DNA from: Pseudotabrizicola algicola
Lineage (GTDB): Bacteria; Pseudomonadota; Alphaproteobacteria; Rhodobacterales; Rhodobacteraceae
Reading direction: 5' to 3'
Assembly: GCF_010915705.1 (NCBI RefSeq)
Contig: NZ_JAAIKE010000003.1
Span: 186,001-250,000 of the forward strand
Length of the DNA stretch: 64,000 nt
The notes beneath the pieces were generated by a model. That model ran no database searches. It was not told where the DNA came from and saw only the letters and a list, made by a program, of their open reading frames with translations. This document shows, piece by piece, positions 1 through 64,000 of this stretch (positions are counted from its first letter, which is position 1; each line of letters begins with the position of its first letter). Both the position numbers and the translations under genes were made by a program.

Positions 1-360
1 CACCAAAAGCGCCAGAAAGATCGCGATGAACGGGTTCACGCCAAAGGTTTGCGCCAGCACGAACAGCGCATACCCTGCTGCTCCCATAAAGGCTTGCTGA
101 CCCACTGAAACCAGTCCGGCATAACCCGCCAGCATGTTCCACATCTGCGCGACCGCGATATAGCAGCACAGTTCGAGAACCATTCTGATCGTCCCGGTCT
201 TGGCCCACCACGGCATCGCCGCAAGCGCCACAACCGCCAACAGGAACAGCACCATGGCCACACGGCCAGAGGCGGTCTGGCGGCTCACGATCACCGGCGG
301 AAGGGCGGACGGCTGTGAAACACCGGGGCGTCGCCCAATGGCATCGGCAACATATGTCAT
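1..360 (-). CDS. LivM-type ABC permease, partial (C-terminus beyond window)
   Basis: These are the first 120 residues of an inner-membrane permease of the LivM family (branched-chain amino acid or related organic-acid ABC importers); the gene runs off the left edge. Hydrophobic segments begin near residue 34, and the family hallmark YAGLVSVGQQAFMG is at residues 80-93. It starts 3 nt after the livH stop, so it is the last visible gene of a leftward operon (SDR, binding protein, livG, livF, livH, livM). The substrate is unknown. The neighbouring V4R regulator and ring-cleavage genes suggest an aromatic acid rather than leucine; that is inference. Confidence 0.9.
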   Translation of the reverse strand, partial: MTYVADAIGRRPGVSQPSALPPVIVSRQTASGRVAMVLFLLAVVALAAMPWWAKTGTIRMVLELCCYIAVAQMWNMLAGYAGLVSVGQQAFMGAAGYALFVLAQTFGVNPFIAIFLALLV

Positions 361-363
361 GTG

Positions 364-1221
364 TCAGACCTTTCCGAACAGGCCTTGCGGGCGAATGGCC
401 AGCACAAGCAGGAAAACGAGATGGCCGGCCAGAACGCCGAAGCCCGGATCAAGGCGGAAGCCGATCGCCTGCGAGATCCCCAGCACCATCGATCCGATGA
501 AGGCACCCCACACAGACCCCATCCCGCCGATGATCACGGCCTCGAAAGCGTAGATCAGCTGCGCCCCCCCATCTGCGGGCGCGACCGTTGACCGGAGCGA
601 TTGGAAAACTGCGGCAAATCCAAGAATGCCCACCGCAATCGCCGTCGCCGAAGCGTAGACAGCACGGGCGTTGATGCCGGTCATCGAAGCCGCCTCGACA
701 TCTGCCGATGCGGCGCGCAGGGCGCGGCCAAACCGGCTGCGCTTGAGCATGAGGTCAAGCCCCCATGTCAGCGCCGTGGCAAAACCCAGCACCAGCACAG
801 GCAACAGGCCGACATAGATGCCCGCGATCTGGATCGACTGGCTTTCGATCCCGCCGCCCGGCAGAGAACGGCTGTTGGCCGACCAGATTTGCAGCATCAT
901 GTTCTGCAGGGCAATCGACAGGCCAAAGGTCGCAATCAGCGATGGCAGGGGATCATCCCCCACCACCTTGTTCAGAACGGCACGCTGCAAGAGCCAGCCT
1001 AATGCGATGGCCAGCGGCACCAGAGCGACCATAACGGTAAACGGACCGAAGCCGAAATTCGAGGCGAGCGAAATGCCGATCAGCGACAGCAGGATCACCA
1101 GATCGCCATGGCTGACATTCACGATCCGCATCACGCCGAACATAAGCGCCATGCCCAAGGCATATTGCGCATACATCCCCCCGAGCAGAATGCCCTGAAC
1201 CAAAGCGTCAAACCACTGCAT
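364..1221 (-). CDS. LivH-type ABC transporter permease
   Basis: A polytopic membrane protein of 285 residues, normal for LivH. It would form the transmembrane channel with LivM. The start with MQWFDALVQG is chosen because GGAGGA lies just upstream; this gives a 14 nt overlap with the end of livF. An ATG nine codons earlier lacks this ribosome site. The conserved LivH segment with NVSHGDLV lies near the N-terminus, and the C-terminal part carries the permease coupling loop. It sits inside the liv operon. Family assignment is firm; substrate is not determined. Confidence 0.93.
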   Translation of the reverse strand: MQWFDALVQGILLGGMYAQYALGMALMFGVMRIVNVSHGDLVILLSLIGISLASNFGFGPFTVMVALVPLAIALGWLLQRAVLNKVVGDDPLPSLIATFGLSIALQNMMLQIWSANSRSLPGGGIESQSIQIAGIYVGLLPVLVLGFATALTWGLDLMLKRSRFGRALRAASADVEAASMTGINARAVYASATAIAVGILGFAAVFQSLRSTVAPADGGAQLIYAFEAVIIGGMGSVWGAFIGSMVLGISQAIGFRLDPGFGVLAGHLVFLLVLAIRPQGLFGKV

Positions 1222-1936
1222 GAGATCCTCCGAAATAGGCTTCGGCAATCTGTTCGCGGGTGATTGCCGACGATGCGCCGGTCAGCGTCACGCGCCCTTC
1301 CAGCATGCAGAAAATCCGGTCCGAGGCCGATTGGGCGAGGCCCACGTCCTGCTCGACCAAGATGATGGCGGTGCCTTGCGCGCGGATCTCGGGCAGGGCT
1401 GCGTAGATTTCGCGGATCACTTTCGGTGCGAGGCCAAGGCTGATCTCGTCGCAAAGCAGCACGCGGGGCTGGCTCAACAGGGCGCGCCCGATGGAAACCA
1501 TCTGTTGCTGGCCGCCCGACAGGTTTTGCACGTCTGTCCGCGCCTTGTCCTTCAGGATGGGGAACAGTTTGTGCAGACGTTCCATCGTCCATCCGCCCTT
1601 GCGCCCAAGTCTGTCTGCCTGATCAATCGCCACGCGCAGATTGTCCTCGACCGACATGCCGGTAAAAAGGCGGCGGCCTTCGGGGACGATGGCGACCCCC
1701 TTCTGGACCATCTTGTCTGTCGGTGTGCCGCCAATCGGCTGTCCATCCAGCCGCACCATGTCTGGCTTGACGGCCAAAAGCCCCATGACCGACCTCAGGA
1801 AGGTGGATTTGCCCGCGCCGTTCGCGCCGATCAGCGCCACCGCCTCACCTTCGGCCACGCTGATATCTACACCGTAAAGCGCCTGAAAATCGCCATAGCG
1901 GGCAACAAGCCCATGACTCGACAAAACAGCGGTCAT
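1208..1936 (-). CDS. LivF-type ABC transporter ATPase
   Basis: A cytoplasmic ATP-binding subunit of 242 residues that powers the Liv importer with LivG. Walker A GANGAGKS is at residues 37-44, the ABC signature LSGGQQQ is in the middle, and Walker B LLCDE with the following D-loop region is intact, so it should be catalytically competent. The ATG overlaps the livG stop by 4 nt (ATGA), showing translational coupling. Length and motif order match LivF rather than LivG. Confidence 0.94.
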   Translation of the reverse strand: MTAVLSSHGLVARYGDFQALYGVDISVAEGEAVALIGANGAGKSTFLRSVMGLLAVKPDMVRLDGQPIGGTPTDKMVQKGVAIVPEGRRLFTGMSVEDNLRVAIDQADRLGRKGGWTMERLHKLFPILKDKARTDVQNLSGGQQQMVSIGRALLSQPRVLLCDEISLGLAPKVIREIYAALPEIRAQGTAIILVEQDVGLAQSASDRIFCMLEGRVTLTGASSAITREQIAEAYFGGSHAVV

Positions 1937-2661
1937 GCCTCGACTCCCATGTAAACGCGTTTCACCTCTGGGTTCGAGATCACGTCCTGCGGCAGCCCTT
2001 CGGCGATTTTCTCTCCGAAGTTCAACACCATAAGGCGGTCGGCGACAGCCATCAGCGCGTGCAGGACATGTTCTATCCAGACAATCGTCACGCCTCTGTC
2101 CCGGATGCGGCGCACAAGGGCGACCAGCGCGCGGGATTCTTCATCTGTCAGCCCGCCCGCGATTTCATCCAGCAAAAGCAGGCGCGGGTCAGAAGCCAAG
2201 GCGCGGGCAAGTTCCAGCCGTTTGCGGTCGAGCAAGGTTAGGCTGCCCGAGGGCGTGTTTGCCTTGTCGGCCAACTCGCAATCGGTCAGCACCTGCGCGC
2301 AAAATGCATAGCTTTCCCGTTCGGTCCGCCCGCCGCCAAAGGCTGCCGCCACCAGCAGGTTTTCAAAGGTCGTCATCCCCGAGTAGGGACGCGGAATCTG
2401 ATAGGTGCGGCCGATACCCATGCGGCACCGCTTGAACGGCGGCTCTGCCGAAAGTGCCACTCCCCCCAGGCGGATGTCTCCGCCCGAGGGTTTGATATCG
2501 CCACTGATCATGTTGAACAGTGTCGTCTTGCCCGCGCCGTTGGGGCCAAGAATGCCGAGCACCTCGCCCCGATAGACATCGAAGCTGACCTCGTGCAGCA
2601 CCCTGACCGCGCCGAAGCTTTTCGATACATCGCTGGCTTGCAGAAGTATGTCCCGGCTCAT
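1933..2661 (-). CDS. LivG-type ABC transporter ATPase
   Basis: The second ATPase of the Liv importer, 242 residues with the start chosen at MSRDILLQ after GGAGGGGCAGGA; an earlier in-frame ATG has no such site. Walker A GPNGAGKT is at residues 39-46 and Walker B LLLLDEIAGGL is intact. The signature region reads LTLLDRKRLELARAL instead of the usual LSYGQQRRLEIARAL, so the SGGQ/SYGQ element is replaced. I believe this variant also occurs in other Liv-like systems, but it is unusual. The gene lies 23 nt downstream of the binding-protein stop and overlaps livF by 4 nt. Confidence 0.92.
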   Translation of the reverse strand: MSRDILLQASDVSKSFGAVRVLHEVSFDVYRGEVLGILGPNGAGKTTLFNMISGDIKPSGGDIRLGGVALSAEPPFKRCRMGIGRTYQIPRPYSGMTTFENLLVAAAFGGGRTERESYAFCAQVLTDCELADKANTPSGSLTLLDRKRLELARALASDPRLLLLDEIAGGLTDEESRALVALVRRIRDRGVTIVWIEHVLHALMAVADRLMVLNFGEKIAEGLPQDVISNPEVKRVYMGVEA

Positions 2662-2684
2662 TCCTGCCCCTCCATCGCTTGTCT

Positions 2685-3980
2685 TCACCAGACGATCGGC
2701 ACGATCTTCTGCTCGGGTTCGAACAGTTGATTGACCGAGTTGTCGACGATCTTCAGGTCATAGGGCCAGCTTTCGCCCTTCACCCACTGGCCACCGAAGA
2801 TCGGCATGGTGCAGATGTTCTTGTGCGGCGTGCCGCCAAAGCTGACCGGACCACAGACGGTGGTGATGTTCGTGGCCGCCATCGCCTCGCGGTTGGCTTC
2901 ACGATCCAGCGGATCGGTGGAGCGTTTGAGGATATCGATGGCCACTTCCAGCAGCGCGTGGGAATAGCCAAGGGGCTGGGTCCACTGGCGTTTCTGGTCA
3001 TTCTCCCACTGCGCGGCAAGCGCAGCACTGTTCTGCCCCGTGATGGTCGAGTTGAACGGGAAGGCCGGGGTCCACCAGACCTCGGACGACATGCCGTTGC
3101 CAAGCGCACCCATCGCCTCGACACCGCCGGGGAACAGCAGGGCCGCCGCCACCGTCACCGCGCGGGGTTTGAAGCCTTGCTGGTTGCACTGGGTGACAAA
3201 GGTTTTGAGGTCATCAGGATAGGTGATGCCCCCGATGATATCGACGCCCGCCTCCTTGAAGGCAGCAATCTGGGCCGAGAAGTCATTGGTGCGCGGCTGG
3301 AAATAGCCGGGGATCGTCACCTCGTAGCCAGCGGCACGGGTCGGCACGGGCAGACCGTAATCGTTGTTGCCCCAAGTTTCCCCGTCGATGTTCTGGGGGA
3401 AGAGCATCCCGACTTTCTTGTTCGTCTCCAGCCCGTCCCACAGGCCGACAAAGGTATTGAGCGCCTCGTCCAGACCCCAGAAGAAGTGATAGGTCCAGTC
3501 AAAATCGCCGCCGCCACGGGGGAAGATCACGGCTTGCCACGGCGCACCGGACGAAATGCAGGGGGCTTCATAGAGTTCGGCCTGTTCCATCACCGGCAGA
3601 ATGGTGTCGGTGGTCGAGGCGGGAACGACCAGATGAACCTCTTCGTTCAGGATCAGATCGCCTGCGATTTCCGCCGCCTTGTTCGGGTTGGACTGGCTGT
3701 CACGCTCCAGAATTTCCAGCTCATAGGTGCTGCCATTCGCGGCCTGAATGGTGCCGCCCAGGGCCTCGCGGATCTTCTGCACCGTATAGCCGTCGGTTTC
3801 ACCGAACAGGCCCAAAGGCCCCGTGGCTGGCGTGATATACGCCATCTTGATCTTGCCGGCAGTCTGGGCGCGAAGATAGGTGGGCATCGCCAATGTCGAA
3901 GCCGCAGCGCCTGCGCCCATGCCGCGAAGCACAGACCGGCGACTGATGCCCGATTTGACCAGCTTGTTGTAGTAGGTCAT
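2685..3980 (-). CDS. Liv-type ABC substrate-binding protein (copy 1)
   Basis: A periplasmic binding protein of 431 residues of the Leu/Ile/Val-binding (LivK-like) type I fold. The start at MTYYNKLVKS follows a GGGAGGAAAC ribosome site. A twin-arginine signal (SRRSVLRGMG, arginines at 14-15) is followed by a hydrophobic stretch and a likely cleavage after RAQ, so export by Tat is expected. It is clearly paralogous to the protein at 6850-8124: both share SQSNPN, YHFFWG/YHYFWG, SSEVWWTP and WTQP blocks. It directly precedes livGFHM and is presumably their receptor. The large size and sequence suggest a ligand other than leucine. Confidence 0.92.
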   Translation of the reverse strand: MTYYNKLVKSGISRRSVLRGMGAGAAASTLAMPTYLRAQTAGKIKMAYITPATGPLGLFGETDGYTVQKIREALGGTIQAANGSTYELEILERDSQSNPNKAAEIAGDLILNEEVHLVVPASTTDTILPVMEQAELYEAPCISSGAPWQAVIFPRGGGDFDWTYHFFWGLDEALNTFVGLWDGLETNKKVGMLFPQNIDGETWGNNDYGLPVPTRAAGYEVTIPGYFQPRTNDFSAQIAAFKEAGVDIIGGITYPDDLKTFVTQCNQQGFKPRAVTVAAALLFPGGVEAMGALGNGMSSEVWWTPAFPFNSTITGQNSAALAAQWENDQKRQWTQPLGYSHALLEVAIDILKRSTDPLDREANREAMAATNITTVCGPVSFGGTPHKNICTMPIFGGQWVKGESWPYDLKIVDNSVNQLFEPEQKIVPIVW

Positions 3981-4008
3981 CGTAGTTTCCTCCCTCGTGT
4001 TGACCGTT

Positions 4009-4033
4009 CGGCTTGCATCCTCCACGCAAGCCG
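4009..4033 (-). terminator. Intercistronic hairpin between SDR and binding-protein gene
   Basis: A perfect 8 bp inverted repeat (CGGCTTGC / GCAAGCCG) with a 9 nt loop lies between the SDR stop and the binding-protein start. No U-run follows on the leftward strand, so it is more likely an mRNA-stability or partial attenuation element than a full terminator. Confidence 0.4.
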
Positions 4034-4046
4034 GACAGCGTAAAAA

Positions 4047-4865
4047 TCAGGTCATCCGGGTCAGCGAGCCGCCGTCGATCACGATCAGCGATCCGGTGAA
4101 ATAAGCCCCCGCAGGCGAGGCCAGCAGCAGCGCAAGGCCCTTGATGTCCTCGACATCGCCGATGCGCCCGATCAGGGACTGGCTTTCAAAGGCGGCGCGG
4201 TCTGCCTTGTTGCGCAGCCGTCCACCAGCGATATTGGTGATGAATGGTCCGGGCAGGATCGCATTCACACGGATGCCATAGGCGCCCAGTTCCATTGCCA
4301 TATGCCTGACGAAATGGTTCACCGCCGCCTTGGCGGGCATGTAACTTGTGCCGACGATGCTTTCATTGATCAGCGCGGCGATGGATGACGTGACGATGAT
4401 CTCGCCGCCGCCAGCGGGTTTCATGTGGCGCACGGCATTCTTCACCGTGACATAAACCGACGTCAGATTGATCTCGATGCCCCGGTCCCATTGTTCGTCA
4501 GGGATGTTCTCGATTGCGCCGTCGGGGTTGCGCTCTCCGGTCGGGGTGTTGAAACCGGGCCCCGGATCAATGCCGGCATTGGCAAAAACCGTGTCGATCC
4601 GGCCATGCTTTGCGGCCACCGCGTCGAAGGCCGCTGCCATCGCGGGCCGATCGCCCACGTCGACCGTCTGGCCCCAGACATCCCAACCCTTTTGCGCCAT
4701 ATCGGCGACCACGCGGTTCATGCCATCGGTGTCGATGTCAAACAGGCAAACCCTTGCGCCGTGTTCCGCCATAATCTCGGCATAGGCCAAACCAAGGCCG
4801 CTGGCGCCGCCGGTAACGATCACCGACTTACCCTTTACGTTGAACATCTTTTCCAGCGCTGCCAT
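4047..4865 (-). CDS. Short-chain dehydrogenase/reductase
   Basis: A classical SDR of 272 residues, an NAD(P)-dependent oxidoreductase. The Rossmann motif TGGASGLG lies near residue 18, the NAG motif is present (FANAG), and the catalytic Ser (VTSSIAAL) and YMPAK (Tyr-xxx-Lys) are intact, so it should be active. It starts after GGGAGAGCC. It is the first gene of the leftward operon leading into the binding protein and livGFHM, divergent from the V4R regulator. This suggests it acts on the imported compound or an early product. The substrate cannot be assigned. Confidence 0.9.
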   Translation of the reverse strand: MAALEKMFNVKGKSVIVTGGASGLGLAYAEIMAEHGARVCLFDIDTDGMNRVVADMAQKGWDVWGQTVDVGDRPAMAAAFDAVAAKHGRIDTVFANAGIDPGPGFNTPTGERNPDGAIENIPDEQWDRGIEINLTSVYVTVKNAVRHMKPAGGGEIIVTSSIAALINESIVGTSYMPAKAAVNHFVRHMAMELGAYGIRVNAILPGPFITNIAGGRLRNKADRAAFESQSLIGRIGDVEDIKGLALLLASPAGAYFTGSLIVIDGGSLTRMT

Positions 4866-5204
4866 ATGGCTCTCCCTTTGCCTGCTGCCCGCAAACCATC
4901 GTTGACTGACCGGAGCGGTCAGCCTGAACAGACCCGGCGGCGCCGGGTGATGTCATTGGGTCTTGCGGAAAGATGCGTCCCGCCTCCCAGTGGGCGCACC
5001 AACGGGGACTATGAGCGGCTGAAGGGGCGCACAAGTCAAATACGGAAAAAAGAGAATAGTATATCGATTTAGCATAAAGCTAAATCATTGCTTCAAAATA
5101 GATTTTTGAAGATATGGAAGCTATCGGCCAGGTTCTCTCGAAATTCTTTTCTTATTTGGTTGAATCATATTGACCATATAGTGAAAACTGAGAAGCATGG
5201 CGAC
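4866..5204. promoter_or_regulatory. AT-rich divergent promoter region
   Basis: This 339-base gap separates the leftward SDR-liv operon from the rightward V4R regulator. The part from about 5030 to 5200 is strikingly AT-rich against the high-GC surroundings, as expected for promoters and operators. It holds two perfect inverted repeats (listed separately). I do not see an unambiguous -24/-12 GG-N10-GC element. An open frame through 5088-5204 exists but has non-coding composition, so I treat it as regulatory. Confidence 0.6.
5066..5111. promoter_or_regulatory. Two tandem perfect 8-5-8 inverted repeats, candidate operators
   Basis: The first dyad is GATTTAGC-N5-GCTAAATC (5066-5086); the second is CTTCAAAA-N5-TTTTGAAG (5091-5111). 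Both are perfect, both have 8 bp arms and 5 nt spacers, and their centres are 25 bp apart. They lie in the divergent gap upstream of the V4R regulator, the natural place for its binding sites or for those of an unlinked factor. The arms differ in sequence, so two different proteins, or RNA hairpins, are also possible. Confidence 0.5.
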
Positions 5205-6812
5205 ATGAAATCACCCCTGCTTCCTCTGCGCCGCACCATCGACTCTGCCGGTTTGCTGGACCGTGGTGGCCGCCCAACCGTCCGCGAGTTGCTGGGCGGT
5301 CTGTCCTTCAACGGGCTGACCGGGGCGCTTCACCTGAATGGCGAGCGTGTGACGCTGCAACTGGCCGAGGCTGACCGCATTCTGCGGCGCGAGCTGGTCC
5401 ATCTGCTCGGCGAGGAAGAGGCGCGCGTGGTGATGATGCGCCGGGGTTTCCAGATGGGGCAACACGACGCGGCCTATGTTGCGCGGTCCTGGCCCGCGCT
5501 TGATCGGGGGGATGCCTTTACGGCAGGCACCCGCCTGCACATGTTCAGTGGCATCGTGCGGGTCGAGACGGTTCACAACGCCTTTGACTTCGCGCGCGGC
5601 AAGTTCACGGCCGAGTTTCTCTGGCACAACTCGGTGGAGGCCGAGGATGGTCCAGATCAACCCCGCCATTCCGAAAGGCCCGTGTGCTGGCAGCAACTTG
5701 GCTATGCGTCCGGCTATGCGAGCTTTTTCTTTGGTGCCCCTGTCATCTACAAGGAAACCCAATGCGTCGCGCAGGGCCATCGCTGTTGCCGCGTGCTGGG
5801 GCGCTTGGCAACCGGTTGGGGTGAGAATGACCCCGATGTGATCCTCTTCCGAAGCCGGATCCTGCCGCGCACTCCGGTTGCGGTGCGCCGCAAGGCGGTT
5901 GCCAATCCTTTACCCGAGGCGGCGGATATTCCGCTGGTTGCGCCTGTCTTGCGATGGCTGGAACGGGCCGCACAAATTCCGATGCCCTGTCTGATCGCGG
6001 GCGACGGCAGTTGCGGGCAGGATGTCGCCGCGACCCAAGTGCTGCGGCTGTCGGGCGCGGGGGAAAGGACTTTGCGTCTTACGGGTGCCGCCGCAGATGT
6101 TGAGGCCCTGCGCGCGGCTCTTGGCCAGATGCGCGGGCCACGGCGCAAGGACCAGCCATCTGCTCTGGTTCTGGACAAGGTAGAGACAATGTCGCCCGCC
6201 GCCCAGTCGGTGCTGGCGTTTGAACTTGCGGATGGCGATCCGCAGAAATGGGCGCAGCTTGTGGTCACCTCTGCTTTGCCTTTGGCCGAGCTTGCGGCAG
6301 GGGCGATCTTGCCCGCGCTTTGGGCAAGGCTTTGCCCGCTGTCTACCGAATTGCCCTCCCTCACCGAACGGCAGGGCGATCTGCCACATCTGGCCGCGCT
6401 GAACTTGGCCCGTCTGGCGGCGCAACTCGGGTTGGAGCCACCCGTGATCGCGCCGGGCGCGTTGGATCAATTGGCAGATGAACCGCTTGCCGAAGGGGCT
6501 GACGGGCTTGAAGCGATTGTGGCGGCCATTCTGGTGGACACCCCGGATGGCCAAGCTGTCACGGCCGCGCTTGTGGCCCGCGCACGCCGCAGGGTCGCCC
6601 CGCAGTCCCTGCGCGCAGGGCCGCCCGAGGGTAATCTCGATGCTTTGATCGCGGCAAAACTTGCCGAAGGCACTTTTTCATTGCCAGCGCATGAGGCGCG
6701 CATCAGGGAACTTGCGCAGGCGCAGGCGGGGGGCAATCTTTCTGCCGCCGCGCGCCTTCTGGGGATCAGTCGGGCGCAACTGGCCTATCGCGAAAAGACT
6801 TCGCGCAAATAG
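5205..6812 (+). CDS. XylR_N/V4R-sensor regulator with degenerate AAA+ domain and Fis-type HTH
   Basis: A 535-residue protein with the architecture of aromatic-sensing XylR/DmpR regulators. A XylR_N-like domain spans about residues 40-120, and a V4R domain about 140-200 with the typical GYASGYASFFFG and the ETQC/RCCR metal-type cysteines. A region from about 255 to 400 aligns with sigma-54 AAA+ domains but is decayed: Walker A reads GDGSCGQD (Lys replaced by Gln272), Walker B reads LVLDKV (Asp-Glu replaced by Asp324-Lys325), and the GAFTGA loop is absent. A Fis-like helix-turn-helix is intact at about 497-530 (NLSAAARLLGISRAQL). The start at MKSPLLPL is preferred because the upstream in-frame part is AT-rich. 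It probably senses an aromatic and binds DNA without sigma-54 remodelling; that is inference. Confidence 0.85.
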   Translation: MKSPLLPLRRTIDSAGLLDRGGRPTVRELLGGLSFNGLTGALHLNGERVTLQLAEADRILRRELVHLLGEEEARVVMMRRGFQMGQHDAAYVARSWPALDRGDAFTAGTRLHMFSGIVRVETVHNAFDFARGKFTAEFLWHNSVEAEDGPDQPRHSERPVCWQQLGYASGYASFFFGAPVIYKETQCVAQGHRCCRVLGRLATGWGENDPDVILFRSRILPRTPVAVRRKAVANPLPEAADIPLVAPVLRWLERAAQIPMPCLIAGDGSCGQDVAATQVLRLSGAGERTLRLTGAAADVEALRAALGQMRGPRRKDQPSALVLDKVETMSPAAQSVLAFELADGDPQKWAQLVVTSALPLAELAAGAILPALWARLCPLSTELPSLTERQGDLPHLAALNLARLAAQLGLEPPVIAPGALDQLADEPLAEGADGLEAIVAAILVDTPDGQAVTAALVARARRRVAPQSLRAGPPEGNLDALIAAKLAEGTFSLPAHEARIRELAQAQAGGNLSAAARLLGISRAQLAYREKTSRK

Positions 6813-6813
6813 A

Positions 6814-6839
6814 GGCGGGGCCAGAACAGAGGCCCCGCC
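6814..6839. terminator. Bidirectional hairpin between convergent genes
   Basis: GGCGGGGCC-N8-GGCCCCGCC, a perfect 9 bp stem in the 37-base gap between the V4R regulator stop and the convergent binding-protein stop. There is no strong U-run, but the position suits a shared terminator. Confidence 0.6.
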
Positions 6840-6849
6840 GCATCGCACT

Positions 6850-8124
6850 TTAGCCCAGTGCTTCCATGACGCCGCCGGTGGGAATCTCGGATGCCCCACC
6901 GTTCTCGACGATCACCAGATCATAGCCGCCGCCGTCCTTCATGCGCCATTGACCACCCGTCAGCGGGGTCTTGCAGACATTGCGCGCCGCAAACTCTGGC
7001 ACACCCGCACCATTCCACGCGACCTTGCCCACGATTGTATCAAGATCGGTTGCGGCAATCGCCTCGGCCACGGCATCCCCATCGGTCGGGTCATCGGCAC
7101 GGCCCATGACGTCGGCTGCGACCTCAAAAAGCGAATGGACAAAGCCGATGGGCTGCGTCCATGGCCTTCCGGTTTTCGCGGTGAAGTCCGCCGCCAGTTC
7201 AGCCGAAGTTTGCCCGGTAACCGTCGACGAGAACGGGTGCGACGGGGTCCACCAGACCTCGGACGAAAGGTTATGTCCCGCCGCCCCAAGCGTTTCCACC
7301 GATTGCGGGAACAGCAAGGCCTTTGCGACGGTCACCACCTTGGGGTTCACACCCTGTTGGCGCAACTGGTTCCAGAAAGTGGTGAAATCTGGCGGGATCA
7401 GAACCCCGGTGATTATGTCGGTATTCGCCGATTTGAAAGCGTTGATCTGGGCCGAGAAGTCATCGGTGAGGTTCTGGAAGCTGCCCGGATTGGTCAGCGC
7501 ATAGCCTGCAGCGTCCAGACCGGGGCGCAAGCCATTCTCATTGTCGCCCCATGCGTTGCCGTCGGCATCATTTGGGAACAGACCGCCAACCGCCTTGTTG
7601 GTTTCAAGCTGGTTCCACATCGCCGTGTAGACACGGATCACATCCTCCATGCCCCAGAAATAATGGAAAGCATAGTCAAACGGCTTCCAGCTTGCAGGAT
7701 CACGCGGGTTGCCTTGCTGGCCGATGAACCAGGGCTGCCACGGCGCAACGGTGGTGATGCAGGGAACTCCCTCGCCTTCGCAGACCCCAGCAACCGGATT
7801 GGTGTTTTCCGGGGTGGAAGCCGCCAGCATCAGGTTGACTTCGTCGTTCAGGATCAATTCTTTCGCCACTTCCGCCGCGCGGTTGGGGTTGGATTGGCTG
7901 TCCTTGACGATCACCTCGAACTCGCGCCCCATTTCCGAGGCAAGAAATGCCTCGATGTTGAAGGCGTCGCTTTCGGCAAATCCGGCCAGCGGGCCGGTTT
8001 GGGGCGAGACATAGCCCAGTTTGAGCTTTGCGCCCTGAGCGATGGCCGGCGCGGCAAGGCCGCCAGCGGCCAGTGTGAGGCCGGTCGCAGAGGTGGTGCG
8101 CAGGAATGTCCGTCTTGTAATCAT
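6850..8124 (-). CDS. Liv-type ABC substrate-binding protein (copy 2)
   Basis: A periplasmic type I binding protein of 424 residues. It starts at MITRRTFLRT after GGGAGAGAG and carries a Tat-type signal (TRRTFLRTT, then a hydrophobic stretch ending APAIAQ). It is a close paralogue of the protein at 2685-3980, sharing SQSNPN, AVGGLFP/VGMLFP-type, SSEVWWTP and WTQP blocks. No permease or ATPase genes accompany it; it is the last gene of the dioxygenase operon. It may deliver a second, related ligand to the LivHMGF machinery next door. That shared use is inference. Confidence 0.9.
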   Translation of the reverse strand: MITRRTFLRTTSATGLTLAAGGLAAPAIAQGAKLKLGYVSPQTGPLAGFAESDAFNIEAFLASEMGREFEVIVKDSQSNPNRAAEVAKELILNDEVNLMLAASTPENTNPVAGVCEGEGVPCITTVAPWQPWFIGQQGNPRDPASWKPFDYAFHYFWGMEDVIRVYTAMWNQLETNKAVGGLFPNDADGNAWGDNENGLRPGLDAAGYALTNPGSFQNLTDDFSAQINAFKSANTDIITGVLIPPDFTTFWNQLRQQGVNPKVVTVAKALLFPQSVETLGAAGHNLSSEVWWTPSHPFSSTVTGQTSAELAADFTAKTGRPWTQPIGFVHSLFEVAADVMGRADDPTDGDAVAEAIAATDLDTIVGKVAWNGAGVPEFAARNVCKTPLTGGQWRMKDGGGYDLVIVENGGASEIPTGGVMEALG

Positions 8125-8180
8125 CTCTCTCTCCCTGTTGCTGGATGGGCCGTTGCGGCGACCCGTTGGAATAGCGAAAG

Positions 8181-8203
8181 GGCGGCCCTAGCGCGGGGCC
8201 GCC
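8181..8203 (-). terminator. Hairpin at hydrolase 3' end, candidate attenuator
   Basis: GGCGGCCC-N7-GGGCCGCC, an 8 bp perfect stem overlapping the hydrolase stop codon and followed on the leftward strand by CTTTCGC. It lies between the catabolic genes and the downstream binding protein, so it may tune read-through. Confidence 0.45.
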
Positions 8204-8838
8204 ATTCCGGGTGTCTTACCGCTGGCCAGATCGGCCAGAACGGATTGCAGCATCGTCACTTCGGCATCAGAAACCTCATGCCCGCGGCCCGGAAACAGAT
8301 CACTCCGTGCCCTTGCCTGCCCCCGCCCAAGGTCAAGCACGGCCTCGGCAAAGGCTGTGACCGGAATCCACGGGTCGGCATCCGAGCCGGTCAGATAGAC
8401 CGGCAGATTTGCGGGCAAAGCCTGCGGCAAACCATCGGCAGGCTGTCCGACGCGGCAGCCGGTGAAGGCCACCAGAGCTTCGGGCGCAGGCCGACCGGAA
8501 AAGACGTATTCCAGCGACAGGCAGGCCCCTTGCGAAAACCCGGCCAGCACCAAGGGCAGGCCGGGGTAAGATGTGCGCGCGCGGGTAACCTCCCGTTCCA
8601 GATGATCCAGCGCCACTTGCAGGGCGGCCTTGGTTGACTCTGTCAAAGAGTCCACCGCCCGTGCCGCATACCAGCTGCCTTCTTCGGCACGCGGCAAACA
8701 AAAGGCAATGTCTGCCACGTCAAGCCGTGACAGAATGTGCGATTGCATTTCTTCCGGCGATTGTCCCCGGCCGTGGACAAGGACGCAAACCGCCCTTGCC
8801 CCGCAGGACGCGCCCAAATGAAGCGCGCTGCTTGCCAT
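8188..8838 (-). CDS. Alpha/beta hydrolase, phospholipase/carboxylesterase family (MhqD-like)
   Basis: A soluble hydrolase of 216 residues. The oxyanion region VLVHGRGQSPEEM is near the N-terminus. The nucleophile elbow is GFSQGA, and the acid and base are likely the Asp of GSDADPWIPV and the His of GRGHEVS, giving a complete triad. The start at MASSALHL overlaps the preceding stop as TGATG. The pairing with a VOC ring-cleaving dioxygenase immediately upstream resembles the mhqO-mhqD pair of quinone/hydroquinone-resistance operons. It may hydrolyse a ring-fission product or ester. Exact substrate unknown. Confidence 0.85.
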   Translation of the reverse strand: MASSALHLGASCGARAVCVLVHGRGQSPEEMQSHILSRLDVADIAFCLPRAEEGSWYAARAVDSLTESTKAALQVALDHLEREVTRARTSYPGLPLVLAGFSQGACLSLEYVFSGRPAPEALVAFTGCRVGQPADGLPQALPANLPVYLTGSDADPWIPVTAFAEAVLDLGRGQARARSDLFPGRGHEVSDAEVTMLQSVLADLASGKTPGMAAPR

Positions 8839-9797
8839 CAATTGAACTCGGCCGCTTCCAGACCTTCGCGCAGTTCTGCCTCGCGGTCCTTGAACCATGG
8901 CGGGAACACAAGGGTTTTGCCGATCTGGCCGGGGGGTTCGTCCTTTGCCCAGCCTTCGGCCGTCGTCCATGCCAGTTCGAACAGCGCGCCACCGGGGCTG
9001 CGGACATAGCAGGATTTGAAGTAGTTGCGGTCCTTCTGCTCGGAAATATCGGTAAAGCCGAGCCCCTCGATATGGGCGCGCAGCTTCATCTGGCTTTCCT
9101 CGTCACCGGTGTTCAGCGCCAGATGGTGGATCGTGCCGCCCGAAAGCGTCCATGTGCCAGCCGGGCTGTCCCGATCTTCGATCACCTCGACCCGCTGGAT
9201 CACGCCACTGGCATCAGGAACGCGGTAGACGATGCCTTCGTGCGTATCGGCCTCTTTGGTCAGCGGCAGGGCGATGGTCATGAAGTCATCCATCGCGCTG
9301 CGGTCAAAACAGGCGACGACTGCGCCGTAAATGCCCTTGATCCCGTGCTCGGCGCCAATGCCCTGCGCCGCATTGGTGATGGGCGTGCGCGGATCGTTCT
9401 CGCTTTCCACCAATTCGTGCGGAATGCCGCACGGGTGCGCGAAGGTTACGCGATCGGCACCAAAACGGGTGATCTTTTGGGCCGGAATTCCGCGCTGGTT
9501 CAGGCGGTCGACCCAGAACTGCGCCGCCCCTTTCGGAATAGCCTGCATGATGGTGCGCGACTGGTTGGTGCCGCGACGGCCGTAGATGCCAGGCTTGCGG
9601 AAAGGGAAGGTGGTGATGATGGTGGATGCATCCCCGTTGGGCGAACCATAATAGAGGTGATAGACCGGAATGGTGCCGTCAAACAGCACCGTGCGCTTCA
9701 CCGAATGAAGGCCAAGCGTCTTGGTATAGAAGTCAAAATCTTCCTGCGCCCCGTCTGTCGACATGGTCAGGTGGTGGTAGCCGCTGATTTGGCTCAT
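8838..9797 (-). CDS. VOC-superfamily ring-cleaving dioxygenase (MhqO/LinE-like)
   Basis: A protein of 319 residues with two glyoxalase/VOC modules. Candidate metal ligands are the His of GYHHLTM near residue 7, the His of IHHLALN in the second module, and the Glu of ALFELAW, the 2-His-1-carboxylate pattern of Fe(II) extradiol enzymes. The N-terminal block (YHLYYGSPNGD, DFYTKTLGL) fits the MhqO-type hydroquinone dioxygenase family. The start at MSQISG follows a GGAGGAAAACAC site and overlaps the intradiol-dioxygenase stop by 4 nt. It presumably opens a hydroxylated aromatic ring meta to or between hydroxyls. Confidence 0.87.
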   Translation of the reverse strand: MSQISGYHHLTMSTDGAQEDFDFYTKTLGLHSVKRTVLFDGTIPVYHLYYGSPNGDASTIITTFPFRKPGIYGRRGTNQSRTIMQAIPKGAAQFWVDRLNQRGIPAQKITRFGADRVTFAHPCGIPHELVESENDPRTPITNAAQGIGAEHGIKGIYGAVVACFDRSAMDDFMTIALPLTKEADTHEGIVYRVPDASGVIQRVEVIEDRDSPAGTWTLSGGTIHHLALNTGDEESQMKLRAHIEGLGFTDISEQKDRNYFKSCYVRSPGGALFELAWTTAEGWAKDEPPGQIGKTLVFPPWFKDREAELREGLEAAEFN

Positions 9798-10708
9798 GTG
9801 TTTTCCTCCGTTGTAGATTGGCCCTGCCGCCGCGGGCAAAGCACGAGATTGACGTCAACTCGGCGTCCGGTCGCCAATGGATCGACCGCCCGGAAATCGG
9901 CCAGTAACTCGGGTTTGACACCAAAGATGGCATCGCGCCCGATAGCCGGATCGGCCTTGTCGAAGAGATGGGTCACAAGCGTCTCATGCCCTTTGGCCGA
10001 AACGCGGAAATGCAGATGCGCAGGTCTTTCCAGACACATGCCAAGCCGGTTCATCAGACGCCCGACCGGTCCGTCGGCGGGAAGCGCATAGCCCCGCGGC
10101 ATCACGGACCGGAACGAAAAGCGGCCAAGGCTATCGGTGCGGAACTTGCCCCGCAAATTGTATTCGGGCTGATGATCGGGTTCCTGATTTTCGTATTTGC
10201 CTTCGGCGTTTGCCTGCCAGACCTCTACCAAGGCACCGGCAACCGGCTCGCCGGTCAGGCTGCTGATCTGGCCGCGCACCGTCAATGGCTCACCCTTGCC
10301 GTCGCGCGAAATGGTGGCCCCGTCCGGCAAGTCCGGTGCGTCATCGCGGTAGAATGGCCCTGCCACGGTGTTCGGTGTCGCTCCGGAAGGGCGCGGATGG
10401 TTCAGGTCTTCAAGCAGCGCGGTCAGGCCCATGGCATCGGCCAAAAGCACCCATTCTTGCCGGCGCGGGTCAGCGGAATGGCCCACCTCTGTCAGGAACT
10501 CGATGGCCGCGCGCAACTCTGCCGGGGTCAGTCGCAGGTTTTCGATCAGGTTATGCAGGTTCAGAACAAGCGCGCCCAGGGTTTCGGTCAGGCGTGAAGG
10601 GGCCGAGTTGGCAAGGCGTTCCGCGAATTCACCCGAGACCCTGAGCGAGTGCGACGGGCCTGCCCCCGCCTCGACCCTGCCAAGCTGGCTGTTCAGCCCT
10701 CGCGCCAT
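9794..10708 (-). CDS. Intradiol ring-cleavage dioxygenase, hydroxyquinol 1,2-dioxygenase type
   Basis: A 304-residue Fe(III) intradiol dioxygenase. The N-terminal helical dimerisation domain is followed by the family block PSGATPNTVAGPFYRDDAP and then VWQANAEGKYENQ. Expected iron ligands are visible: Tyr of EGKY, Tyr of MPRGYALP, and both His of RPAHLHFRVSA. VTHLF and IFGVK near the C-terminus favour hydroxyquinol over catechol dioxygenases, but catechol or chlorocatechol remain possible. The start follows GGGGAGGCC. It heads a leftward operon divergent from a LysR gene 92 bases away, the standard arrangement for LysR-controlled aromatic catabolism. Confidence 0.9.
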   Translation of the reverse strand: MARGLNSQLGRVEAGAGPSHSLRVSGEFAERLANSAPSRLTETLGALVLNLHNLIENLRLTPAELRAAIEFLTEVGHSADPRRQEWVLLADAMGLTALLEDLNHPRPSGATPNTVAGPFYRDDAPDLPDGATISRDGKGEPLTVRGQISSLTGEPVAGALVEVWQANAEGKYENQEPDHQPEYNLRGKFRTDSLGRFSFRSVMPRGYALPADGPVGRLMNRLGMCLERPAHLHFRVSAKGHETLVTHLFDKADPAIGRDAIFGVKPELLADFRAVDPLATGRRVDVNLVLCPRRQGQSTTEENT

Positions 10709-10800
10709 GTGACGGGGCCTCCCCTCCCCTTACGCAAAGGAATAGCGCGGGGAGACAAGATTCTGATTGAGTTGTTCGCCGCACAGTATAGCAATATGTC

Positions 10801-11769
10801 ATGAAGTTGAATGAGCGCCATCTGATGCAGCTCGCCGCAGTGATCGACGCGGGCGGTGTCTCTGAAGGTGCGGCGATGCTGGGTCTGACGCAGCCCGCCG
10901 TCAGTCGCTCGCTTGCCATGCTTGAAGCGCGCGTAGGTGAGCCCTTGTTCATAAAGGGCCGGCGTCCTTTGCAGGCCACCGCATTGGGAAGCCAGCTTGC
11001 CGTTCAGGGACGGGCAATCATTTCGGCATCAAGGCGCGCGTCTGACGTGGTGCAGGGTTTTGTGCGCGGCACCACAGGGCAGGTGCGGCTGGGTGGTGTG
11101 CCTTTCTTCATCGACGCGATGATCAGCCGGATGGTCGGGGAGTTTTTGAACCTCGAACCCGGCGTGACCGTTCAGCAGGCCTATATGAACCTGCCCGAAC
11201 TGACCGCCGCGTTAGAGGCGAACCAGATCGATATCGGCATTGTGCCGATTGGTGCCCTGGACTTGGGGCCAAGGTTTGTGTTCACCGAAATCCTTCCGGG
11301 CCGGAATATCGTGGCCTGTCGTCCCGGCCACCCGCTGATGCGAAAACGTCCGCTCGAGGCGGGCGATCTCACCCGCTATCCTTGGGTGGCGCCCTTGCCG
11401 GGCTCGCCGCTGATGTCGGACCTTCAGATGATCCTGATGTCGATCGGCATGTCAGACCTGAACATCCGCTATTCGGGCGGATCGTTGATGAGCGTGGTGC
11501 ATGTGCTTGCCGAAACCGATGCCTTGGCGGTTCTGCCATTTTCCGTGGTCTTCGCGCAGCGGCAGGAAAACCGGATCACCGTCTTGCCTTATGACATTCC
11601 TCAGCCCAATCGCTCTTTGGGCATTCTGCGTCTGACATCTGGGCCGCGCAACCCGGCCGTCGAGCGGTTCGCAGGCTACATCATTTCGGCGTTTGAAGAC
11701 CTCAAGCATGTGATCCGGCGACACGAGCGTTCGGTGGTCTGGGCCGCCGGCCCTGACAGCAGCATGTGA
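10801..11769 (+). CDS. LysR-family transcriptional regulator
   Basis: A 322-residue LysR regulator. The winged HTH occupies residues 1-60 (SEGAAMLGLTQPAVSRSLAMLE, then FIKGRRPLQATALG) and the periplasmic-binding-like effector domain about 90-300. It is divergent from the intradiol dioxygenase operon with a 92-base shared promoter gap, so it most likely controls that operon in response to a pathway intermediate. The start at MKLNERHL is the only ATG that leaves a complete HTH. The ligand is unknown. Confidence 0.92.
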   Translation: MKLNERHLMQLAAVIDAGGVSEGAAMLGLTQPAVSRSLAMLEARVGEPLFIKGRRPLQATALGSQLAVQGRAIISASRRASDVVQGFVRGTTGQVRLGGVPFFIDAMISRMVGEFLNLEPGVTVQQAYMNLPELTAALEANQIDIGIVPIGALDLGPRFVFTEILPGRNIVACRPGHPLMRKRPLEAGDLTRYPWVAPLPGSPLMSDLQMILMSIGMSDLNIRYSGGSLMSVVHVLAETDALAVLPFSVVFAQRQENRITVLPYDIPQPNRSLGILRLTSGPRNPAVERFAGYIISAFEDLKHVIRRHERSVVWAAGPDSSM

Positions 11770-11851
11770 CAGGCTGTCAAAATAGGACTGCGGCCCGTGA
11801 TGCCCGCCCCGGCGATCCGCACCGGAATGGGATTGCAAGTCAAATCCATTT

Positions 11852-11885
11852 GTTCGTATTTAGAACATCTGTGCGAATAATGTTC
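11852..11885. promoter_or_regulatory. PcaU-type operator, site 1 (M20/M24 operon)
   Basis: Half-sites GTTCG (11852), AGAAC (11862), GTGCG (11871) and TGTTC (11881): two 15-base units offset by 19. The central AGAAC-N4-GTGCG fits the shared pattern YGMAC-N4-GTKCG. It ends 37 nt before the M20 hydrolase ATG. Confidence 0.75.
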
Positions 11886-11922
11886 CGTGCGAATATCCAT
11901 TTTGGCGCAAGAGGGCCGATCT

Positions 11923-13329
11923 ATGCAAAATTCAGACGAGATATGGGCGCTTGTCGATGCCAAGAAGGAGCGCTTCATCGACCTTTCAGAGCGGGTTTGG
12001 GATAGTCCCGAACTGCTTTATGAAGAGCATGAAAGTGCCCGCCTGCATGCCGATGCGCTGGAGGCCGAAGGCTTCGCCGTCACCCGCAGTCTAGGCGGCA
12101 TTTCTACTGCTGTGATGGGTGAGGCTGGCTCCGGCGGGCCGGTTATCGCGATTCTTGGCGAGTATGATGCTTTGCCAGGCCTGAGCCAGCGCGCCGGAGC
12201 AGACCGGCATGAGCCGCTGGTCAAGGATGGCAACGGGCATGGCTGCGGCCACAATCTTCTGGGCGCGGGGGCTTTGGCGGCGGCGACTGCGGTGAAGGAT
12301 TATCTGCAGCGGCACGGGTTGCCGGGGCGGGTGCGGTATTACGGGTGCCCGGCGGAAGAGGGCGGGGCGGCCAAGACCTTTCTGGTGCGCGACGGATATT
12401 TTGCCGATGTGGATGCGGCCCTGTCGTGGCATCCGATGTCGTTCAACGGCATCATCCCGCCGTTGACGCTGGCGGTCAGCATGGTGGATTTCCACTTCAC
12501 GGGACAGGCGGCCCATGCCGCCGTTGCCCCCCATCTGGGCCGTTCCGCGCTCGATGCGGTGGAGCTGATGAGCGTCGGCGTAAACTACCTGCGCGAGCAT
12601 GTGCCGCAGGACAGCCGCATTCACTATGCCTATCTGGATGCGGGCGGACGCGCGCCAAACGTGGTGCAGGCGCAGGCCACCGTGCGCTATTCGGTGCGGT
12701 CGCTGCGGGCAGCGGACATGCGCGATCTGGTGGAGCGTGTGCGCAAGATTGCCGAGGGCGCTGCCCTGATGACCGGCACGCAGGTGCAGTCACGTGTGGT
12801 GACCGCGATGTCGGAAATGCTGGACAACCCCCCGCTTTACCGGTTGCTGCATGACAATATGGCGCGGCTTGGCGCGCCCGTTTTCGACGACGCTGACCGC
12901 GACTATGCCCGCAGGATACATGCGACACTGTCGCCCGAAGCCATTGCCGCCGCCTTTGCCGGCGCGGGTGTGGAGCCGGATGGAGCTGCCCTGCACGAGG
13001 GTCTGGTGCCGCTGGAGGCGCGGGGCGTTCCCATGCTGGGGTCGACCGATCTGGGCGATGTAAGCTGGGTGGTGCCCTTCGCGCAGGCGGGGCAGGCCAC
13101 ACATGCGCTGGGCACGCCCGGCCATACATGGCAGATCACGGCGCAAGGCAAATCGCCCGCCGCCCACAAGGCAATGATCAATGTCGCCAAAGCCTTGGCA
13201 TCGACCGTGCTTGATCTTATGAAAGAGCCAAAGCATCTTGCGGCGGCCAAGGCCGATCATGCAAAGCGCGTGGCCGCGACGCCCTATGTGCCGCCGCTGG
13301 CGGCAGATGCCCAGCCCCATGTGCCGTGA
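11923..13329 (+). CDS. M20-family amidohydrolase, AbgB-like
   Basis: A 468-residue zinc peptidase/amidohydrolase of family M20D. Metal-binding motifs are GEYDALPG with downstream GHGCGHNLLG, the catalytic/ligand glutamates CPAEEGG, and SWHPMSFNG. The GHGCGHNLLGAGALAA and RVRYYGCPAEEGGAAK blocks, and the length, match AbgB, which with AbgA cleaves p-aminobenzoyl-glutamate; no AbgA is next door. The start at MQNSDEIW is 37 nt after the operator. It shares a transcript with the M24 hydrolase 13 nt downstream. It probably hydrolyses an N-acyl or amide bond of the imported compound. Confidence 0.88.
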   Translation: MQNSDEIWALVDAKKERFIDLSERVWDSPELLYEEHESARLHADALEAEGFAVTRSLGGISTAVMGEAGSGGPVIAILGEYDALPGLSQRAGADRHEPLVKDGNGHGCGHNLLGAGALAAATAVKDYLQRHGLPGRVRYYGCPAEEGGAAKTFLVRDGYFADVDAALSWHPMSFNGIIPPLTLAVSMVDFHFTGQAAHAAVAPHLGRSALDAVELMSVGVNYLREHVPQDSRIHYAYLDAGGRAPNVVQAQATVRYSVRSLRAADMRDLVERVRKIAEGAALMTGTQVQSRVVTAMSEMLDNPPLYRLLHDNMARLGAPVFDDADRDYARRIHATLSPEAIAAAFAGAGVEPDGAALHEGLVPLEARGVPMLGSTDLGDVSWVVPFAQAGQATHALGTPGHTWQITAQGKSPAAHKAMINVAKALASTVLDLMKEPKHLAAAKADHAKRVAATPYVPPLAADAQPHVP

Positions 13330-13342
13330 AAGGACAGATGAC

Positions 13343-14437
13343 GTGACATCCGTTGCCAACAGACTCGCCGCTCTGCGGGACATCATGCAGCGCGGCGGCA
13401 CCACGCTGACGGCGCTTGCGCCGGGGGCGCATATGCACTGGGTGCTTGGCTATCACCCGCATCCGGACGAGCGTCCGACCTATCTGCTGGTCGGGCCGGA
13501 CAAGGCGATGATGGTGGTGCCTTCGGTCAATGCGCAGGATATCGGGGCGCGGGTCGATCTTCCGCAGCAGGTCTGGACAGATGAGGAGGGGCCTGCGAAA
13601 GCCCTTTCCGAGGCGCTGAAACAGGTGCTGCCAGATGGCGCGGTCAGGGTTTCGCTGGATGAAACCATGCGGGCCGATGCCGCGCTTTTGCTGCTCGACC
13701 AGCTTGGAACGGCGCAGCGGTGCTTTGCGACAGAGACGGTCGGAGCCCTGCGGATGCGCAAGGATGCCGCAGAATTTGCTGCCCTGAAAGCTGCCGCTCT
13801 GGTTGCAGACAAAGCGATGCAGGCGGGCTTTGCCGCCCTGCGTCCCGGCCTGACAGAGCGGCAGGTCGCCGAGGTAATCCGCGATGGCTTTGCGAGGCAG
13901 AACACGCCTTCGGCCTTTTGTCTGGTGGCCAGCGGGCCCAACGGGGCCTTCCCGCACCACTCCACGGGGGACCGCGTGATCCAGACCGGCGATGCGATTG
14001 TCATCGATATCGGCGGCACCACGGGCGGGTATCCGAGTGACATGACACGTATGGCTTTGGTAGGGAAAACGTCGGAGGAATATACCGCCGTTCATGCGGT
14101 TGTGGAGCGCGCGGTGCAGGCGGCGATGGCCGCAGCGCGCCCCGGTGTTTTGGCGAAATCCGTGGACAAGGCCGCGCGCGATGTGATCGCGCAGGCGGGC
14201 TATGGAGACTATTTCGTCCACCGCACCGGTCACGGGCTGGGGTTGGAGGTGCATGAGCCGCCCTATCTGACCGCGACCTCGGAGACGGTGCTGGAAGAGG
14301 GCATGGTGTTTTCGATCGAGCCGGGAATCTACCTGCCCGGACGCTTTGGCATCCGTCTGGAAGAGATTGTCATCCTGCGGGCCGACGGGCCGGAAATCCT
14401 GTCATCACTGCCGCGTGCGGCCTTTGTTGCGACGTGA
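13343..14437 (+). CDS. M24-family metallohydrolase (creatinase/aminopeptidase P fold), copy 1
   Basis: A 364-residue pita-bread protein. The five expected metal ligands are visible: two Asp in VIDIGGTTGGYPSDMTRM-type spacing, His in HRTGHGLGLEVHE, Glu in FSIEPGIY and Glu in LEEIVIL. An N-terminal creatinase-like domain precedes it. I choose the GTG start, 7 nt after AAAGGACAG and 13 nt after the M20 stop; upstream ATGs lie within the M20 gene. Members hydrolyse X-Pro peptides, creatine or ectoine. The context with an amidohydrolase and a peptide-type importer suggests sequential opening of a small amide or peptide-like compound. Confidence 0.86.
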   Translation: MTSVANRLAALRDIMQRGGTTLTALAPGAHMHWVLGYHPHPDERPTYLLVGPDKAMMVVPSVNAQDIGARVDLPQQVWTDEEGPAKALSEALKQVLPDGAVRVSLDETMRADAALLLLDQLGTAQRCFATETVGALRMRKDAAEFAALKAAALVADKAMQAGFAALRPGLTERQVAEVIRDGFARQNTPSAFCLVASGPNGAFPHHSTGDRVIQTGDAIVIDIGGTTGGYPSDMTRMALVGKTSEEYTAVHAVVERAVQAAMAAARPGVLAKSVDKAARDVIAQAGYGDYFVHRTGHGLGLEVHEPPYLTATSETVLEEGMVFSIEPGIYLPGRFGIRLEEIVILRADGPEILSSLPRAAFVAT

Positions 14438-14510
14438 GGGAACGGTTGCACCCCTGCGCGATTGCCTAAAAAATAGGGCTTGCGTTGCGCGCGGAAATTG
14501 TCGCTTAATC

Positions 14511-14534
14511 CGTACAGATGTTCGCTAATCGCAC
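14511..14534. promoter_or_regulatory. PcaU-type operator, site 2 (first Dpp importer)
   Basis: Half-sites CGTAC (14511), GTTCG (14520) and CGCAC (14530). The 15-mer GTTCGCTAATCGCAC differs by one base from the PcaR operator as I remember it. It ends 44 nt before the binding-protein ATG. Confidence 0.78.
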
Positions 14535-14578
14535 GTCGAGGCGAGCCGTGATGTCCCGCCAACTGGAGAGGAAATGCA

Positions 14579-16156
14579 ATGAAAAGAAGCCTGTTTCTGT
14601 CAACCGCGATTGCGGTTCTGTCTTGGGGGGCAGCAACGCAAGCTGAAACGCTGCGCTGGGCGCTGGCCGGGGATGCGCTGACGCTTGATCCGCATGCACA
14701 GAACGAAGGTGTAACCATCATGCTGCAATCGCAGATGATGGAGCCGCTGGTTTCACGCGCGCCGACGGGCGAGCTGGAAGCGACGCTTGCCACCGAATGG
14801 GCCGTCAAGGCCGATGACCCGAATGTCTGGGTGTTCAAGCTGCGCGAAGGCGTGACCTTCCACGACGGCGCGACCTTTGACAGCGAGGATGTTGTTTTCT
14901 CGATGGACCGCGCGCGGTCCGAAGCGAGCCAGATGAAGGGCATCATCGCCTCGGTCGCCGAAGTGCGAGCGACCGGCCCATACGAGGTGGAGATTGTCAC
15001 CAACGGCCCGAACCCGATTCTGCCTGCCGCGCTGACCAGCATCATGATGCTGGACAAGGGCTGGACCGAGGCGAACAACGCGGTGACCGTGCAGAACGTG
15101 GCGGCGGGCGAGGTGACGTTTTCGTCGACCAATGTGAACGGCACGGGGCCCTATACGCTGGTGTCGCGAGAGGCAGATGCCCGCACCGTGATGCGCGCCT
15201 TTGATGGCTATTGGGGCAAGGATACCTTCCCGCTGGCCTATAGCGAGATTATCTTCACGCCGATCCAGAACGCATCTACCCGTGTGGCGGCGCTGCTTTC
15301 GGGCGAGCTTGATTTCATTCAGGACGTGCCGGTGCAGGACATCGACCGCGTCAAGGGAACCGCTGGCCTGAAGGTCGAAAGCTCGTCCGAGAACCGTTCG
15401 GTGTTCTTTGGCCTGAACGTGAGCGATACGCTGGTGGCTGGCAACATCGACGGCAAGAACCCGCTGGCCGATGTGCGCGTGCGTCAGGCCATCAACATGA
15501 CCATCAACCGCGATGCGATCCGCGATGTCGTGATGCGCGGCCAGTCGGTTCCGGCGGGCATCATCATGCCGCCCTTCGTGAACGGCTGGACGGAAGAGCT
15601 GAACGCCTATCCGGCGCCTGACAATGAGGCGGCCAAGGCGCTGCTGGCCGAGGCCGGCTATCCGAACGGCTTCCCGATCACGCTCGACTGCCCGAATGAC
15701 CGCTACATCAACGATGAGGCGATCTGTCAGGCCACCGTGGGGATGCTGGGCCAGATCGGCATTCAGGCCCGTCTGAACGCCACCTCCAAGGCGCTGTTCT
15801 TCCCGCAGGTCAACGCGATGGAGACCGATTTCTACATGCTGGGCTGGGGTGTTCCGAGCTATGATTCGGAATACATCTTCAACTTCCTCTATCACACCCG
15901 TGACGAGTCCTACGGCAGCTGGAACAGCACCCGCTATTCCAACGCCGAACTGGACGCGCAGATCAAGGCGATTGCCGCCGAGGTCGATCTGCCCAAGCGC
16001 GATGCGATGATCGCCCAGATGTGGGAAACCGCGAAGAACGATCTGGCCTATATCCCGATCCATCACCAGATGCTGAACTGGGCGATGAAGGACGGGCTGA
16101 CGGTCACGGTCGACCCGGACAACCAAGCGCGCGTGAAGTATTTCGCGCTGAACTGA
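14579..16156 (+). CDS. Dpp/Opp-type ABC substrate-binding protein (importer 1)
   Basis: A 525-residue periplasmic binding protein of the SBP_bac_5 family. A Sec signal peptide (MKRSLFLSTAIAVLS, cleavage near TQA-E) is followed by the family motifs TLDPHAQNEG, WVFKLREGVTFHDGATF and NMTINRDAIRDVVM. The start follows GGAGAGG. It leads the dppBCDF-like operon (14579-20073). These proteins bind peptides but also nickel, glutathione, amides or sugars, so the ligand must be inferred from context and stays open. Confidence 0.93.
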   Translation: MKRSLFLSTAIAVLSWGAATQAETLRWALAGDALTLDPHAQNEGVTIMLQSQMMEPLVSRAPTGELEATLATEWAVKADDPNVWVFKLREGVTFHDGATFDSEDVVFSMDRARSEASQMKGIIASVAEVRATGPYEVEIVTNGPNPILPAALTSIMMLDKGWTEANNAVTVQNVAAGEVTFSSTNVNGTGPYTLVSREADARTVMRAFDGYWGKDTFPLAYSEIIFTPIQNASTRVAALLSGELDFIQDVPVQDIDRVKGTAGLKVESSSENRSVFFGLNVSDTLVAGNIDGKNPLADVRVRQAINMTINRDAIRDVVMRGQSVPAGIIMPPFVNGWTEELNAYPAPDNEAAKALLAEAGYPNGFPITLDCPNDRYINDEAICQATVGMLGQIGIQARLNATSKALFFPQVNAMETDFYMLGWGVPSYDSEYIFNFLYHTRDESYGSWNSTRYSNAELDAQIKAIAAEVDLPKRDAMIAQMWETAKNDLAYIPIHHQMLNWAMKDGLTVTVDPDNQARVKYFALN

Positions 16157-16175
16157 TCCTGCCACAGTCCTGAAA

Positions 16176-16201
16176 GATCCGGTGGCGTCTGCCGCCGGGT
16201 C
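16176..16201 (+). terminator. Hairpin with T-run between binding-protein and permease genes
   Basis: An 11 bp stem with two G-U pairs (GATCCGGTGGC / GCCGCCGGGTC), a 4 nt loop, and TTTTGTCCTTTT directly after it. The position suits partial termination that keeps the binding protein more abundant than the membrane subunits. Confidence 0.6.
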
Positions 16202-16230
16202 TTTTGTCCTTTTCATTCGAGAAAACCCTG

Positions 16231-17208
16231 ATGCTCGCATTCCTCATTCGCCGGCTGTTCCAGTCGGTCGTTGTCCTTCTGGTGGTCGGAGCGGTGTCTT
16301 TCGGCATGTTCCGCTTCATCGGCGATCCGGTGAACAACATGCTGGGGCAGGAACGCACGCAGGCCGACATTGCCGACCTGCGCGAGCGACTGGGGCTGGA
16401 CCGGTCGGTCTTCGTGCAATACGCGGTGTTCCTGCGCAATGCGGCGCAGGGGGATTTCGGGGTCAGCTACCGGCAGGGGCGGCCCGTGGCCGACATCATC
16501 GCCGAGCGCGCGCCGGCCACGCTGGAACTGGCGGCGGTGTCGGGTGTGATGGCGCTGGTGTTCGGTATCGGGCTGGGGGTTATCACCGCGATCAAGCGGG
16601 ACAGTCTGGTTTCCAGCACGATCATGACGCTGTCGCTGGTGGGGGTGTCCTTGCCCACCTTCCTGATCGGAATCCTGCTGATCTATGTCTTGTCGGTGCA
16701 GCTGGAATGGCTGCCCAGTTTTGGCCGCGGCGAGACGGTGCGGGTGGGCGGCTGGACGACCGGCTTTCTGACGCAATCGGGGCTGGTCGCGCTGATCCTG
16801 CCTGCGATCACGCTTGGGCTCTACCAGATGACGCTGATCATGCGGATCGTGCGGTCTGAAATGCTCGAGGTGCTGCGGCAGGATTACATCCGTTTTGCCC
16901 GCGCGCGGGGGCTGCGCGAGCGGTCGATCAACTTTCGCCACGCGCTGAAGAACACGCTGGTGCCCGTTATCACGGTGACGGGGTTGCAGATGGGCAGCAT
17001 CATCGCGTTTTCCATCATCACCGAAACCGTGTTCCAGTGGCCGGGCATGGGGCTTTTGTTCATCAACGCGGTGCAGTTCGTCGATATTCCGGTGATGGCG
17101 GCCTATCTGATGCTGATTTCGGTGCTGTTCGTCAGCATCAATCTGGTTGTGGACCTGCTGTATTTTGCGATCGATCCGCGGTTGAGCATTGAGAGGGTAA
17201 AGGCATGA
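16231..17208 (+). CDS. DppB-type ABC permease (importer 1)
   Basis: An inner-membrane permease of 325 residues. The first membrane segment is at residues 8-30, and the family features are present: FRFIGDPVNNMLG after it, a periplasmic loop with LRERLGLDR, and the cytoplasmic coupling loop DYIRFARARGLRERSI with an EAA-like context. The start at MLAFLIRRL is chosen since the protein then begins like other DppB proteins. It overlaps dppC by 4 nt. It partners DppC in the channel. Confidence 0.92.
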   Translation: MLAFLIRRLFQSVVVLLVVGAVSFGMFRFIGDPVNNMLGQERTQADIADLRERLGLDRSVFVQYAVFLRNAAQGDFGVSYRQGRPVADIIAERAPATLELAAVSGVMALVFGIGLGVITAIKRDSLVSSTIMTLSLVGVSLPTFLIGILLIYVLSVQLEWLPSFGRGETVRVGGWTTGFLTQSGLVALILPAITLGLYQMTLIMRIVRSEMLEVLRQDYIRFARARGLRERSINFRHALKNTLVPVITVTGLQMGSIIAFSIITETVFQWPGMGLLFINAVQFVDIPVMAAYLMLISVLFVSINLVVDLLYFAIDPRLSIERVKA

Positions 17209-18122
17209 TCCGCAGCTTTTCCGCGTTCTGGCATTCGGATTTCGGCTGGAAGTTCCGGCATTCGCCCACCGCGATCCTATCGGCGCTGGTCACGCTGCTT
17301 CTGGTCGGGGCGGCCATTGCCGCGCCGCTGATCGCGCCGTTCGATCCGTTCAACTCGGCCAGCCTGAACCTGATGAACGGGTTTTCCGCCCCGATGACGC
17401 CGAACGCCTTCACCGGACAGGTGTTCTTGCTGGGTGCCGACGATCAGGGGCGCGATGTGTTTTCGACCATCCTTTACGGTTTGCGCGTGTCGCTGTTTGT
17501 CGGCGTTTCGGCGGTGCTGTTCGCGATGGTGCTGGGCGTGACGCTGGGGCTGATCGCGGGCTATGTCGGGGGCCGTGTCGATGGCTTCATCATGCGGGTG
17601 GCCGATATCCAGCTGACCTTTCCGGCCATTCTGGTGGCTATGCTGATCTTTGGCATCGCCAAGGGCATCATCGCGCCGCAATACCGCGACCAGATGGCGA
17701 TCTGGGTGCTGATCATTGCTATTGGCCTGTCGGACTGGGTGCCCTTTGCCCGTGTGGTGCGCGGGGCCACGATGGTGGAGAAGAACCGCGACTATGTGCA
17801 GGCCGCGCGGCTGATCGGGCGCAAGCCGGTGGCGATCATGGTGCTGCATATCCTGCCGAATGTGCTGAACCCCATTCTGGTGATTGCCACCATCTCGCTG
17901 GCGCTGGCCATCATCGCCGAAGCCACGCTGAGTTTTCTGGGGGTGGGCGCGCCACCGACGCAGCCAAGCCTTGGCACGCTGATCCGCATCGGGCAGACCT
18001 TCCTGTTTTCCGGCGAGTGGTGGATTCTGCTGTTCCCCGCCGCCACGCTGCTGGCGCTGGCGCTGGCCGTCAACTCTCTGGGTGACTGGCTGCGCGATGC
18101 CCTGAATCCGAGGCTGAAATGA
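17205..18122 (+). CDS. DppC-type ABC permease (importer 1)
   Basis: A 305-residue permease. An N-terminal membrane segment and the conserved stretch LGADDQGRDVFSTILYGLRVSL identify DppC/OppC, followed by the coupling loop with DYVQAARLIGRKP and the C-terminal SFLGVGAPPTQPSLG. It overlaps dppB and dppD by 4 nt on each side, so the whole operon is translationally coupled. Confidence 0.93.
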   Translation: MIRSFSAFWHSDFGWKFRHSPTAILSALVTLLLVGAAIAAPLIAPFDPFNSASLNLMNGFSAPMTPNAFTGQVFLLGADDQGRDVFSTILYGLRVSLFVGVSAVLFAMVLGVTLGLIAGYVGGRVDGFIMRVADIQLTFPAILVAMLIFGIAKGIIAPQYRDQMAIWVLIIAIGLSDWVPFARVVRGATMVEKNRDYVQAARLIGRKPVAIMVLHILPNVLNPILVIATISLALAIIAEATLSFLGVGAPPTQPSLGTLIRIGQTFLFSGEWWILLFPAATLLALALAVNSLGDWLRDALNPRLK

Positions 18123-19099
18123 CACCTCCTCCTGTTCTGTCCGTGCGCAACCTTGTGGTTGCGATCCCGTCCCGCGCCGGCATCAGCCGTCCGGTGAACG
18201 GCATCAGCTATGACATCGCGCCGGGGGAAATCCTTGGCGTGGTGGGCGAAAGCGGGGCCGGAAAGTCGATGGCGGGCAATGCCATCATCGGTCTGCTGGA
18301 CCGGCCCGCGCATATCGCATCGGGGGAAGTGTGGTTGAACGGCAACCGCATCGACAACCTGCCGCCCGATGATCTGCGCCGCATCCGGGGCCGCCAGATC
18401 GGGATGGTGTTTCAGGACCCGCTCACCTCGCTCAACCCGCTGTTGCAGATTGGCGACCAGTTGACCGAGACGATCCGCGAACACCTGCCGATGAGCGCGG
18501 CACAGGCGCGGGACCGTGCGGTGGCCGCGTTGGAAGAGGTGGGTATTCCCGCCGCTGCGGAACGGTTGAACAGCTATCCGCACGAGTTTTCGGGCGGGAT
18601 GCGGCAGCGTGTTGTGATCGCACTGGCGCTGTGCGCCGAGCCGAGTCTGGTGATTGCGGACGAGCCGACGACGGCGCTGGATGTGTCGGTGCAGGCGCAG
18701 ATCATCGCGCTGCTGCGGCGGCTCTGCCGCGACCGTGGCACTGCGGTGATGCTGGTGACGCATGATATGGGCGTGATCGCCGAGGCCGCTGACCGGGTGG
18801 CGGTGATGTATGCCGGGCGTCTGGCCGAACTCGGGCCGGTGCGGTCGGTGATCCATGCGCCACGGCATCCCTATGCGGACGGGCTGATGGGTGCGATGCC
18901 GTCACTCTCCATCGGGCAGCGGCGGTTGCGCCAGATCCCCGGGGCCATGCCGCGCCCGTCGCGCATTCCGCCCGGCTGTGCGTTCAACCCGCGCTGCCCG
19001 CGCGCGGCCGATAAATGCCGCGTTGATCCGCCGCCCACACTTGCCGATGATCCGCAGGGTCGCGCCGCCTGCTGGTTCCCGATGGAGCATCCCGCATGA
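18119..19099 (+). CDS. DppD-type ABC ATPase (importer 1)
   Basis: A cytoplasmic ATPase of 326 residues with Walker A GESGAGKS, Q-loop VFQDPLTSLNP, signature FSGGMRQR and Walker [13 protein letters not shown]. The C-terminal oligopeptide/dipeptide ABC extension carries the cysteine cluster CAFNPRCPRAADKC, which may bind an Fe-S cluster as in some Dpp ATPases. It pairs with DppF, with 4 nt overlaps on both sides. Confidence 0.94.
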   Translation: MTPPPVLSVRNLVVAIPSRAGISRPVNGISYDIAPGEILGVVGESGAGKSMAGNAIIGLLDRPAHIASGEVWLNGNRIDNLPPDDLRRIRGRQIGMVFQDPLTSLNPLLQIGDQLTETIREHLPMSAAQARDRAVAALEEVGIPAAAERLNSYPHEFSGGMRQRVVIALALCAEPSLVIADEPTTALDVSVQAQIIALLRRLCRDRGTAVMLVTHDMGVIAEAADRVAVMYAGRLAELGPVRSVIHAPRHPYADGLMGAMPSLSIGQRRLRQIPGAMPRPSRIPPGCAFNPRCPRAADKCRVDPPPTLADDPQGRAACWFPMEHPA

Positions 19100-20073
19100 C
19101 CGCCTTTGTCGAAGTGTCCCATCTTGGCCGCAGCTTTGATGTGTCAAAGCCCTGGCTCAACCGTGTGATCGAACGCCTGCCGCGCCGCAATCTGGTTGCA
19201 GTGTCGGATGTATCGTTCCAGATCGAGGAAGGCGCGGTTTATGCGTTGGTCGGTGAAAGCGGGTCCGGCAAGTCGACGATCGGGCGGATGCTGGCGGGCC
19301 TGATGACGCCGAGCGAGGGGCAGGTGAGGGTGGCGGGGGCCGACCTGCACGCCGACCCTTCGGCGCGCAAGGCGGCGGGCATCCAGATGATCTTTCAGGA
19401 CCCCTATGCCAGTCTGAACCCGCGCTGGCGGGTGCGCCGGATCATCTGTGAGCCTGTGGTGGTGGCTGGCGGTGAGACGGCGGGGCTGGCCGAGCGCTTG
19501 CTGGAACAGGTGGGCCTGTCTGCCGAGGATGCCGAAAAGTTCCCGCACGAGTTTTCCGGCGGGCAGCGGCAGCGTATCTGCATCGCCCGTGCGCTGGCGG
19601 CGAACCCGCGGCTGATCATCTGTGACGAGCCGACCTCTGCCCTCGATGTCTCGGTGCAGGCGCAGGTTCTGAACCTGATGAGCGATCTGCGGGATGAACT
19701 GGGCCTGACCTATATGTTCATCAGCCACGATCTGACGGTCGTTCGCCACATGGCGGACCGGATCGGGGTTCTGTATCTGGGTCGCCTGATGGAAGAGGCC
19801 ACGCCTGCGCAGCTTTTCGCGCGGCCCCGGCACCCCTATACCCAGATGCTGCTTGCGGCGGCGCCGCTGATGGACGGGCGCACGCGCGAGATTGATCTGC
19901 CCAAGGGCGAGGTGCCGGACCCGATCTCGCCGCCGCCGGGCTGTGCGTTCAACCCGCGCTGTCCCTTTGCGGTGGACCTGTGCCGCAAGGAGCGGCCGGA
20001 GTTGCGCGAATTTGGCGGATCACGCGTGGCCTGCCACCGTGCCGAAGAGATCGCGGCGCAATCCGCTGCCTGA
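19096..20073 (+). CDS. DppF-type ABC ATPase (importer 1)
   Basis: The second Dpp ATPase, 325 residues. Walker [10 protein letters not shown]-loop IFQDPYASLNP, signature FSGGQRQR and Walker B LIICDEPTSALD are intact, and the C-terminal CAFNPRCPFAVDLC extension is present. It ends the importer operon, converging with the aldo/keto reductase fusion; a hairpin separates them. Confidence 0.94.
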   Translation: MTAFVEVSHLGRSFDVSKPWLNRVIERLPRRNLVAVSDVSFQIEEGAVYALVGESGSGKSTIGRMLAGLMTPSEGQVRVAGADLHADPSARKAAGIQMIFQDPYASLNPRWRVRRIICEPVVVAGGETAGLAERLLEQVGLSAEDAEKFPHEFSGGQRQRICIARALAANPRLIICDEPTSALDVSVQAQVLNLMSDLRDELGLTYMFISHDLTVVRHMADRIGVLYLGRLMEEATPAQLFARPRHPYTQMLLAAAPLMDGRTREIDLPKGEVPDPISPPPGCAFNPRCPFAVDLCRKERPELREFGGSRVACHRAEEIAAQSAA

Positions 20074-20078
20074 ACGCG

Positions 20079-20101
20079 GCCCCTTCCGGTCAGGAAGGGG
20101 C
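20079..20101. terminator. Bidirectional hairpin between dppF and the AKR-Rid gene
   Basis: GCCCCTTCC-N5-GGAAGGGGC, a perfect 9 bp stem. The stop codon of the leftward AKR-Rid gene lies in the loop, so the hairpin sits exactly where the two convergent transcripts end. Confidence 0.6.
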
Positions 20102-21550
20102 AACCTCGGCTTCGGCCTCGACCTCGACCAGATACTCTCCCACCAGATCGACACCGCCGATCAGGGTATTGGCCGGGCGTGCCGCGCCAAAGGCCCGGGC
20201 ATGGGCGGCAGAGACAGCTTCCCAGTCGCGGACATGGCGCAGGTAGATGCGGGTGCGCACCACGTCTTCCTCGCGCCCGCCGAGCGAGACGATGGCCGCC
20301 TTCACCTTGTCGAAGGCGAAAAGCGCCTGACCGCTTGCATCATCGGGGCAGACCGTGGTGCCGTCGGGGGCCGTGGCGGTGGTGCCGCTGACGAGGATGC
20401 GCGATCCGCTGCGCACGCCACGCGAAAATCCGGCCTTGGTTTCCCAGATGCTGCCGGATTCGGCATGGGCGCGGCCCTGACGGGAGACGACGGGAAAGGG
20501 CGGCGGCAGCGCGTCGAGATGGTGGCTCAGATCTCCGGAGGCGGTGAGAAACGGGGGCTTGCGGTATTCGTCGCCGCAGTCACCGGGGATGGGCGAGAGG
20601 GTGGCAAGCGCCTGTTCGATCTCGGCATGGTCTTGCGCTGTCAGCGTCAGCGAGAGGGCGCGCAGGTTGTCGCTGCGGTGGTCGGCCTCTGTCAGCCTTG
20701 TGCCGATGATGCAGGCGGAAATGCCCGGCTGGGCCAGTGTCCAGGCGGTGACGATGTTGGAAATTGACGCCCCGTGCCGTTCGGCCACTGTGTCCAGAAC
20801 CGTCAGGAGGGTCTGGAACCGGCCCCAGCCGCCTGCGGTGTCGATGAAGCGTTTGTATTTCATCCGGCTCCAGTCGGCGATGTCGGCGGGTTCCGGCGCG
20901 CCGAGGTTGCGCTGCGACAGAAAACCCCCCGCCATGCTGCCGAAGGCGAGGATGGAGACCCCGTGTTCGGCGGCGACTTCGGCCATGTCGGTGCGCGCGC
21001 GCCGGTCCAGCATGGAAAAGCACACCTGATTGGATGCGATGGGCAGCCCGTGCATCAGCAGCATCCGCAGATGGGCGGCGTCAAAGTTGGTCAGCCCGAT
21101 CTCGCGGATCAGCCCTTCCTGCCGAAGCGCGGCCAGATGGCGGAGCGCCTCGAGATAGGTCTGATCCTCATAGCGCCACCAGTGGAACTGCATCACGTCG
21201 ATGCAGTCGAGGCCCAGCCGGTCCAGCGCGCGTTCCACCCCGGCGCGGACTGTGCCTGCGTCCATCGGGCCGGGGGGCGGGCACCATTTGGTCAGGATCG
21301 TCGGCGGGGTCTCGCCTGCCTGACGCATGGCCTTGTGGACCATTCCGGCCACGATTTCGGCGCTGCCGTAGTGATCGGCCATGTCAAAGCTGTCGAATCC
21401 GCTGCGCGCATAGGTTGCCAGCGACTCGGCGGCGGCATCGAGATCGAGGTGGCGGCCGTCGCGCTCCTGATCGGCGATCTGCCACAAACCCGTGACCATA
21501 CGGCGAATCTGCACCCTGTGGCCGAGTGTGACATGTGGCGGTGTTTGCAT
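20090..21550 (-). CDS. Aldo/keto reductase fused to a C-terminal Rid/YjgF domain
   Basis: A 486-residue two-domain protein. Residues ~1-330 form an AKR barrel with the catalytic set visible: Asp and Tyr in FDSFDMADHYG, Lys in LTKWCPP, His in MQFHWW. From about residue 360 to the end is a RidA/YjgF domain (GSRILVSGTTATAPDG, AFDKVKAAIVSLGG, VRTRIYLRHV, YLVEVEAEA). The arginine usually found in RidA before V-E is replaced (RPANTLIGG), so deaminase activity may be altered. The frame is open throughout with no break. The start follows AGGGGGCAATC. It is divergent from the kinase-like gene with operator site 3 midway. Rid may hydrolyse an imine and the AKR reduce the resulting carbonyl; that is inference. 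Confidence 0.87.
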   Translation of the reverse strand: MQTPPHVTLGHRVQIRRMVTGLWQIADQERDGRHLDLDAAAESLATYARSGFDSFDMADHYGSAEIVAGMVHKAMRQAGETPPTILTKWCPPPGPMDAGTVRAGVERALDRLGLDCIDVMQFHWWRYEDQTYLEALRHLAALRQEGLIREIGLTNFDAAHLRMLLMHGLPIASNQVCFSMLDRRARTDMAEVAAEHGVSILAFGSMAGGFLSQRNLGAPEPADIADWSRMKYKRFIDTAGGWGRFQTLLTVLDTVAERHGASISNIVTAWTLAQPGISACIIGTRLTEADHRSDNLRALSLTLTAQDHAEIEQALATLSPIPGDCGDEYRKPPFLTASGDLSHHLDALPPPFPVVSRQGRAHAESGSIWETKAGFSRGVRSGSRILVSGTTATAPDGTTVCPDDASGQALFAFDKVKAAIVSLGGREEDVVRTRIYLRHVRDWEAVSAAHARAFGAARPANTLIGGVDLVGEYLVEVEAEAEVAPS

Positions 21551-21569
21551 GATTGCCCCCTGTAATTTT

Positions 21570-21593
21570 CGCACAACTGTGCGCATATTGAAC
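21570..21593. promoter_or_regulatory. PcaU-type operator, site 3 (divergent AKR-Rid / kinase-like)
   Basis: Half-sites CGCAC (21570), GTGCG (21579) and TGAAC (21589). CGCACA-AC-TGTGCG is a perfect palindrome. It lies 19 nt from each of the two divergent start codons, so one site can control both. Confidence 0.8.
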
Positions 21594-21612
21594 GCCAAGG
21601 CAAGGGGGGCGT

Positions 21613-22728
21613 ATGAAGATCGGTTTGGTGGTCAATCCTGTGGCGGGTCTTGGCGGGGCGGTCGGGCTGAAGGGCACCGACGGGGCCGATACGGTGGCCG
21701 AGGCGCTGCGGCGCGGGGCCGAGCCGCAGGCGGGGCTGCGGGCGCGGCGGGCGCTGACGCGGCTGGCAGCGCGGGTTCCGGGATGCGCGATATCGGTCGC
21801 GCCGGGGCCGCTCGGGGCAGATTGGGCCGCCGGGCTTGATCTGCGGCCCAGCATCGCGCCCCTGCCCGAGCGGCGCGGAACCGCGCATGACACGCGCGCG
21901 GCGGTTCTGGCCTTGGCCGATTGCGACCTGCTGGTTTTTGCCGGTGGCGATGGCACCGCGCGCGACGTTGCAGCCGTTCTGCCGCAAGGCCGTGGCCTTC
22001 TGGGCATTCCGTGCGGGGTCAAGATGCATTCGGGCGTCTTTGCCATCTCGCCCGAGGCGGCGGGGGCGGCCTTGGCCGATCTTTGTACGGCGCAGGGCGG
22101 GGTGCAGTGGGATGATTCTGCCGAGATCATGGATATCGACGAAGATATCTTGCGGGCCGGACGCTTGGCTCCGCGCCTGTATGGGTTGGCGCGCGTGCCG
22201 CGTTTGCGCAGCCGGATGCAGGCGGCAAAGGGCGGGCCACGTCAGGATGCGGCAGCGGCGCTTGCCGGTGCTGCCGCCGAGATTGCGCGCGGAATGGAAG
22301 CGGGCGTGTTGTATCTGATCGGTCCCGGCACCAGTGCGGGGGCGGTGGCGCTTGCGGCGGGGCATCGGCCCAGTCTGCTTGGCACCGATGCCATGCTGGA
22401 CGGGAAGATGCTGGCACGCGACGCACGCTCTGCCGATCTGGAGCGGCTGGCGCAGGGTCGCAGGGTGAGGATCATTCTCGGGGTCACGGGGCAGCAGGGG
22501 TTCTTGCTGGGCCGGGGCAACCAGACGATTTCGGCTGGCCTGATCGCACAGGCCGGACGGGAGGGGCTTATCGTGCTGGCCACGGCGGAAAAGCTGGGTG
22601 CCTTGGCGCAGCCGATGCTGTGGGTCGATACCGGCGCGCCTGCGCTTGATGCGGATTTGACAGGTTTTGTGCAGGTCCACACCGGCCCGAGGCAGCGAAG
22701 GCTGATGCGAATTGGCGCGGCGGCATAA
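21613..22728 (+). CDS. ATP-NAD-kinase-like protein (AcoX-like)
   Basis: A 371-residue soluble protein with an N-terminal NAD-kinase/diacylglycerol-kinase-type nucleotide domain. MKIGLVVNPVAGLGG and the diagnostic FAGGDGTARDV (GGDGT) are present. It is longer than housekeeping NAD kinases (about 290) and resembles AcoX-type proteins of acetoin clusters, whose role is unsettled. It could make NADP for a pathway reductase such as the divergent AKR, or phosphorylate another nucleotide-like substrate. It is followed 72 nt later by the glycine-decarboxylase-like pair under its own operator. Confidence 0.82.
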   Translation: MKIGLVVNPVAGLGGAVGLKGTDGADTVAEALRRGAEPQAGLRARRALTRLAARVPGCAISVAPGPLGADWAAGLDLRPSIAPLPERRGTAHDTRAAVLALADCDLLVFAGGDGTARDVAAVLPQGRGLLGIPCGVKMHSGVFAISPEAAGAALADLCTAQGGVQWDDSAEIMDIDEDILRAGRLAPRLYGLARVPRLRSRMQAAKGGPRQDAAAALAGAAAEIARGMEAGVLYLIGPGTSAGAVALAAGHRPSLLGTDAMLDGKMLARDARSADLERLAQGRRVRIILGVTGQQGFLLGRGNQTISAGLIAQAGREGLIVLATAEKLGALAQPMLWVDTGAPALDADLTGFVQVHTGPRQRRLMRIGAAA

Positions 22729-22736
22729 AAGGACTT

Positions 22737-22770
22737 GTGCGCACAGAGAACTTTTGTGCAATAATCGCGC
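22737..22770. promoter_or_regulatory. PcaU-type operator, site 4 (P-protein pair)
   Basis: Half-sites GTGCG (22737), AGAAC (22747), GTGCA (22756) and CGCGC (22766), two 15-base units offset by 19. It ends 30 nt before the ATG of the GcvPA-like gene. Confidence 0.77.
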
Positions 22771-22800
22771 CAATGAATTTTCACAGTAAAGGAGCGCGTG

Positions 22801-24207
22801 ATGACGGGACCAACCCGAGCCCATCCCTGGATGGCCAATTCCGCACCGGGGATGCTGGAGGCGATGCTGGCCGAGATCGGTGCGGCGAACCTTGCCGAGG
22901 TGTTGGAGCAGATTCCGCAGGACCATTTCCGCAAGACGCCGCTGAACCTGCCGCCGCAGCTTGCGTCGGAGATGGAGTTGAAGCGCGACCTGCTGGGCAA
23001 GCTGCGCAAGAATGCGACCTGCGAGGAGAACCTGAGCTTTCTTGGCGCGGGGGTCTGGCAGCACCATGTTCCGGCGATTGTCGACGAGATTGTGGGGCGC
23101 ACCGAGTTTGCGACCAACGTCTGGGGCAGCTACCAGTCGGACCACGGGCGCAATCAGGCGTGGTTCGAGTTCTCGTCGCAGCTTGGCGCGCTCTTGAACC
23201 TCGATGTGGTGCAACTGCCTGTTTATTCATGGGGCTGTGCCATCGGCCATGCCATCCGCATGGCAGCGCGCAAGACGGGGCGCAACAAGGTGCTGCTTGC
23301 GCGGCTGTCTGATCCTGAACGCCTGTCGGTGATCCGCACCTATTGCCAGCCGCAAGAGATGGATGGCGCGATCGAGATTGTGCTGGTGGAGCCGGATGCC
23401 GCGACGGGGCGGCTTGATCTGGCCGATCTGCGGGGCAAGCTGGGGCCAGATGTGGCGGCGGTGTATTTTGAAAATCCGGCCTATCTGGGCACCATCGAAA
23501 CCGAAGCCGCCCAGATTGCCCGCCTGACGCGGGCGGCGGGGGCGGAGACGATCGTGGGCGTCGATCCGATCAGCCTTGGCGTCATGACCGCGCCCGGCGA
23601 TTATGGGGCCGATATCGTCACCGGCCCTGTGCAGCCCCTCGGTGTGCATATGAATTGCGGCGGCGGGGTGGGCGGCTTTATCGCCTCGCGCGACGAGCCG
23701 GAATATGTGCATCAGTATAACGGCTTTCTGGTGTCGGTGGCCGAAACGGTGCAGCCGGGGCAGCTTGGCTTTGGCTTGGCCTGCCCGCACCAGAACTCTT
23801 ACGGCCAGCGCGAGCATGGCAATGACTGGACCGGCAATTCCACCTATCTGTGGGCCATCGCCGGCGCGGTTTACATGAGCCTGCTAGGACCTGACGGATT
23901 TGCCGAGGTGGGGCGGCTGATCATCTCCCGCGCGCGCTATGCGGCAAAGCTGCTGGCCGAGGTGCCGGGGGTGCGGGTGCATTGGCCTGACACCACGTTC
24001 AAGGAATTCGTGGTGAACTTTGACGAAACCGGCCTGAGCGTGGCCGAGATCAATGACCGTCTGCGCGCCCGGGGCATTTTCGGGGGCAAGGATCTTTCGG
24101 GCGAAGGGCTGGGCCTTGGCCAGTCTGCCCTGTGGTGCGTGACCGAGGTTCACAGCGCCGCTGACCTGCGCCGCGCCGCACAAACTCTTTCGGAGGTGTT
24201 GAAATGA
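22801..24207 (+). CDS. Glycine-decarboxylase-like protein, subunit 1 (GcvPA family, divergent)
   Basis: A 468-residue fold-type I PLP-family subunit like GcvPA of split glycine cleavage P-proteins. Family blocks are the N-terminal LPPQLASEMELKRDLLGKL and SFLGAGVW. The position where GcvPA proteins have a TPYQPEISQG-type motif instead reads WGSYQSDHGRNQ, and the following YDGATA-type block reads YSWGCA, so the active-site face is changed. The start ATG has AAAGGAG upstream; the overlapping GTG one codon earlier is less likely. It overlaps subunit 2 by 4 nt. No gcvH or gcvT occurs in the window, so true glycine cleavage is doubtful. Confidence 0.85.
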   Translation: MTGPTRAHPWMANSAPGMLEAMLAEIGAANLAEVLEQIPQDHFRKTPLNLPPQLASEMELKRDLLGKLRKNATCEENLSFLGAGVWQHHVPAIVDEIVGRTEFATNVWGSYQSDHGRNQAWFEFSSQLGALLNLDVVQLPVYSWGCAIGHAIRMAARKTGRNKVLLARLSDPERLSVIRTYCQPQEMDGAIEIVLVEPDAATGRLDLADLRGKLGPDVAAVYFENPAYLGTIETEAAQIARLTRAAGAETIVGVDPISLGVMTAPGDYGADIVTGPVQPLGVHMNCGGGVGGFIASRDEPEYVHQYNGFLVSVAETVQPGQLGFGLACPHQNSYGQREHGNDWTGNSTYLWAIAGAVYMSLLGPDGFAEVGRLIISRARYAAKLLAEVPGVRVHWPDTTFKEFVVNFDETGLSVAEINDRLRARGIFGGKDLSGEGLGLGQSALWCVTEVHSAADLRRAAQTLSEVLK

Positions 24208-25760
24208 CCCGTCTGCCCAATTTTCACGCCGCAAAATGGGATGAGCCCGTGGTGATGGAGCTTGGCCGCCCCGGCGGGCGCGGCCAGTTGTTTCCGGCGC
24301 CGGAAGCCGAAATTGCCGAGGCGGTCGGAGACAACCCCGTGCCGGAAGCGATGCGGCGCAAGGACCGCCCTGTGCTGCCCGAGATCACGGAGTTCGAGGC
24401 GCAGCGGCATTACCTGCACCTGAGCCAGATGACGCTGGGCATGATGGGGGTCAGCCTGTTTGGCACCTGCACCATGAAGTATAATTCCAAGACATCGGAG
24501 TTTGCGACATGGCGGCCCCAGATCGCCGAGGTGCATCCCTACCAGCACCCCGACACGCTGCAGGGTGTGCTGGAAATCATGCATGACTTTGATGGCATCC
24601 TGCAATCGCTGTCGGGGATGGATCAGTTCGTGTTCCAGCCGGGGGGCGGCGCGGATGCCGCCTATACGATGACGGCGGTAGCGCGGGCCTATTGGGCCGA
24701 TCGCGGGCAGTTGGGCCAGCGCACCGAGATGGTGACCAGCATTCAGGCGCATCCGTGCAATCCGGCCACGGCGGCGGCGGCGGGCTTTACCGTCATCAAC
24801 CTGCCGCTGGAGGAGAATGGCTATCCCTCGCTCGAGGCGCTGAAGGCGGCGCTGAGCGAGCGGACGGCGCTCATCATGCTGAACAACCCGGATGACATGG
24901 GGATCTACAACCCGGAAATCCGCGAATGGGTGCAGGCGGCCAAGGATGTCGGCGCGCTGTGTTTCTATGACCACGCCAATTTCAACGGGGTGATGGGCAA
25001 GCTTTCGGCGCGCGAGCTGGGGTTCGATGCCTGCATGTTCATGCTGCACAAGACCTTCGGTGCGCCGAAAGCCGGGGGCGGGCCCGCCGTGGGGGCCTTC
25101 GGCTGCTCGGCCGAGCTTGCGCCCTATATGCCTGCGCCGGTGGTGGCCAAGCAGGGGGATCGCTATGTGCTGGACGAGGATCGGCCTAAGTCCTGCGGCA
25201 AGATCCGCGAGTTCTGGGGCAATGTCCCGCAGGTGGTGAAGGCCTATGCCTGGGCCCGTGCGATGGGGGCCGAGGGGATCCAGCTTGCCAGCGATATCTC
25301 TGTCGTGGCCAACAACTACATGGATCACCGTCTGGCCAAGCTGCCCGGCATTGAGCGGTCCAATCCCGATGTGACCAAGCGGCGGATGGAGATGACCCGC
25401 TGGTCACTCGCGCCGCTGCATGAGGAAACCGGGATCGGGACGGTGGAGATTGCCAACCGCATGGCCGATTACGGCATCGACCCGTGGTGGATGAGCCACG
25501 AGCCGTGGATCGTGCCGCAGCCCTTCACGCCGGAAGCGGGGGAGTTGTGGTCGAAGGAAGATATCGACCTGTGGATCGATGTGCTTGCCAAGATCATGCA
25601 GGAGGCGCGGGAGAACCCCGAACTGGTGCGCACGGCCCCGCACAACCAGCCGATTGCGCAGGTCAAGGGCGATGCGTTCGAGAACCCGTCGAAATGGGCG
25701 ATGACGTGGCGCGCCTATCTGCGCAAGCGGGATCAGGCCGCAGCACAGGGCGCGGCCTGA
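24204..25760 (+). CDS. Glycine-decarboxylase-like protein, subunit 2 (GcvPB family, divergent)
   Basis: A 518-residue PLP subunit of the GcvPB family. The Schiff-base lysine is conserved in MLHKTFGAPKAGGGP, and GTCTMKYNSK and YDHANFNGVMG are recognisable. The canonical AHGTNPASA loop reads AHPCNPATA, a change in the cofactor/substrate region. It is coupled to subunit 1 by a 4 nt overlap. Because lipoyl H-protein, T-protein and L-protein genes are absent, the pair probably decarboxylates or otherwise transforms a different amino acid, or borrows H-protein from elsewhere in the genome. Confidence 0.86.
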   Translation: MTRLPNFHAAKWDEPVVMELGRPGGRGQLFPAPEAEIAEAVGDNPVPEAMRRKDRPVLPEITEFEAQRHYLHLSQMTLGMMGVSLFGTCTMKYNSKTSEFATWRPQIAEVHPYQHPDTLQGVLEIMHDFDGILQSLSGMDQFVFQPGGGADAAYTMTAVARAYWADRGQLGQRTEMVTSIQAHPCNPATAAAAGFTVINLPLEENGYPSLEALKAALSERTALIMLNNPDDMGIYNPEIREWVQAAKDVGALCFYDHANFNGVMGKLSARELGFDACMFMLHKTFGAPKAGGGPAVGAFGCSAELAPYMPAPVVAKQGDRYVLDEDRPKSCGKIREFWGNVPQVVKAYAWARAMGAEGIQLASDISVVANNYMDHRLAKLPGIERSNPDVTKRRMEMTRWSLAPLHEETGIGTVEIANRMADYGIDPWWMSHEPWIVPQPFTPEAGELWSKEDIDLWIDVLAKIMQEARENPELVRTAPHNQPIAQVKGDAFENPSKWAMTWRAYLRKRDQAAAQGAA

Positions 25761-25773
25761 CCCCATGCTGCGC

Positions 25774-26910
25774 CTAGTCCGCGAGGACCGAGATGCCCTT
25801 GAGCGGCAGCGAAGGCGGCCGACCCAGAACAAGGTCGGCCGTCATGCGGGCCGTCATCGGTCCGGCGCTGAAGCCGACCCAAGGGAACAGCGCGAGGAAG
25901 AAGCCCGGCAGGCCCGGTGCCTCGCCCAAGATGGGGCGCCAGTCCGGCGTGCCGTTCACCCATGCGGTCCACGACCGCAGGGCGCGGACGCCCGCGACGC
26001 TTGGCACCACGCCCGCGGCCATGCCCATGTTGCCGGTCAGGCTGCGCGGATCGGTGACCAGCCCGTCGCCGCGCACGGCGGCGGGCCAGCCGCCGCCGAT
26101 CACCAGCCCGCCGTTCGCCACCTGCTTGAGCGACAGCTTTCCGACTGCCGAATAGACCAGATGCGGAATGGCGGCGGCCATCGGTTCGGTCACCGTGACC
26201 TGCAGGGGAAAGCCATCGATGCCAAGACGCAGGCCGAGCATCCCCGCGATCTGCCCCGCCGCCGCGCCCGCCGCATTGACGACGCGGCGCGCGGTCAGGT
26301 TGCCCTTGTCGGTGCTGACCGTGTAACCCTCTGGCCCCGCCTCTATCGCGGTCACGCGGGTGTGGCGGTGTATCTTCGCCCCCGCACGCTCTGCCGTGGC
26401 AGCGATGGCCGGGGTCGCGCGCAGCGGGTTGGCCTTGCCTTCACGGGCGCAGAAGCCTGCGCCGATGGCATCCTCGGCCAGATAGGGCGCGATGGCGCGC
26501 AGATCGGTGCGATCCAGCACGACAGTCTCTACCCCCGCCTCGGCCTCGATCCGTGCCTTGGCGGCGATGGCCTGCATCTGGGCATCGGTCCGCGCGACCA
26601 CCAGCCCGCCCGCCAGCTTGACCTGCAAATCCTCGCCCACACGCTCGGACAGGCCCTGCCACAGCGTCAGCGAGTCAGTCAGAAGCCGCAGGCAGGGCGC
26701 ATAGGCGCGCGCCCAAGCCTCGCCGTAGGCCACGAATTCGGGATACTGGATTTGCAGGTGGATCGAACCGGCATTCGCGCCCGACGCCTGCGCGCCGAGT
26801 TCCCCCGCCTCGAGCAGGACCACATCCGCGCCGCCGTCGGCCAGATACATCGCGGTCATAAGGCCAGCGATACCGCCCCCGACCACCACAACATCCGCTT
26901 TTTGTTGCAT
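25774..26910 (-). CDS. FAD-dependent amino-compound oxidoreductase (DadA/HcnC family), copy 1
   Basis: A 378-residue flavoprotein. The N-terminal dinucleotide motif VVVVGGGIAGLMTAMYL is followed by LLEAGELG; a second conserved block is GNAGSIHLQIQ-like (ANAGSIHLQIQ). The C-terminal GFSAGPMTARMTADL closes the FAD site. It is a paralogue of the HcnC-like gene at 34237-35361, and like it would oxidise a C-N bond of an amino acid or secondary amine to an imine. ATG at 26910 is taken rather than the adjacent GTG. It is divergent, 47 nt away, from a DHDPS-family lyase. Confidence 0.88.
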   Translation of the reverse strand: MQQKADVVVVGGGIAGLMTAMYLADGGADVVLLEAGELGAQASGANAGSIHLQIQYPEFVAYGEAWARAYAPCLRLLTDSLTLWQGLSERVGEDLQVKLAGGLVVARTDAQMQAIAAKARIEAEAGVETVVLDRTDLRAIAPYLAEDAIGAGFCAREGKANPLRATPAIAATAERAGAKIHRHTRVTAIEAGPEGYTVSTDKGNLTARRVVNAAGAAAGQIAGMLGLRLGIDGFPLQVTVTEPMAAAIPHLVYSAVGKLSLKQVANGGLVIGGGWPAAVRGDGLVTDPRSLTGNMGMAAGVVPSVAGVRALRSWTAWVNGTPDWRPILGEAPGLPGFFLALFPWVGFSAGPMTARMTADLVLGRPPSLPLKGISVLAD

Positions 26911-26957
26911 CACAACCCCCGTGCCGGTTCGCGCCGGTCGTCAGAAAGGACAAAGAC

Positions 26958-27905
26958 ATGAAGACCTTCAGCGGCAGTTACACTGTCACCATCACCCCCT
27001 TTACCGAGGACGGGTCTGAAATCGACTATGCCGCGTGGCGGCGGTTTCTGGATTGGCAGTTGGCCTGCGGCGTTCCCGGCATCATCATCCTTGGCACCAC
27101 CGGCGAATTCCTGACGCTGACCGATGACGAGCGCGGGGCCTTTATCGACGCCACCGTCAAGCACATCGGCGGACGCATTCCGGTGCTGGTCGGCTCGATG
27201 AACGCCTATACGCCCAACGCCGTGCGCTATTCCCGGCAGGCGCAGGACCTTGGGGCTGACGGGCTGATGATCATTCCGCCCTATTACTACACGCCGACCG
27301 AGGACGAGATCTTCAACTATTACAAGGCGATCTGCGAAGGCTGCGATCTGCCGATCATGCTTTACAACAACCCCTTCACGTCCAACGTGGACATGAGCGC
27401 CAAGCTGGTGGGGCGGCTGACGAAATCCTTCGAGCAGATCCGCTATATCAAGGAGGCCAGCCAGCGGATCGAACGCATCCACGCGATCATCGTCGAATCC
27501 GACGGGCTGATGAATGTCTGGGCGGGCCAGCAGGTGCTGGAAAGCTACAAGATGGGGGCCAAGGGCTATGTGAACCCCTATGGCAACTACATTCCGCGGG
27601 CGAGCGTCAAGTTCGTCGAATATGCCGAGCAGGGCCGGTGGGATGACGTCTGGGCGATCCAGTCGCTGATCCAGAAGTTTGATGCGATCATCACCAAGGG
27701 CCATCCGCTTTATGGGCACCAGTGCTATTCCAAGGCGCTGGCGGCGGCGGCGGGCTATCCGGTGGGGGATGTGCGCGCGCCCATCACCACCTTTGCAAGC
27801 CTTGGCGCCGAGGGGCGCGAGCGGGTGGCGGCGATGGTGCCGCTGATGGCAGAGCTTGACCGTGTGGTGGACCAGATCGAAGGGCGCGCGAAGGCCGCTG
27901 AATAG
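26958..27905 (+). CDS. DHDPS/N-acetylneuraminate lyase family aldolase, copy 1
   Basis: A 315-residue TIM-barrel enzyme. The Schiff-base lysine is in YIKEAS, the catalytic tyrosine in LYNNP, and the carboxylate-binding GTTGEF motif is present, so it should be active on an alpha-keto acid. Family members include dihydrodipicolinate synthase, keto-deoxy-sugar-acid aldolases and the hydroxyproline-pathway deaminase. The pairing with amine oxidases makes the last type attractive but unproven. The start follows AAAGGACAAAGAC. It converges with the SDR gene, with 2 nt between the stops. Confidence 0.88.
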   Translation: MKTFSGSYTVTITPFTEDGSEIDYAAWRRFLDWQLACGVPGIIILGTTGEFLTLTDDERGAFIDATVKHIGGRIPVLVGSMNAYTPNAVRYSRQAQDLGADGLMIIPPYYYTPTEDEIFNYYKAICEGCDLPIMLYNNPFTSNVDMSAKLVGRLTKSFEQIRYIKEASQRIERIHAIIVESDGLMNVWAGQQVLESYKMGAKGYVNPYGNYIPRASVKFVEYAEQGRWDDVWAIQSLIQKFDAIITKGHPLYGHQCYSKALAAAAGYPVGDVRAPITTFASLGAEGRERVAAMVPLMAELDRVVDQIEGRAKAAE

Positions 27906-27907
27906 GC

Positions 27908-28672
27908 TCATCTGATGTAAGCCGCTCCGTTGATGTCGAGGGTCGCGCCGGTGAGATGCCGCGCGCGGCCCGAGGCCAGAAACACCGCAAGCTCGGCGAT
28001 TTCCTGCGGCGGCACCCATTCGCCCATCGGCAGTTGCGCGGTGACGGCGGCAACGCCGCCGGTGCGTTCGGCGCTTTCCACGCTCATCTGCGTGGCGACG
28101 ACGCCGGGGGCGATGACATAGGCGAGGATGCCATCCTTGGCATGGTTGCGGGCCACCGTCTTTGTGGCGGCCGCGATGGCCGCCTTGGTGGCGGCGTAGG
28201 CGATGGCACCGGGGTTGGTGGTGCCGCGTGTCGTCACCCATGACCCGATGCCGATGATGCCGCCCTGCCGCCCTGCGGCCAGCCAGTCGCGCACCGCAAG
28301 GCGCATGAGTTGGGCGGGGGCGAGCACGTTGATGCGCCACGCCTCATCCCATGTGTCATCCCACAGGGCGGCGTCATCGGCGATGCCGCCCGCCTGCCGC
28401 ATGATGGCGGCATTGTTCACCAGAACGTCGGGCAGGCCCTCGGCACAGACTTCGGCCCAGAAGGCGGGGATACAGGCCGGATCGGCGAAATCGGCCGAGA
28501 CAAGGCGCGCGCGGTCGGGGGCAGAGGTGATGGCTGCCTCGGCCCCCGCGCGGTCGCGGCCGTAATGGGCGATCACCCGCGCGCCCGCATCCAGCATCGC
28601 GGTGGTGATGGCGGCCCCGATCCCCTTGGAGGCGCCGGTGACAAGGACAGTGCGGCCTTCGAGCATGGTCAT
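27908..28672 (-). CDS. Short-chain dehydrogenase/reductase
   Basis: A classical SDR of 254 residues with TGASKGIG cofactor motif, VNNAAI, Ser in GIGSW and the YAATK catalytic pair. It starts 3 nt after the old-yellow-enzyme stop, with GGAAG upstream, so the two form one leftward operon under operator site 5. Together with the flavin reductase it suggests reduction of an enone and a carbonyl. Substrate not assigned. Confidence 0.9.
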   Translation of the reverse strand: MTMLEGRTVLVTGASKGIGAAITTAMLDAGARVIAHYGRDRAGAEAAITSAPDRARLVSADFADPACIPAFWAEVCAEGLPDVLVNNAAIMRQAGGIADDAALWDDTWDEAWRINVLAPAQLMRLAVRDWLAAGRQGGIIGIGSWVTTRGTTNPGAIAYAATKAAIAAATKTVARNHAKDGILAYVIAPGVVATQMSVESAERTGGVAAVTAQLPMGEWVPPQEIAELAVFLASGRARHLTGATLDINGAAYIR

Positions 28673-28675
28673 CGG

Positions 28676-29776
28676 TTACTTCCTTGTGATGAAGGGCGTG
28701 TTGCGCAGGGCGGGGTTTGACCGCGCATAGGGCGCGGGCAGCACGATCTGTTCGCCAAGGGCCAAGGCCGCGCGCCATGCCCAGTGCGGGTCCCAGAGCA
28801 TGCCGCGCGCGATCGAGATCATGTCGGCCTGACCCGAGGCGAGAATGGTTTCGGCCTGCACCGCTTCGGTGATCTGGCCCACGGCCATCGTGGGAATGGC
28901 GCTTTCCGTGCGGATCTTTGCGGAAAAGCCCACCTGATAACCCGGTCCGGTCACGATCTTCTGCCGGTTGTCCAGCCCGCCCGACGAGACGTCGATCATG
29001 TCGCAGCCCGCGTCACGCAGGGCAGTGGACAGGGCGACCGCCTCATCCGCGTGCCAGCCGCCTTCGACCCAGTCGGTCGCCGAGAGCCGCAGGATCACCG
29101 GGTAATCGTCCGGCACGGCGGCGCGCACGGCGCGGAATACCTCGAGCGTCAGGCGCAGGCGGTTTTCCAGACTGCCGCCGTAGCGATCTGTCCGCTGGTT
29201 CGAGAGCGGCGACATGAACTGGTGCAGCAGATAGCCGTGGGCGGCGTGAATCTGGATCAGGTCAAACCCCGCGCGCACCGCACGCCTTGCGCTGTCGGCA
29301 AAGGCGGCGATCAGCGCGGCAATCGCGGATTCATCCATCGCGCGGGGGGTGTGCCATGTGTCGAGATAGGGCAGGGCGCTGGGACCGACGGTTTCCCATG
29401 CCTCATCGCCCTGTGCCGGACCGCTGCCCTGCCACGGCGGCAGGGTGCTGGCCTTGCGTCCGGCATGGGCAAGCTGGATGCCGATCTTGGCCGGGCTTTG
29501 GCGATGCACGAAGTCGACGACCTTGGCAAAAGCCTCCTCTTGCGCATCGTTCCACAGGCCGGGGCAGCCGGGGGTGATGCGGCCCTCGGGCAGGACGCCC
29601 GTCGCCTCGGCGATGATCAGGCCCACGCCGCCCAGTGCGAACTGACCCAGATGCACCATGTGCCAGTCCGACGGCACCCCGTCATGGGCCTGATACTGGC
29701 ACATCGGGGCCACCACGATGCGGTTGGGGACCGTCAGGCCGCGAATGTCGATGGGGGTAAAGAGCCTGCTTGCCAT
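28676..29776 (-). CDS. Old-yellow-enzyme family NADH:flavin oxidoreductase (YqjM-like)
   Basis: A 366-residue FMN barrel protein. PNRIVVAPMCQYQAHDG near the N-terminus contains the YqjM-type cysteine; the His pair and barrel motifs (IQIHAAHGYLLHQFMSPLSNQRTDRYGGSLENR) define the family. The start at MASRLFTP follows GAAGGAACGAGC; frames extending upstream run into the promoter and operator. Such enzymes reduce activated C=C bonds or open amine/enoate substrates. It is divergent from the isomerase. Confidence 0.92.
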   Translation of the reverse strand: MASRLFTPIDIRGLTVPNRIVVAPMCQYQAHDGVPSDWHMVHLGQFALGGVGLIIAEATGVLPEGRITPGCPGLWNDAQEEAFAKVVDFVHRQSPAKIGIQLAHAGRKASTLPPWQGSGPAQGDEAWETVGPSALPYLDTWHTPRAMDESAIAALIAAFADSARRAVRAGFDLIQIHAAHGYLLHQFMSPLSNQRTDRYGGSLENRLRLTLEVFRAVRAAVPDDYPVILRLSATDWVEGGWHADEAVALSTALRDAGCDMIDVSSGGLDNRQKIVTGPGYQVGFSAKIRTESAIPTMAVGQITEAVQAETILASGQADMISIARGMLWDPHWAWRAALALGEQIVLPAPYARSNPALRNTPFITRK

Positions 29777-29813
29777 GCTCGTTCCTTCAAGTTTGTGATT
29801 GAACCAATGGTTC

Positions 29814-29847
29814 GTGCGATATATGAACTTATGTGCGATATTATGCT
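29814..29847. promoter_or_regulatory. PcaU-type operator, site 5 (divergent OYE-SDR / isomerase)
   Basis: Half-sites GTGCG (29814), TGAAC (29824) and GTGCG (29833), plus a degraded fourth. A separate perfect 13-base palindrome GAACCAATGGTTC sits just before it (29801-29813). The site lies about 37-39 nt from both divergent starts. Confidence 0.78.
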
Positions 29848-29886
29848 CTGGCTGTGAAGCCCTGACAAACAAAAAGGACATGGAAC

Positions 29887-30726
29887 ATGACTGCACTTCC
29901 CGTCGCTGCCAGCACATTTCCCTTTCTGTATTCGCGCGATGGTCTGGATGCGCTCAAGCACTTGCGCGGTCTGGGCTTCGATGCCTTCGAGATGATGATC
30001 TTTCCTCCGCATTGCTGGCCGCGTGAACTGAGCGTCACCCAGCGCCGCGAGACGAAGGCCTGGCTGAATGGCGAAGGCGCACGGCTTACGTCTTTCTGCT
30101 ATCCGCTGCTGGACAACAACCCCAATGGCGTGGACCGTCTGATGCGGGCCTATACGCTGGACCGTTACCGCGAGGCGATCGATCTCGCCGCCGAATGGAG
30201 CTGCCCCTATGTGGTGGCGATTCCGGGGCCGGTCAGCTCGCTGATCAACCCGCCGCGCGAGTGGATGCTGAACTGGTTTGTCGAGGGCGTGCAGGAACTG
30301 GTGCGCTATGCCAAGGGCACGGGCGTGGAGATCCTGCTGGAAAACGTGCCGTTTACCTTCCTGCCGAGCGCGCAGGACATGGCCGACACGGCCAAGCTGA
30401 TCGGGCCGGAAGTGGGCATCAACTTTGATATCTGCAACTCGGCCTACATCAAGGAAGACCCTGCTGCCGCGATCCGTATGCTGGGGTCCTTGGTCAAGAA
30501 CGTGCATATCTCGGATTCGGGCTATGGCGAGTTCAAGCACGAGCGGCTTGGCACCGGCATTGTCGATCCGGCCCCGGTTGCAGCGGCGCTGAAAGAGATT
30601 GGCTATACGGGTGATACCGTGCTCGAGATCATCACCGATGCCTTGGTGCCGGGGGCCGATCCGGATGGCGACATTCTGGCCAGCAAGGATATTCTGGTGC
30701 AGCACGGCTGGAAACCGCTGGGCTGA
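29887..30726 (+). CDS. Sugar phosphate isomerase/epimerase family TIM-barrel protein
   Basis: A 279-residue AP-endonuclease-2-like barrel. Likely metal ligands are Glu in ILLENVP, Asp in INFDICN, His in KNVHISD and Glu in VLEIITD, the usual Glu-Asp-His-Glu set of xylose-isomerase-like enzymes. Members isomerise or epimerise sugars, inositols and hydroxy-keto acids. It is a single-gene unit sharing operator site 5 with the divergent reductase operon. The specific reaction is unknown. Confidence 0.87.
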   Translation: MTALPVAASTFPFLYSRDGLDALKHLRGLGFDAFEMMIFPPHCWPRELSVTQRRETKAWLNGEGARLTSFCYPLLDNNPNGVDRLMRAYTLDRYREAIDLAAEWSCPYVVAIPGPVSSLINPPREWMLNWFVEGVQELVRYAKGTGVEILLENVPFTFLPSAQDMADTAKLIGPEVGINFDICNSAYIKEDPAAAIRMLGSLVKNVHISDSGYGEFKHERLGTGIVDPAPVAAALKEIGYTGDTVLEIITDALVPGADPDGDILASKDILVQHGWKPLG

Positions 30727-30735
30727 GGTGCCTTT

Positions 30736-30765
30736 GCCCTGATCCTGCCTGCGCGGGATCAGGGC
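30736..30765. terminator. Bidirectional terminator-like hairpin
   Basis: GCCCTGATCC-N10-GGATCAGGGC, a perfect 10 bp stem in the 48-base gap between the convergent isomerase and SDR genes. Confidence 0.65.
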
Positions 30766-30774
30766 TTGATGCGT

Positions 30775-31533
30775 TCAGGGCAGGCCCGCTTCGACCGGAT
30801 AGACATGGCCTGTCAATCCGGCGGCGGCATCGCTGGCAAGAAAATGGGCGAGATTGGCGACATCTTCGGGCGTGGCCATGCGGCCCAGCATAGTATCCGC
30901 GGCCAGCGCGGCCAGCGCCACCTCGGGCGCCGGACCCCCGTTTTCATGGCGGGTGACGATGCGCGAGATCAGGGCCTCGGTGGCGATCGGGCCGGGGGCC
31001 AAGGCATTCACGCGCACGCCTCTTGGCCCCAGTTCCATCGCCGCCGCGCGCATGACGCCGATCGCCGCGTGTTTCGAGGCGGTGTAGAGCATCTGTCTGG
31101 GATGCGCCCGAAAGCCGTTGATCGAGGCCATGATGATGGCAGAGCCATGCCCCGAGGCGGCAAGCGCATCGGCAAAGCTGCCGAGCGTGCTGGCGACGCC
31201 CCAGACGTTCACGGTCATCACACGGTGCCATTCGGCGGCGTCCAATTCGGTCACCCCGCGCCACGGCGGCACAAGGCCGGCATTGGCGACCACCACGGCA
31301 ACCGGTCCCAGCCGCGCTGCGACCGCCTGCATTCGGGCGGGTGCTGCCGGATCGGCCAGATCGACCGCGACCCCCTCCCATTCCGGGGGAAGCGCCTCTA
31401 GCATTTCGGGAAGGTCAAGCGCGACGATGCGCGCGCCAGAGGCAGCCAGCCGTTCGGCTATGACCCGCCCCAAACCGCCCGCCGCCCCTGTCACAACAGC
31501 CGTGCGTCCGGCCAGATCTTGTATCACGCTCAT
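30775..31533 (-). CDS. Short-chain dehydrogenase/reductase
   Basis: A 252-residue SDR. The cofactor motif TGAAGGLG, VANAG, Ser in IIMASING and the pair YTASK are intact. The start at MSVIQDLAG is chosen because it lies just before the cofactor fold and downstream of operator site 6; no strong Shine-Dalgarno is visible. It is divergent from the dehydrogenase-oxidase operon (31642-35361), suggesting a shared pathway. Substrate unknown. Confidence 0.88.
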   Translation of the reverse strand: MSVIQDLAGRTAVVTGAAGGLGRVIAERLAASGARIVALDLPEMLEALPPEWEGVAVDLADPAAPARMQAVAARLGPVAVVVANAGLVPPWRGVTELDAAEWHRVMTVNVWGVASTLGSFADALAASGHGSAIIMASINGFRAHPRQMLYTASKHAAIGVMRAAAMELGPRGVRVNALAPGPIATEALISRIVTRHENGGPAPEVALAALAADTMLGRMATPEDVANLAHFLASDAAAGLTGHVYPVEAGLP

Positions 31534-31575
31534 ATTGCACGCCGCTTTCGATAGGATTATGGTGCCTGTGTTTGT

Positions 31576-31599
31576 CGCACTTTTGTTCGTCATGTGAAC
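31576..31599. promoter_or_regulatory. PcaU-type operator, site 6 (divergent SDR / oxidase operon)
   Basis: Half-sites CGCAC (31576), GTTCG (31585) and TGAAC (31595). It lies 42 nt from both the leftward SDR start and the proposed rightward GTG start. It overlaps an upstream in-frame GTG, which argues for the later start. Confidence 0.78.
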
Positions 31600-31641
31600 G
31601 AATGCAAGTGTATTCTGGTCAGGCGAAGGGTGGGCAATCTG

Positions 31642-32583
31642 GTGGCGGATCATCGAAATGTGACAATACTTGGCGCGGGGTCGATCGGGCTTTCCTTTGC
31701 CGCCGTGTTTTCCGACGCCGGATTTCATGTCACGCTATGCGATCCTGACGCGGAGCGGCGGGCGCAGGCGCAGGCCGGCCTTGACGTGCAGCGCGAGGCG
31801 ATTGCGCTTGCGGGTCTGGGGCGCGGTGAGGCGGGGCCGATCACCGTCGCGGCGGATGCCGGTGCGGCTTTGCCGCTTGCCGATCTGGTGATCGAATGTG
31901 GCCCGGAATCGCTTGCCATCAAACAGGCGATCTTTGCCGATCTGCTGGCGCGCTGCCACGCGGATACGGTTCTGGTCACCGCATCTTCGGCGATCCAGAT
32001 GTCGCATATCGTGCCTGCGGCAGAGGATCAGCGGCGCTGTCTGGTTGCCCATCCGGTCAATCCGCCCGCCGTGCTGCGCCTGATCGAGCTTTGCCCTGCC
32101 CCCGGCACGCAGGCCGAGGCGGTAGAGCGCGCGGCCGACCTGTTTGGCGCCGCGGGGTTCGAGCCGGTGCGCATGCGGCGCGAGATCGAGGGGTTCGTGC
32201 TGAACCGCCTGCAAGGCGCAGTCCTGCGTGAAGCCTATCGCCTTGTCGACGAGGGCGTGACAGATGTAGCAGGGATCGAGGCGGTGATGCGGCTCGGGCT
32301 CGGTCCGCGCTGGGCGCTGTCCGGCCCGTTCGAGACGGCAGAACTGAACACGCCGGGGGGCATCCGCGCCCATGCAGCGCGCATGGGGCCAGCCTATGCG
32401 CGGATGGGTGCGGCCCGTGGCGAGCAGGTGGATTGGCACGCGGGCCTGATTGACAAGGTGGAAGCAGAACGCCGCAAGGCGATTGCCGCCGAGCGCCTGC
32501 CGCTGCGGGCGGCATGGCGGGCGCGGGCGGTGGCACGCCTTGTTGCGGCGCGTGACGCCTTGATGGGAGACAGACCGGAATGA
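31642..32583 (+). CDS. 3-hydroxyacyl-CoA dehydrogenase family (lambda-crystallin / L-gulonate dehydrogenase-like)
   Basis: A 313-residue NAD-dependent beta-hydroxy-acid dehydrogenase. The Rossmann motif VTILGAGSIGLSFAAVFSDAG is at the N-terminus, CDPD binds the ribose, and the active-site block LVAHPVNPPAVLRLIELCPAP is close to the HPVNPP motif of lambda-crystallin and L-carnitine/L-gulonate dehydrogenases. I choose the GTG start with AAGGGTGG upstream; an earlier GTG is possible. It overlaps the flavoprotein gene by 4 nt. It would oxidise a 3-hydroxy acid made in the pathway, but the substrate is open. Confidence 0.84.
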   Translation: MADHRNVTILGAGSIGLSFAAVFSDAGFHVTLCDPDAERRAQAQAGLDVQREAIALAGLGRGEAGPITVAADAGAALPLADLVIECGPESLAIKQAIFADLLARCHADTVLVTASSAIQMSHIVPAAEDQRRCLVAHPVNPPAVLRLIELCPAPGTQAEAVERAADLFGAAGFEPVRMRREIEGFVLNRLQGAVLREAYRLVDEGVTDVAGIEAVMRLGLGPRWALSGPFETAELNTPGGIRAHAARMGPAYARMGAARGEQVDWHAGLIDKVEAERRKAIAAERLPLRAAWRARAVARLVAARDALMGDRPE

Positions 32584-34247
32584 CGCAACCCCTTGGCCAC
32601 TTTACCTTTGACGGGCAGCAGGTGCCGCTGCGCCCCGGCCAGTCACTGGCTGCGGCGCTGACAGAGGCCGGTCTGCGCCAGTTCCGTGCGACCGCCAAGG
32701 GCGCGGCGCGCGGCATGTTCTGCGGCATGGGCGTGTGTCAGGACTGTCTGGTGACAGTCGATGGCGTGCCGAACCGGCGCGCCTGCATGACCGCCGCGAC
32801 GGCAGGGCAAGAGGTTCAGACACAGGTGCCGTTTCCCGATCTGGGGTCCGCTTCGGTGCCGCAGGCTTCGGCACCGGCGCGGGTGATTGCACCCGATGTG
32901 TTGATCGTGGGCGGCGGGGCGGGCGGTCTGTCGGCGGCCATTGCCGCGCGGGAGGCCGGGGCCAGTGTCATCATTCTGGATGAGCGCAAGGTGGGCGGGG
33001 GGCAGTATTTCAAGCAATCCGCCGTCGGCGCGCCGCTGGATGCGCAGCAATCGGATGGTGCGGGGCTGCTTGCGCGGGCGCTGGCCGCAGGGGCCGAGCT
33101 GATTGGCGAGGTGGAAATCTGGGGAGCTTTTGACGGGCTGCTGTTTCTGGCCGAACACAAGGGGGCCGCGCTGATCGCGCGCCCAAAGGCTGCCATCATT
33201 GCCACGGGTGCCTATGAGCGGCCCGAGATCCGGCCCGGCTGGACGCTGCCCGGCGTGATGACGACGGGCGCGGCGCAGACCCTGTGGCGCAGCTATCGCA
33301 CCCTGCCGGGGCGGCGCGTGGCCATCGTGGGCTCCGGGCCGCTGAATCTGCAGGTGGGGCGCGAACTGGCCCAAGGCGGGGCCGAGGTTGTTCTGATCGC
33401 CGAAAGGGGGCCAGCCCCTTGGCTGCGCCCCTTGGCCTCAGCGGCGCTTGCCTTCGCCGATCCGGGTCTCGTGCTGACGGGGCTGCGCACCTTGGCCGAT
33501 CTGCGCAAGCGGGGCGTGCCGATCCGGCACGGGACCCGGCTGGAGAGGATTGATGCGGCAGAACAGGGGCTGCGGGTGACGGTCGAAGGTGCAGGCGGGA
33601 AGACCGCCGTTACCGCCGATGCCGTGCTGATGAACGCCGGGTTTGATCCGCAGAATGAGATCCTGCGCCTGCTGGGCGCGCGGTCAACCTATGATCGGGC
33701 CTTTGGCCATTTGCGCGTGACACGGGATGAGACCTGCGCGACTTCGGTGCCAAGGCTTTACGCCGTGGGGGATTGCGCGGGCCTTGGCGGCGCGCCTGCC
33801 GCGATGGCCGAGGGGCGCATTGCGGGGCGGGCGGCGGCGGCGGCGCTCGGGTTTGGCGATGGCTATGATCTGTTCGCCGACCATCGTCGCCTTGCCCGTT
33901 ATCGCCGCTTTCAGAAGCATCTCTGGGCCTTGCATGATGTGGCCCCCCGCTTGCCCGATGTGCCGGATGACACGCTGATCTGTCGCTGCGAGGAGATCGA
34001 TGCGGGCCAGATCCGGCAGGGGCTGGCCGAAACGCCCGGCCATGCGGGCACGCTGAAGCGGGCGACGCGTGTTGGCATGGGGCGCTGTCAGGGGCGATAC
34101 TGCGGGCCTGTCGCGGCACGGCTGGTGGCGGCGGCGACGGGTGCCGCGATGGACGAGCGCAGTTATTTCGCCCCGCGCGTGCCGATAAAACCGGTGGCGA
34201 TTTCCGCGATCCTGGCTGCCGAAGAGGCGCTGAACGATGCGCGCTGA
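32580..34247 (+). CDS. Fused [2Fe-2S] / FAD-NAD(P) oxidoreductase (HcnA-HcnB-like fusion)
   Basis: A 555-residue protein joining what are two subunits in hydrogen cyanide synthase and opine or D-hydroxyproline dehydrogenases. Residues ~1-85 are a Fer2-like domain with cysteines in MFCGMGVCQDC and a later RRAC. From ~100 is a flavoprotein disulfide-reductase-like domain (VLIVGGGAGGLSAAIAA, a second dinucleotide fold at VAIVGSGPLNLQVG). The C-terminus carries a BFD-like [2Fe-2S] motif (LICRCEE, then GRCQGRYCG). It is coupled to the HcnC-like subunit by an 11 nt overlap. Cyanide formation cannot be assumed; amino-acid or opine oxidation is the likelier role. Confidence 0.88.
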   Translation: MTQPLGHFTFDGQQVPLRPGQSLAAALTEAGLRQFRATAKGAARGMFCGMGVCQDCLVTVDGVPNRRACMTAATAGQEVQTQVPFPDLGSASVPQASAPARVIAPDVLIVGGGAGGLSAAIAAREAGASVIILDERKVGGGQYFKQSAVGAPLDAQQSDGAGLLARALAAGAELIGEVEIWGAFDGLLFLAEHKGAALIARPKAAIIATGAYERPEIRPGWTLPGVMTTGAAQTLWRSYRTLPGRRVAIVGSGPLNLQVGRELAQGGAEVVLIAERGPAPWLRPLASAALAFADPGLVLTGLRTLADLRKRGVPIRHGTRLERIDAAEQGLRVTVEGAGGKTAVTADAVLMNAGFDPQNEILRLLGARSTYDRAFGHLRVTRDETCATSVPRLYAVGDCAGLGGAPAAMAEGRIAGRAAAAALGFGDGYDLFADHRRLARYRRFQKHLWALHDVAPRLPDVPDDTLICRCEEIDAGQIRQGLAETPGHAGTLKRATRVGMGRCQGRYCGPVAARLVAAATGAAMDERSYFAPRVPIKPVAISAILAAEEALNDAR

Positions 34248-35361
34248 TGTGCTGGTGATCGGCGCGGGCATCACGGGGATGATGGCCGCGCTGCACCTTG
34301 CGGACGCGGGCGCCGAGGTGCGCCTGGTGGATGCGGGCGAGAACGCGGGCACCTGGGCCAATGCGGGCAGCCTGCACGTTCAGATGCAAAGCCGGTTCAT
34401 GCGGCTCTATCCCGATCAGGTGCCTGCGGTCGAGGCGTCGCTGCCGCTCTACAAGGCCGCTGCCGAGGAATGGGTGCGGCTGGATGCGCTCTATGGTCCG
34501 TTCGAGTTGGTGCGCAAGGGCGGGCTGATGCTGGCCGAGGGTGCCGACCAGTTGCGGTTTCTGGAGGGCAAGGCGCGGCGCGAGGCGGCGCAGGGCCTTT
34601 CGGTGGAGATTCTGGATCGCGCGGCGCTGGACCGTTTTGCGCCGTGGCTGGGGCCCCAGATCGTCGGGGCGGAGCTATGCCGTGACGAGGGCAAGCTGAA
34701 CCCGCTGATCGCCAATGCGCGGCTGATGGCAGAACTGGCGCGGCGCGGGGTGCAGATCATGCGCGACCGGGTGGTGCGGCTGGAACATCGCGGCGACGGC
34801 GTGATGGCGACGGGGCGCAACGCAGCCTATCGGGCGGATCAGGTCATCGTGGCCTCGGCCTGGGGGGCGGGTGAGGTGGTGCAGGATCTGGGTGTCGCGA
34901 TCCCCACCAAGGCCGAACCGCTGCATATGAACATCACCGAAGCGGCGGCGGTGAGCATCGGCCATCTGATCCAGCATGCGGAGCGGTCGATCACGCTCAA
35001 GCAACTTGGTCAGGGCCAGATCGTGATTGGCGGCGGTTGGCCCGCGCGGGACCGCGGGCGCGACATGCCGCCCGAGGTGCTGGCGGCGTCCTTGCTGGGC
35101 AATGTCGCGCTGGCCGCGCGGCTGGTGCCGCAGATCGGCGGGCTGCGGGTGATCCGCACCTGGGCGGGCATGAACACGACCGCCGATGGCGCAAGCACGA
35201 TTGGCAGGCTGCCGGAGGCATCGCGCGTGGTGATGGCGCTGCCCGGCGATGCGGGCTATACGCTTGGCCCGCTGGTGGCGCGGCTGGCGGCAGGCGTTGC
35301 GCTTGGCACCGTGCCAGACGGCGAGGTGGCCGGTTTTGCGCCGGCGCGCTTTGCGGCCTGA
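34237..35361 (+). CDS. FAD-dependent amino-compound oxidoreductase (HcnC/OoxB-like), copy 2
   Basis: A 374-residue DadA-type flavoprotein with VLVIGAGITGMMAAL, the block NAGSLHVQMQSRF, and a C-terminal GDAGYTLGPLVARLAAG. It overlaps the fused HcnAB-like gene by 11 nt, so the two very likely form a heteromeric dehydrogenase in which this subunit oxidises the amine and the partner carries electrons away. It is a paralogue of the stand-alone gene at 25774-26910. Candidate substrates are D-amino acids, imino acids or opines. Confidence 0.88.
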   Translation: MRADVLVIGAGITGMMAALHLADAGAEVRLVDAGENAGTWANAGSLHVQMQSRFMRLYPDQVPAVEASLPLYKAAAEEWVRLDALYGPFELVRKGGLMLAEGADQLRFLEGKARREAAQGLSVEILDRAALDRFAPWLGPQIVGAELCRDEGKLNPLIANARLMAELARRGVQIMRDRVVRLEHRGDGVMATGRNAAYRADQVIVASAWGAGEVVQDLGVAIPTKAEPLHMNITEAAAVSIGHLIQHAERSITLKQLGQGQIVIGGGWPARDRGRDMPPEVLAASLLGNVALAARLVPQIGGLRVIRTWAGMNTTADGASTIGRLPEASRVVMALPGDAGYTLGPLVARLAAGVALGTVPDGEVAGFAPARFAA

Positions 35362-35379
35362 CCCCTGGCGCCCTGACCC

Positions 35380-36258
35380 CTAGCGCTTGAGCGATTCGCG
35401 GATGTTGCGCACCGTTTCCTGAAGCTTGGGCAGCACATATTCGATGGCGCTCGCAGGGGTCATGCGCACGGTGGGAATCCCCACGTTGATGGCACCCACA
35501 AGACCGCCCGCCGAGTTGTGCAGCGGCACCGCGATGGACATCAGGCCGGTTTCAAGCTCTTGGTCCACTAGCGACCAGCCTTGGTCGCGGACCTGTTCCA
35601 GCACGCGGCGGAACTCGGCCGGATCGGTCACGGTGTGTTCGGTCATCCGGGTCAGCGGGATGTGCTGCAACATGCCCGGCCACATTTCGGGCGGCTGCGC
35701 GGCCAGCAGGACGCGGCCCGTGGCGGTGCAATGGGCCGGAAAGCGCGCGCCCACGGTGATGCCGACGCTGATCACCCGGTGATATTGCGCGCCCGAGACA
35801 TAGACCACGTCGAACCTGTCGAGAACTGCCGCAGAGACCGATTCCCGCAGCTCGCTCGACAGGTGGTCGATGAAGGGGCGGGCGATGTCCCACGCGCCCT
35901 TGGAGGACAGCACGGAATAGCCGAGTTCGAGAACTTGTGGCGTAAGATCAAAGAGTTTGCCATCGGCCACCGCATAGCCTTCGTGCACCAGCGTGAGCAG
36001 GATGCGGCGCGCGCCGGCGCGGGTGTTTCCGGTTTCCGCCGCCACTTCCGAAAGGGTCATCTTGCGGCGGGTGCGGTTGAAGGCGCGCAGCACCTCGAGC
36101 CCGCGCGCCAGACTGGACACATAGTCACGCGGGTTCAGCCCGCCGTTCTCGTCATCGCTCCAGTCAGGGGATGCCGTCATCAGACCTGTCCGCGCCGGAT
36201 TGCGTGGCGGCAGGGCATCAACCGTGGCCTCGTCCTTTTCAATCACTTCTTTGGCCAT
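35380..36258 (-). CDS. IclR-family regulator, PcaU/PcaR/PobR subtype
   Basis: A 292-residue regulator. A charged leader (1-45) precedes the winged HTH at about 47-107 (SLARGLEVLRAF, MTLSEVAAETGNTRAGARRILLTLV), and the effector domain covers about 115-290 (CTATGRVLLA, the PLHNSAGGLVGAINVG block). The GARRILLTLVHEGY and LTPQVLELGYSVLSS blocks are typical of the PcaU/PcaR subgroup. The start follows GGAGGTGGCCG. It is divergent from the carbohydrate-type importer operon with operator site 7 between them, consistent with autoregulation. It is the only IclR-type gene here and the best candidate reader of the repeated operator; ligand unknown. Confidence 0.92.
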   Translation of the reverse strand: MAKEVIEKDEATVDALPPRNPARTGLMTASPDWSDDENGGLNPRDYVSSLARGLEVLRAFNRTRRKMTLSEVAAETGNTRAGARRILLTLVHEGYAVADGKLFDLTPQVLELGYSVLSSKGAWDIARPFIDHLSSELRESVSAAVLDRFDVVYVSGAQYHRVISVGITVGARFPAHCTATGRVLLAAQPPEMWPGMLQHIPLTRMTEHTVTDPAEFRRVLEQVRDQGWSLVDQELETGLMSIAVPLHNSAGGLVGAINVGIPTVRMTPASAIEYVLPKLQETVRNIRESLKR

Positions 36259-36386
36259 CGGCCACCTCCGCATAAACGTCCGGGTCTTCGTGTTTTGGCG
36301 CTCTTCGTAGCACAGCCAAATCTCATCCTATACCGAGAAATACGCTTGTTTAGGACTTGATTTTGAATCCGCTTTCATTGTTATAT

Positions 36387-36410
36387 CGCACAAGAGTGCG
36401 TTATGTGAAC
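36387..36410. promoter_or_regulatory. PcaU-type operator, site 7 (iclR / importer 2)
   Basis: Half-sites CGCAC (36387), GTGCG (36396) and TGAAC (36406). It ends 26 nt before the importer binding-protein ATG and starts 128 nt from the regulator start, in an AT-rich stretch. Confidence 0.8.
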
Positions 36411-36436
36411 ATTAGCACCGCAGGGAGATCGAAAAA

Positions 36437-37771
36437 ATGAAGAATAGCCTCACTTTTCCGAACGGACTGACGAGAAGAAACCTGCTGGCAGGGCTTGCTG
36501 CCGGCACGGTGATGTCAACGCTGCCGCGCCGCGCCCATGCGCAGGATGTTACCCTGCGCTGGTGGTCGCCGCAGGGCGCGCCTGCGCAGGCAGAAGCCTA
36601 CAAGTTCCAGATTGCCGCGTTCGAGGCGCTGAACCCCGGTATCAAGGTGGTGTTCGAAACGACGTCGGACGAAGGCTATGCCCCGCAGCTTGCCGCCGCC
36701 TTCGCCAGCGGCGAGGTGCCCGATATTGTCACGCACCTGCCATCCTTCTCGGTGCAGACCTATTATGCGAATGGTCTGGTCGAGCCGTTCGACGATGTCA
36801 TCAACGCGATTGGCGCGGATGACTATTACGCCGGTGCCAATGACGTGTTCAAAACCGCCGATGGCAAGTATTGCGGCACGGGCATCGGCAACACTGCCGC
36901 CAACATGCTGTGGCTGCGCCGTGACCTGATGGAAGCCTCTGGCATTGCCGCCGCTCCGGCGACATGGGACGAGCTGCGCGCTGCCTGCCAGACACTGCAG
37001 AAGGACGGCGTTTTCGGCGCGCCGCTGCCCTATGGGCAGAATTCGATGACATCGCTGATCTTTATCGGCTTCATCCACGGCGCGGGCGGTCAGGTGTTCA
37101 CGCCCGATCTTCAGGTCGCCATCGACAGCGAGCAGACCCGCAATGCGCTGGAATTCTACAAATCCATGCGCGAGCTTTGCCCGCCGGGTGCCACCAACTA
37201 CAGCTGGGGCGAAAGCCTGACGGCCTTTGTTTCCGGCGCGACCGCAACGGGTATCTATGCCGGGCGCGTTCTGGCCAATGTCGTCGCGCAGAATCCGGGC
37301 ATCGCCGACCATGTGACCTGCACGACCTATCCGACCATTTCGGCCGATGTGGCGCCGTGGACGTTCAACGACTTCCCGAGCGTGTTCATCCCGGCGCAGT
37401 CGCGCAACAAGGACGCGGCCAAGGCCTTTGCCGCCTTCCTGTTCAACCCCGAAGGATACATCAAGCAGCTGCACGCCGCCCCCGGTCACGTCTTGCCGGT
37501 TCTGAAGTCGATCAACGAGAACCCGGCCTATCAGGACAATGACATCATCCGGAAGTATCCTGCCGAGGTCGATCTGATGTCGAGTGCTGCGGCAGGCGGC
37601 TATAACCTTGGCTATGAAAGCAGCGCCCATGCGTCCAACGAGCGCGCCGGCGAGGTGATTGCCTCCAACGCGATCTCCGATCTGGTGCAGCGCGTCGTGC
37701 TGAACGGCGATGATGTCAACGCGGCGCTTGGCGATTGTGCCAAGGCGATCGAAGCCATCATGAAGGCCTAA
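36437..37771 (+). CDS. Carbohydrate-type ABC substrate-binding protein (SBP_bac_1)
   Basis: A 444-residue periplasmic binding protein of the maltose/glycerol-phosphate class. A Tat-type signal (LTRRNLLAGLAAG, cleavage near AHAQ) is followed by VTLRWWSPQG, FEALNPGIKVVFE and VPDIVTHLPSF typical of the fold. The start follows GGGAG. It leads a nine-gene operon that continues through two permeases, an ATPase and five enzymes to 45958. Despite family homology to sugar binders, the attached aminotransferase and aldehyde dehydrogenase suggest a nitrogenous ligand. Confidence 0.92.
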   Translation: MKNSLTFPNGLTRRNLLAGLAAGTVMSTLPRRAHAQDVTLRWWSPQGAPAQAEAYKFQIAAFEALNPGIKVVFETTSDEGYAPQLAAAFASGEVPDIVTHLPSFSVQTYYANGLVEPFDDVINAIGADDYYAGANDVFKTADGKYCGTGIGNTAANMLWLRRDLMEASGIAAAPATWDELRAACQTLQKDGVFGAPLPYGQNSMTSLIFIGFIHGAGGQVFTPDLQVAIDSEQTRNALEFYKSMRELCPPGATNYSWGESLTAFVSGATATGIYAGRVLANVVAQNPGIADHVTCTTYPTISADVAPWTFNDFPSVFIPAQSRNKDAAKAFAAFLFNPEGYIKQLHAAPGHVLPVLKSINENPAYQDNDIIRKYPAEVDLMSSAAAGGYNLGYESSAHASNERAGEVIASNAISDLVQRVVLNGDDVNAALGDCAKAIEAIMKA

Positions 37772-37779
37772 GGCACTGG

Positions 37780-37806
37780 CGGACTGTCTGTTACACAGGC
37801 AGTCCG
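37780..37806 (+). repeat. Hairpin between binding-protein and permease genes
   Basis: A 12 bp stem with one G-U pair (CGGACTGTCTGT / ACAGGCAGTCCG) and a 3 nt loop, with no T-run after it. The position suggests mRNA 3'-end protection or attenuation favouring the binding protein. Confidence 0.5.
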
Positions 37807-37824
37807 TATCTTGAAGGAAATCCC

Positions 37825-38724
37825 ATGGCTGCCCCACTCCACTCTTCGCTGGAACGCCGATACGCGCGTCTTGGCCTGCTGTTGATTGCGCCGACGGTGC
37901 TAATCTTCTGCGCGGTCATTGTCTATCCGCTCGTATCGGCCATCTATCTGTCGCTGTTCCGTGTGTTCACGCCGACGCTGGAAAGCAGTTGGGTGGGGCT
38001 GTCCAACTATCGCGAACTTCTGGCGAGCGGCCTGTTCTGGAAGGCGTTGTGGAATACGCTGGTCTGGACGGCGGGCACCTTGACCTTGCAGATCGTGCTG
38101 GGCATCGGGATGGCGCTGGTTCTGCACCAGAATATCTGGTTCCGGTCGCTGGCGCGCTCGCTGATCCTGTTTCCCTATTTCATCTCGACCGTGGTGGCGG
38201 TTCTGGTCTGGAAATGGGTGTTCAATGATCTTTATGGCATCTTGAACCATCTTCTGATGCAGTCCGGCATCATTTCCATGCCGATCGACTATCTGGGCAG
38301 CATGCCCAATGCGATGATCTCGGTCATCCTTGTCGGCGCGTGGAAGTATTTCCCCTTTGTGGTGATCGCGGTGCTGGCGCGGCTGCAGACCATTCCCGAG
38401 CCGCTTTACGAGGCCGCCCGGATCGACGGGGCGGGGCCGATTGCGCGGTTCTTCGATGTGACGCTGCCGCAGCTTCGGGATGTGCTGGTCGTCATCGTCA
38501 TGCTGCGTGCGATCTGGGATTTCAAGGAGTTTGACCTGATCTGGCTGCTGACCGGGGGCGGTCCGTCCTCTTCGACTGAAACGCTGCCCATCGTCGTCTA
38601 CCGGCAGGCCTTTGCGCTGAACCAGATGGGGATGGCGGCGGCCTGGGCGGTTTCGATGATGGCGATCCTGCTGGTCTTCATGATCGTCTATATCCGCCGC
38701 ACCCGCGAGAAAGGGCCTGCATGA
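37825..38724 (+). CDS. ABC sugar-type permease 1 (UgpA/MalF-like)
   Basis: A 299-residue inner-membrane permease with about six membrane helices. The first is LGLLLIAPTVLIFCAVIVYPLV; the coupling loop PEPLYEAARIDGAGPIARFFDVTLPQL is the EAA motif with the conserved Gly. The start at MAAPLHSS follows GAAGGAAATCCC. It overlaps the second permease by 4 nt. Confidence 0.93.
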   Translation: MAAPLHSSLERRYARLGLLLIAPTVLIFCAVIVYPLVSAIYLSLFRVFTPTLESSWVGLSNYRELLASGLFWKALWNTLVWTAGTLTLQIVLGIGMALVLHQNIWFRSLARSLILFPYFISTVVAVLVWKWVFNDLYGILNHLLMQSGIISMPIDYLGSMPNAMISVILVGAWKYFPFVVIAVLARLQTIPEPLYEAARIDGAGPIARFFDVTLPQLRDVLVVIVMLRAIWDFKEFDLIWLLTGGGPSSSTETLPIVVYRQAFALNQMGMAAAWAVSMMAILLVFMIVYIRRTREKGPA

Positions 38725-39554
38725 TGCGCAAATACCTTGGCCCCGTCGCGCTGAACCTCTTTGCGTGGACAACCATCATTGCTGTCGCCTTTCCGCTGTT
38801 CTGGATGCTTGTCACCTCGGTCAAGCCGCAGTCGGAACTGTTCCGCCGCCCGCCGACGATGCTGCCCGAAAGCTGGACGCTGGAGCATTACTGGCACCTG
38901 CTGACGCAGACCAATTTTCTGGTCTATTTCCGCAACTCGGTGATGCTGTCCACAGTGACGACGCTGCTGGTGGTGACGGTGGCCACGCTGGGGGCCTACA
39001 GCCTTGTGCGCTTTCGGTATCGCGGGCGGGAAAGCCTCGCCTTCCTTGTGCTCTTTACCTATCTGCTGCCGTCGGTCGTGCTGATCATCCCGCTGTATCT
39101 GATGCTGGTCAGCCTTGGCCTGTCGAACACGCTGTTTTCGCTGGTGATCGCCTATACCACCTTTGCGCTGCCCTATGCGCTGTGGCTGATGCGGTCATTC
39201 ATGGCGGGCGTGCCGGATGATCTGGAATATGCCGCGATGGTGGACGGGGCTAGCCGGATGGGGGCGTTTGTGGACGTGATCCTGCCGCAGCTTTTGCCCG
39301 GCATCATCTCGACCGCGCTTTTTACCTTCATCCTGAGCTGGAACGAATATCTTTACGCGCTTGTCCTTGTGAACTCGGACGGGGCGCGCCCGCTGACCAC
39401 CGGCGTGATGAACATGCTGATCTCGTCCTTCAACATCGAATGGTCCCTTCTGATGGCGGCCTCGGTGATGATGAGCGTGCCCCTGATCATCGTTTTCGCC
39501 TTCCTGCAAAGCTATCTGACCCGCGGCTTCGGCGCGGGCGCTGTGAAAGGCTGA
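38721..39554 (+). CDS. ABC sugar-type permease 2 (UgpE/MalG-like)
   Basis: A 277-residue permease. An N-terminal helix (NLFAWTTIIAVAFPLFWMLVTSVK) and the EAA loop PDDLEYAAMVDGASRMGAFVDVILPQL identify the second channel subunit. It starts within the stop of the previous gene (a second ATG follows one codon later) and ends 3 nt before the ATPase. Confidence 0.93.
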   Translation: MMRKYLGPVALNLFAWTTIIAVAFPLFWMLVTSVKPQSELFRRPPTMLPESWTLEHYWHLLTQTNFLVYFRNSVMLSTVTTLLVVTVATLGAYSLVRFRYRGRESLAFLVLFTYLLPSVVLIIPLYLMLVSLGLSNTLFSLVIAYTTFALPYALWLMRSFMAGVPDDLEYAAMVDGASRMGAFVDVILPQLLPGIISTALFTFILSWNEYLYALVLVNSDGARPLTTGVMNMLISSFNIEWSLLMAASVMMSVPLIIVFAFLQSYLTRGFGAGAVKG

Positions 39555-39557
39555 CCT

Positions 39558-40709
39558 ATGGCCAATGTCGATTTCCGCGCTGTCACCAAATCCTTCGGGG
39601 CGTTCACCGCCCTGCACGGGTTGGATCTCTCGATCAAGGCGGGTGAGTTTGTCGCCCTGCTCGGCCCCTCGGGCTGCGGCAAGACGACCACGCTGCGCAT
39701 GCTTGCGGGGCTGGAGTTTCCGACCACGGGCGACATCATCATCGGCGACCGGCGGGTGAATGACTTGCCGCCGGGCGAGCGTGACATCGCGATGGTGTTC
39801 CAGTCTTACGCGCTTTACCCGCATATGACGGTGGCCGAAAACATCGCCTATCCGCTAAAGAAGCGGGGGGTGCCAAAGGCCGAGCGTGGCCCGATGGTGG
39901 CCAGAACCGCCGAGATGCTGCATCTGACCGCGCTGCTGGACCGCAAGCCCAAGCAGTTGAGCGGCGGGCAGCAGCAGCGCGTTGCCCTCGGGCGGGCGCT
40001 GATCCGTGACCCCAAGGTGTTCTTGCTGGACGAGCCCTTGTCCAACCTCGACGCCAAGTTGCGGGGCCAGTTGCGGGCCGAGCTGATCGAACTGCACCGC
40101 CGCTTGGGCCGCACGATGGTTTATGTCACCCATGACCAGCTGGAGGCCATGACGATGGCCGACCGGATCGCGATCATGGAGGGCGGCAACCTGCAACAGT
40201 TTGCGCCCCCTGCCGAGGTGTATGCGCGGCCTGCCAACCGCTTTGTCGCGGGGTTCATCGGCACGCCGGGCATGACGCTGATCGACGGCACGCTGGTGCA
40301 GGAAGGCGGCGGCTGGGTGTTCGAAAGCCAGAGCCTGCGGCTGTCGGTGCCGCCCCTTGCCGCGCATGCGGCCGCCGGACCGGCTGCCTTCGGCATCCGG
40401 CCCGAGGACGTGCATCTGGGCAGCGGCGATCTGTCGGGCGAGGTCGTGCTGACCGAGGCGACGGGTCACGAAACCATCGTCACCGTGGCGCTGTCCGCAG
40501 ACATCCGCGTGATTGCCCGCATCGCGGGCACACCGCCCCTGCGCATCGGTGACAGGGTGCCTGTCCGGCTTGATGCCGCGCGGGCGCATCTTTTTGCCGC
40601 CGGTCCTCATGGGACTCGTCTCAACCATCCGTCGGGCGCTGTTGGCGCGGGCGAAATCACCGATATCGCCGCGCCTCTGCGCGTCGTTTCCAAAGGAGTT
40701 GTGTCTTGA
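39558..40709 (+). CDS. ABC ATPase, UgpC/MalK-like
   Basis: A 383-residue ATPase. Walker A GPSGCGKT, Q-loop MVFQSYALYPHM, signature LSGGQQQR and Walker B VFLLDEPLSNLDAKLR are intact. The C-terminal TOBE/OB domain is present (FGIRPEDVHLG). It energises the two permeases before it. Its stop overlaps the TTG start of the next enzyme gene. Confidence 0.94.
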   Translation: MANVDFRAVTKSFGAFTALHGLDLSIKAGEFVALLGPSGCGKTTTLRMLAGLEFPTTGDIIIGDRRVNDLPPGERDIAMVFQSYALYPHMTVAENIAYPLKKRGVPKAERGPMVARTAEMLHLTALLDRKPKQLSGGQQQRVALGRALIRDPKVFLLDEPLSNLDAKLRGQLRAELIELHRRLGRTMVYVTHDQLEAMTMADRIAIMEGGNLQQFAPPAEVYARPANRFVAGFIGTPGMTLIDGTLVQEGGGWVFESQSLRLSVPPLAAHAAAGPAAFGIRPEDVHLGSGDLSGEVVLTEATGHETIVTVALSADIRVIARIAGTPPLRIGDRVPVRLDAARAHLFAAGPHGTRLNHPSGAVGAGEITDIAAPLRVVSKGVVS

Positions 40710-41626
40710 ATCGTCATTCTGTCGACTGGGCGGGTCCCATGCCCGCGATCACCACGCCCTTCCGCAAGGATCTGTCGATCGACGAAGAGTCTTTCGTGGC
40801 GAATATTTCGCGGCTGTTCGATGCCGGTTCCACCGGTATGGTCGCCGCGGGCTGCACCGGAGAGTTCTGGGCGCTGAGCCTGAAAGAGCGCGCCCGCCTT
40901 GCCAAGCTGACCGCCGAGGCCTGCAAGGGGCGCGGCCCCGCCATCGTGGGCACGGGGGCGATCCGCCCGGACGAGGTGATCGAGCAGATCCACGCGATCA
41001 AGGAGGCAGGCGGGGACGGGGTTCTGGTGCTGCCGCCGTTCTTTGCGCATCTGACCGAGGCCGAGATCATCGCCCATTTCGAGGCGATCAGCGCCGCCAG
41101 CGTGCTGCCCATCGTGCTTTACAACATTCCGGGCAATGCGGGGAATGCGATCTCGCCGTCGATTGCCAGCCGCTTGGCCGATCTGGACAATGTGGTGGCG
41201 ATCAAGGAATCGTCGGGTGACTGGCGCAATTTCCACGCCACCCTGTTGCAGGTGCGCGACCGTATCCGCGTGTATTGTGGCCCGTCATCGGTGTTTGGCG
41301 TCGCTGCCACGCTGGCCGGGGCCGACGGGCTGATCGATTGCTTCCCCAACGTCTGGGACAAGGGCTGTCTGGACCTGTGGCACGCCACCCGTGCCGGACG
41401 GCTTGACGAGGCTTGGGCCCTGCAGCGGATCGGCATCGAGATGACCGATCTGTTCACCTCGGACGGCCGCTCTCTGTATCCCGCCACAAAGGCTGCTATG
41501 AACTTCCTTGGCCTTCCCGGTGGGGGCGAGCCGCGTCCGCCGCTGCGGGCTTTGTCCGGCGCGCCGCTTCAGGGCCTGAAGGCCGGAATGGAGGCGCTGC
41601 TTGCGCCGGAAGCAAAGGTGGCATGA
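40706..41626 (+). CDS. DHDPS/N-acetylneuraminate lyase family aldolase, copy 2
   Basis: A 306-residue TIM-barrel enzyme with catalytic Lys in AIKESSGD, Tyr in LYNIPGN and the GCTGEF pyruvate-binding motif. I take the TTG start that overlaps the ATPase stop (TTGA), since AAAGGAG precedes it by about 9 nt; an ATG 33 nt downstream is the alternative. It is only distantly similar to copy 1 at 26958, so the two probably act on different keto acids. It belongs to the importer-aminotransferase operon. Confidence 0.87.
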   Translation: MNRHSVDWAGPMPAITTPFRKDLSIDEESFVANISRLFDAGSTGMVAAGCTGEFWALSLKERARLAKLTAEACKGRGPAIVGTGAIRPDEVIEQIHAIKEAGGDGVLVLPPFFAHLTEAEIIAHFEAISAASVLPIVLYNIPGNAGNAISPSIASRLADLDNVVAIKESSGDWRNFHATLLQVRDRIRVYCGPSSVFGVAATLAGADGLIDCFPNVWDKGCLDLWHATRAGRLDEAWALQRIGIEMTDLFTSDGRSLYPATKAAMNFLGLPGGGEPRPPLRALSGAPLQGLKAGMEALLAPEAKVA

Positions 41627-42408
41627 TGGATCTTGGATTGAAGGGGCGGCGGGCCATCGTGACCGCCGCATCGCGCGGGCTGGGTTTGGCGACTGCGCGG
41701 TCGCTGGCACGCGAGGGCGTGTCGGTGGTGATGAACGCCCGCTCTGCCGGACCGCTGGAAGAGGCGGCTGCAAGCATCCGCGCCGAGTTCGGGGTGGATG
41801 CGATTCCGGTGGCGGTGGATTTCAACACCGCCGAAGGCCGCGCCGAGATTCTGGCGGCGGCGGGGCAGGTGGATATTCTGGTCAACAACCCCGGTGTGCG
41901 TCAGGTGCCGACACCTTCGGCGCAGATCACGCCGGAAGACTGGCGGCACTGGCTCGAGGTGCACTTCCTGTCATCGGTCGAGATGATCCAGGCGGTGACG
42001 CCCGGCATGATCGAGCGCTGCTTTGGCCGCGTGGTCAACATGAGCGTCAGTTTCATCAAGTTCCCGCAGGTTGGCTTTGCCCATTCCCATGCCGCGCGTC
42101 TGGCCTTGTCGGGTGCGGTGGCGGCGATGTCGCGGGAGCTTTTGCCGCATAATGTGACCGTCAACACGGTTTGCCCCGGCCTGTTCGACACCGACGCGCT
42201 GCACACGAACCTGCATGGCCATGCCAAACGCGGGAACACCACCTATGAGGCGATCCTGCAGAACCGTCTGGAGACCTGTCCGGCCGGCCGCTTGGGCGCG
42301 CCTTCGGAATGTGGTGATCTGATCGCCTTCCTGTGCTCGGCGCAGGCCGGATTCATCTCGGGGCAGAACATCGTCAATGACGGTGGCGTCTATCAGGGGC
42401 TGTTCTGA
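41623..42408 (+). CDS. SDR-family protein lacking the catalytic Tyr-Lys pair
   Basis: A 261-residue SDR fold protein. The cofactor motif is TAASRGLG and the NNAG equivalent is NNPG. Where classical SDRs have Tyr-xxx-Lys, this protein reads AHSHAARLALSG, so both Tyr and Lys are replaced. The Ser in NMSVSF is kept. I recall SDR subfamilies of this divergent type, and they may use other residues or a different chemistry. It overlaps its neighbours by 4 nt and 1 nt. Function uncertain. Confidence 0.83.
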   Translation: MMDLGLKGRRAIVTAASRGLGLATARSLAREGVSVVMNARSAGPLEEAAASIRAEFGVDAIPVAVDFNTAEGRAEILAAAGQVDILVNNPGVRQVPTPSAQITPEDWRHWLEVHFLSSVEMIQAVTPGMIERCFGRVVNMSVSFIKFPQVGFAHSHAARLALSGAVAAMSRELLPHNVTVNTVCPGLFDTDALHTNLHGHAKRGNTTYEAILQNRLETCPAGRLGAPSECGDLIAFLCSAQAGFISGQNIVNDGGVYQGLF

Positions 42409-43106
42409 TGGCGCGCGTGGTTCTTGTCTCGGGCGGCGGGCGCGGACTGGGGGCCGCGATCACCGAACGGCTGCTGGCCGATGGCTGGACTGTTTCGCTG
42501 GGGCTGCGCGATGTGGCGCAGGCCGAACGCTTTGGCGCGGGCGAGAGGGTGCAGGCGGTGCGATTTGATGCCGATGATCCGGCCGCCGCGTCCGCTTGGG
42601 TGGATGCTGCCGCCGGACGCTTTGGCCGGATCGATGCGCTGGTGAACAATGCGGGCATCATGCGCATGGTCGACTTTGAGAGGGGGACGGAAGATGACCT
42701 TGACGCCATGTGGCAGGTCAATGTCAAAGCGCCGTTCCGCCTGATCCGCGCCGCCCTGCCGCATCTGCGCAAAACCGGGCAGGGGCGGGTTGTGAACGTC
42801 GCCTCGACCGATGCCAAGCGCTATCGCAACGGCACCAGCGTCGGCTATTCGATGACCAAGCACGCGCTGTTGTCGATGACCCAGGCCGTGCGTGCCGCCG
42901 CTTGGGACGATGGCGTGCGTGCCACCGCGCTGTGCCCCGGCGCGATTGACACGGACCTGCTGGCCAATGTGGTCGGTGCCACCCCGAAACCTGATCGCCT
43001 GACGCCCGAAACCGTGGCCGGAATGGTGTCCTTTATCCTGTCGCTGCCCAATCAGGCCAGCGTGCCGGAACTGGTCGCCAACACCCGGCAGGAGAGTTTG
43101 ATATGA
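42408..43106 (+). CDS. Short-chain dehydrogenase/reductase
   Basis: A 232-residue SDR, short but complete. VSGGGRGLG binds the cofactor, VNNAGIM, Ser in NVASTD and YSMTK are intact, so unlike its upstream neighbour it should be a classical reductase. The start overlaps the previous stop as TGATG; the end overlaps the aminotransferase by 4 nt. It acts in the importer-aminotransferase operon; substrate unknown. Confidence 0.88.
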
Positions 43107-44482
43107 CCCTTGATCCGCGCCTGAACGATGATCTTGCCGCATGGGATGCCGCGCATTTCCTGCACCCCACGACGCATATTGCCAACCATGCCAAGGGCGT
43201 GGTTGCGGGCCGCATCGTGACCGGGGGGGAGGGTTGCACGATCGTTGACCGCGACGGCAACCGCTTTCTGGACGGGTTTGCTGCGCTTTACTGCGTAAAC
43301 GCCGGTTATGGCCGCCCCGAGATTGCCGATGCCATCGCAAAGCAGGCGCATGAACTGGCGTTCTTCCACAGCTTCGGCGGGCATGGCAACGAACCCGCCA
43401 TCCGCCTTGCAAAGATGGTGATGGACCGCGCCCCTGCCCATATGAGCCGCGTGTTCTTCGGCCTGTCCGGGTCGGATGCCAATGAAACCAATGTCAAGCT
43501 GGCATGGCATTACCACATCCTGCGTGGAGAGCCGCAGCGGCGGAAGATCATCTCGCGGTGGCGGGCCTATCATGGCTCTGGCATCGTGTCGGGGTCGATG
43601 ACGGGCCTGCCCGGCTATCACGCGCGGATGGGTCTGCCGTTGCCCGGCTTCCTGCACACCCATACCGCGCATCACCTGCGCCGCCCGCAGGATGATATGG
43701 ATGAAGCGGCCTATCTGGACTGGCTGATTGCCGAACTGGAGCAGATGATCGAGACCGAGGGGCCGGACACCATCGCCGCCTTCGCCGGCGAGCCTGCGAT
43801 GGGCACCGGCGGCATCATCCCGCCACCGCCCGGCTATTGGGCGCGGGTGCAAGAGGTGCTGGACCGTCATGGCATCCTGCTCATCGCCGATGAGGTGGTG
43901 ACGGGGTTTGGCCGCACGGGGTCGATGTTCGGGTCTGACCATTTCGGCCTGCGTCCCGATTTCATCACCGTGGCCAAGGGGTTGACCTCGGCCTATGCGC
44001 CCTTGTCGGGTTCCATCATCTCGAAGCGGGTGATGGATGTGCTGCTGACTGGATCGGAAGAGCATGGGCTTCTGGCGCATGGCTTCACCTATTCGGCGCA
44101 TCCGGTCTGTGCAGCCGCCGGAATTGCCACGCTTGATCTGGTCGACAGTCAGGGTCTGGTCGCCAATGCGGGCCATGTCGGCACGTATTTCAAGGAGGCG
44201 TTGCACGAGGCGCTTGGCGGGCATCCGAATGTCGCGGAAATCCGGGGCGAAGGTCTGATGCTCGCGGTCGAGTTCATGGCCGATCCGGGCAAGCGCGAAT
44301 GGTTTGCCCCGATGACTGTGGTGCCGAAGATCACCGCCGCCATGCTGGCGCGCGGGGTCATTGCCCGCCCGCTGCCCGAGGGCAACATTCTGGGGTTTGC
44401 CCCGCCGCTGTGCCTGACGACGGCAGAAGCCGACCGGATGGTTGCCACCCTCACGGACGCCGTGACCGAAGTTCTGGGCTGA
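43103..44482 (+). CDS. Class III (omega) aminotransferase
   Basis: A 459-residue PLP aminotransferase. The Schiff-base lysine is in [10 protein letters not shown], the PLP-phosphate region [15 protein letters not shown] and the Asp in [15 protein letters not shown] are intact. Members transfer omega-amino groups of GABA, beta-alanine, putrescine or taurine to pyruvate or 2-oxoglutarate, producing a semialdehyde. The next gene encodes a semialdehyde dehydrogenase 27 nt downstream, which makes an omega-amino acid or amine substrate likely. The specific donor is not determined. Confidence 0.91.
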
Positions 44483-44509
44483 CGTCCGCCGTAAACGCAA
44501 GGAAATGAC

Positions 44510-45958
44510 ATGACCGATTTTTCGCCCTTTGTGCGCGAGCAGAACCTGATCGGCGGCGCTTGGGTTGGCGCTGCGTCGGGTGCTGTGATTGACGTGACGA
44601 ACCCCGCCACAGGCGCGGTGATTGCGCGGGTCCCCAATGCGGGGGCCGAGGAAACACGCCGGGCGATTGACGCGGCCCATGCCGCCTTTCCCGCCTATGC
44701 CGCATTGCCGTTGAACGAGCGCGTCGGCATGCTGCGCCGGCTGCATCAGGCGATCATGGACAATCACGAGCCCTTGGCCCGGATGATGACCGCCGAGCAG
44801 GGCAAGCCGCTCAGCGAAGCGCGGGCCGAGATCGCTTCCAGCGCCGCCTATGTGCTCTGGTTCGCGGAAGAGGCGCGCCGGATTTACGGGGAAATCATCC
44901 CCTCGCCCGTTCTGGGGCGTCGGTTGATGACAACCAAGCACCCCGTGGGCGTTGTCGCCGCGATCACGCCGTGGAACTTCCCGTCATCGATGCTGGCGCG
45001 CAAGATCGGCCCCGCTCTGGCGGCGGGCTGCACGGTGGTGGTGAAACCGGCGAGCGCGACGCCGCTTTCGGGTCTGGTCTGGGGGCAGCTCGCCGAACAG
45101 GCAGGCTTTCCGGCTGGCGTGGTGAACGTGCTGACCGGCAGCCCGCGGGCGATTGGCGGCGAGATCATGGCCAACCCCAAGGTGCGCAAGATCACCTTCA
45201 CCGGATCGACCGACATCGGCAAGGACCTGATCCGCGCCGCCGCCGGAACCGTCAAGCGCGTGTCGATGGAGTTGGGCGGCAATGCGCCCTTTATGGTGTT
45301 CGACGACGCCGATCTGGACAACGCGGTCAAGGGGGCGATCATCGCAAAGTTCCGCAATGCAGGGCAAACTTGCATCTGCACCAACCGGCTTTACGTGCAG
45401 TCGGGCATCTATGACAGGTTCGTTGCCGCCTTTGCCGAACGGGTCGGCGCGCTGAACGTGGCCCCCGGGGACGAGCCGGGCGCCGAGCAGGGGCCGATGA
45501 TCGACGAGGCGGCGGTCAACAAGATGGAAGGCATGCTCGCCGATGCGCTGGAAAAGGGCGGCCAACTGGTGACGGGCGGCGGGCGCCATCCGCGCGGCGG
45601 GCTGTTCTTCCAGCCGACGGTGGTGAAGGATGCCACGCCCGAAATGCGCGTCAGCACCGAGGAAATCTTCGGCCCCGTCGCGGCGGTTTACCGGTTCGAC
45701 ACAGAGGATGAGGCCATCGCCCTGGCCAATGACACCGAATACGGTCTGGCGGCCTATGCCTACACGCAGGACATGCGCCGCGTGTTCCGGCTGCAGGACC
45801 AGTTGGGCTACGGGCTTTTGGGCATCAACGAGGTGCTGATCGTCACCCCCGAGGCCCCGTTCGGCGGCATCAAGGAATCGGGCATGGGGCGCGAAGGCGG
45901 GCGTCAGGGGATCGAGGATTTTCTCGACCTCAAATACACCTGCATCGGCGGGCTGTGA
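44510..45958 (+). CDS. NAD(P)-dependent aldehyde dehydrogenase, succinate-semialdehyde dehydrogenase (GabD) type
   Basis: A 482-residue aldehyde dehydrogenase, the same length as GabD. The catalytic Cys is in AGQTCICTNRL, the general-base Glu in SMELGGNAPF, and the cofactor motif FTGSTDIGK is present. WFAEEARRIYGEIIPSP and ITPWNFPSSM are GabD-like. It follows the aminotransferase and would oxidise its semialdehyde product to a dicarboxylate for the TCA cycle. It ends the importer operon, followed by two hairpins. 2-Oxoglutarate semialdehyde is an alternative substrate. Confidence 0.9.
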   Translation: MTDFSPFVREQNLIGGAWVGAASGAVIDVTNPATGAVIARVPNAGAEETRRAIDAAHAAFPAYAALPLNERVGMLRRLHQAIMDNHEPLARMMTAEQGKPLSEARAEIASSAAYVLWFAEEARRIYGEIIPSPVLGRRLMTTKHPVGVVAAITPWNFPSSMLARKIGPALAAGCTVVVKPASATPLSGLVWGQLAEQAGFPAGVVNVLTGSPRAIGGEIMANPKVRKITFTGSTDIGKDLIRAAAGTVKRVSMELGGNAPFMVFDDADLDNAVKGAIIAKFRNAGQTCICTNRLYVQSGIYDRFVAAFAERVGALNVAPGDEPGAEQGPMIDEAAVNKMEGMLADALEKGGQLVTGGGRHPRGGLFFQPTVVKDATPEMRVSTEEIFGPVAAVYRFDTEDEAIALANDTEYGLAAYAYTQDMRRVFRLQDQLGYGLLGINEVLIVTPEAPFGGIKESGMGREGGRQGIEDFLDLKYTCIGGL

Positions 45959-45967
45959 TACTGGTTC

Positions 45968-45991
45968 ATCCGCCCGTGAGAGCGGGCGGAT
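45968..45991 (+). terminator. Hairpin after gabD-like gene
   Basis: ATCCGCCCG-N6-CGGGCGGAT, a perfect 9 bp stem starting 10 nt after the stop codon. No T-run follows, so it may act with the second hairpin at 46050. Confidence 0.5.
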
Positions 45992-46049
45992 GGCCGTGTC
46001 GGGATCGCCTGAAACAGCCTGTCAAAGCAGGGGGCGGGCGGAAAGCGAA

Positions 46050-46073
46050 AAGGGGGGCCTTTTGGCCCCCCTT
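46050..46073. terminator. Bidirectional intrinsic terminator
   Basis: AAGGGGGGCC-TTTT-GGCCCCCCTT, a perfect 10 bp GC-rich stem between convergent genes, with T-rich sequence on both sides (GCTGTTT rightward, TTCGCTTT leftward). It closes both the importer operon and the M24-Dpp operon. Confidence 0.8.
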
Positions 46074-46078
46074 GCTGT

Positions 46079-47230
46079 TTACTCGACAACCACCAGATCC
46101 TGCCATCCGGTGGTGAGCGCCTCACCGCCGCCGGGGCGTGCGACGACGCAATCCTCGACCCGTGCCGAGAAGGTGCCATCCTGGAAGATCGATGGCTCGA
46201 TGGTGAAGATCATGCCTTCTTCCACAGGCGTCTCGTCGCCGTTGGTCAGGAAGGGCGGCTCGTGCACATCCCAGCCGATGCCGTGGCCGAGGCGGTGGCG
46301 GAACTTGTCGCCGTAGCCTGCATCTGCGATCACGTCGCGCGCGATCCTGTCCACTTCCTGACAGGTGATGGCCCCCGCCTTCAGCGCCTCGATGCCGGCA
46401 CGCTGGCTGTCCATGATAAGGCGATGCACCTTGACCTGTTCGTCGCTTGGCGCGCCAAAGCTGACGGTGCGGCCGAAGTCATAGCACATGCCGTCATGCA
46501 CCGCGCCGAAGTCGAACAGCACCGAAACCGGCGCGGTCAGGACGCGCGGCCATGTCTCCAGCCGACGGCCAAAGCGCATCGGATGGTTTGGGCCGGTGTT
46601 ATAGAGCGAGGTGGTGAAGGATGGTCCGAGCGATCCGTGCCGCTTCATCTGGAAGTCGACCTCGGCCACGATGTCGAGCTCGGTCATCCCGATTTTCAGT
46701 TGCGCCACCACATCGGCGAAGGCGGCTTCGGTGATCCGGCCCGCTTCGCGCATCGTGGCGATCTCGCCTTCATCCTTGATGACACGCAGTGCGCGCAGGA
46801 TGTGCGTGGCCGAGGTGAAGCGCGCTGCCGGGACCAGCTTTTGTAACTCCATCAGGCTTTCGGCTTCGGCATTGTCCGAGGTAGCGATGGTCGCGCCATC
46901 GCGGATGCCCAGTTCGCCCAGGATGCCTTGCACCATGACGACGGGATCATCCCAATCGCCCAGAACCCGCACGTCAAGGCCATCGGCCCCGCCCTTGGCC
47001 CCGCCGAACTCCACCGTCATGCGGGGCAGGGTCAGGATCGGCTCACGGTCGGGCGCTATCCACGCGCCTTCGAGCCACATGCCGGGGTGCAGGTTGCGGC
47101 CATAGTTCGGGATGTCGCGGTGGATGCCGGTAAGATAATCCAGATCGGTGCCAAGCGGAATGAACACGAGGTCCGCCTTGCCGGGCAATAGCCCCCGGAA
47201 GCGGGTCATGCGGTCTTGATAGGTAGCCAT
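46079..47230 (-). CDS. M24-family metallohydrolase, copy 2
   Basis: A 383-residue creatinase/aminopeptidase-P fold enzyme. Metal ligands are Asp in LFDFGAVHDGMCYDFGRT (two), His in HRLGHGIGWDVHE, Glu in FTIEPSIF and Glu in ARVEDCVV, so the site is complete. The N-terminal domain is creatinase-like. The start follows GGGAGAAACCTG. It is the last gene of the second Dpp operon, as copy 1 is adjacent to the first Dpp operon. It presumably hydrolyses the imported peptide-like or cyclic amide compound. Confidence 0.88.
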   Translation of the reverse strand: MATYQDRMTRFRGLLPGKADLVFIPLGTDLDYLTGIHRDIPNYGRNLHPGMWLEGAWIAPDREPILTLPRMTVEFGGAKGGADGLDVRVLGDWDDPVVMVQGILGELGIRDGATIATSDNAEAESLMELQKLVPAARFTSATHILRALRVIKDEGEIATMREAGRITEAAFADVVAQLKIGMTELDIVAEVDFQMKRHGSLGPSFTTSLYNTGPNHPMRFGRRLETWPRVLTAPVSVLFDFGAVHDGMCYDFGRTVSFGAPSDEQVKVHRLIMDSQRAGIEALKAGAITCQEVDRIARDVIADAGYGDKFRHRLGHGIGWDVHEPPFLTNGDETPVEEGMIFTIEPSIFQDGTFSARVEDCVVARPGGGEALTTGWQDLVVVE

Positions 47231-47258
47231 CAGGTTTCTCCCTTTGGTGGTTCAAATT

Positions 47259-48233
47259 TCAGATGAGGTGGCAGGCCGCGCGTCTGCCGGGGGCAATCTC
47301 GCGCAGGGCCGGGCTTTGCGTGCGGCAGAGGTCGGTGGCCAAAGGGCAACGCGGGTGGAAATGACAGCCAGAGGGCGGGTTGAGCGGCGAGGGGATTTCG
47401 CCTGCGACCGGATGGAAGGTGGTGCGCCGACGGTCCAGACGCGGCACGGCTTCCACCAAGGCGCGGGTGTAAGGGTGCTGCGGGGCGTCAAAGACTTCTT
47501 CCGCGGGGCCTTCTTCGACGACGCGGCCCAGATACATCACCAGCACGCGGTCGGCGAGGTGGCGCACGATGCCGAGGTCATGGCTGATGAAAATATAGGT
47601 CAGCCCCAGTTCATCCCGCAGGTCCATGAACAGATTGACGATCTGCGCCTGCACCGACACGTCCAGCGCCGAGACAGCCTCGTCGCAGATGAGCACTTCG
47701 GGCTTCACGGCAAGCGCACGCGCAATGCCGATGCGCTGCCGCTGCCCTCCGGAAAACTGATGCGCAAAGCGGTCATGGAAAGCGGGGTCAATGCCGCAGC
47801 GCTCCATCAGGGTGCGCACATAGGTTTCCAGTTCCGCGGCCCCGACGATGCGGTGAACGCGCGGGGCCTCTCCGATAAGCTCTGTCACCCGTTTGCGCGG
47901 ATTCAGCGACGAGAACGGGTCCTGGAAGATCATCTGGCGGTCCAGACCCTCGGTCACGTCACGGGTCTTGCCTTCCTGCAAGACCTCGCCCGACGAAGGC
48001 CGCGTCAGGCCGGCGGCCATGCGCCCCAAGGTGGATTTGCCGCAGCCGGACTCGCCGACGATGCCCAGAACATCGCCCCGGTGCAGCGTGAAATCGACGC
48101 CATCCACCGCGCGCACCATCTGGGGGCCGGGGCCGAGCCCCAGTTTGCCGAGCATCCGCGAAAGCAGGCTGTCATTCTGGCGGAAGGTCTTGGTCAAACC
48201 ACGCGCCTCTAGGATGGGAAGATCGGCGCTCAT
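47259..48233 (-). CDS. DppF-type ABC ATPase (importer 3)
   Basis: A 324-residue ATPase with Walker [10 protein letters not shown]-loop [11 protein letters not shown], signature FSGGQRQR and Walker [12 protein letters not shown], then the C-terminal [14 protein letters not shown] cysteine extension. The start at MSADLP overlaps the dppD stop by 4 nt; the longer upstream frame is not needed. It partners DppD of the same operon. Confidence 0.93.
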
Positions 48234-49216
48234 GCCGCGGCTCCGGCTGGTTCGGTCAGGGGGTGGTGGCAGCGGACTGTCTGGCCCGCTCCGGTGGCGC
48301 GTGGCTCTGGCCGCTCGCTTATGCACAAGGCGCTGCGTCGCGCACAGCGGGGGGCAAAGGCGCAGCCCTGCGGCAGGTCGGACAGCAAGGGCATCCGCCC
48401 CGGAATCATCGGCAGGCGCGCGCCCTTGGGTTGGCTGGCCGCCACGCTGTCGATCAGGCCACGGGTATAGGGGTGGGCGGGCGTGTCTAGCACAGCATCG
48501 ACCGGACCTTCCTCGACGACGCGGCCCGCATACATGACCGACACCCGGTCCGCGATACCCGCGACGACCGCCAGATCATGGGTGATCCACACCAGAGCGG
48601 TGCCCCGGTCGCGGCAAAGGCGTTGTGCAAGGGCAAGGATCTGGCCCTGGATGGTGACATCCAGCGCCGTGGTGGGTTCGTCGGCGATCACCAGTTGCGG
48701 GCTGTGCAAGAGCGCCGTGGCAATGGCCACGCGCTGCCGCATTCCGCCCGACAACTCGTGCGGCCAAGCGCGCAGGCGCTGTTCGGGTGCGGCAATGCCC
48801 ACTTCCGCGAGAGCCTGCACCAGACGTGCCCGCACCTCGCCTCGGGGCAGGGGGGAATGGGCGCGTAGCGCGTCCCGCATCTGGGTTTCCACCCGCAGGA
48901 CAGGGTTCAGTGTCATCATCGGGTCTTGAAAGATCATCCCGACCTGTTTGCCCCTTATGCCGCGCATCTGGCGGGGCGTCAGCGCGCGCAGGTCGGTATC
49001 GCCAAGCCGTATGCTGCCACCCGTCACCTTGGCATTGCCGGGCAACAGGCCGTTGATGGAAAATCCGGTGAGCGATTTGCCCGACCCGCTTTCGCCGACA
49101 AGGGCGACGATCTCGCCTTGGTGCACCGTCAGATCGACGCCATCCAATGCGCGCAAGGCCGTCTCGCCAGTGCCGAACACCGTGGTCAAGCCACGCACAG
49201 ACAGAACAGGGGCCAT
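48230..49216 (-). CDS. DppD-type ABC ATPase (importer 3)
   Basis: A 328-residue ATPase. Walker [10 protein letters not shown]-loop [11 protein letters not shown], signature LSGGMRQR, Walker [13 protein letters not shown] and the C-terminal [14 protein letters not shown] extension are all present. It starts 3 nt after the dppC stop and overlaps dppF by 4 nt. Confidence 0.94.
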
Positions 49217-49219
49217 GGA

Positions 49220-50107
49220 TCAGCCTCTCAGATGGGGGTTGAGAACTTCGCGCAGGCGGTCGCCCACCACGTTGATCGACACGACCAGCACCAGAAGAAC
49301 CAAGCCGGGCAGCACCGAGATCCACCAGCGGCCCGATTGCAGGTAGTCAAACCCGTTGGCGATCAGCAGGCCGAGCGAGGGCCGCGTCGGCGGCAGCCCG
49401 AGGCCCAGAAAGCTGAGCGTGGCTTCCAGCGAGATCGCCTGCGCCATCTGGATCGTGGCCACCACCAGAAGCGTGGGCAGGCAGTTGGGCAGGATGTGGA
49501 AGAACAGGATGCGCAGGGGCGGCAGGCGCAGGCCGCGCGCCGCATCCACATAGTCGCGGGCGTTTTCCACCAGTGCCACGCCGCGCACGGTGCGGGCGAA
49601 ATAGGCCCATTGCACCACGACCAGCGCCACGATGATCTTGTCGATCCCGCGGCCGAGGATGACCAGCAGGATCAGGGCCACCAGAATGGTGGGCAGGCTG
49701 AGTTGCAGATCGACGATCCGCATCAGCACCGAATCCACCCAGCCGCCGCGAAAGGCTGCGACAAGCCCGACCAGTGTGCCGAAGGCGAGCGCGATCACGC
49801 CCGAAGCCAGACCCACGATCAAGGAGATGCGCAGCCCGTAGAGCATGGCCGACAGCATGTCGCGCCCCTGCCCGTCGGTGCCGAGCCAGTAGGTCATGCC
49901 GCCAAAGCTTGCCTCGCCGGGGGGGAGAAGGTTGTCGAGGATCGACACGGACCGCAGATCATACGGGTTTTGCGGCGCGATCAGCGGGGCGAAAATGGCC
50001 GCCAGCGACATGGCGACAAAGACGCAGAGCGCGATGGTCGCGGTTGGCGAGCGGAAAAAGGCCTTTGTGAAAGCACGCAGGCGCGACGGGCGTTCGGCGA
50101 TGATCAT
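49220..50107 (-). CDS. DppC-type ABC permease (importer 3)
   Basis: A 295-residue permease. LGTDGQGRDMLSAMLYGLRISL after the first helix and the coupling loop DYVDAARGLRLPPLRI define DppC/OppC; FLGLGLPPTRPSLG is the C-terminal family block. The start at MIIAERPS follows GAGGGTGCC. It is 7 nt downstream of dppB. Confidence 0.92.
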   Translation of the reverse strand: MIIAERPSRLRAFTKAFFRSPTATIALCVFVAMSLAAIFAPLIAPQNPYDLRSVSILDNLLPPGEASFGGMTYWLGTDGQGRDMLSAMLYGLRISLIVGLASGVIALAFGTLVGLVAAFRGGWVDSVLMRIVDLQLSLPTILVALILLVILGRGIDKIIVALVVVQWAYFARTVRGVALVENARDYVDAARGLRLPPLRILFFHILPNCLPTLLVVATIQMAQAISLEATLSFLGLGLPPTRPSLGLLIANGFDYLQSGRWWISVLPGLVLLVLVVSINVVGDRLREVLNPHLRG

Positions 50108-50114
50108 GGCACCC

Positions 50115-51092
50115 TCAGACTGCGCCTGCGCCAAGACGCACGCGCGGATCAAGCAGCGAATAAAGGATGTCGATCACCAGATTGAGCAGCACGAACATCG
50201 TGACCACAAAAATCAGGTAAGCGACGATGAGCGGGCGATCGAGCACGCTGATCGCGTCGATCAGCATCTTGCCGACACCCGGCCAAGAGAAGATGGACTC
50301 GGTCACCACGGCAAAGGCGATGACGCCGCCGAATTCCATGCCCAGAACGGTGACAATCGGGATCAGCAGGTTCTTCATGGCGTGCCAGCCCAGCACCCGG
50401 TATTCCGGCACCCCGTTCGCGCGGGCAAAGCGGATGTAATCGGATGTCATCACCTCGCGCAGTCCGGCGCGGGTCAGGCGGATCACCATCGACATCATCA
50501 GGAGCGACAGCGTGAAGGCGGGCATCGCCAGATGGCGCAGGCCATCGACCGTCAGAAAGCTGACCCGGACCCCGAACACCGTTACCAGATCACCCCGGCC
50601 GATGGCGGGCAGCCAGCCCAGCTTGACCGAGAAGGTCAAAATCATGATCAGACCGATCCAGAAGATCGGCACGGAAAAGCCGATCATCGACAGGCCCATG
50701 ATGGCCTTGGAAATCCAGCTGTCGGGTCGCAATCCGGCGTAGAAGCCGAGCGGCAGGCCGATCACCAGCGCGATGACCAGAGCGGCGACGGCAAGTTCGA
50801 GAGTTGCGGGAAACCGTTCCCAGATCAGGCTCATGGCGGGAACGCCATGTGTGAAGGACCGGCCCAAATCCCCCTCGGCAAGGTTGCCGAGGAAGATCAG
50901 GTATTGCTGCCATACCGGACGGTCGAGGCCGAGGTTGACCATGATCTCGTCGAGGCAGGCCTTGGTGCATTCGGACGAGGCAAAGAGATCGACGGGGTTG
51001 CCGATCACATGGATGCCGAAGAAGACCAGAACCGTCATCACGAACAGGACCAGCAGGGCCTGCAGGATGCGTCTGAGAATGAATTCAGCCAT
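50115..51092 (-). CDS. DppB-type ABC permease (importer 3)
   Basis: A 325-residue permease starting MAEFILRRILQALLVL with a strong first helix, then IHVIGNPVDLF, a periplasmic loop, and the coupling loop DYIRFARANGVPEYRVL. An insertion with two cysteines (SSECTKACLDEI) in the periplasmic loop may form a disulfide. It lies 29 nt after the binding-protein stop. Confidence 0.92.
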   Translation of the reverse strand: MAEFILRRILQALLVLFVMTVLVFFGIHVIGNPVDLFASSECTKACLDEIMVNLGLDRPVWQQYLIFLGNLAEGDLGRSFTHGVPAMSLIWERFPATLELAVAALVIALVIGLPLGFYAGLRPDSWISKAIMGLSMIGFSVPIFWIGLIMILTFSVKLGWLPAIGRGDLVTVFGVRVSFLTVDGLRHLAMPAFTLSLLMMSMVIRLTRAGLREVMTSDYIRFARANGVPEYRVLGWHAMKNLLIPIVTVLGMEFGGVIAFAVVTESIFSWPGVGKMLIDAISVLDRPLIVAYLIFVVTMFVLLNLVIDILYSLLDPRVRLGAGAV

Positions 51093-51121
51093 GATCTTTC
51101 CTCTGCCTCGTCCTGCCGTGG

Positions 51122-52729
51122 TCAGTCGACGCGCTTGATTTCAGTCGCCAGCGTGCGCTCGTTCGTGCGCGGCATATGCTCGAGCCCAGCCTTCATCGCC
51201 CATTTGTTGACCTGGAAGTGCAGGGGGATCAGGGCATAGTCATCCATCGCCCAGCGGGTCGCGTCCTGCAAAAGCGCAAGCCGTGCGGGGCGGTCGATGG
51301 TCTGCTTTGCCAGCACCGACTTGGCATCGACAGAGGGGTTGGAGTAACGGCCAAAGTTGCCGTTCCCGCCGCCGGTTGCCGCGTTATAGGTCTCGAGGAT
51401 GCCCGAGACGGTGTAGGTCGCCTCGCCAGCCACAGTGCCCCAGCCCGTGAGAGACATCGAGAACTTGGGGCTGTCAAACCCGGGGAAGCTGTCGGCGCCG
51501 CCACGGATCAGATCCGAGAAGAAAACGGCGCGCGGCATGGTGTCCACCTCGGTGGTGATGCCGATCTGGGTCCAGAACTGTGCGACCGCTTCGACGATGC
51601 GGGCATCGTTGATGTAGCGGTCATTCGGCCCGTGGATCGTCATGCGGAAGCCGTCGCCATAGCCTGCCTCGGCCAGCAGCGCCTTGGCGGCTTCGGGGTC
51701 ATAGGCATCGGGTTCAAGATCTTCGACATAGCCGAAGAACCCCGGTGGGACGATGTTGCGCGTCGGCTGGCTGGCGCCGCCCATGATGCGGTCGCGGATC
51801 GCTTCACGGTTGATGGCCAGAGACAGGGCCTTGCGCACACGCCAGTCGCGCAGCGGGTTGGGCATCGGGCTGCCGTCATTGGCGGTGATGTAGGGCTCGT
51901 TATGCCGATAGGACGGCATCATGTAGATCAGACGGTCGGATGCGATGGACGAGACGCGGAAACGGTCGTCAGCCTCCAGTTGCGGCAGGTCCACGGTGGG
52001 CGGATAGTCGATCAGGTCGACATCGCCGTTGAGAAGGGCCGCCAGTCGCGCGCTGTCTTCGCCCACGGGGCGGAACACCACCTCGTCCCAGCCCGGATCG
52101 CCGCCCCACCAGTTGGGGTTCTTGGCCACGACGATGCGGTTGCCGGGGCTGAATTCCTTGTAGACGAATGGTCCGGTTCCGATCGCTGCCGCGCCGGAGT
52201 TGAAGTCGACCGAGGGCGTCTTTCCGGGCACCACATGTTCGGCCACGATCGGGATCATCGCCAGATCTTCGGCCATCGTCGGATAGGGGCCTTCGGTGGT
52301 GATGTGGACGGTGTAGTCGTCGATCTTGGTCCAGGCCTTGCCGCCCTTGGCGAGCTGGAAGGCGGGGCTGGCAGTTGCGCCTTCGATCCCGGCCTTCAGG
52401 CGGTCGAAGGAATAGATGACATCATCGGCGTTGAAGGCTTCGCCATCATGCCATGTCACGCCCTCGCGCAGCTTGAATTCCCACGTCGTATCATTGATCG
52501 GCGCCCAGGACACCGCGAGGCCGGGCGAGGGCTGCGACGCGCTGTCCAGATCGACCAGATGTTCGAAGATATGTTCCTGCAACTGCAGGTCGGCGGAAAG
52601 CTGGGTCCAGTGCGGGTCCAATGTGGCCGCTTCAGAGCGGACCCCGATGGTCAGCACATCCTGGGCCAATGCCCCTTGCGCCCCGGTCAGGGCGAGGGTG
52701 GCCACGATGGCAAAGCCAAGTCGATTCAC
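51122..52729 (-). CDS. Dpp/Opp-type ABC substrate-binding protein (importer 3)
   Basis: A 535-residue SBP_bac_5 protein. The Sec signal (MNRLGFAIVATLALTGAQGALAQ) is recovered if the GTG start is used, which has GGAGGATCAAAC directly upstream; an ATG 36 nt earlier is less consistent. Family blocks TLDPHWTQ, WEFKLREGVTWHDGEAFN and LSLAINREAIRDRIM are clear. It is homologous to the importer 1 receptor, for example in WEFKLREGVTWHDG versus WVFKLREGVTFHDG and in the NREAIRD/NRDAIRD block. Ligand unknown. Confidence 0.92.
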   Translation of the reverse strand: MNRLGFAIVATLALTGAQGALAQDVLTIGVRSEAATLDPHWTQLSADLQLQEHIFEHLVDLDSASQPSPGLAVSWAPINDTTWEFKLREGVTWHDGEAFNADDVIYSFDRLKAGIEGATASPAFQLAKGGKAWTKIDDYTVHITTEGPYPTMAEDLAMIPIVAEHVVPGKTPSVDFNSGAAAIGTGPFVYKEFSPGNRIVVAKNPNWWGGDPGWDEVVFRPVGEDSARLAALLNGDVDLIDYPPTVDLPQLEADDRFRVSSIASDRLIYMMPSYRHNEPYITANDGSPMPNPLRDWRVRKALSLAINREAIRDRIMGGASQPTRNIVPPGFFGYVEDLEPDAYDPEAAKALLAEAGYGDGFRMTIHGPNDRYINDARIVEAVAQFWTQIGITTEVDTMPRAVFFSDLIRGGADSFPGFDSPKFSMSLTGWGTVAGEATYTVSGILETYNAATGGGNGNFGRYSNPSVDAKSVLAKQTIDRPARLALLQDATRWAMDDYALIPLHFQVNKWAMKAGLEHMPRTNERTLATEIKRVD

Positions 52730-52802
52730 GTTTGATCCTCCGAGTTGATGATTTTGGGGTTGCACATCAGGGCTTTGCGCTTTTGCTCATTCATCGGCAA
52801 AA

Positions 52803-52826
52803 GTTCGCATTGCGCACAAAAGTTCT
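52803..52826. promoter_or_regulatory. PcaU-type operator, site 8 (second Dpp importer)
   Basis: Half-sites GTTCG (52803), CGCAC (52813) and GTTCT (52822). It lies 73 nt upstream of the proposed GTG start of the leftward binding-protein gene, in an AT-rich stretch. Confidence 0.75.
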
Positions 52827-52890
52827 TCAAATGCTATGCAAAGGAAATCCGGCTGTAAACTAAAATTTGAACATAAGTTCGGAAAAATAT

Positions 52891-52919
52891 GAGCCTGCCG
52901 CCCCTCAGGCGGCAGGCTC
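52891..52919 (-). terminator. Intrinsic terminator of the TRAP/GS operon
   Basis: GAGCCTGCCGCC-N5-GGCGGCAGGCTC, a perfect 12 bp stem that begins at the stop codon of the glutamine-synthetase-like gene and is followed leftward by ATATTTTTCC. It is a strong leftward terminator. Confidence 0.82.
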
Positions 52920-54219
52920 AGTAAACCAGCGACAGTTTGGCGGCGAGATCATCAAAGCCGAATCCGGCGGCCTGGGCGGCGTCATTGCGTCGGCAGCTGA
53001 AGTAGGCCGCCGCAAGGTCGGGGCCGAACCATGCCGCAGCATCGGCCTGCGCCTTGGCGGTCAGCGCCGCGTCAAGCGAGTCGGGCAGGGGCCGCACCTG
53101 CCATGCGCTTTTCTGCGCGGGCGACAGATCGGCGGGGTCATGTTGGACGTTGGGCGGCGCGGGTGATGCGGCTGCGATGCCCGCCAAGCCTGCGCGGATG
53201 ATTGCCGCCAGTGCGAGGTAGATATTGGCTGTCGCATCGGACACCCGGTATTCGAGCGAGGCTTTGGGGTTTGCGCCATTCGCTGACGGTGCGCGTGGCA
53301 CCAGACGCACCATTGCTTCGCGGTTGCGCAGTCCGACGCAGGTAAATGCCCCCACCCATGAATGTGGCCGCAATCGCGAATAGGAGTTCGCCGACAAAAC
53401 CGTCAGCGGCACTAGGCTTTCGGCATGATCCAGAATTCCGGCGACAAAGGGGGCAGAGCGGTCAGTGAGCCAGTCGGCGCTCGCCGTCACATTCTCGGAC
53501 CCGTCCCAGAGCGAGAAATGGATATGCACGCCATTTCCCACGTCTTGCAGCGACGGTTTGGGCAGAAAACTCGCCCTCAGGCCCATGCGCCTTGCGGTAT
53601 CGCGGATGGTTTCGAGCGTCAGAACCGTGCGGTCGGCGGCGGCGAGCGGATCGGTCGGAACGGAGCTTATCTCGAACTGTGATTGGCCATATTCGGCCTG
53701 AAACTGTTCCAGCGCGATACCGGCGCGCTCCAGAATGTCGAGAACGGCCTGCCCCAACGGGGCAATCGCGCGGCCTGCGGGCAGGGAAAAGGCGATGTGG
53801 TTTGGCTCATTCAGGCCGTGAACGGTGAATTCATGTTCCAGCGCCACCTTCATGGTCAGCCCCGTTGCCTCTTTCAGATCGGCAATCGCGGCTTTGAGCG
53901 CGCTGCGCGGGCAACAGGCCCAAGGCGCGCCATCCATCTGCCGCGCGTCACACAGGGCCAGATCGAAGGCGGGTCCACCATCTTGCGGGCCCAAGGAGAT
54001 GCGCGCCGAAGGGTCCGGCACAAAGCGGATTTCGCCCAAGGGGCCAAAGCCGTTGTCGGATGGCAGGCCGTTCAGCGCGCCGATGGTCAGGTTGGCGGGC
54101 ACCCAAGGCAGGCCCTCGGCCATTGCCTCGTCGATCCGCGCCTCTGGCACCGACCTGCCGCGCAAGATGCCATTCAGGTCCTGATTGCCCAGAAACAGAA
54201 ACCGCCCGCTGCCGCCCAT
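52918..54219 (-). CDS. Glutamine-synthetase family protein (gamma-glutamylamine synthetase, PuuA-like)
   Basis: A 433-residue member of the GS family. Catalytic-domain landmarks are Glu in VALEHEFTV, the Glu pair in AEYGQSQFEIS, NGVHIHFSLWD, NSYSRLRPHSW and RLVPRAPSANGANPKASLEYR; the adenylylation region of GlnA-I is not evident. The sequence fits enzymes that join glutamate to amines or polyamines rather than ammonia. It is the last gene of the TRAP importer operon, suggesting that the imported compound, or an amine from it, is gamma-glutamylated. The starting ATG has a G-rich upstream stretch. Substrate is inferred only. Confidence 0.84.
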   Translation of the reverse strand: MGGSGRFLFLGNQDLNGILRGRSVPEARIDEAMAEGLPWVPANLTIGALNGLPSDNGFGPLGEIRFVPDPSARISLGPQDGGPAFDLALCDARQMDGAPWACCPRSALKAAIADLKEATGLTMKVALEHEFTVHGLNEPNHIAFSLPAGRAIAPLGQAVLDILERAGIALEQFQAEYGQSQFEISSVPTDPLAAADRTVLTLETIRDTARRMGLRASFLPKPSLQDVGNGVHIHFSLWDGSENVTASADWLTDRSAPFVAGILDHAESLVPLTVLSANSYSRLRPHSWVGAFTCVGLRNREAMVRLVPRAPSANGANPKASLEYRVSDATANIYLALAAIIRAGLAGIAAASPAPPNVQHDPADLSPAQKSAWQVRPLPDSLDAALTAKAQADAAAWFGPDLAAAYFSCRRNDAAQAAGFGFDDLAAKLSLVY

Positions 54220-54347
54220 AGGCCCGCCCCCCGCTCTGGCGGCGCACCATCACAGCCGCCGCCATTCAGAATACACCAAGGGCCGGACCGAAGATCCCGC
54301 CCTTGGCTTTCGCTGTCACGCCCTGCGCGGCGTTTGGCCGAGGGGGG

Positions 54348-55337
54348 TTAGCGCCCCAAGGCGGCCTGAATACGGGCCAGATACTCTTGTGCCTCCGGCT
54401 GGTCTTTCAGGATGATGTCCCACGAGGTCTTGGCCTTTTCCATGAAGGGGGCCAGATCCGGCTCGATGATCTCGACGCCCGCCGCACGGGCGGTTTCGAT
54501 GCCGTCGGCAGCCAGTTTGTCATGCGCTGCAATGCCCACGGCAATCGACTCGGTCGCGGCGGTCTGGACGATTTCCTTCAGATCATCCGGCAGCGAGTCC
54601 CAGAACGATTTCGACAGCAGGAACACCGTGGTGGACTGATGCACCGTCAGCAGGGTGTAGCTGTTGACGGTTTCGTGGAACTTGTCGGCCACCAGGGCAT
54701 CGGGCGAGATTTCCAGCGCGTCGACCACGTTGTTTTGCAGCGCCATGAACAATTCGCCATAGGCCATCGGGGTCGGCTGCGTGCCAAAAGCGTTGTAGGC
54801 CTCGACGAAACCGGGGGTTGGCAGCACGCGGATTTTCACGCCCGCCAGATCATCGACCGTTTCGATCCGCACCGGATTGCGCGAAGCAACGCTGCGTTCG
54901 TAGCTGGACCCGAAGCCGAGGCCATACATGTCATAGTCGCCGAGCAGGTCCATCATCTCGCGGCCCATGTCGCTCTGCAGGATTTCATAGGCTTGCGCCT
55001 TGTTGTCGAACAGATAGGGCAGCGACAGCACGCGGTAGGCAGGCACCACGGTTTCCAGCGTCGAGCCGCCGATGAAACCGCCGGTCAGGATGCCGGTGCG
55101 GATCGACTGGATGGCGCGTGTCTCATTGCCCGCCTGTGCGCAGCACTGGATTTCCACCGTGATGCGCCCGCCCGAGCGTTCTTCCATCAGTTCCGAAAAA
55201 TGGTTCAGGATGACCTGATAGGGGCTCTGGTCGCTCAGCACATGGGCCAGCGTCATGTTGTAGGTCTCCGCGCTCGCGCTTCCGGCAAGCACGAAGGTGC
55301 TAGCGGCACCTGCGATCAGGGTCTTGAAAGCGTTCAT
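54348..55337 (-). CDS. TRAP transporter substrate-binding protein (DctP family)
   Basis: A 329-residue periplasmic receptor. A Sec signal (MNAFKTLIAGAASTFVLAGSASAE) precedes the DctP fold, with the ligand-carboxylate arginine region VKIRVLPTPGFVEAYNAFG. Two adjacent cysteines in IQCCAQAG are unusual. The start follows GGGAGGACAATCC. It is encoded 45 nt after the large TRAP permease. TRAP receptors bind organic acids, amino acids or ectoines; the ligand here is unknown. Confidence 0.93.
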   Translation of the reverse strand: MNAFKTLIAGAASTFVLAGSASAETYNMTLAHVLSDQSPYQVILNHFSELMEERSGGRITVEIQCCAQAGNETRAIQSIRTGILTGGFIGGSTLETVVPAYRVLSLPYLFDNKAQAYEILQSDMGREMMDLLGDYDMYGLGFGSSYERSVASRNPVRIETVDDLAGVKIRVLPTPGFVEAYNAFGTQPTPMAYGELFMALQNNVVDALEISPDALVADKFHETVNSYTLLTVHQSTTVFLLSKSFWDSLPDDLKEIVQTAATESIAVGIAAHDKLAADGIETARAAGVEIIEPDLAPFMEKAKTSWDIILKDQPEAQEYLARIQAALGR

Positions 55338-55382
55338 GGATTGTCCTCCCGTGGTTGGTTTTCTGTCTTTGGTCTTCTGTGG

Positions 55383-56654
55383 TTATCGAAGCAGGGCCAG
55401 CGAAATGCCGGGGACGTAGGTGATCAGCATTAGGTTGCCGATCAGCACCGCCAGAAACACTGCCAGCGGGCGCATCAGTTGCTCCATCGAGATCTTGGCG
55501 ATCCCGCAGGCGATGAAGAGGTTGACCCCGACCGGCGGCGTGACCATGCCGACCGCAAGATTGACGATCATGATCATGCCGAAATGCACGGGATGGATGC
55601 CGTAGCTGGCGGCAATCGGGGCGAGGATCGGGCCAAGGATGATGATGGCGGCAAAGGTTTCCATGAACATTCCGACGCCGATCAGAAACACATTGACCAG
55701 CAGCAGGAAGATCAGGGGGTTGTCGGTCAGCGTGCTGAGCAGCCCGCCGATCATTTGCGGCGCGCGCATCAGGTGCAGGGCAAAGCCGAACATCGCGGCG
55801 AAGGCGACGATGATCATCACCACCGCCGAGGTCACGGCTGCGCTTGCAAAGATGCGCGGCATGTCCCGCAGGCTGATTTCACGGTAGACGACGACGCTGA
55901 GGAAGATAGCGTAGACCACGGCCACCACCGCTGCCTCGGTCGCGGTGAAGATGCCGCCGAAGATACCTCCCAGAATGATGACAGGCAGGAACAGCGACAG
56001 AGAGGCCCGTGCGGCGGCGGTTCCGACGCGGCGCAGGTAGGGGCCGTGCTGGAATGGCTGCCGCTCGCCATAGCCCATCACCATCGACATCAAGATGACG
56101 GTGGCAATCAGCGACAGGCCGATCATCAGGCCGGGCAGAAAGCCCGCGATGAACATCTCGGTGATCGAAACGCCTGTCGTCACGCCATAGATAATCATCG
56201 CGACCGAAGGCGGAATGATGACCCCCAACTCGCCCGATGCCGCAGTGGTGGCGGCGCTGAAGGGGCGCGGATATTTCTGTTTCTCCATCTCTGGAATCAG
56301 CATCGAGCCCACGGCTGCCGCAGTTGCAGCCGATGATCCCGAAATCGTCGCAAACAGCATCGAGGTCAGCACGACCGCCGCCGCCAGCCCGCCCCGCACC
56401 CATGACAGCAGGGCCTTGGCCAGATCGACCAGCCGTTCGGCGATGCCGCCGAACTGCATCAGGCGGCCCGCCAGAACGTAAAGGGGCAGCGCCATCAGCG
56501 TGAAGCTGTCGAGGGACTCGAACACCACCTGCGGCACGGCGATAAGGGGAATCCCCCGCTCGATCAGATAGGGCAGCGAGGCCATGCCAAGCGCAAGGGC
56601 GATCGGCACGCTGATGGCGAAGAGGCCCAGAAGGATCAGGATCAGCATCGCCAT
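55383..56654 (-). CDS. TRAP transporter large permease (DctM family)
   Basis: A 423-residue protein with about twelve membrane helices. Family blocks include LMALPLYVLAGRLM, ATISGSSAATAAAVGS, ASGELGVIIPPSV and MVTPPVGVNLF. It mediates Na+-coupled uptake with the DctQ partner. The start follows GGAGG lying at the end of dctQ, 3 nt after its stop. Confidence 0.95.
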   Translation of the reverse strand: MAMLILILLGLFAISVPIALALGMASLPYLIERGIPLIAVPQVVFESLDSFTLMALPLYVLAGRLMQFGGIAERLVDLAKALLSWVRGGLAAAVVLTSMLFATISGSSAATAAAVGSMLIPEMEKQKYPRPFSAATTAASGELGVIIPPSVAMIIYGVTTGVSITEMFIAGFLPGLMIGLSLIATVILMSMVMGYGERQPFQHGPYLRRVGTAAARASLSLFLPVIILGGIFGGIFTATEAAVVAVVYAIFLSVVVYREISLRDMPRIFASAAVTSAVVMIIVAFAAMFGFALHLMRAPQMIGGLLSTLTDNPLIFLLLVNVFLIGVGMFMETFAAIIILGPILAPIAASYGIHPVHFGMIMIVNLAVGMVTPPVGVNLFIACGIAKISMEQLMRPLAVFLAVLIGNLMLITYVPGISLALLR

Positions 56655-56657
56655 GAC

Positions 56658-57185
56658 CTAAACCTCCGGCGCGTCATCGGCGGCGTAACGGATGTCACGG
56701 CCGGAAAGGGCGGTATCGAGGATCAGGGTCAGCGCATTGATGAACATGAGCGATGCGCCCACCGGCATCGCCCAATAGACATAATCCTTGGTGATCCCCA
56801 GCACGGGGCTTGTCTCTGTCCGTCCGAGGTTGACGAAAGACAACCCGACCCAGACCATCATCACGAAGAAGCCAAGGCACAGCAGGATCGACAGGTAGCG
56901 CACCGGCACGCCGATCTTTGCGGGCAGTTTACGCACGCCGAATTCCAGCGCGATCATCTGCGCATGGCGCACGCCCACGCCCGCGCCCAGAAACACCATC
57001 CAGATCAGCGCATAGCGCGCCAGTTCTTCTGTCCACGGGGCACTGATGTTGACGCCTGCCGCTGTCAGGACAAAGCGCACGGTGACCTGACCAAAGACCG
57101 AGACGGTCACCACCATGAGCAACAAGCCGACAAGGATCGTGACGCCGGAGTTCAGTTTGTCGATGGCGGTCACGATGCTTCGCAA
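56658..57185 (-). CDS. TRAP transporter small permease (DctQ family)
   Basis: About 175 residues with four membrane helices (TILVGLLLMVVTVSVFGQV, YLSILLCLGFFVMMVWVGL and others) and the ISAPWTEELARYALIWMVFLGAGVGVR signature. I place the start at TTG (LRSIVTAIDK) since AAGGAAG is 6 nt upstream and the longer frame to 57332 would run through operator site 9. A GTG four codons later is the alternative. It opens the TRAP-GS operon. Confidence 0.88.
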   Translation of the reverse strand: MRSIVTAIDKLNSGVTILVGLLLMVVTVSVFGQVTVRFVLTAAGVNISAPWTEELARYALIWMVFLGAGVGVRHAQMIALEFGVRKLPAKIGVPVRYLSILLCLGFFVMMVWVGLSFVNLGRTETSPVLGITKDYVYWAMPVGASLMFINALTLILDTALSGRDIRYAADDAPEV

Positions 57186-57298
57186 AGCGGTCTTCCTTGA
57201 TGATCCAAACCTGCGGGCTGCCCCGTGCGGAGGCGTGTTGCCCCGCTTTCCCAAGGGGCGGCGAACCCTTGTTTCAATTTGTTCACTAGAATCGATTT

Positions 57299-57332
57299 GT
57301 GCGCAATAGTTTCTTTTGTTCGGATAGTGCAC
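57299..57332. promoter_or_regulatory. PcaU-type operator, site 9 (TRAP-GS operon)
   Basis: Half-sites GTGCG (57299), GTTTC (57309, degraded), GTTCG (57318) and TGCAC (57328), two units offset by 19. It lies 113 nt upstream of the proposed DctQ start. Confidence 0.72.
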
Positions 57333-57379
57333 AAACTGCGAGATGCCATGCTTGTGGCCCCATGCGCTTGCTGCGGCGC

Positions 57380-57844
57380 TCAGCGCCGGCCGATCGGGTG
57401 CATGCTGCGGCGGTGAAAGTCTTTCATGCCGGCCGCCTTCAGGGTCAGCCGACTTATCTTCCAGCCCTGCGGTGTGCGCAGAAATTCATGATGGTATTGC
57501 GCCCACAACTCGCCGTCCGGCGCGCCGGAATGGTAGCGGTGCCATGCGTAAAGATAGCAGATGCTGCGGGCAAAATCCTCAGATTCAAGGCGAATATCGA
57601 TGTTTGATACATGATGGCTGGTCGCGGCAAAGGTCGTGTTCAGGCCGGTTGCCACCGCGGCGTGGATCGCATCCGCGCCATGCAAGGTCGCAGCCTCCGG
57701 TCCGTAATCCACCACCGCATCGGGGGTGAACAGCGCCGCCAGCTGTTCGGGTTCATTCCGGTCGAAATGGTAGCAATAGGCCCGGATCAGCGCGGAAATC
57801 GCCTCGCGGTCCAGCAGGGTTTGCAGCGCGTGTGTCGTATCCAT
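57380..57844 (-). CDS. SnoaL-like / NTF2-fold protein
   Basis: A 154-residue protein of the SnoaL_4 class. The motifs DREAISALIRAYCYHFDRNEPEQLAALFTPDAVVDYGP and SHHVSNIDIRLE, with a His and Asp facing the cone, are typical of small NTF2-fold dehydratases, isomerases or hydroxylase-associated subunits. The start follows AAGGAAAGTC and is 23 nt from operator site 10. It may be a lyase or isomerase of the pathway; a specific function cannot be given. Confidence 0.83.
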   Translation of the reverse strand: MDTTHALQTLLDREAISALIRAYCYHFDRNEPEQLAALFTPDAVVDYGPEAATLHGADAIHAAVATGLNTTFAATSHHVSNIDIRLESEDFARSICYLYAWHRYHSGAPDGELWAQYHHEFLRTPQGWKISRLTLKAAGMKDFHRRSMHPIGRR

Positions 57845-57867
57845 TCTGACTTTCCTTGGCTTGCCTT

Positions 57868-57891
57868 GTGCATAGATCGCACATTTGTTCT
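57868..57891. promoter_or_regulatory. PcaU-type operator, site 10 (SnoaL-like gene)
   Basis: Half-sites GTGCA (57868), CGCAC (57878) and GTTCT (57887) in the short gap between the Pot-type permease stop and the SnoaL-like start. It gives the small gene its own control despite the leftward operon behind it. Confidence 0.74.
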
Positions 57892-57900
57892 TTGATCGGG

Positions 57901-58692
57901 TCAGGTTCTGCGTGCCAGAAGCTGCCGAACGGCAAGCAGCAACAGAACGATCAGCCCCGAGACAAAGGTTCCGATCACCGCAATCGCAGGCACCAAGGGC
58001 GAGTAATTGGTTGCCGTCCGGGAAAACAGCCAGAGCGGCAAGGGTGTATCGGCGCCGCTGGTGTAGACCGAAAGCGGCAGATTCGACCAAGACAGCAGAA
58101 AGGCGAAGAGCGCGCCGGAAAAGATCCCCGGCCAGAGCGCGGGCAGCGTGATCTCGCGCGCCACCTGCCAGCGTGAGGCCCCCAGATCAAAGGCGGCTTC
58201 CTCTTGCGCCACGTCATACCCGAACAGCCGGATCGAGATCACAAGTGTCACGATGGGGACGATCCAGACCGCATGGGCCACCACGGCGGTTTTCCAGCTT
58301 GGCGCAATGCCAAGCGCCGACATTGACAGCAGCAAGGCAAGCCCGAGAACGGGCTGGGGGAAAAAGATCGGCAGCACGATAAGGCGCTGGAACAGACTGC
58401 GCCCTTTCCAGTCATAGCGCGCATAGGCCATTGCGCCGATGGTCCCCAGCAGCACCGATACGAGCACCACGCAGAGCGCGATCTGGAGCGAGATCATGTG
58501 CAGGGTAACGGTGGTGTAATCTGCCGCCGCTGCGCGATAGGCGTCCAGCGTCCAGACCCGATGCGGAAAGCGCATGTAGCGCGTGTTGGCCAAGGAGGCG
58601 AGGATGACAGAGACGATGGGCAGGTAAAGGGCCGTCACCACGGTTCCGACCCAGATCACCTTGAGCCACAGGATGTGCCGCCCCCCGCTCAT
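57901..58692 (-). CDS. ABC permease 2, PotC-like (importer 4)
   Basis: A 263-residue inner-membrane permease of the spermidine/putrescine class, with about six helices and the coupling loop QEEAAFDLGASRWQVAREITLPAL. It overlaps the first permease by 4 nt. It ends just before the SnoaL-like gene's operator. Confidence 0.91.
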   Translation of the reverse strand: MSGGRHILWLKVIWVGTVVTALYLPIVSVILASLANTRYMRFPHRVWTLDAYRAAAADYTTVTLHMISLQIALCVVLVSVLLGTIGAMAYARYDWKGRSLFQRLIVLPIFFPQPVLGLALLLSMSALGIAPSWKTAVVAHAVWIVPIVTLVISIRLFGYDVAQEEAAFDLGASRWQVAREITLPALWPGIFSGALFAFLLSWSNLPLSVYTSGADTPLPLWLFSRTATNYSPLVPAIAVIGTFVSGLIVLLLLAVRQLLARRT

Positions 58693-59531
58693 CGCCGCAG
58701 CATCCGGTTAAGGTCAATCCGCCGCACCGCCGGAAACACCAGCGCTGCGGTGACGACGATCACCAGCACGGTCAGCGCGGCCCCCATGGGCCAATCCTGC
58801 GCGTAGTTGAAGCGCTGTTCGATGGTTGCAGTGATGACGGTGACCGCCCGTCCGCCCAGAATGGCGGCCTCGGCATTGGCGCCAAGGCAGAGCACAAAGG
58901 TCAGCAATCCGCCGACCAGCAGACCGGGCGCAGCGAGCGGAAGTTCCACTTCGCGCAGCACGGCCCATGAACTTGCCCCGAGGTCACGCGCGGCCTCTAT
59001 CCTGTCGGCGGGGATCATGGCGACGCCCAGCAGCAGGGGGAACAGCATGAAGGGAAAATGTATGTAGATCATGCCGACCAGGGCCGCGAGACGGGTGTTG
59101 AGGATGGTTCCGATCTGCACATCGAACAGTGCATTGAGCGTTCCGGCCAGAATGCCGCCGCCCGGCATCAGGAATACCGACAGGCCAAAGAGGCGGACGC
59201 TTTCGGAGATGAAGATCGGCAGGGCAATCAGCGCGGTGACAAGGCTGGCCCAGCGGCCTGTGTGGCGGTGCAATATCTTGGCCGTCGGCCAAGCCAGCAC
59301 TGCGGTGATGAGTGTGGTCAGCGCGGCCCCGAGCAGCGACCACATCAAGGGCCGCCCGTAACCGTCGGCAAAGGCGCTGCGATAGTTTTGCAGGCCGATA
59401 TCGGTGGTCAGCGCAAAGCTGCGTGGTGGCATCAGACTATACCAGACCACAATCACCATAGGGGCCGCAAAGAACAGCAGCATCGCCACGATCAGCGGCA
59501 GCGCATACCAAAGACCCGGATTGCGGCGCAT
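58689..59531 (-). CDS. ABC permease 1, PotB-like (importer 4)
   Basis: A 280-residue permease. The first helix LWYALPLIVAMLLFFAAPMVIV and the coupling loop RIEAARDLGASSWAVLREVELPLA are typical. The start at MRRNPG overlaps the ATPase stop as TGATG and has GGTGGA upstream; a start 15 nt earlier is possible. Confidence 0.91.
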   Translation of the reverse strand: MRRNPGLWYALPLIVAMLLFFAAPMVIVVWYSLMPPRSFALTTDIGLQNYRSAFADGYGRPLMWSLLGAALTTLITAVLAWPTAKILHRHTGRWASLVTALIALPIFISESVRLFGLSVFLMPGGGILAGTLNALFDVQIGTILNTRLAALVGMIYIHFPFMLFPLLLGVAMIPADRIEAARDLGASSWAVLREVELPLAAPGLLVGGLLTFVLCLGANAEAAILGGRAVTVITATIEQRFNYAQDWPMGAALTVLVIVVTAALVFPAVRRIDLNRMLRR

Positions 59532-60568
59532 CAGCTGTCCACCCATGCGATGTCGGCCGGATCAAAGCCAAAGCGCGCGGTTTGTCCAACCTCCAGCGCG
59601 CTGCGGGGGCCGGCGGCAACTTCTGCGATCAGCGCGGTATTCCCCGCCCTGAGGTGAAATTGCGTGCGCGAGCCCAGCATCAGCTTTTGCGTGACCAAGG
59701 CATCGAAGGACGGACCTTCGCCCGCGCCGGGCGACAAGGCTTCGGGGCGCAAGACGGCGAAGGCCCCCGGTGCCTGCGGTGCGGGCAGATCAAGATCGGC
59801 AAAGTGCGGGGTGCCCTTTGTCCGGCTGATCTCCAGAATGTTTACCTCTCCCATGAAGCTTGCAACAAAGCGGCTGTTGGGGCGGCGATAGATTTCATCC
59901 GGCGTGCCGATCTGTTCAAACCGGCCCGTCCGCATGATGGCGATACGGTCTGACATCACCATCGCCTCTTCGAGGCTGTGGGTGATGTAGATGAAGGTCT
60001 TTCCGGTGCGCTGATGCAGTTCTTTCAGTTCTACTTCGAGCGTTTTGCGCAAGCGGTAGTCGATGGCGGACAGGGGTTCGTCAAAGAACAGGATTTCCGG
60101 GTCGGACCCCAGCGCGCGCGCAAGGGCCACCCTTTGCCTTTCCCCGCCCGAACATTGGGTGACGGGGCGCGGATAGTAGTCCTCGGGCAAACGCACGAGG
60201 CGCAACAGGTCCAGCGCGCGGGCGCGGCGCTCTGCCTGAGGAACGCCTTTCATCTTCATCGCGAATTCGATGTTCTGACCGACGCTGCGGTGATCGAACA
60301 AGGCCAGCGATTGAAACACCATCGCAGTTGGCCTGCGGTTGGCGGGCACCTCGGTGATATCTGTCCCGCGCAGGTGCAGACGGCCCGTCGTGGGCGTATC
60401 CAGCCCCGCCAGCAACCGCACGAGAGAAGATTTCCCGCTGCCTGACGGGCCGACGATGGTGAAGAACTCGCCGTCGCGAATATCGAGAGAGATGTCGTCG
60501 ACGGCGGTCTTGCTGCCGAAACGCTTTGTAAGACCCGTCAGCGTCAGGGCCGGCGGGGGAAGTGCCAT
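59531..60568 (-). CDS. ABC ATPase, PotA-like (importer 4)
   Basis: A 345-residue ATPase. Walker A GPSGSGKS, Q-loop MVFQSLALF, signature CSGGERQR (Cys-Ser rather than Leu-Ser) and Walker B ILFFDEPLSAIDYRLR are present. A C-terminal TOBE domain follows (FAVLRPEALS). It lies 3 nt downstream of the binding-protein gene. Confidence 0.93.
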   Translation of the reverse strand: MALPPPALTLTGLTKRFGSKTAVDDISLDIRDGEFFTIVGPSGSGKSSLVRLLAGLDTPTTGRLHLRGTDITEVPANRRPTAMVFQSLALFDHRSVGQNIEFAMKMKGVPQAERRARALDLLRLVRLPEDYYPRPVTQCSGGERQRVALARALGSDPEILFFDEPLSAIDYRLRKTLEVELKELHQRTGKTFIYITHSLEEAMVMSDRIAIMRTGRFEQIGTPDEIYRRPNSRFVASFMGEVNILEISRTKGTPHFADLDLPAPQAPGAFAVLRPEALSPGAGEGPSFDALVTQKLMLGSRTQFHLRAGNTALIAEVAAGPRSALEVGQTARFGFDPADIAWVDS

Positions 60569-60571
60569 GCC

Positions 60572-61765
60572 TTAACCCCGAGCGCGCATCGCGGCCGAAT
60601 AGATGTCATACAGACGGTCATAATCCGGCACGATGTCGAATTCGACAGCATTGGCGATGCGCTCGTCGAATTCATCCCATTGGATTGCCGCCAATTCCTC
60701 GGTGCTGAAACGCGACATCAGCTCGGGGTTGGCCATCTGGGCGACGGGTTGGAAGTTTCCGTTGCCGCGCGCCACGATCTCTGCTGCGTCGGGCGTTGTG
60801 ATGAACTCAAGGAAATCAAGCGCCGCGTCCAGCGGATCGGGGTTGTTCACCGCCGAGTTGATTTCGATCCAGTTGATGCCGCCCTTGCCATCTGCCGGAC
60901 CCGAGTTCGGCGTAATCGCATAAAGGTTTTCCACACCCTCCAGCCGCGCCGCCGCCGTGGTATAGGTGCCGCCCGTAAAATAGAGGTCGATCTCGCCGTT
61001 CAGGATCGCAAGGTTCAGCTGCACGAAATCGGTGGTGATCAGCTTGGCATTCTGGATCCAGCGCTTTGCGGTTTCCTCAAAGCGCGCCACCTCTTCATCG
61101 GTCTTGACCTTGAAGGGATGCACCCCCGCGCCCATGCAGATGTCCATCACGTTCCAGTCTTCATAGGCCAGAATGCCATAGCGCCCGCTGAAATCGGGGT
61201 TGTTGAACAGGTCCCAGCCTTCGTCCTTGGCCAGTTGGGGCGAGATCACGTCAGAGTTGACGACGAAATCAAAGGTTTCGTAACGCTGCACCACGCCCAG
61301 AAGGTGGTTGCCGTCCTCGCTCATTGCCCAGGGGTAGGGGGCGGCAAACTTGGGTTTCATCTGGGCATAGAGCGGTTCAAAACGATCACGCGGCAGTTCC
61401 CGGATGAGCCCCGCCGGCCACATCTCGCCCCGCGCCCACGGGTTGTTGACGTTGATGAAATCCCAGACCGCCGTTTCCCCTGCCCGCAGACGGTTCACCG
61501 AGCTCGGGTCCGAAATGTGAATCTCGTAGCGGATATCGCCGCCCGTCTGCTCTTTCCAAAGCGCCAGCAAGCGCGGGTCGGCATAGGCATCCCATGTCAG
61601 CAAGGACAGCGGGCGCGACTGTGCCGCCGCCGCACGCGGAAGGCCTGCCGCCGCGGCGCCTGCTGCCAGGCCTTGCATGAACTTTCGCCTACTGACCGAG
61701 TGCTGCATAGGGGTGCGCAGCGGGTTGCGAGATGCCATCTGGGAGAGAATACGATCGCGGTTCAT
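60572..61765 (-). CDS. ABC substrate-binding protein, PotD-like (importer 4)
   Basis: A 397-residue periplasmic receptor of the extracellular solute-binding family 1/8. A long N-terminus leads to a Tat motif (SVSRRKFMQGLAAGAAAAG, arginines at about 26-27). The mature part starts RPLSLLTWDAYADPRLLALW, as in polyamine and related receptors. The start follows GGAGGCCCCC and is 12 nt from operator site 11; an ATG at residue 20 is the alternative. Ligand could be a polyamine or other cation but is not proven. Confidence 0.9.
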   Translation of the reverse strand: MNRDRILSQMASRNPLRTPMQHSVSRRKFMQGLAAGAAAAGLPRAAAAQSRPLSLLTWDAYADPRLLALWKEQTGGDIRYEIHISDPSSVNRLRAGETAVWDFINVNNPWARGEMWPAGLIRELPRDRFEPLYAQMKPKFAAPYPWAMSEDGNHLLGVVQRYETFDFVVNSDVISPQLAKDEGWDLFNNPDFSGRYGILAYEDWNVMDICMGAGVHPFKVKTDEEVARFEETAKRWIQNAKLITTDFVQLNLAILNGEIDLYFTGGTYTTAAARLEGVENLYAITPNSGPADGKGGINWIEINSAVNNPDPLDAALDFLEFITTPDAAEIVARGNGNFQPVAQMANPELMSRFSTEELAAIQWDEFDERIANAVEFDIVPDYDRLYDIYSAAMRARG

Positions 61766-61777
61766 GGGGGCCTCCTT

Positions 61778-61801
61778 GTTCGCTATGCGAACTGTTATGC
61801 G
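61778..61801. promoter_or_regulatory. PcaU-type operator, site 11 (Pot-type importer)
   Basis: The perfect 15-base palindrome GTTCGCTATGCGAAC (61778-61792) is followed after 4 nt by a third half-site ATGCG (61797). It lies 12 nt from the leftward binding-protein ATG and is the best single match to the pattern. Confidence 0.83.
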
Positions 61802-61982
61802 CTATTTTGATTCTTTCAATCGGAATTTTTCAATCATCCGGAGAAGCTATTTTCGTTTTCGCCCTACGGTGGCACGCCTTCTGCCATAAAAATAAGCGAA
61901 GCGGCGCTGTCTGCGCCGTTGATCTTGCGCCTTTTGTCTTTCTGGCTGTCTGGCGACAGGCTTGCCCTGATCGTGGTGATCG

Positions 61983-61996
61983 TAAACAAATGTGCG
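61983..61996. promoter_or_regulatory. PcaU-type operator, site 12 (weak, isochorismatase gene)
   Basis: TAAAC-N4-GTGCG, a two-half-site match with one clear mismatch, 33 nt before the isochorismatase-fold gene. It is the weakest of the set and is listed mainly for its position. Confidence 0.45.
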
Positions 61997-62029
61997 TAGA
62001 ATCATAAGCTCAGGCAGAAAGGTTGCCCC

Positions 62030-62686
62030 ATGCCGTCTGTTTTTCTTTCCACCACATCACGCGATATTCCGGTTGTGCCAGAACGCGCCGCGCTGCTTTT
62101 CATCGATGTGCAGAACTTTTCCTGCCATCCCGACGGTGCGGAATGGGCGATGATGCCCCCGGATGAGCGGGCTCAAAAGCGCGATCCCTTCCTTGCCCAT
62201 TTCAACGCGGAAACCCTGCCCCGAATGCAACGGTTGCAGGCGGCCGCGCGGGCGGCGGGGATCGAGGTGATGTATACCACCATCGAGAGCCTGACTCTCG
62301 ATGGGCGTGACCGCAGCCTTGATTACAAGATCAGCGGCTTCAACGTGCCGAAAGGGTCTTGGGACGGCAAGGTGCTGGAGGCCATTGCGCCGCAAGGTGA
62401 TGAGATTGTTCTGCCAAAGTCGTCGTCCAGTGTCTTTGTCTCGACCCACATAGACTACATCCTGCGCAATCTGGGGGTGCAGCAGGTGATCGTTTCGGGC
62501 GTGTTGACCGATCAATGCGTCGAGAGCGCGATCCGCGATGCCTGCGATCTGGGGTATCTGGTGACGCAGGTCACAGATGCCTGTGCCACCTTCGGGCCGG
62601 AGCGGCAGGCTGCCTCGCTGAACGCCATCAAGGGCTATTGCCGCCAGATCACCACCGATGCACTGGTCCGCGAACTCGAGGGCTGA
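62030..62686 (+). CDS. Isochorismatase-fold cysteine hydrolase
   Basis: A 218-residue amidohydrolase-type protein. The catalytic triad is visible: Asp in LLFIDVQNF, Lys in IVLPKSSSSVF and Cys in LTDQCVESAIRDA. Related enzymes hydrolyse N-carbamoyl compounds, ureidoacrylate, nicotinamide or biuret, so a C-N hydrolysis fits the nitrogen-rich pathway. The start follows AAAGG. It is transcribed alone between operator sites 12 and 13. Confidence 0.9.
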   Translation: MPSVFLSTTSRDIPVVPERAALLFIDVQNFSCHPDGAEWAMMPPDERAQKRDPFLAHFNAETLPRMQRLQAAARAAGIEVMYTTIESLTLDGRDRSLDYKISGFNVPKGSWDGKVLEAIAPQGDEIVLPKSSSSVFVSTHIDYILRNLGVQQVIVSGVLTDQCVESAIRDACDLGYLVTQVTDACATFGPERQAASLNAIKGYCRQITTDALVRELEG

Positions 62687-62695
62687 GCGCACTTT

Positions 62696-62719
62696 GGGCG
62701 CTATGCGAACTTTAGTGCG
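62696..62719. promoter_or_regulatory. PcaU-type operator, site 13 (deacetylase gene)
   Basis: Half-sites GGGCG (62696), CGAAC (62706) and GTGCG (62715). The core CGCTATGCGAAC is identical to site 11. It lies 141 nt upstream of the proposed start of the deacetylase gene. Confidence 0.75.
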
Positions 62720-62860
62720 AAAAATGTAGACATGCTGTGGGCGGCTCCTGTAGCATCACGGGGCAATCTGGAAACTTTTGTTTTCAGCGCGCACAGAACA
62801 GCCACAGGGAAACCCGATGCTCCAACTTCGCGCCCACGCCTTTCGCAGGGATCGCCTGTC

Positions 62861-63760
62861 ATGAACCCTGAACGCGTCTGGGAGACGCCGGAAAGCGAAT
62901 GGCGCGCCGTGGTCAATCAGGTGCGCGCCGGACAGGCACTGCGACCCGATCGCTGGCCCAACGGGGCGCGGGCAGCGGTTGCGCTGTCTTTCGACGCCGA
63001 TCACGAGACGTTTGAGCTGGGGCAGGGGCGCGCCGCCATTGGCCGTCTGGCGTGGGGAGAGTTCGGGCGCCGCACGGGCGTGCCGCGTGTGCTGGAGGTT
63101 TTGCGGCGGCATGACGTGCGGGCCACCTTTTTTACGCCCGCCGTCGCCGCGCTGATCGACCCCTACGCGATGCGCCCCATCACCGATGCGGGCCATGAGG
63201 TCGGGGTGCATGGCTGGATGCATGAAAACACCTCGCGTCTGGATCGTGCGACAGAGCGCGAACTGATGCTGCGCGCCCGTGATACGCTGGAACAGATCAC
63301 CGGACAGCGCCCTGTCGGGCACCGCGCGGCGCAATGGGACCTGAGCCCGCATACCATCGAACTGGTCGCAGAGCTCGGCTTTGCCTATGACAGCAGCATG
63401 ATGGCCGATGACGAGTGTTACGAACTCGTCGTCAAGGGCAGGGCCACGGGCCTCGTCGAGGTGCCTGTCGAATGGGTGCGCGATGATGCGGTTTATCTTC
63501 TGTTCAACCGCGACCCCGCCACCCGGCCCTGGACCCCGCCCGAAGCCGTGTTCGACATCTTCCGGCGCGAGTTCGATGCGGCTTTTGACGAGGGCGGCCT
63601 GTTCCAACTGGTGATGCATCCCTTTGTCATCGGCTACCGCTCGCGGATCTGGATTTTGGATCAGTTGATCGCCCATGCCCGCGCGCGCGGTCCGATCTGG
63701 TTCGCGACACATGCGGAAATCGCCGACTGGGTCTGGCGGCACCGCACCGGATCGCAGTGA
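62861..63760 (+). CDS. Polysaccharide deacetylase (NodB-domain) family protein
   Basis: A 299-residue NodB-homology protein without a signal peptide. Metal and catalytic residues appear as Asp-Ala-Asp in SFDADHE and the His pair in GVHGWMHEN; the RAAQWDLSP block is also family-typical. Cytoplasmic members such as PuuE-type allantoinases act on small amides, so a catabolic C-N hydrolase role is plausible here. The start at MNPERVWE is taken from family length; an in-frame ATG at 62732 lacks a ribosome site. It lies 26 nt before the GST gene. Confidence 0.85.
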   Translation: MNPERVWETPESEWRAVVNQVRAGQALRPDRWPNGARAAVALSFDADHETFELGQGRAAIGRLAWGEFGRRTGVPRVLEVLRRHDVRATFFTPAVAALIDPYAMRPITDAGHEVGVHGWMHENTSRLDRATERELMLRARDTLEQITGQRPVGHRAAQWDLSPHTIELVAELGFAYDSSMMADDECYELVVKGRATGLVEVPVEWVRDDAVYLLFNRDPATRPWTPPEAVFDIFRREFDAAFDEGGLFQLVMHPFVIGYRSRIWILDQLIAHARARGPIWFATHAEIADWVWRHRTGSQ

Positions 63761-63786
63761 CTCCATTTTTGCGCAAAGGACACCCC

Positions 63787-64000
63787 ATGCTCAGGTTCTA
63801 TTACAACGCGGCGCCCAACCCCCTGAAGGTGGCGCTTTTTCTGGAAGAGTCCGGTCTCGCCTATGAGGGCATCGCGGTAGACACAAAGCGCGGCCAGCAG
63901 CACGAACCGGCCTATTTGGCGATCAACCCCAACGCCAAGGTTCCCGCTCTGGTTGACGGCGATGTGGTGGTGTTCGACAGCAACGCGATCCTTCTCTATC
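63787..64000 (+). CDS. Glutathione S-transferase, partial (C-terminus beyond window)
   Basis: The first 71 residues of a GST. The thioredoxin-like domain is clear: MLRFYYNAAPNPLKVALFLEE-type start, then NPNAKVPALVDGDVVVFDSNAILLY, with the cis-Pro in KVPAL and the glutathione-binding Asp-Ser pair. It follows the deacetylase by 26 nt with AAAGGA upstream and is probably cotranscribed. It may be a detoxification or isomerase step; function open. Confidence 0.86.
   Translation, partial: MLRFYYNAAPNPLKVALFLEESGLAYEGIAVDTKRGQQHEPAYLAINPNAKVPALVDGDVVVFDSNAILLY

Follow-up and report, generated by a model that had tools for sequence, protein, structure and literature searches.

A distinct family of split glycine-decarboxylase-like proteins with replaced motifs and a near-constant NAD-kinase-like partner

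Glycine decarboxylases (P-proteins) bind their amino acid as an aldimine and act on its alpha carbon, and the closest described system for the gene pair analysed here is the split P-protein of Thermus thermophilus (1wyt/1wyu), with which the pair shares the fold, the division into two subunits (PA and PB) and the PLP lysine with its surrounding core. Nevertheless, the two systems differ: the PB subunit of the pair is at most 36% identical to ordinary split GcvPB (in the search of the class described below), the TPYQPE, HGTN and docking motifs are replaced, and the pair has a kinase-like partner, with no gcvH or gcvT match nearby. This partner, the third gene of what is thus a triad, resembles the AcoX/COG3199 proteins in having both the N- and the C-terminal NAD_kinase Pfam domains (AcoX and COG3199 being presumably the same family). 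The likeness to AcoX is one of domains, and in the triad, unlike in AcoX, the kinase-like gene is tied to a P-protein-like pair. Acetoin dehydrogenase is a lipoyl-dependent enzyme. A further system, sphingosine kinase with sphingosine-phosphate (S1P) lyase, also joins a kinase-superfamily protein to a PLP lyase and serves here as a working analogy, although the pair belongs to a different PLP family from this lyase. AcoX itself is described (PMC9676059) as a predicted NAD kinase found in acetoin operons. A search of the open literature found no paper titled on the PA/PB/kinase-like triad, nor any joining “ATP-NAD kinase” with “aminomethyl-transferring glycine dehydrogenase”.

The window (the whole stretch of 64,000 nucleotides that was analysed, positions 186001-250000 of contig C23 in a genome of 4.49 Mb) carries the triad on its forward strand. 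The NAD-kinase-like gene (21613-22728, with domains PF01513 and PF20143) lies just upstream of the GcvPA-like subunit (22801-24207; 468 residues from the ATG, with an alternative GTG start at 22798) and of the GcvPB-like catalytic subunit (24204-25760; 518 residues). The last two reading frames share four bases (24204-24207), in agreement with the preliminary description, which had taken the subunits to be coupled. Kinship with P-proteins is found in both sequence and fold. The products exceed the NCBIfam equivalog cut-offs for GcvPA (393.8 bits against 364) and GcvPB (486.4 against 441), which in itself says little, because the full-length GcvP of the same genome also passes both models (418.5 and 480.7 bits, respectively). 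For the predicted PB model (pLDDT 71.8, a modest value), the best PDB matches are P-proteins, and the next ones include S1P lyase and cysteine desulfurases. In comparisons with four close relatives, dN/dS is about 0.02-0.05 in PB, 0.06-0.07 in PA and 0.14-0.17 in the kinase-like gene; PA and PB are thus under strong purifying selection.

In order to locate what sets the pair apart, alignment columns were compared between 93 PA and 96 PB core rows of the family (including the window and four contigs that, judging by their length, are present twice: L064/L106, L068/L117, L069/L123 and L070/L148) and housekeeping proteins, namely 21 split ones and 19 (PA) or 20 (PB) full-length ones; the key positions were recounted without the repeated contigs, on 89 PA and 92 PB rows. 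In 28 columns of PA and 31 of PB, the housekeeping proteins are nearly uniform and the core is nearly uniform as well, but for a different state, which in a single column of either subunit is a gap. Parts of two PA segments are among these columns. The TPYQPEISQG loop gives way in the core PA rows to a block around S-D-H-G that is one residue shorter (WGSYQSDHGRNQ in the window, 23122-23157, forward strand), and the HIRREKATSNxCT segment, with its predicted H-protein-binding residues, to a block around D-W-T-G (YGQREHGNDWTGN, 23800-23838, forward strand). The pair therefore has neither the TPYQPE loop nor the R-R-x-K-A-x-S-N motif of the housekeeping members, in whose 40 PA rows TPYQPE is invariant (bar one P in one row), as are R337, K340, S343, N344 and C346, all of them replaced in the core, K340 only partly. 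In PB, HGTN becomes HP(C/S)(N/S) (P in 91, C in 81, S in 11 and N in 77 of the 92 core rows), the window reading AHPCNPATA (24747-24773, forward strand) in place of AHGTNPASA, with the His retained, and the His that follows LHKTFxxP is Lys in all 92 rows. Since these changes are conserved across the family, they are not sequencing errors. The PLP core, on the other side of the comparison, is intact: H183, D256, N259 and K283 of PB, which bind PLP, are unchanged in 92/92 core rows without known duplicates, together with H282 and T284, the lysine lying within LHKTF (25044-25058, forward strand). The altered motifs in both subunits and the preserved PLP lysine had all been read correctly in the preliminary description.

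A published docking model (PMC7259800), which is computational and not a solved complex, puts human R373 and K376 at the interface with H-protein. Through a 6i33 chain alignment (the first R and the K of IRRDK, with the offset counted from K754), these residues correspond to PA positions 337 and 340, which are R and K in 40/40 housekeeping rows. Among the 89 core rows, position 337 is M in 31, S in 24, L in 22, Q in 7, A in 3 and other residues in the remainder, and position 340 is K in 23, E in 20, H in 19, D and N in 11 each, and others. The replacement of this predicted docking motif suggests independence from H-protein, one of the options raised in the preliminary description.

The genome has its own glycine cleavage system outside the window, a gcvT-gcvH-gcvP operon at C23:603273-607691 whose three genes all exceed the NCBIfam equivalog cut-offs, and two lpd matches above cut-off on contigs C1 and C25. 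The pair is thus not the housekeeping glycine decarboxylase of its genome; it is neither encoded with gcvH or gcvT nor the sole P-protein. The same holds more generally, a second, housekeeping-scoring P-protein (GDC-P score of at least 380 bits, compared with about 140-215 for the orphan type) being found in 41 of the 42 pair-carrying genomes searched; the one genome without it, G282, has a listed completeness of 90%. In a tree of 71 rows, 37 core rows and 2 rows of a distant subgroup split off from the 32 housekeeping rows (21 split, 11 full-length) along a stem of 3.0 substitutions per site with support of 100/100, so that the family is placed outside both housekeeping groups (split GcvPB and full-length GcvP). 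The full-length GcvP branch (3.63) is as long as that of the orphan family, and the program warns of long-branch attraction; distance in the tree is on its own no proof of a changed reaction, because both housekeeping types cleave glycine. The preliminary description had made its reading, that of a repurposed paralogue, depend on a separate complete gcvTHP and on a phylogeny, and was ready to give it up if the genome had no other P-protein or if the pair grouped with ordinary GcvPA/GcvPB; with the operon present and the family inside neither housekeeping group, that reading is well supported. Based on these sequence comparisons, the pair belongs to a distinct and widespread paralogous family of split glycine decarboxylase.

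As to its spread, an intact PB gene (at least 62% identity) occurs in 4 of 100 genomes of the same taxonomic family, our own included, one further genome having a broken PB remnant, and in 9 of 385 alphaproteobacterial genomes at 41% identity or more, compared with at most 36% for ordinary split GcvPB in the same search. When 84,980 species genomes were scanned, 306 stretches matched, and a loose tblastn (E 1e-3) retained 265 of them. The best 80 of these 265 relatives (at least 62% identity), which were taken into the locus analysis, include members from Proteobacteria of several orders, Actinomycetota and one Pedobacter contig. On the Pedobacter contig (L149, 10 kb), PB groups with an alphaproteobacterial one, and a contaminant is possible.

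The kinase-like gene accompanies the pair in 75 of 81 loci and, once these are clustered at 85% identity, in 33 of the 34 clusters. This gene, the steadiest companion of the pair, is absent from the preliminary description. Among the 385 class genomes, nine have the pair, nine the kinase-like gene and eight both (hypergeometric P 7e-15, with genomes treated as independent); the pair without the kinase-like gene is in G322, where a contig end is close by, and the kinase-like gene without the orphan pair is in G186 (locus L184), where it adjoins a gene of the Kbl/BioF family and a GcvPA/PB pair whose motifs are ordinary. In the wider phylum the kinase-like family occurs in 38 of 398 genomes, and in 29 of its loci, read with flanks of 1.5 kb, PA is adjacent once and 28 loci have no PA match. 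The partner is therefore near-constant for the pair, yet not exclusive to it. Its product, which we take to be of AcoX/COG3199 type, combines the NAD_kinase Pfam domains with the GGDGT motif of such proteins (G111 G112 D113 G114 T115, invariant in 29 aligned sequences), and the genome has two further NAD_kinase-family matches, both on C23. A PDB sequence search with this protein gave no match, and Foldseek with its predicted model gave weak matches, none at E 0.001 or better; with VIA-align, the first ~210 residues of the model resemble NAD, diacylglycerol and sphingosine kinases (Z about 9-10.6).

Around the pair, queries for gcvH and gcvT gave no match in the window or in 102 context loci (1.81 Mb; 103 sequences in all, the loci including repeated contigs, short contigs and the remnant L078), which bears out the earlier remark that gcvH, gcvT and lpd are missing locally, the two lpd matches being on other contigs. 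In a control on housekeeping loci, these queries recovered gcvH from 5 of the 47 that had flanks of about 1.5 kb and from both longer ones (L077 and L079), and gcvT only from the latter two, of which one is the query genome's own. In L184, 17 kb around the ordinary GcvPA/PB pair likewise contain no gcvH or gcvT match. Because this ordinary pair shows both features, neither the kinase-like partner nor the missing gcvH and gcvT marks a changed reaction alone, and a role with glycine and lipoyl-protein is possible, glycine being a candidate substrate alongside the other amino acid put forward in the preliminary description.

In the window, divergent from the triad, lies an aldo/keto reductase fused to a Rid-type domain (PF01042; 20090-21598, reverse strand), and downstream follow a DAO-family FAD-dependent amino acid/amine oxidase (25774-26913, reverse; like sarcosine oxidase beta or ThiO, below cut-offs), a dihydrodipicolinate-synthase (DHDPS)-family aldolase/lyase (26958-27905, forward), a short-chain dehydrogenase (SDR; 27908-28672, reverse), an NADH:flavin oxidoreductase of old-yellow-enzyme (OYE) type (28676-29917, reverse), a sugar phosphate isomerase/epimerase-family protein (29887-30726, forward), another short-chain dehydrogenase (30775-31728, reverse; its start is uncertain, our gene caller placing it at 31404), a 3-hydroxyacyl-CoA-dehydrogenase-family protein (31594-32583, forward; start uncertain), a 2Fe-2S/pyridine-nucleotide oxidoreductase like sarcosine oxidase alpha (32580-34247, forward), a second DAO-family FAD-dependent oxidase (34237-35361, forward) and an IclR-family regulator (35380-36273, reverse). 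A second module (36512-45958, forward) comprises a sugar-type ABC transporter, a second DHDPS-family protein, two SDRs, a class-III aminotransferase and an SSADH-type aldehyde dehydrogenase, and parts of it also stand next to the triad elsewhere (five loci: L125, L132, L145, L150 and L152). Across the 81 loci, whose genes were called with our own codon-usage script, PA is immediately 5' of PB in 80, and in 75 of these the two genes touch or overlap; the neighbours vary greatly from lineage to lineage: SDR genes are found in 50 loci, DAO in 48, DHDPS in 46, OYE in 38, the AKR-Rid fusion in 17, class-III aminotransferase in 11 and acyl-CoA synthetase in 8. A Gemmobacter plasmid locus also has genes for an APC permease and for a primary-amine oxidase. 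Many of these neighbours (DAO-family oxidases, class-III aminotransferase, amine oxidase, amino-acid transporters) fit the suggestion, made in the preliminary description, of an amino-compound pathway. More specific links were considered and set aside: in the distant subgroup, hints of methylamine or glyoxylate metabolism came from an MttB-family gene with malate-CoA ligase and from glutamate-synthase-like genes with a Rieske oxygenase, each set found at its own locus only, and from a D-apionate-lactonase-like gene; for a conjectured connection with the degradation of ephedrine-type compounds, a search of the open literature found no paper.

Taking these data together, we consider it the most likely explanation, at about even odds, that the pair is an H-protein-independent alpha-beta PLP amino-acid decarboxylase/lyase of amino-compound catabolism, its substrate and its independence from H-protein being what we infer. 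By its kinship and its kept PLP core, the pair would form an external aldimine with an amino acid and act at the alpha carbon, probably by decarboxylation, with PB holding the PLP lysine K283 and PA completing the active site by analogy with P-protein. Since TPYQPE and the predicted docking blocks are replaced, the resulting carbanion would no longer be handed to lipoyl-H-protein; it might instead be protonated, giving an amine, or lose a leaving group, giving an enamine or imine. Neighbours of the kinds that oxidise amines and imines, transaminate them or hydrolyse them would point to an amine, imine or aldehyde as product, to be processed by the FAD oxidases, the Rid-fused reductase, the aminotransferase or amine oxidase and the aldehyde dehydrogenase. 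The NAD-kinase-like protein would be an auxiliary that could prime the substrate, with the caution that it is also found next to ordinary GcvPAB and in places where no P-protein is near. More tentatively, and with some doubt, the family as a whole may represent a lipoyl-independent decarboxylase/lyase with a near-constant NAD-kinase-like partner, catalysing a new reaction in amino-compound breakdown.

Other explanations have to be weighed against this decarboxylase/lyase. That the pair is an ordinary housekeeping GcvPA/GcvPB, over-read earlier, accords with its database names and equivalog matches and is scarcely credible given the separate gcvTHP, the tree split and the replaced motifs. It could also act as a specialised second P-protein, working in trans with the housekeeping lipoyl-H-protein on glycine or a close analogue. 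Here the same cut-offs, the retained PLP core and the presence of gcvT, gcvH and lpd elsewhere in the genome are all compatible, as are the kinase-like partner beside ordinary GcvPAB in L184, the occurrence of AcoX, a predicted NAD kinase, in acetoin operons (acetoin dehydrogenase being lipoyl-dependent), and K340 in 23 of the 89 core rows. The replacement of TPYQPE and of R337, K340 (in part), S343, N344 and C346, with gcvH and gcvT unmatched in 103 context sequences, argues in the opposite direction, and we regard this explanation as unlikely.

By analogy with sphingosine metabolism, the NAD-kinase-like protein might phosphorylate a hydroxylated amino compound from which PA-PB would then remove CO2 and/or phosphate. 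Such a kinase-primed lyase would explain why the kinase-like gene is so constantly linked and is in line with the resemblance of its N-terminal part to diacylglycerol and sphingosine kinases, with S1P lyase ranking after the P-proteins among the matches of the PB model and with the Rid-domain fusion in 17 of 81 loci. However, the Foldseek matches of the kinase model are weak, the S1P-lyase match of PB is common to cysteine desulfurases, the kinase-like family lacks a PA match in 28 of 29 phylum loci (1.5 kb flanks) and it stands once with ordinary GcvPAB; the proposal is quite improbable. Even less can be said for a decarboxylative Claisen enzyme whose carbanion would attack an acyl-CoA, as in alpha-oxoamine synthases: 8 of the 81 loci have an acyl-CoA synthetase (gene cluster c22) close to the pair, and AMP-binding or acyl-CoA synthetase genes occur in Gemmobacter and Rhodococcus plasmid loci, but c22 is confined to 2 of 34 clusters and no acyl-CoA synthetase is among the scanned window genes, making this very unlikely.

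The family offers a natural test of how a P-protein behaves once freed from H-protein, as well as a genetic entry point for the study of AcoX-type kinase-like proteins. Its names in databases are probably wrong, and metabolic models would credit the genomes that carry the pair with a second glycine cleavage route, probably wrongly. Eight plasmid records carry the pair, a haloarchaeal one at 51%, and “aminomethyl-transferring glycine dehydrogenase” is the name given in seven of them, the eighth being without annotation.

Based on the comparison of the locus neighbourhoods, a fusion of an aldo/keto reductase with a Rid-type domain, located at 20090-21598 in the window, is found near the triad in 17 of the 81 loci (6 of the 34 clusters). 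Among the 42 pair-bearing genomes searched, a P-protein with a housekeeping-type score (GDC-P score of at least 380 bits) was not found in G282, the sole such case, this genome being listed as 90% complete. The orphan PB gene is itself present as a broken remnant, with several stops, in a genome from the same taxonomic family as that of the window (locus L078, G014:C15:121001-141000, at about 9874-10800).

L182 and L072 carry remoter relatives of the orphan pair, the distant subgroup. In L182 (genome G513; 12903-18282 and 7319-8341), the pair's neighbours are glutamate-synthase-like and amidotransferase genes together with a Rieske oxygenase, which weakly resembles glycine betaine monooxygenase. 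The triad of L072 (genome G261; 11858-15607) is followed by a methyltransferase gene of the MttB family and by one for the beta subunit of a malate-CoA ligase.

At locus L184 (G186:C47:5001-22000, positions 5890-12018), the NAD-kinase-like gene has on one side GcvPA/PB with ordinary motifs (the PB reading being split over two frames) and on the other a Kbl/BioF-family gene and an epimerase-type dehydrogenase; neither gcvH nor gcvT was matched in the 17 kb searched. The same NAD-kinase-like family adjoins, in other genomes of the phylum (L187-L214), genes of which some, judged by eye, resemble PdxB, EpmC or MnmC.
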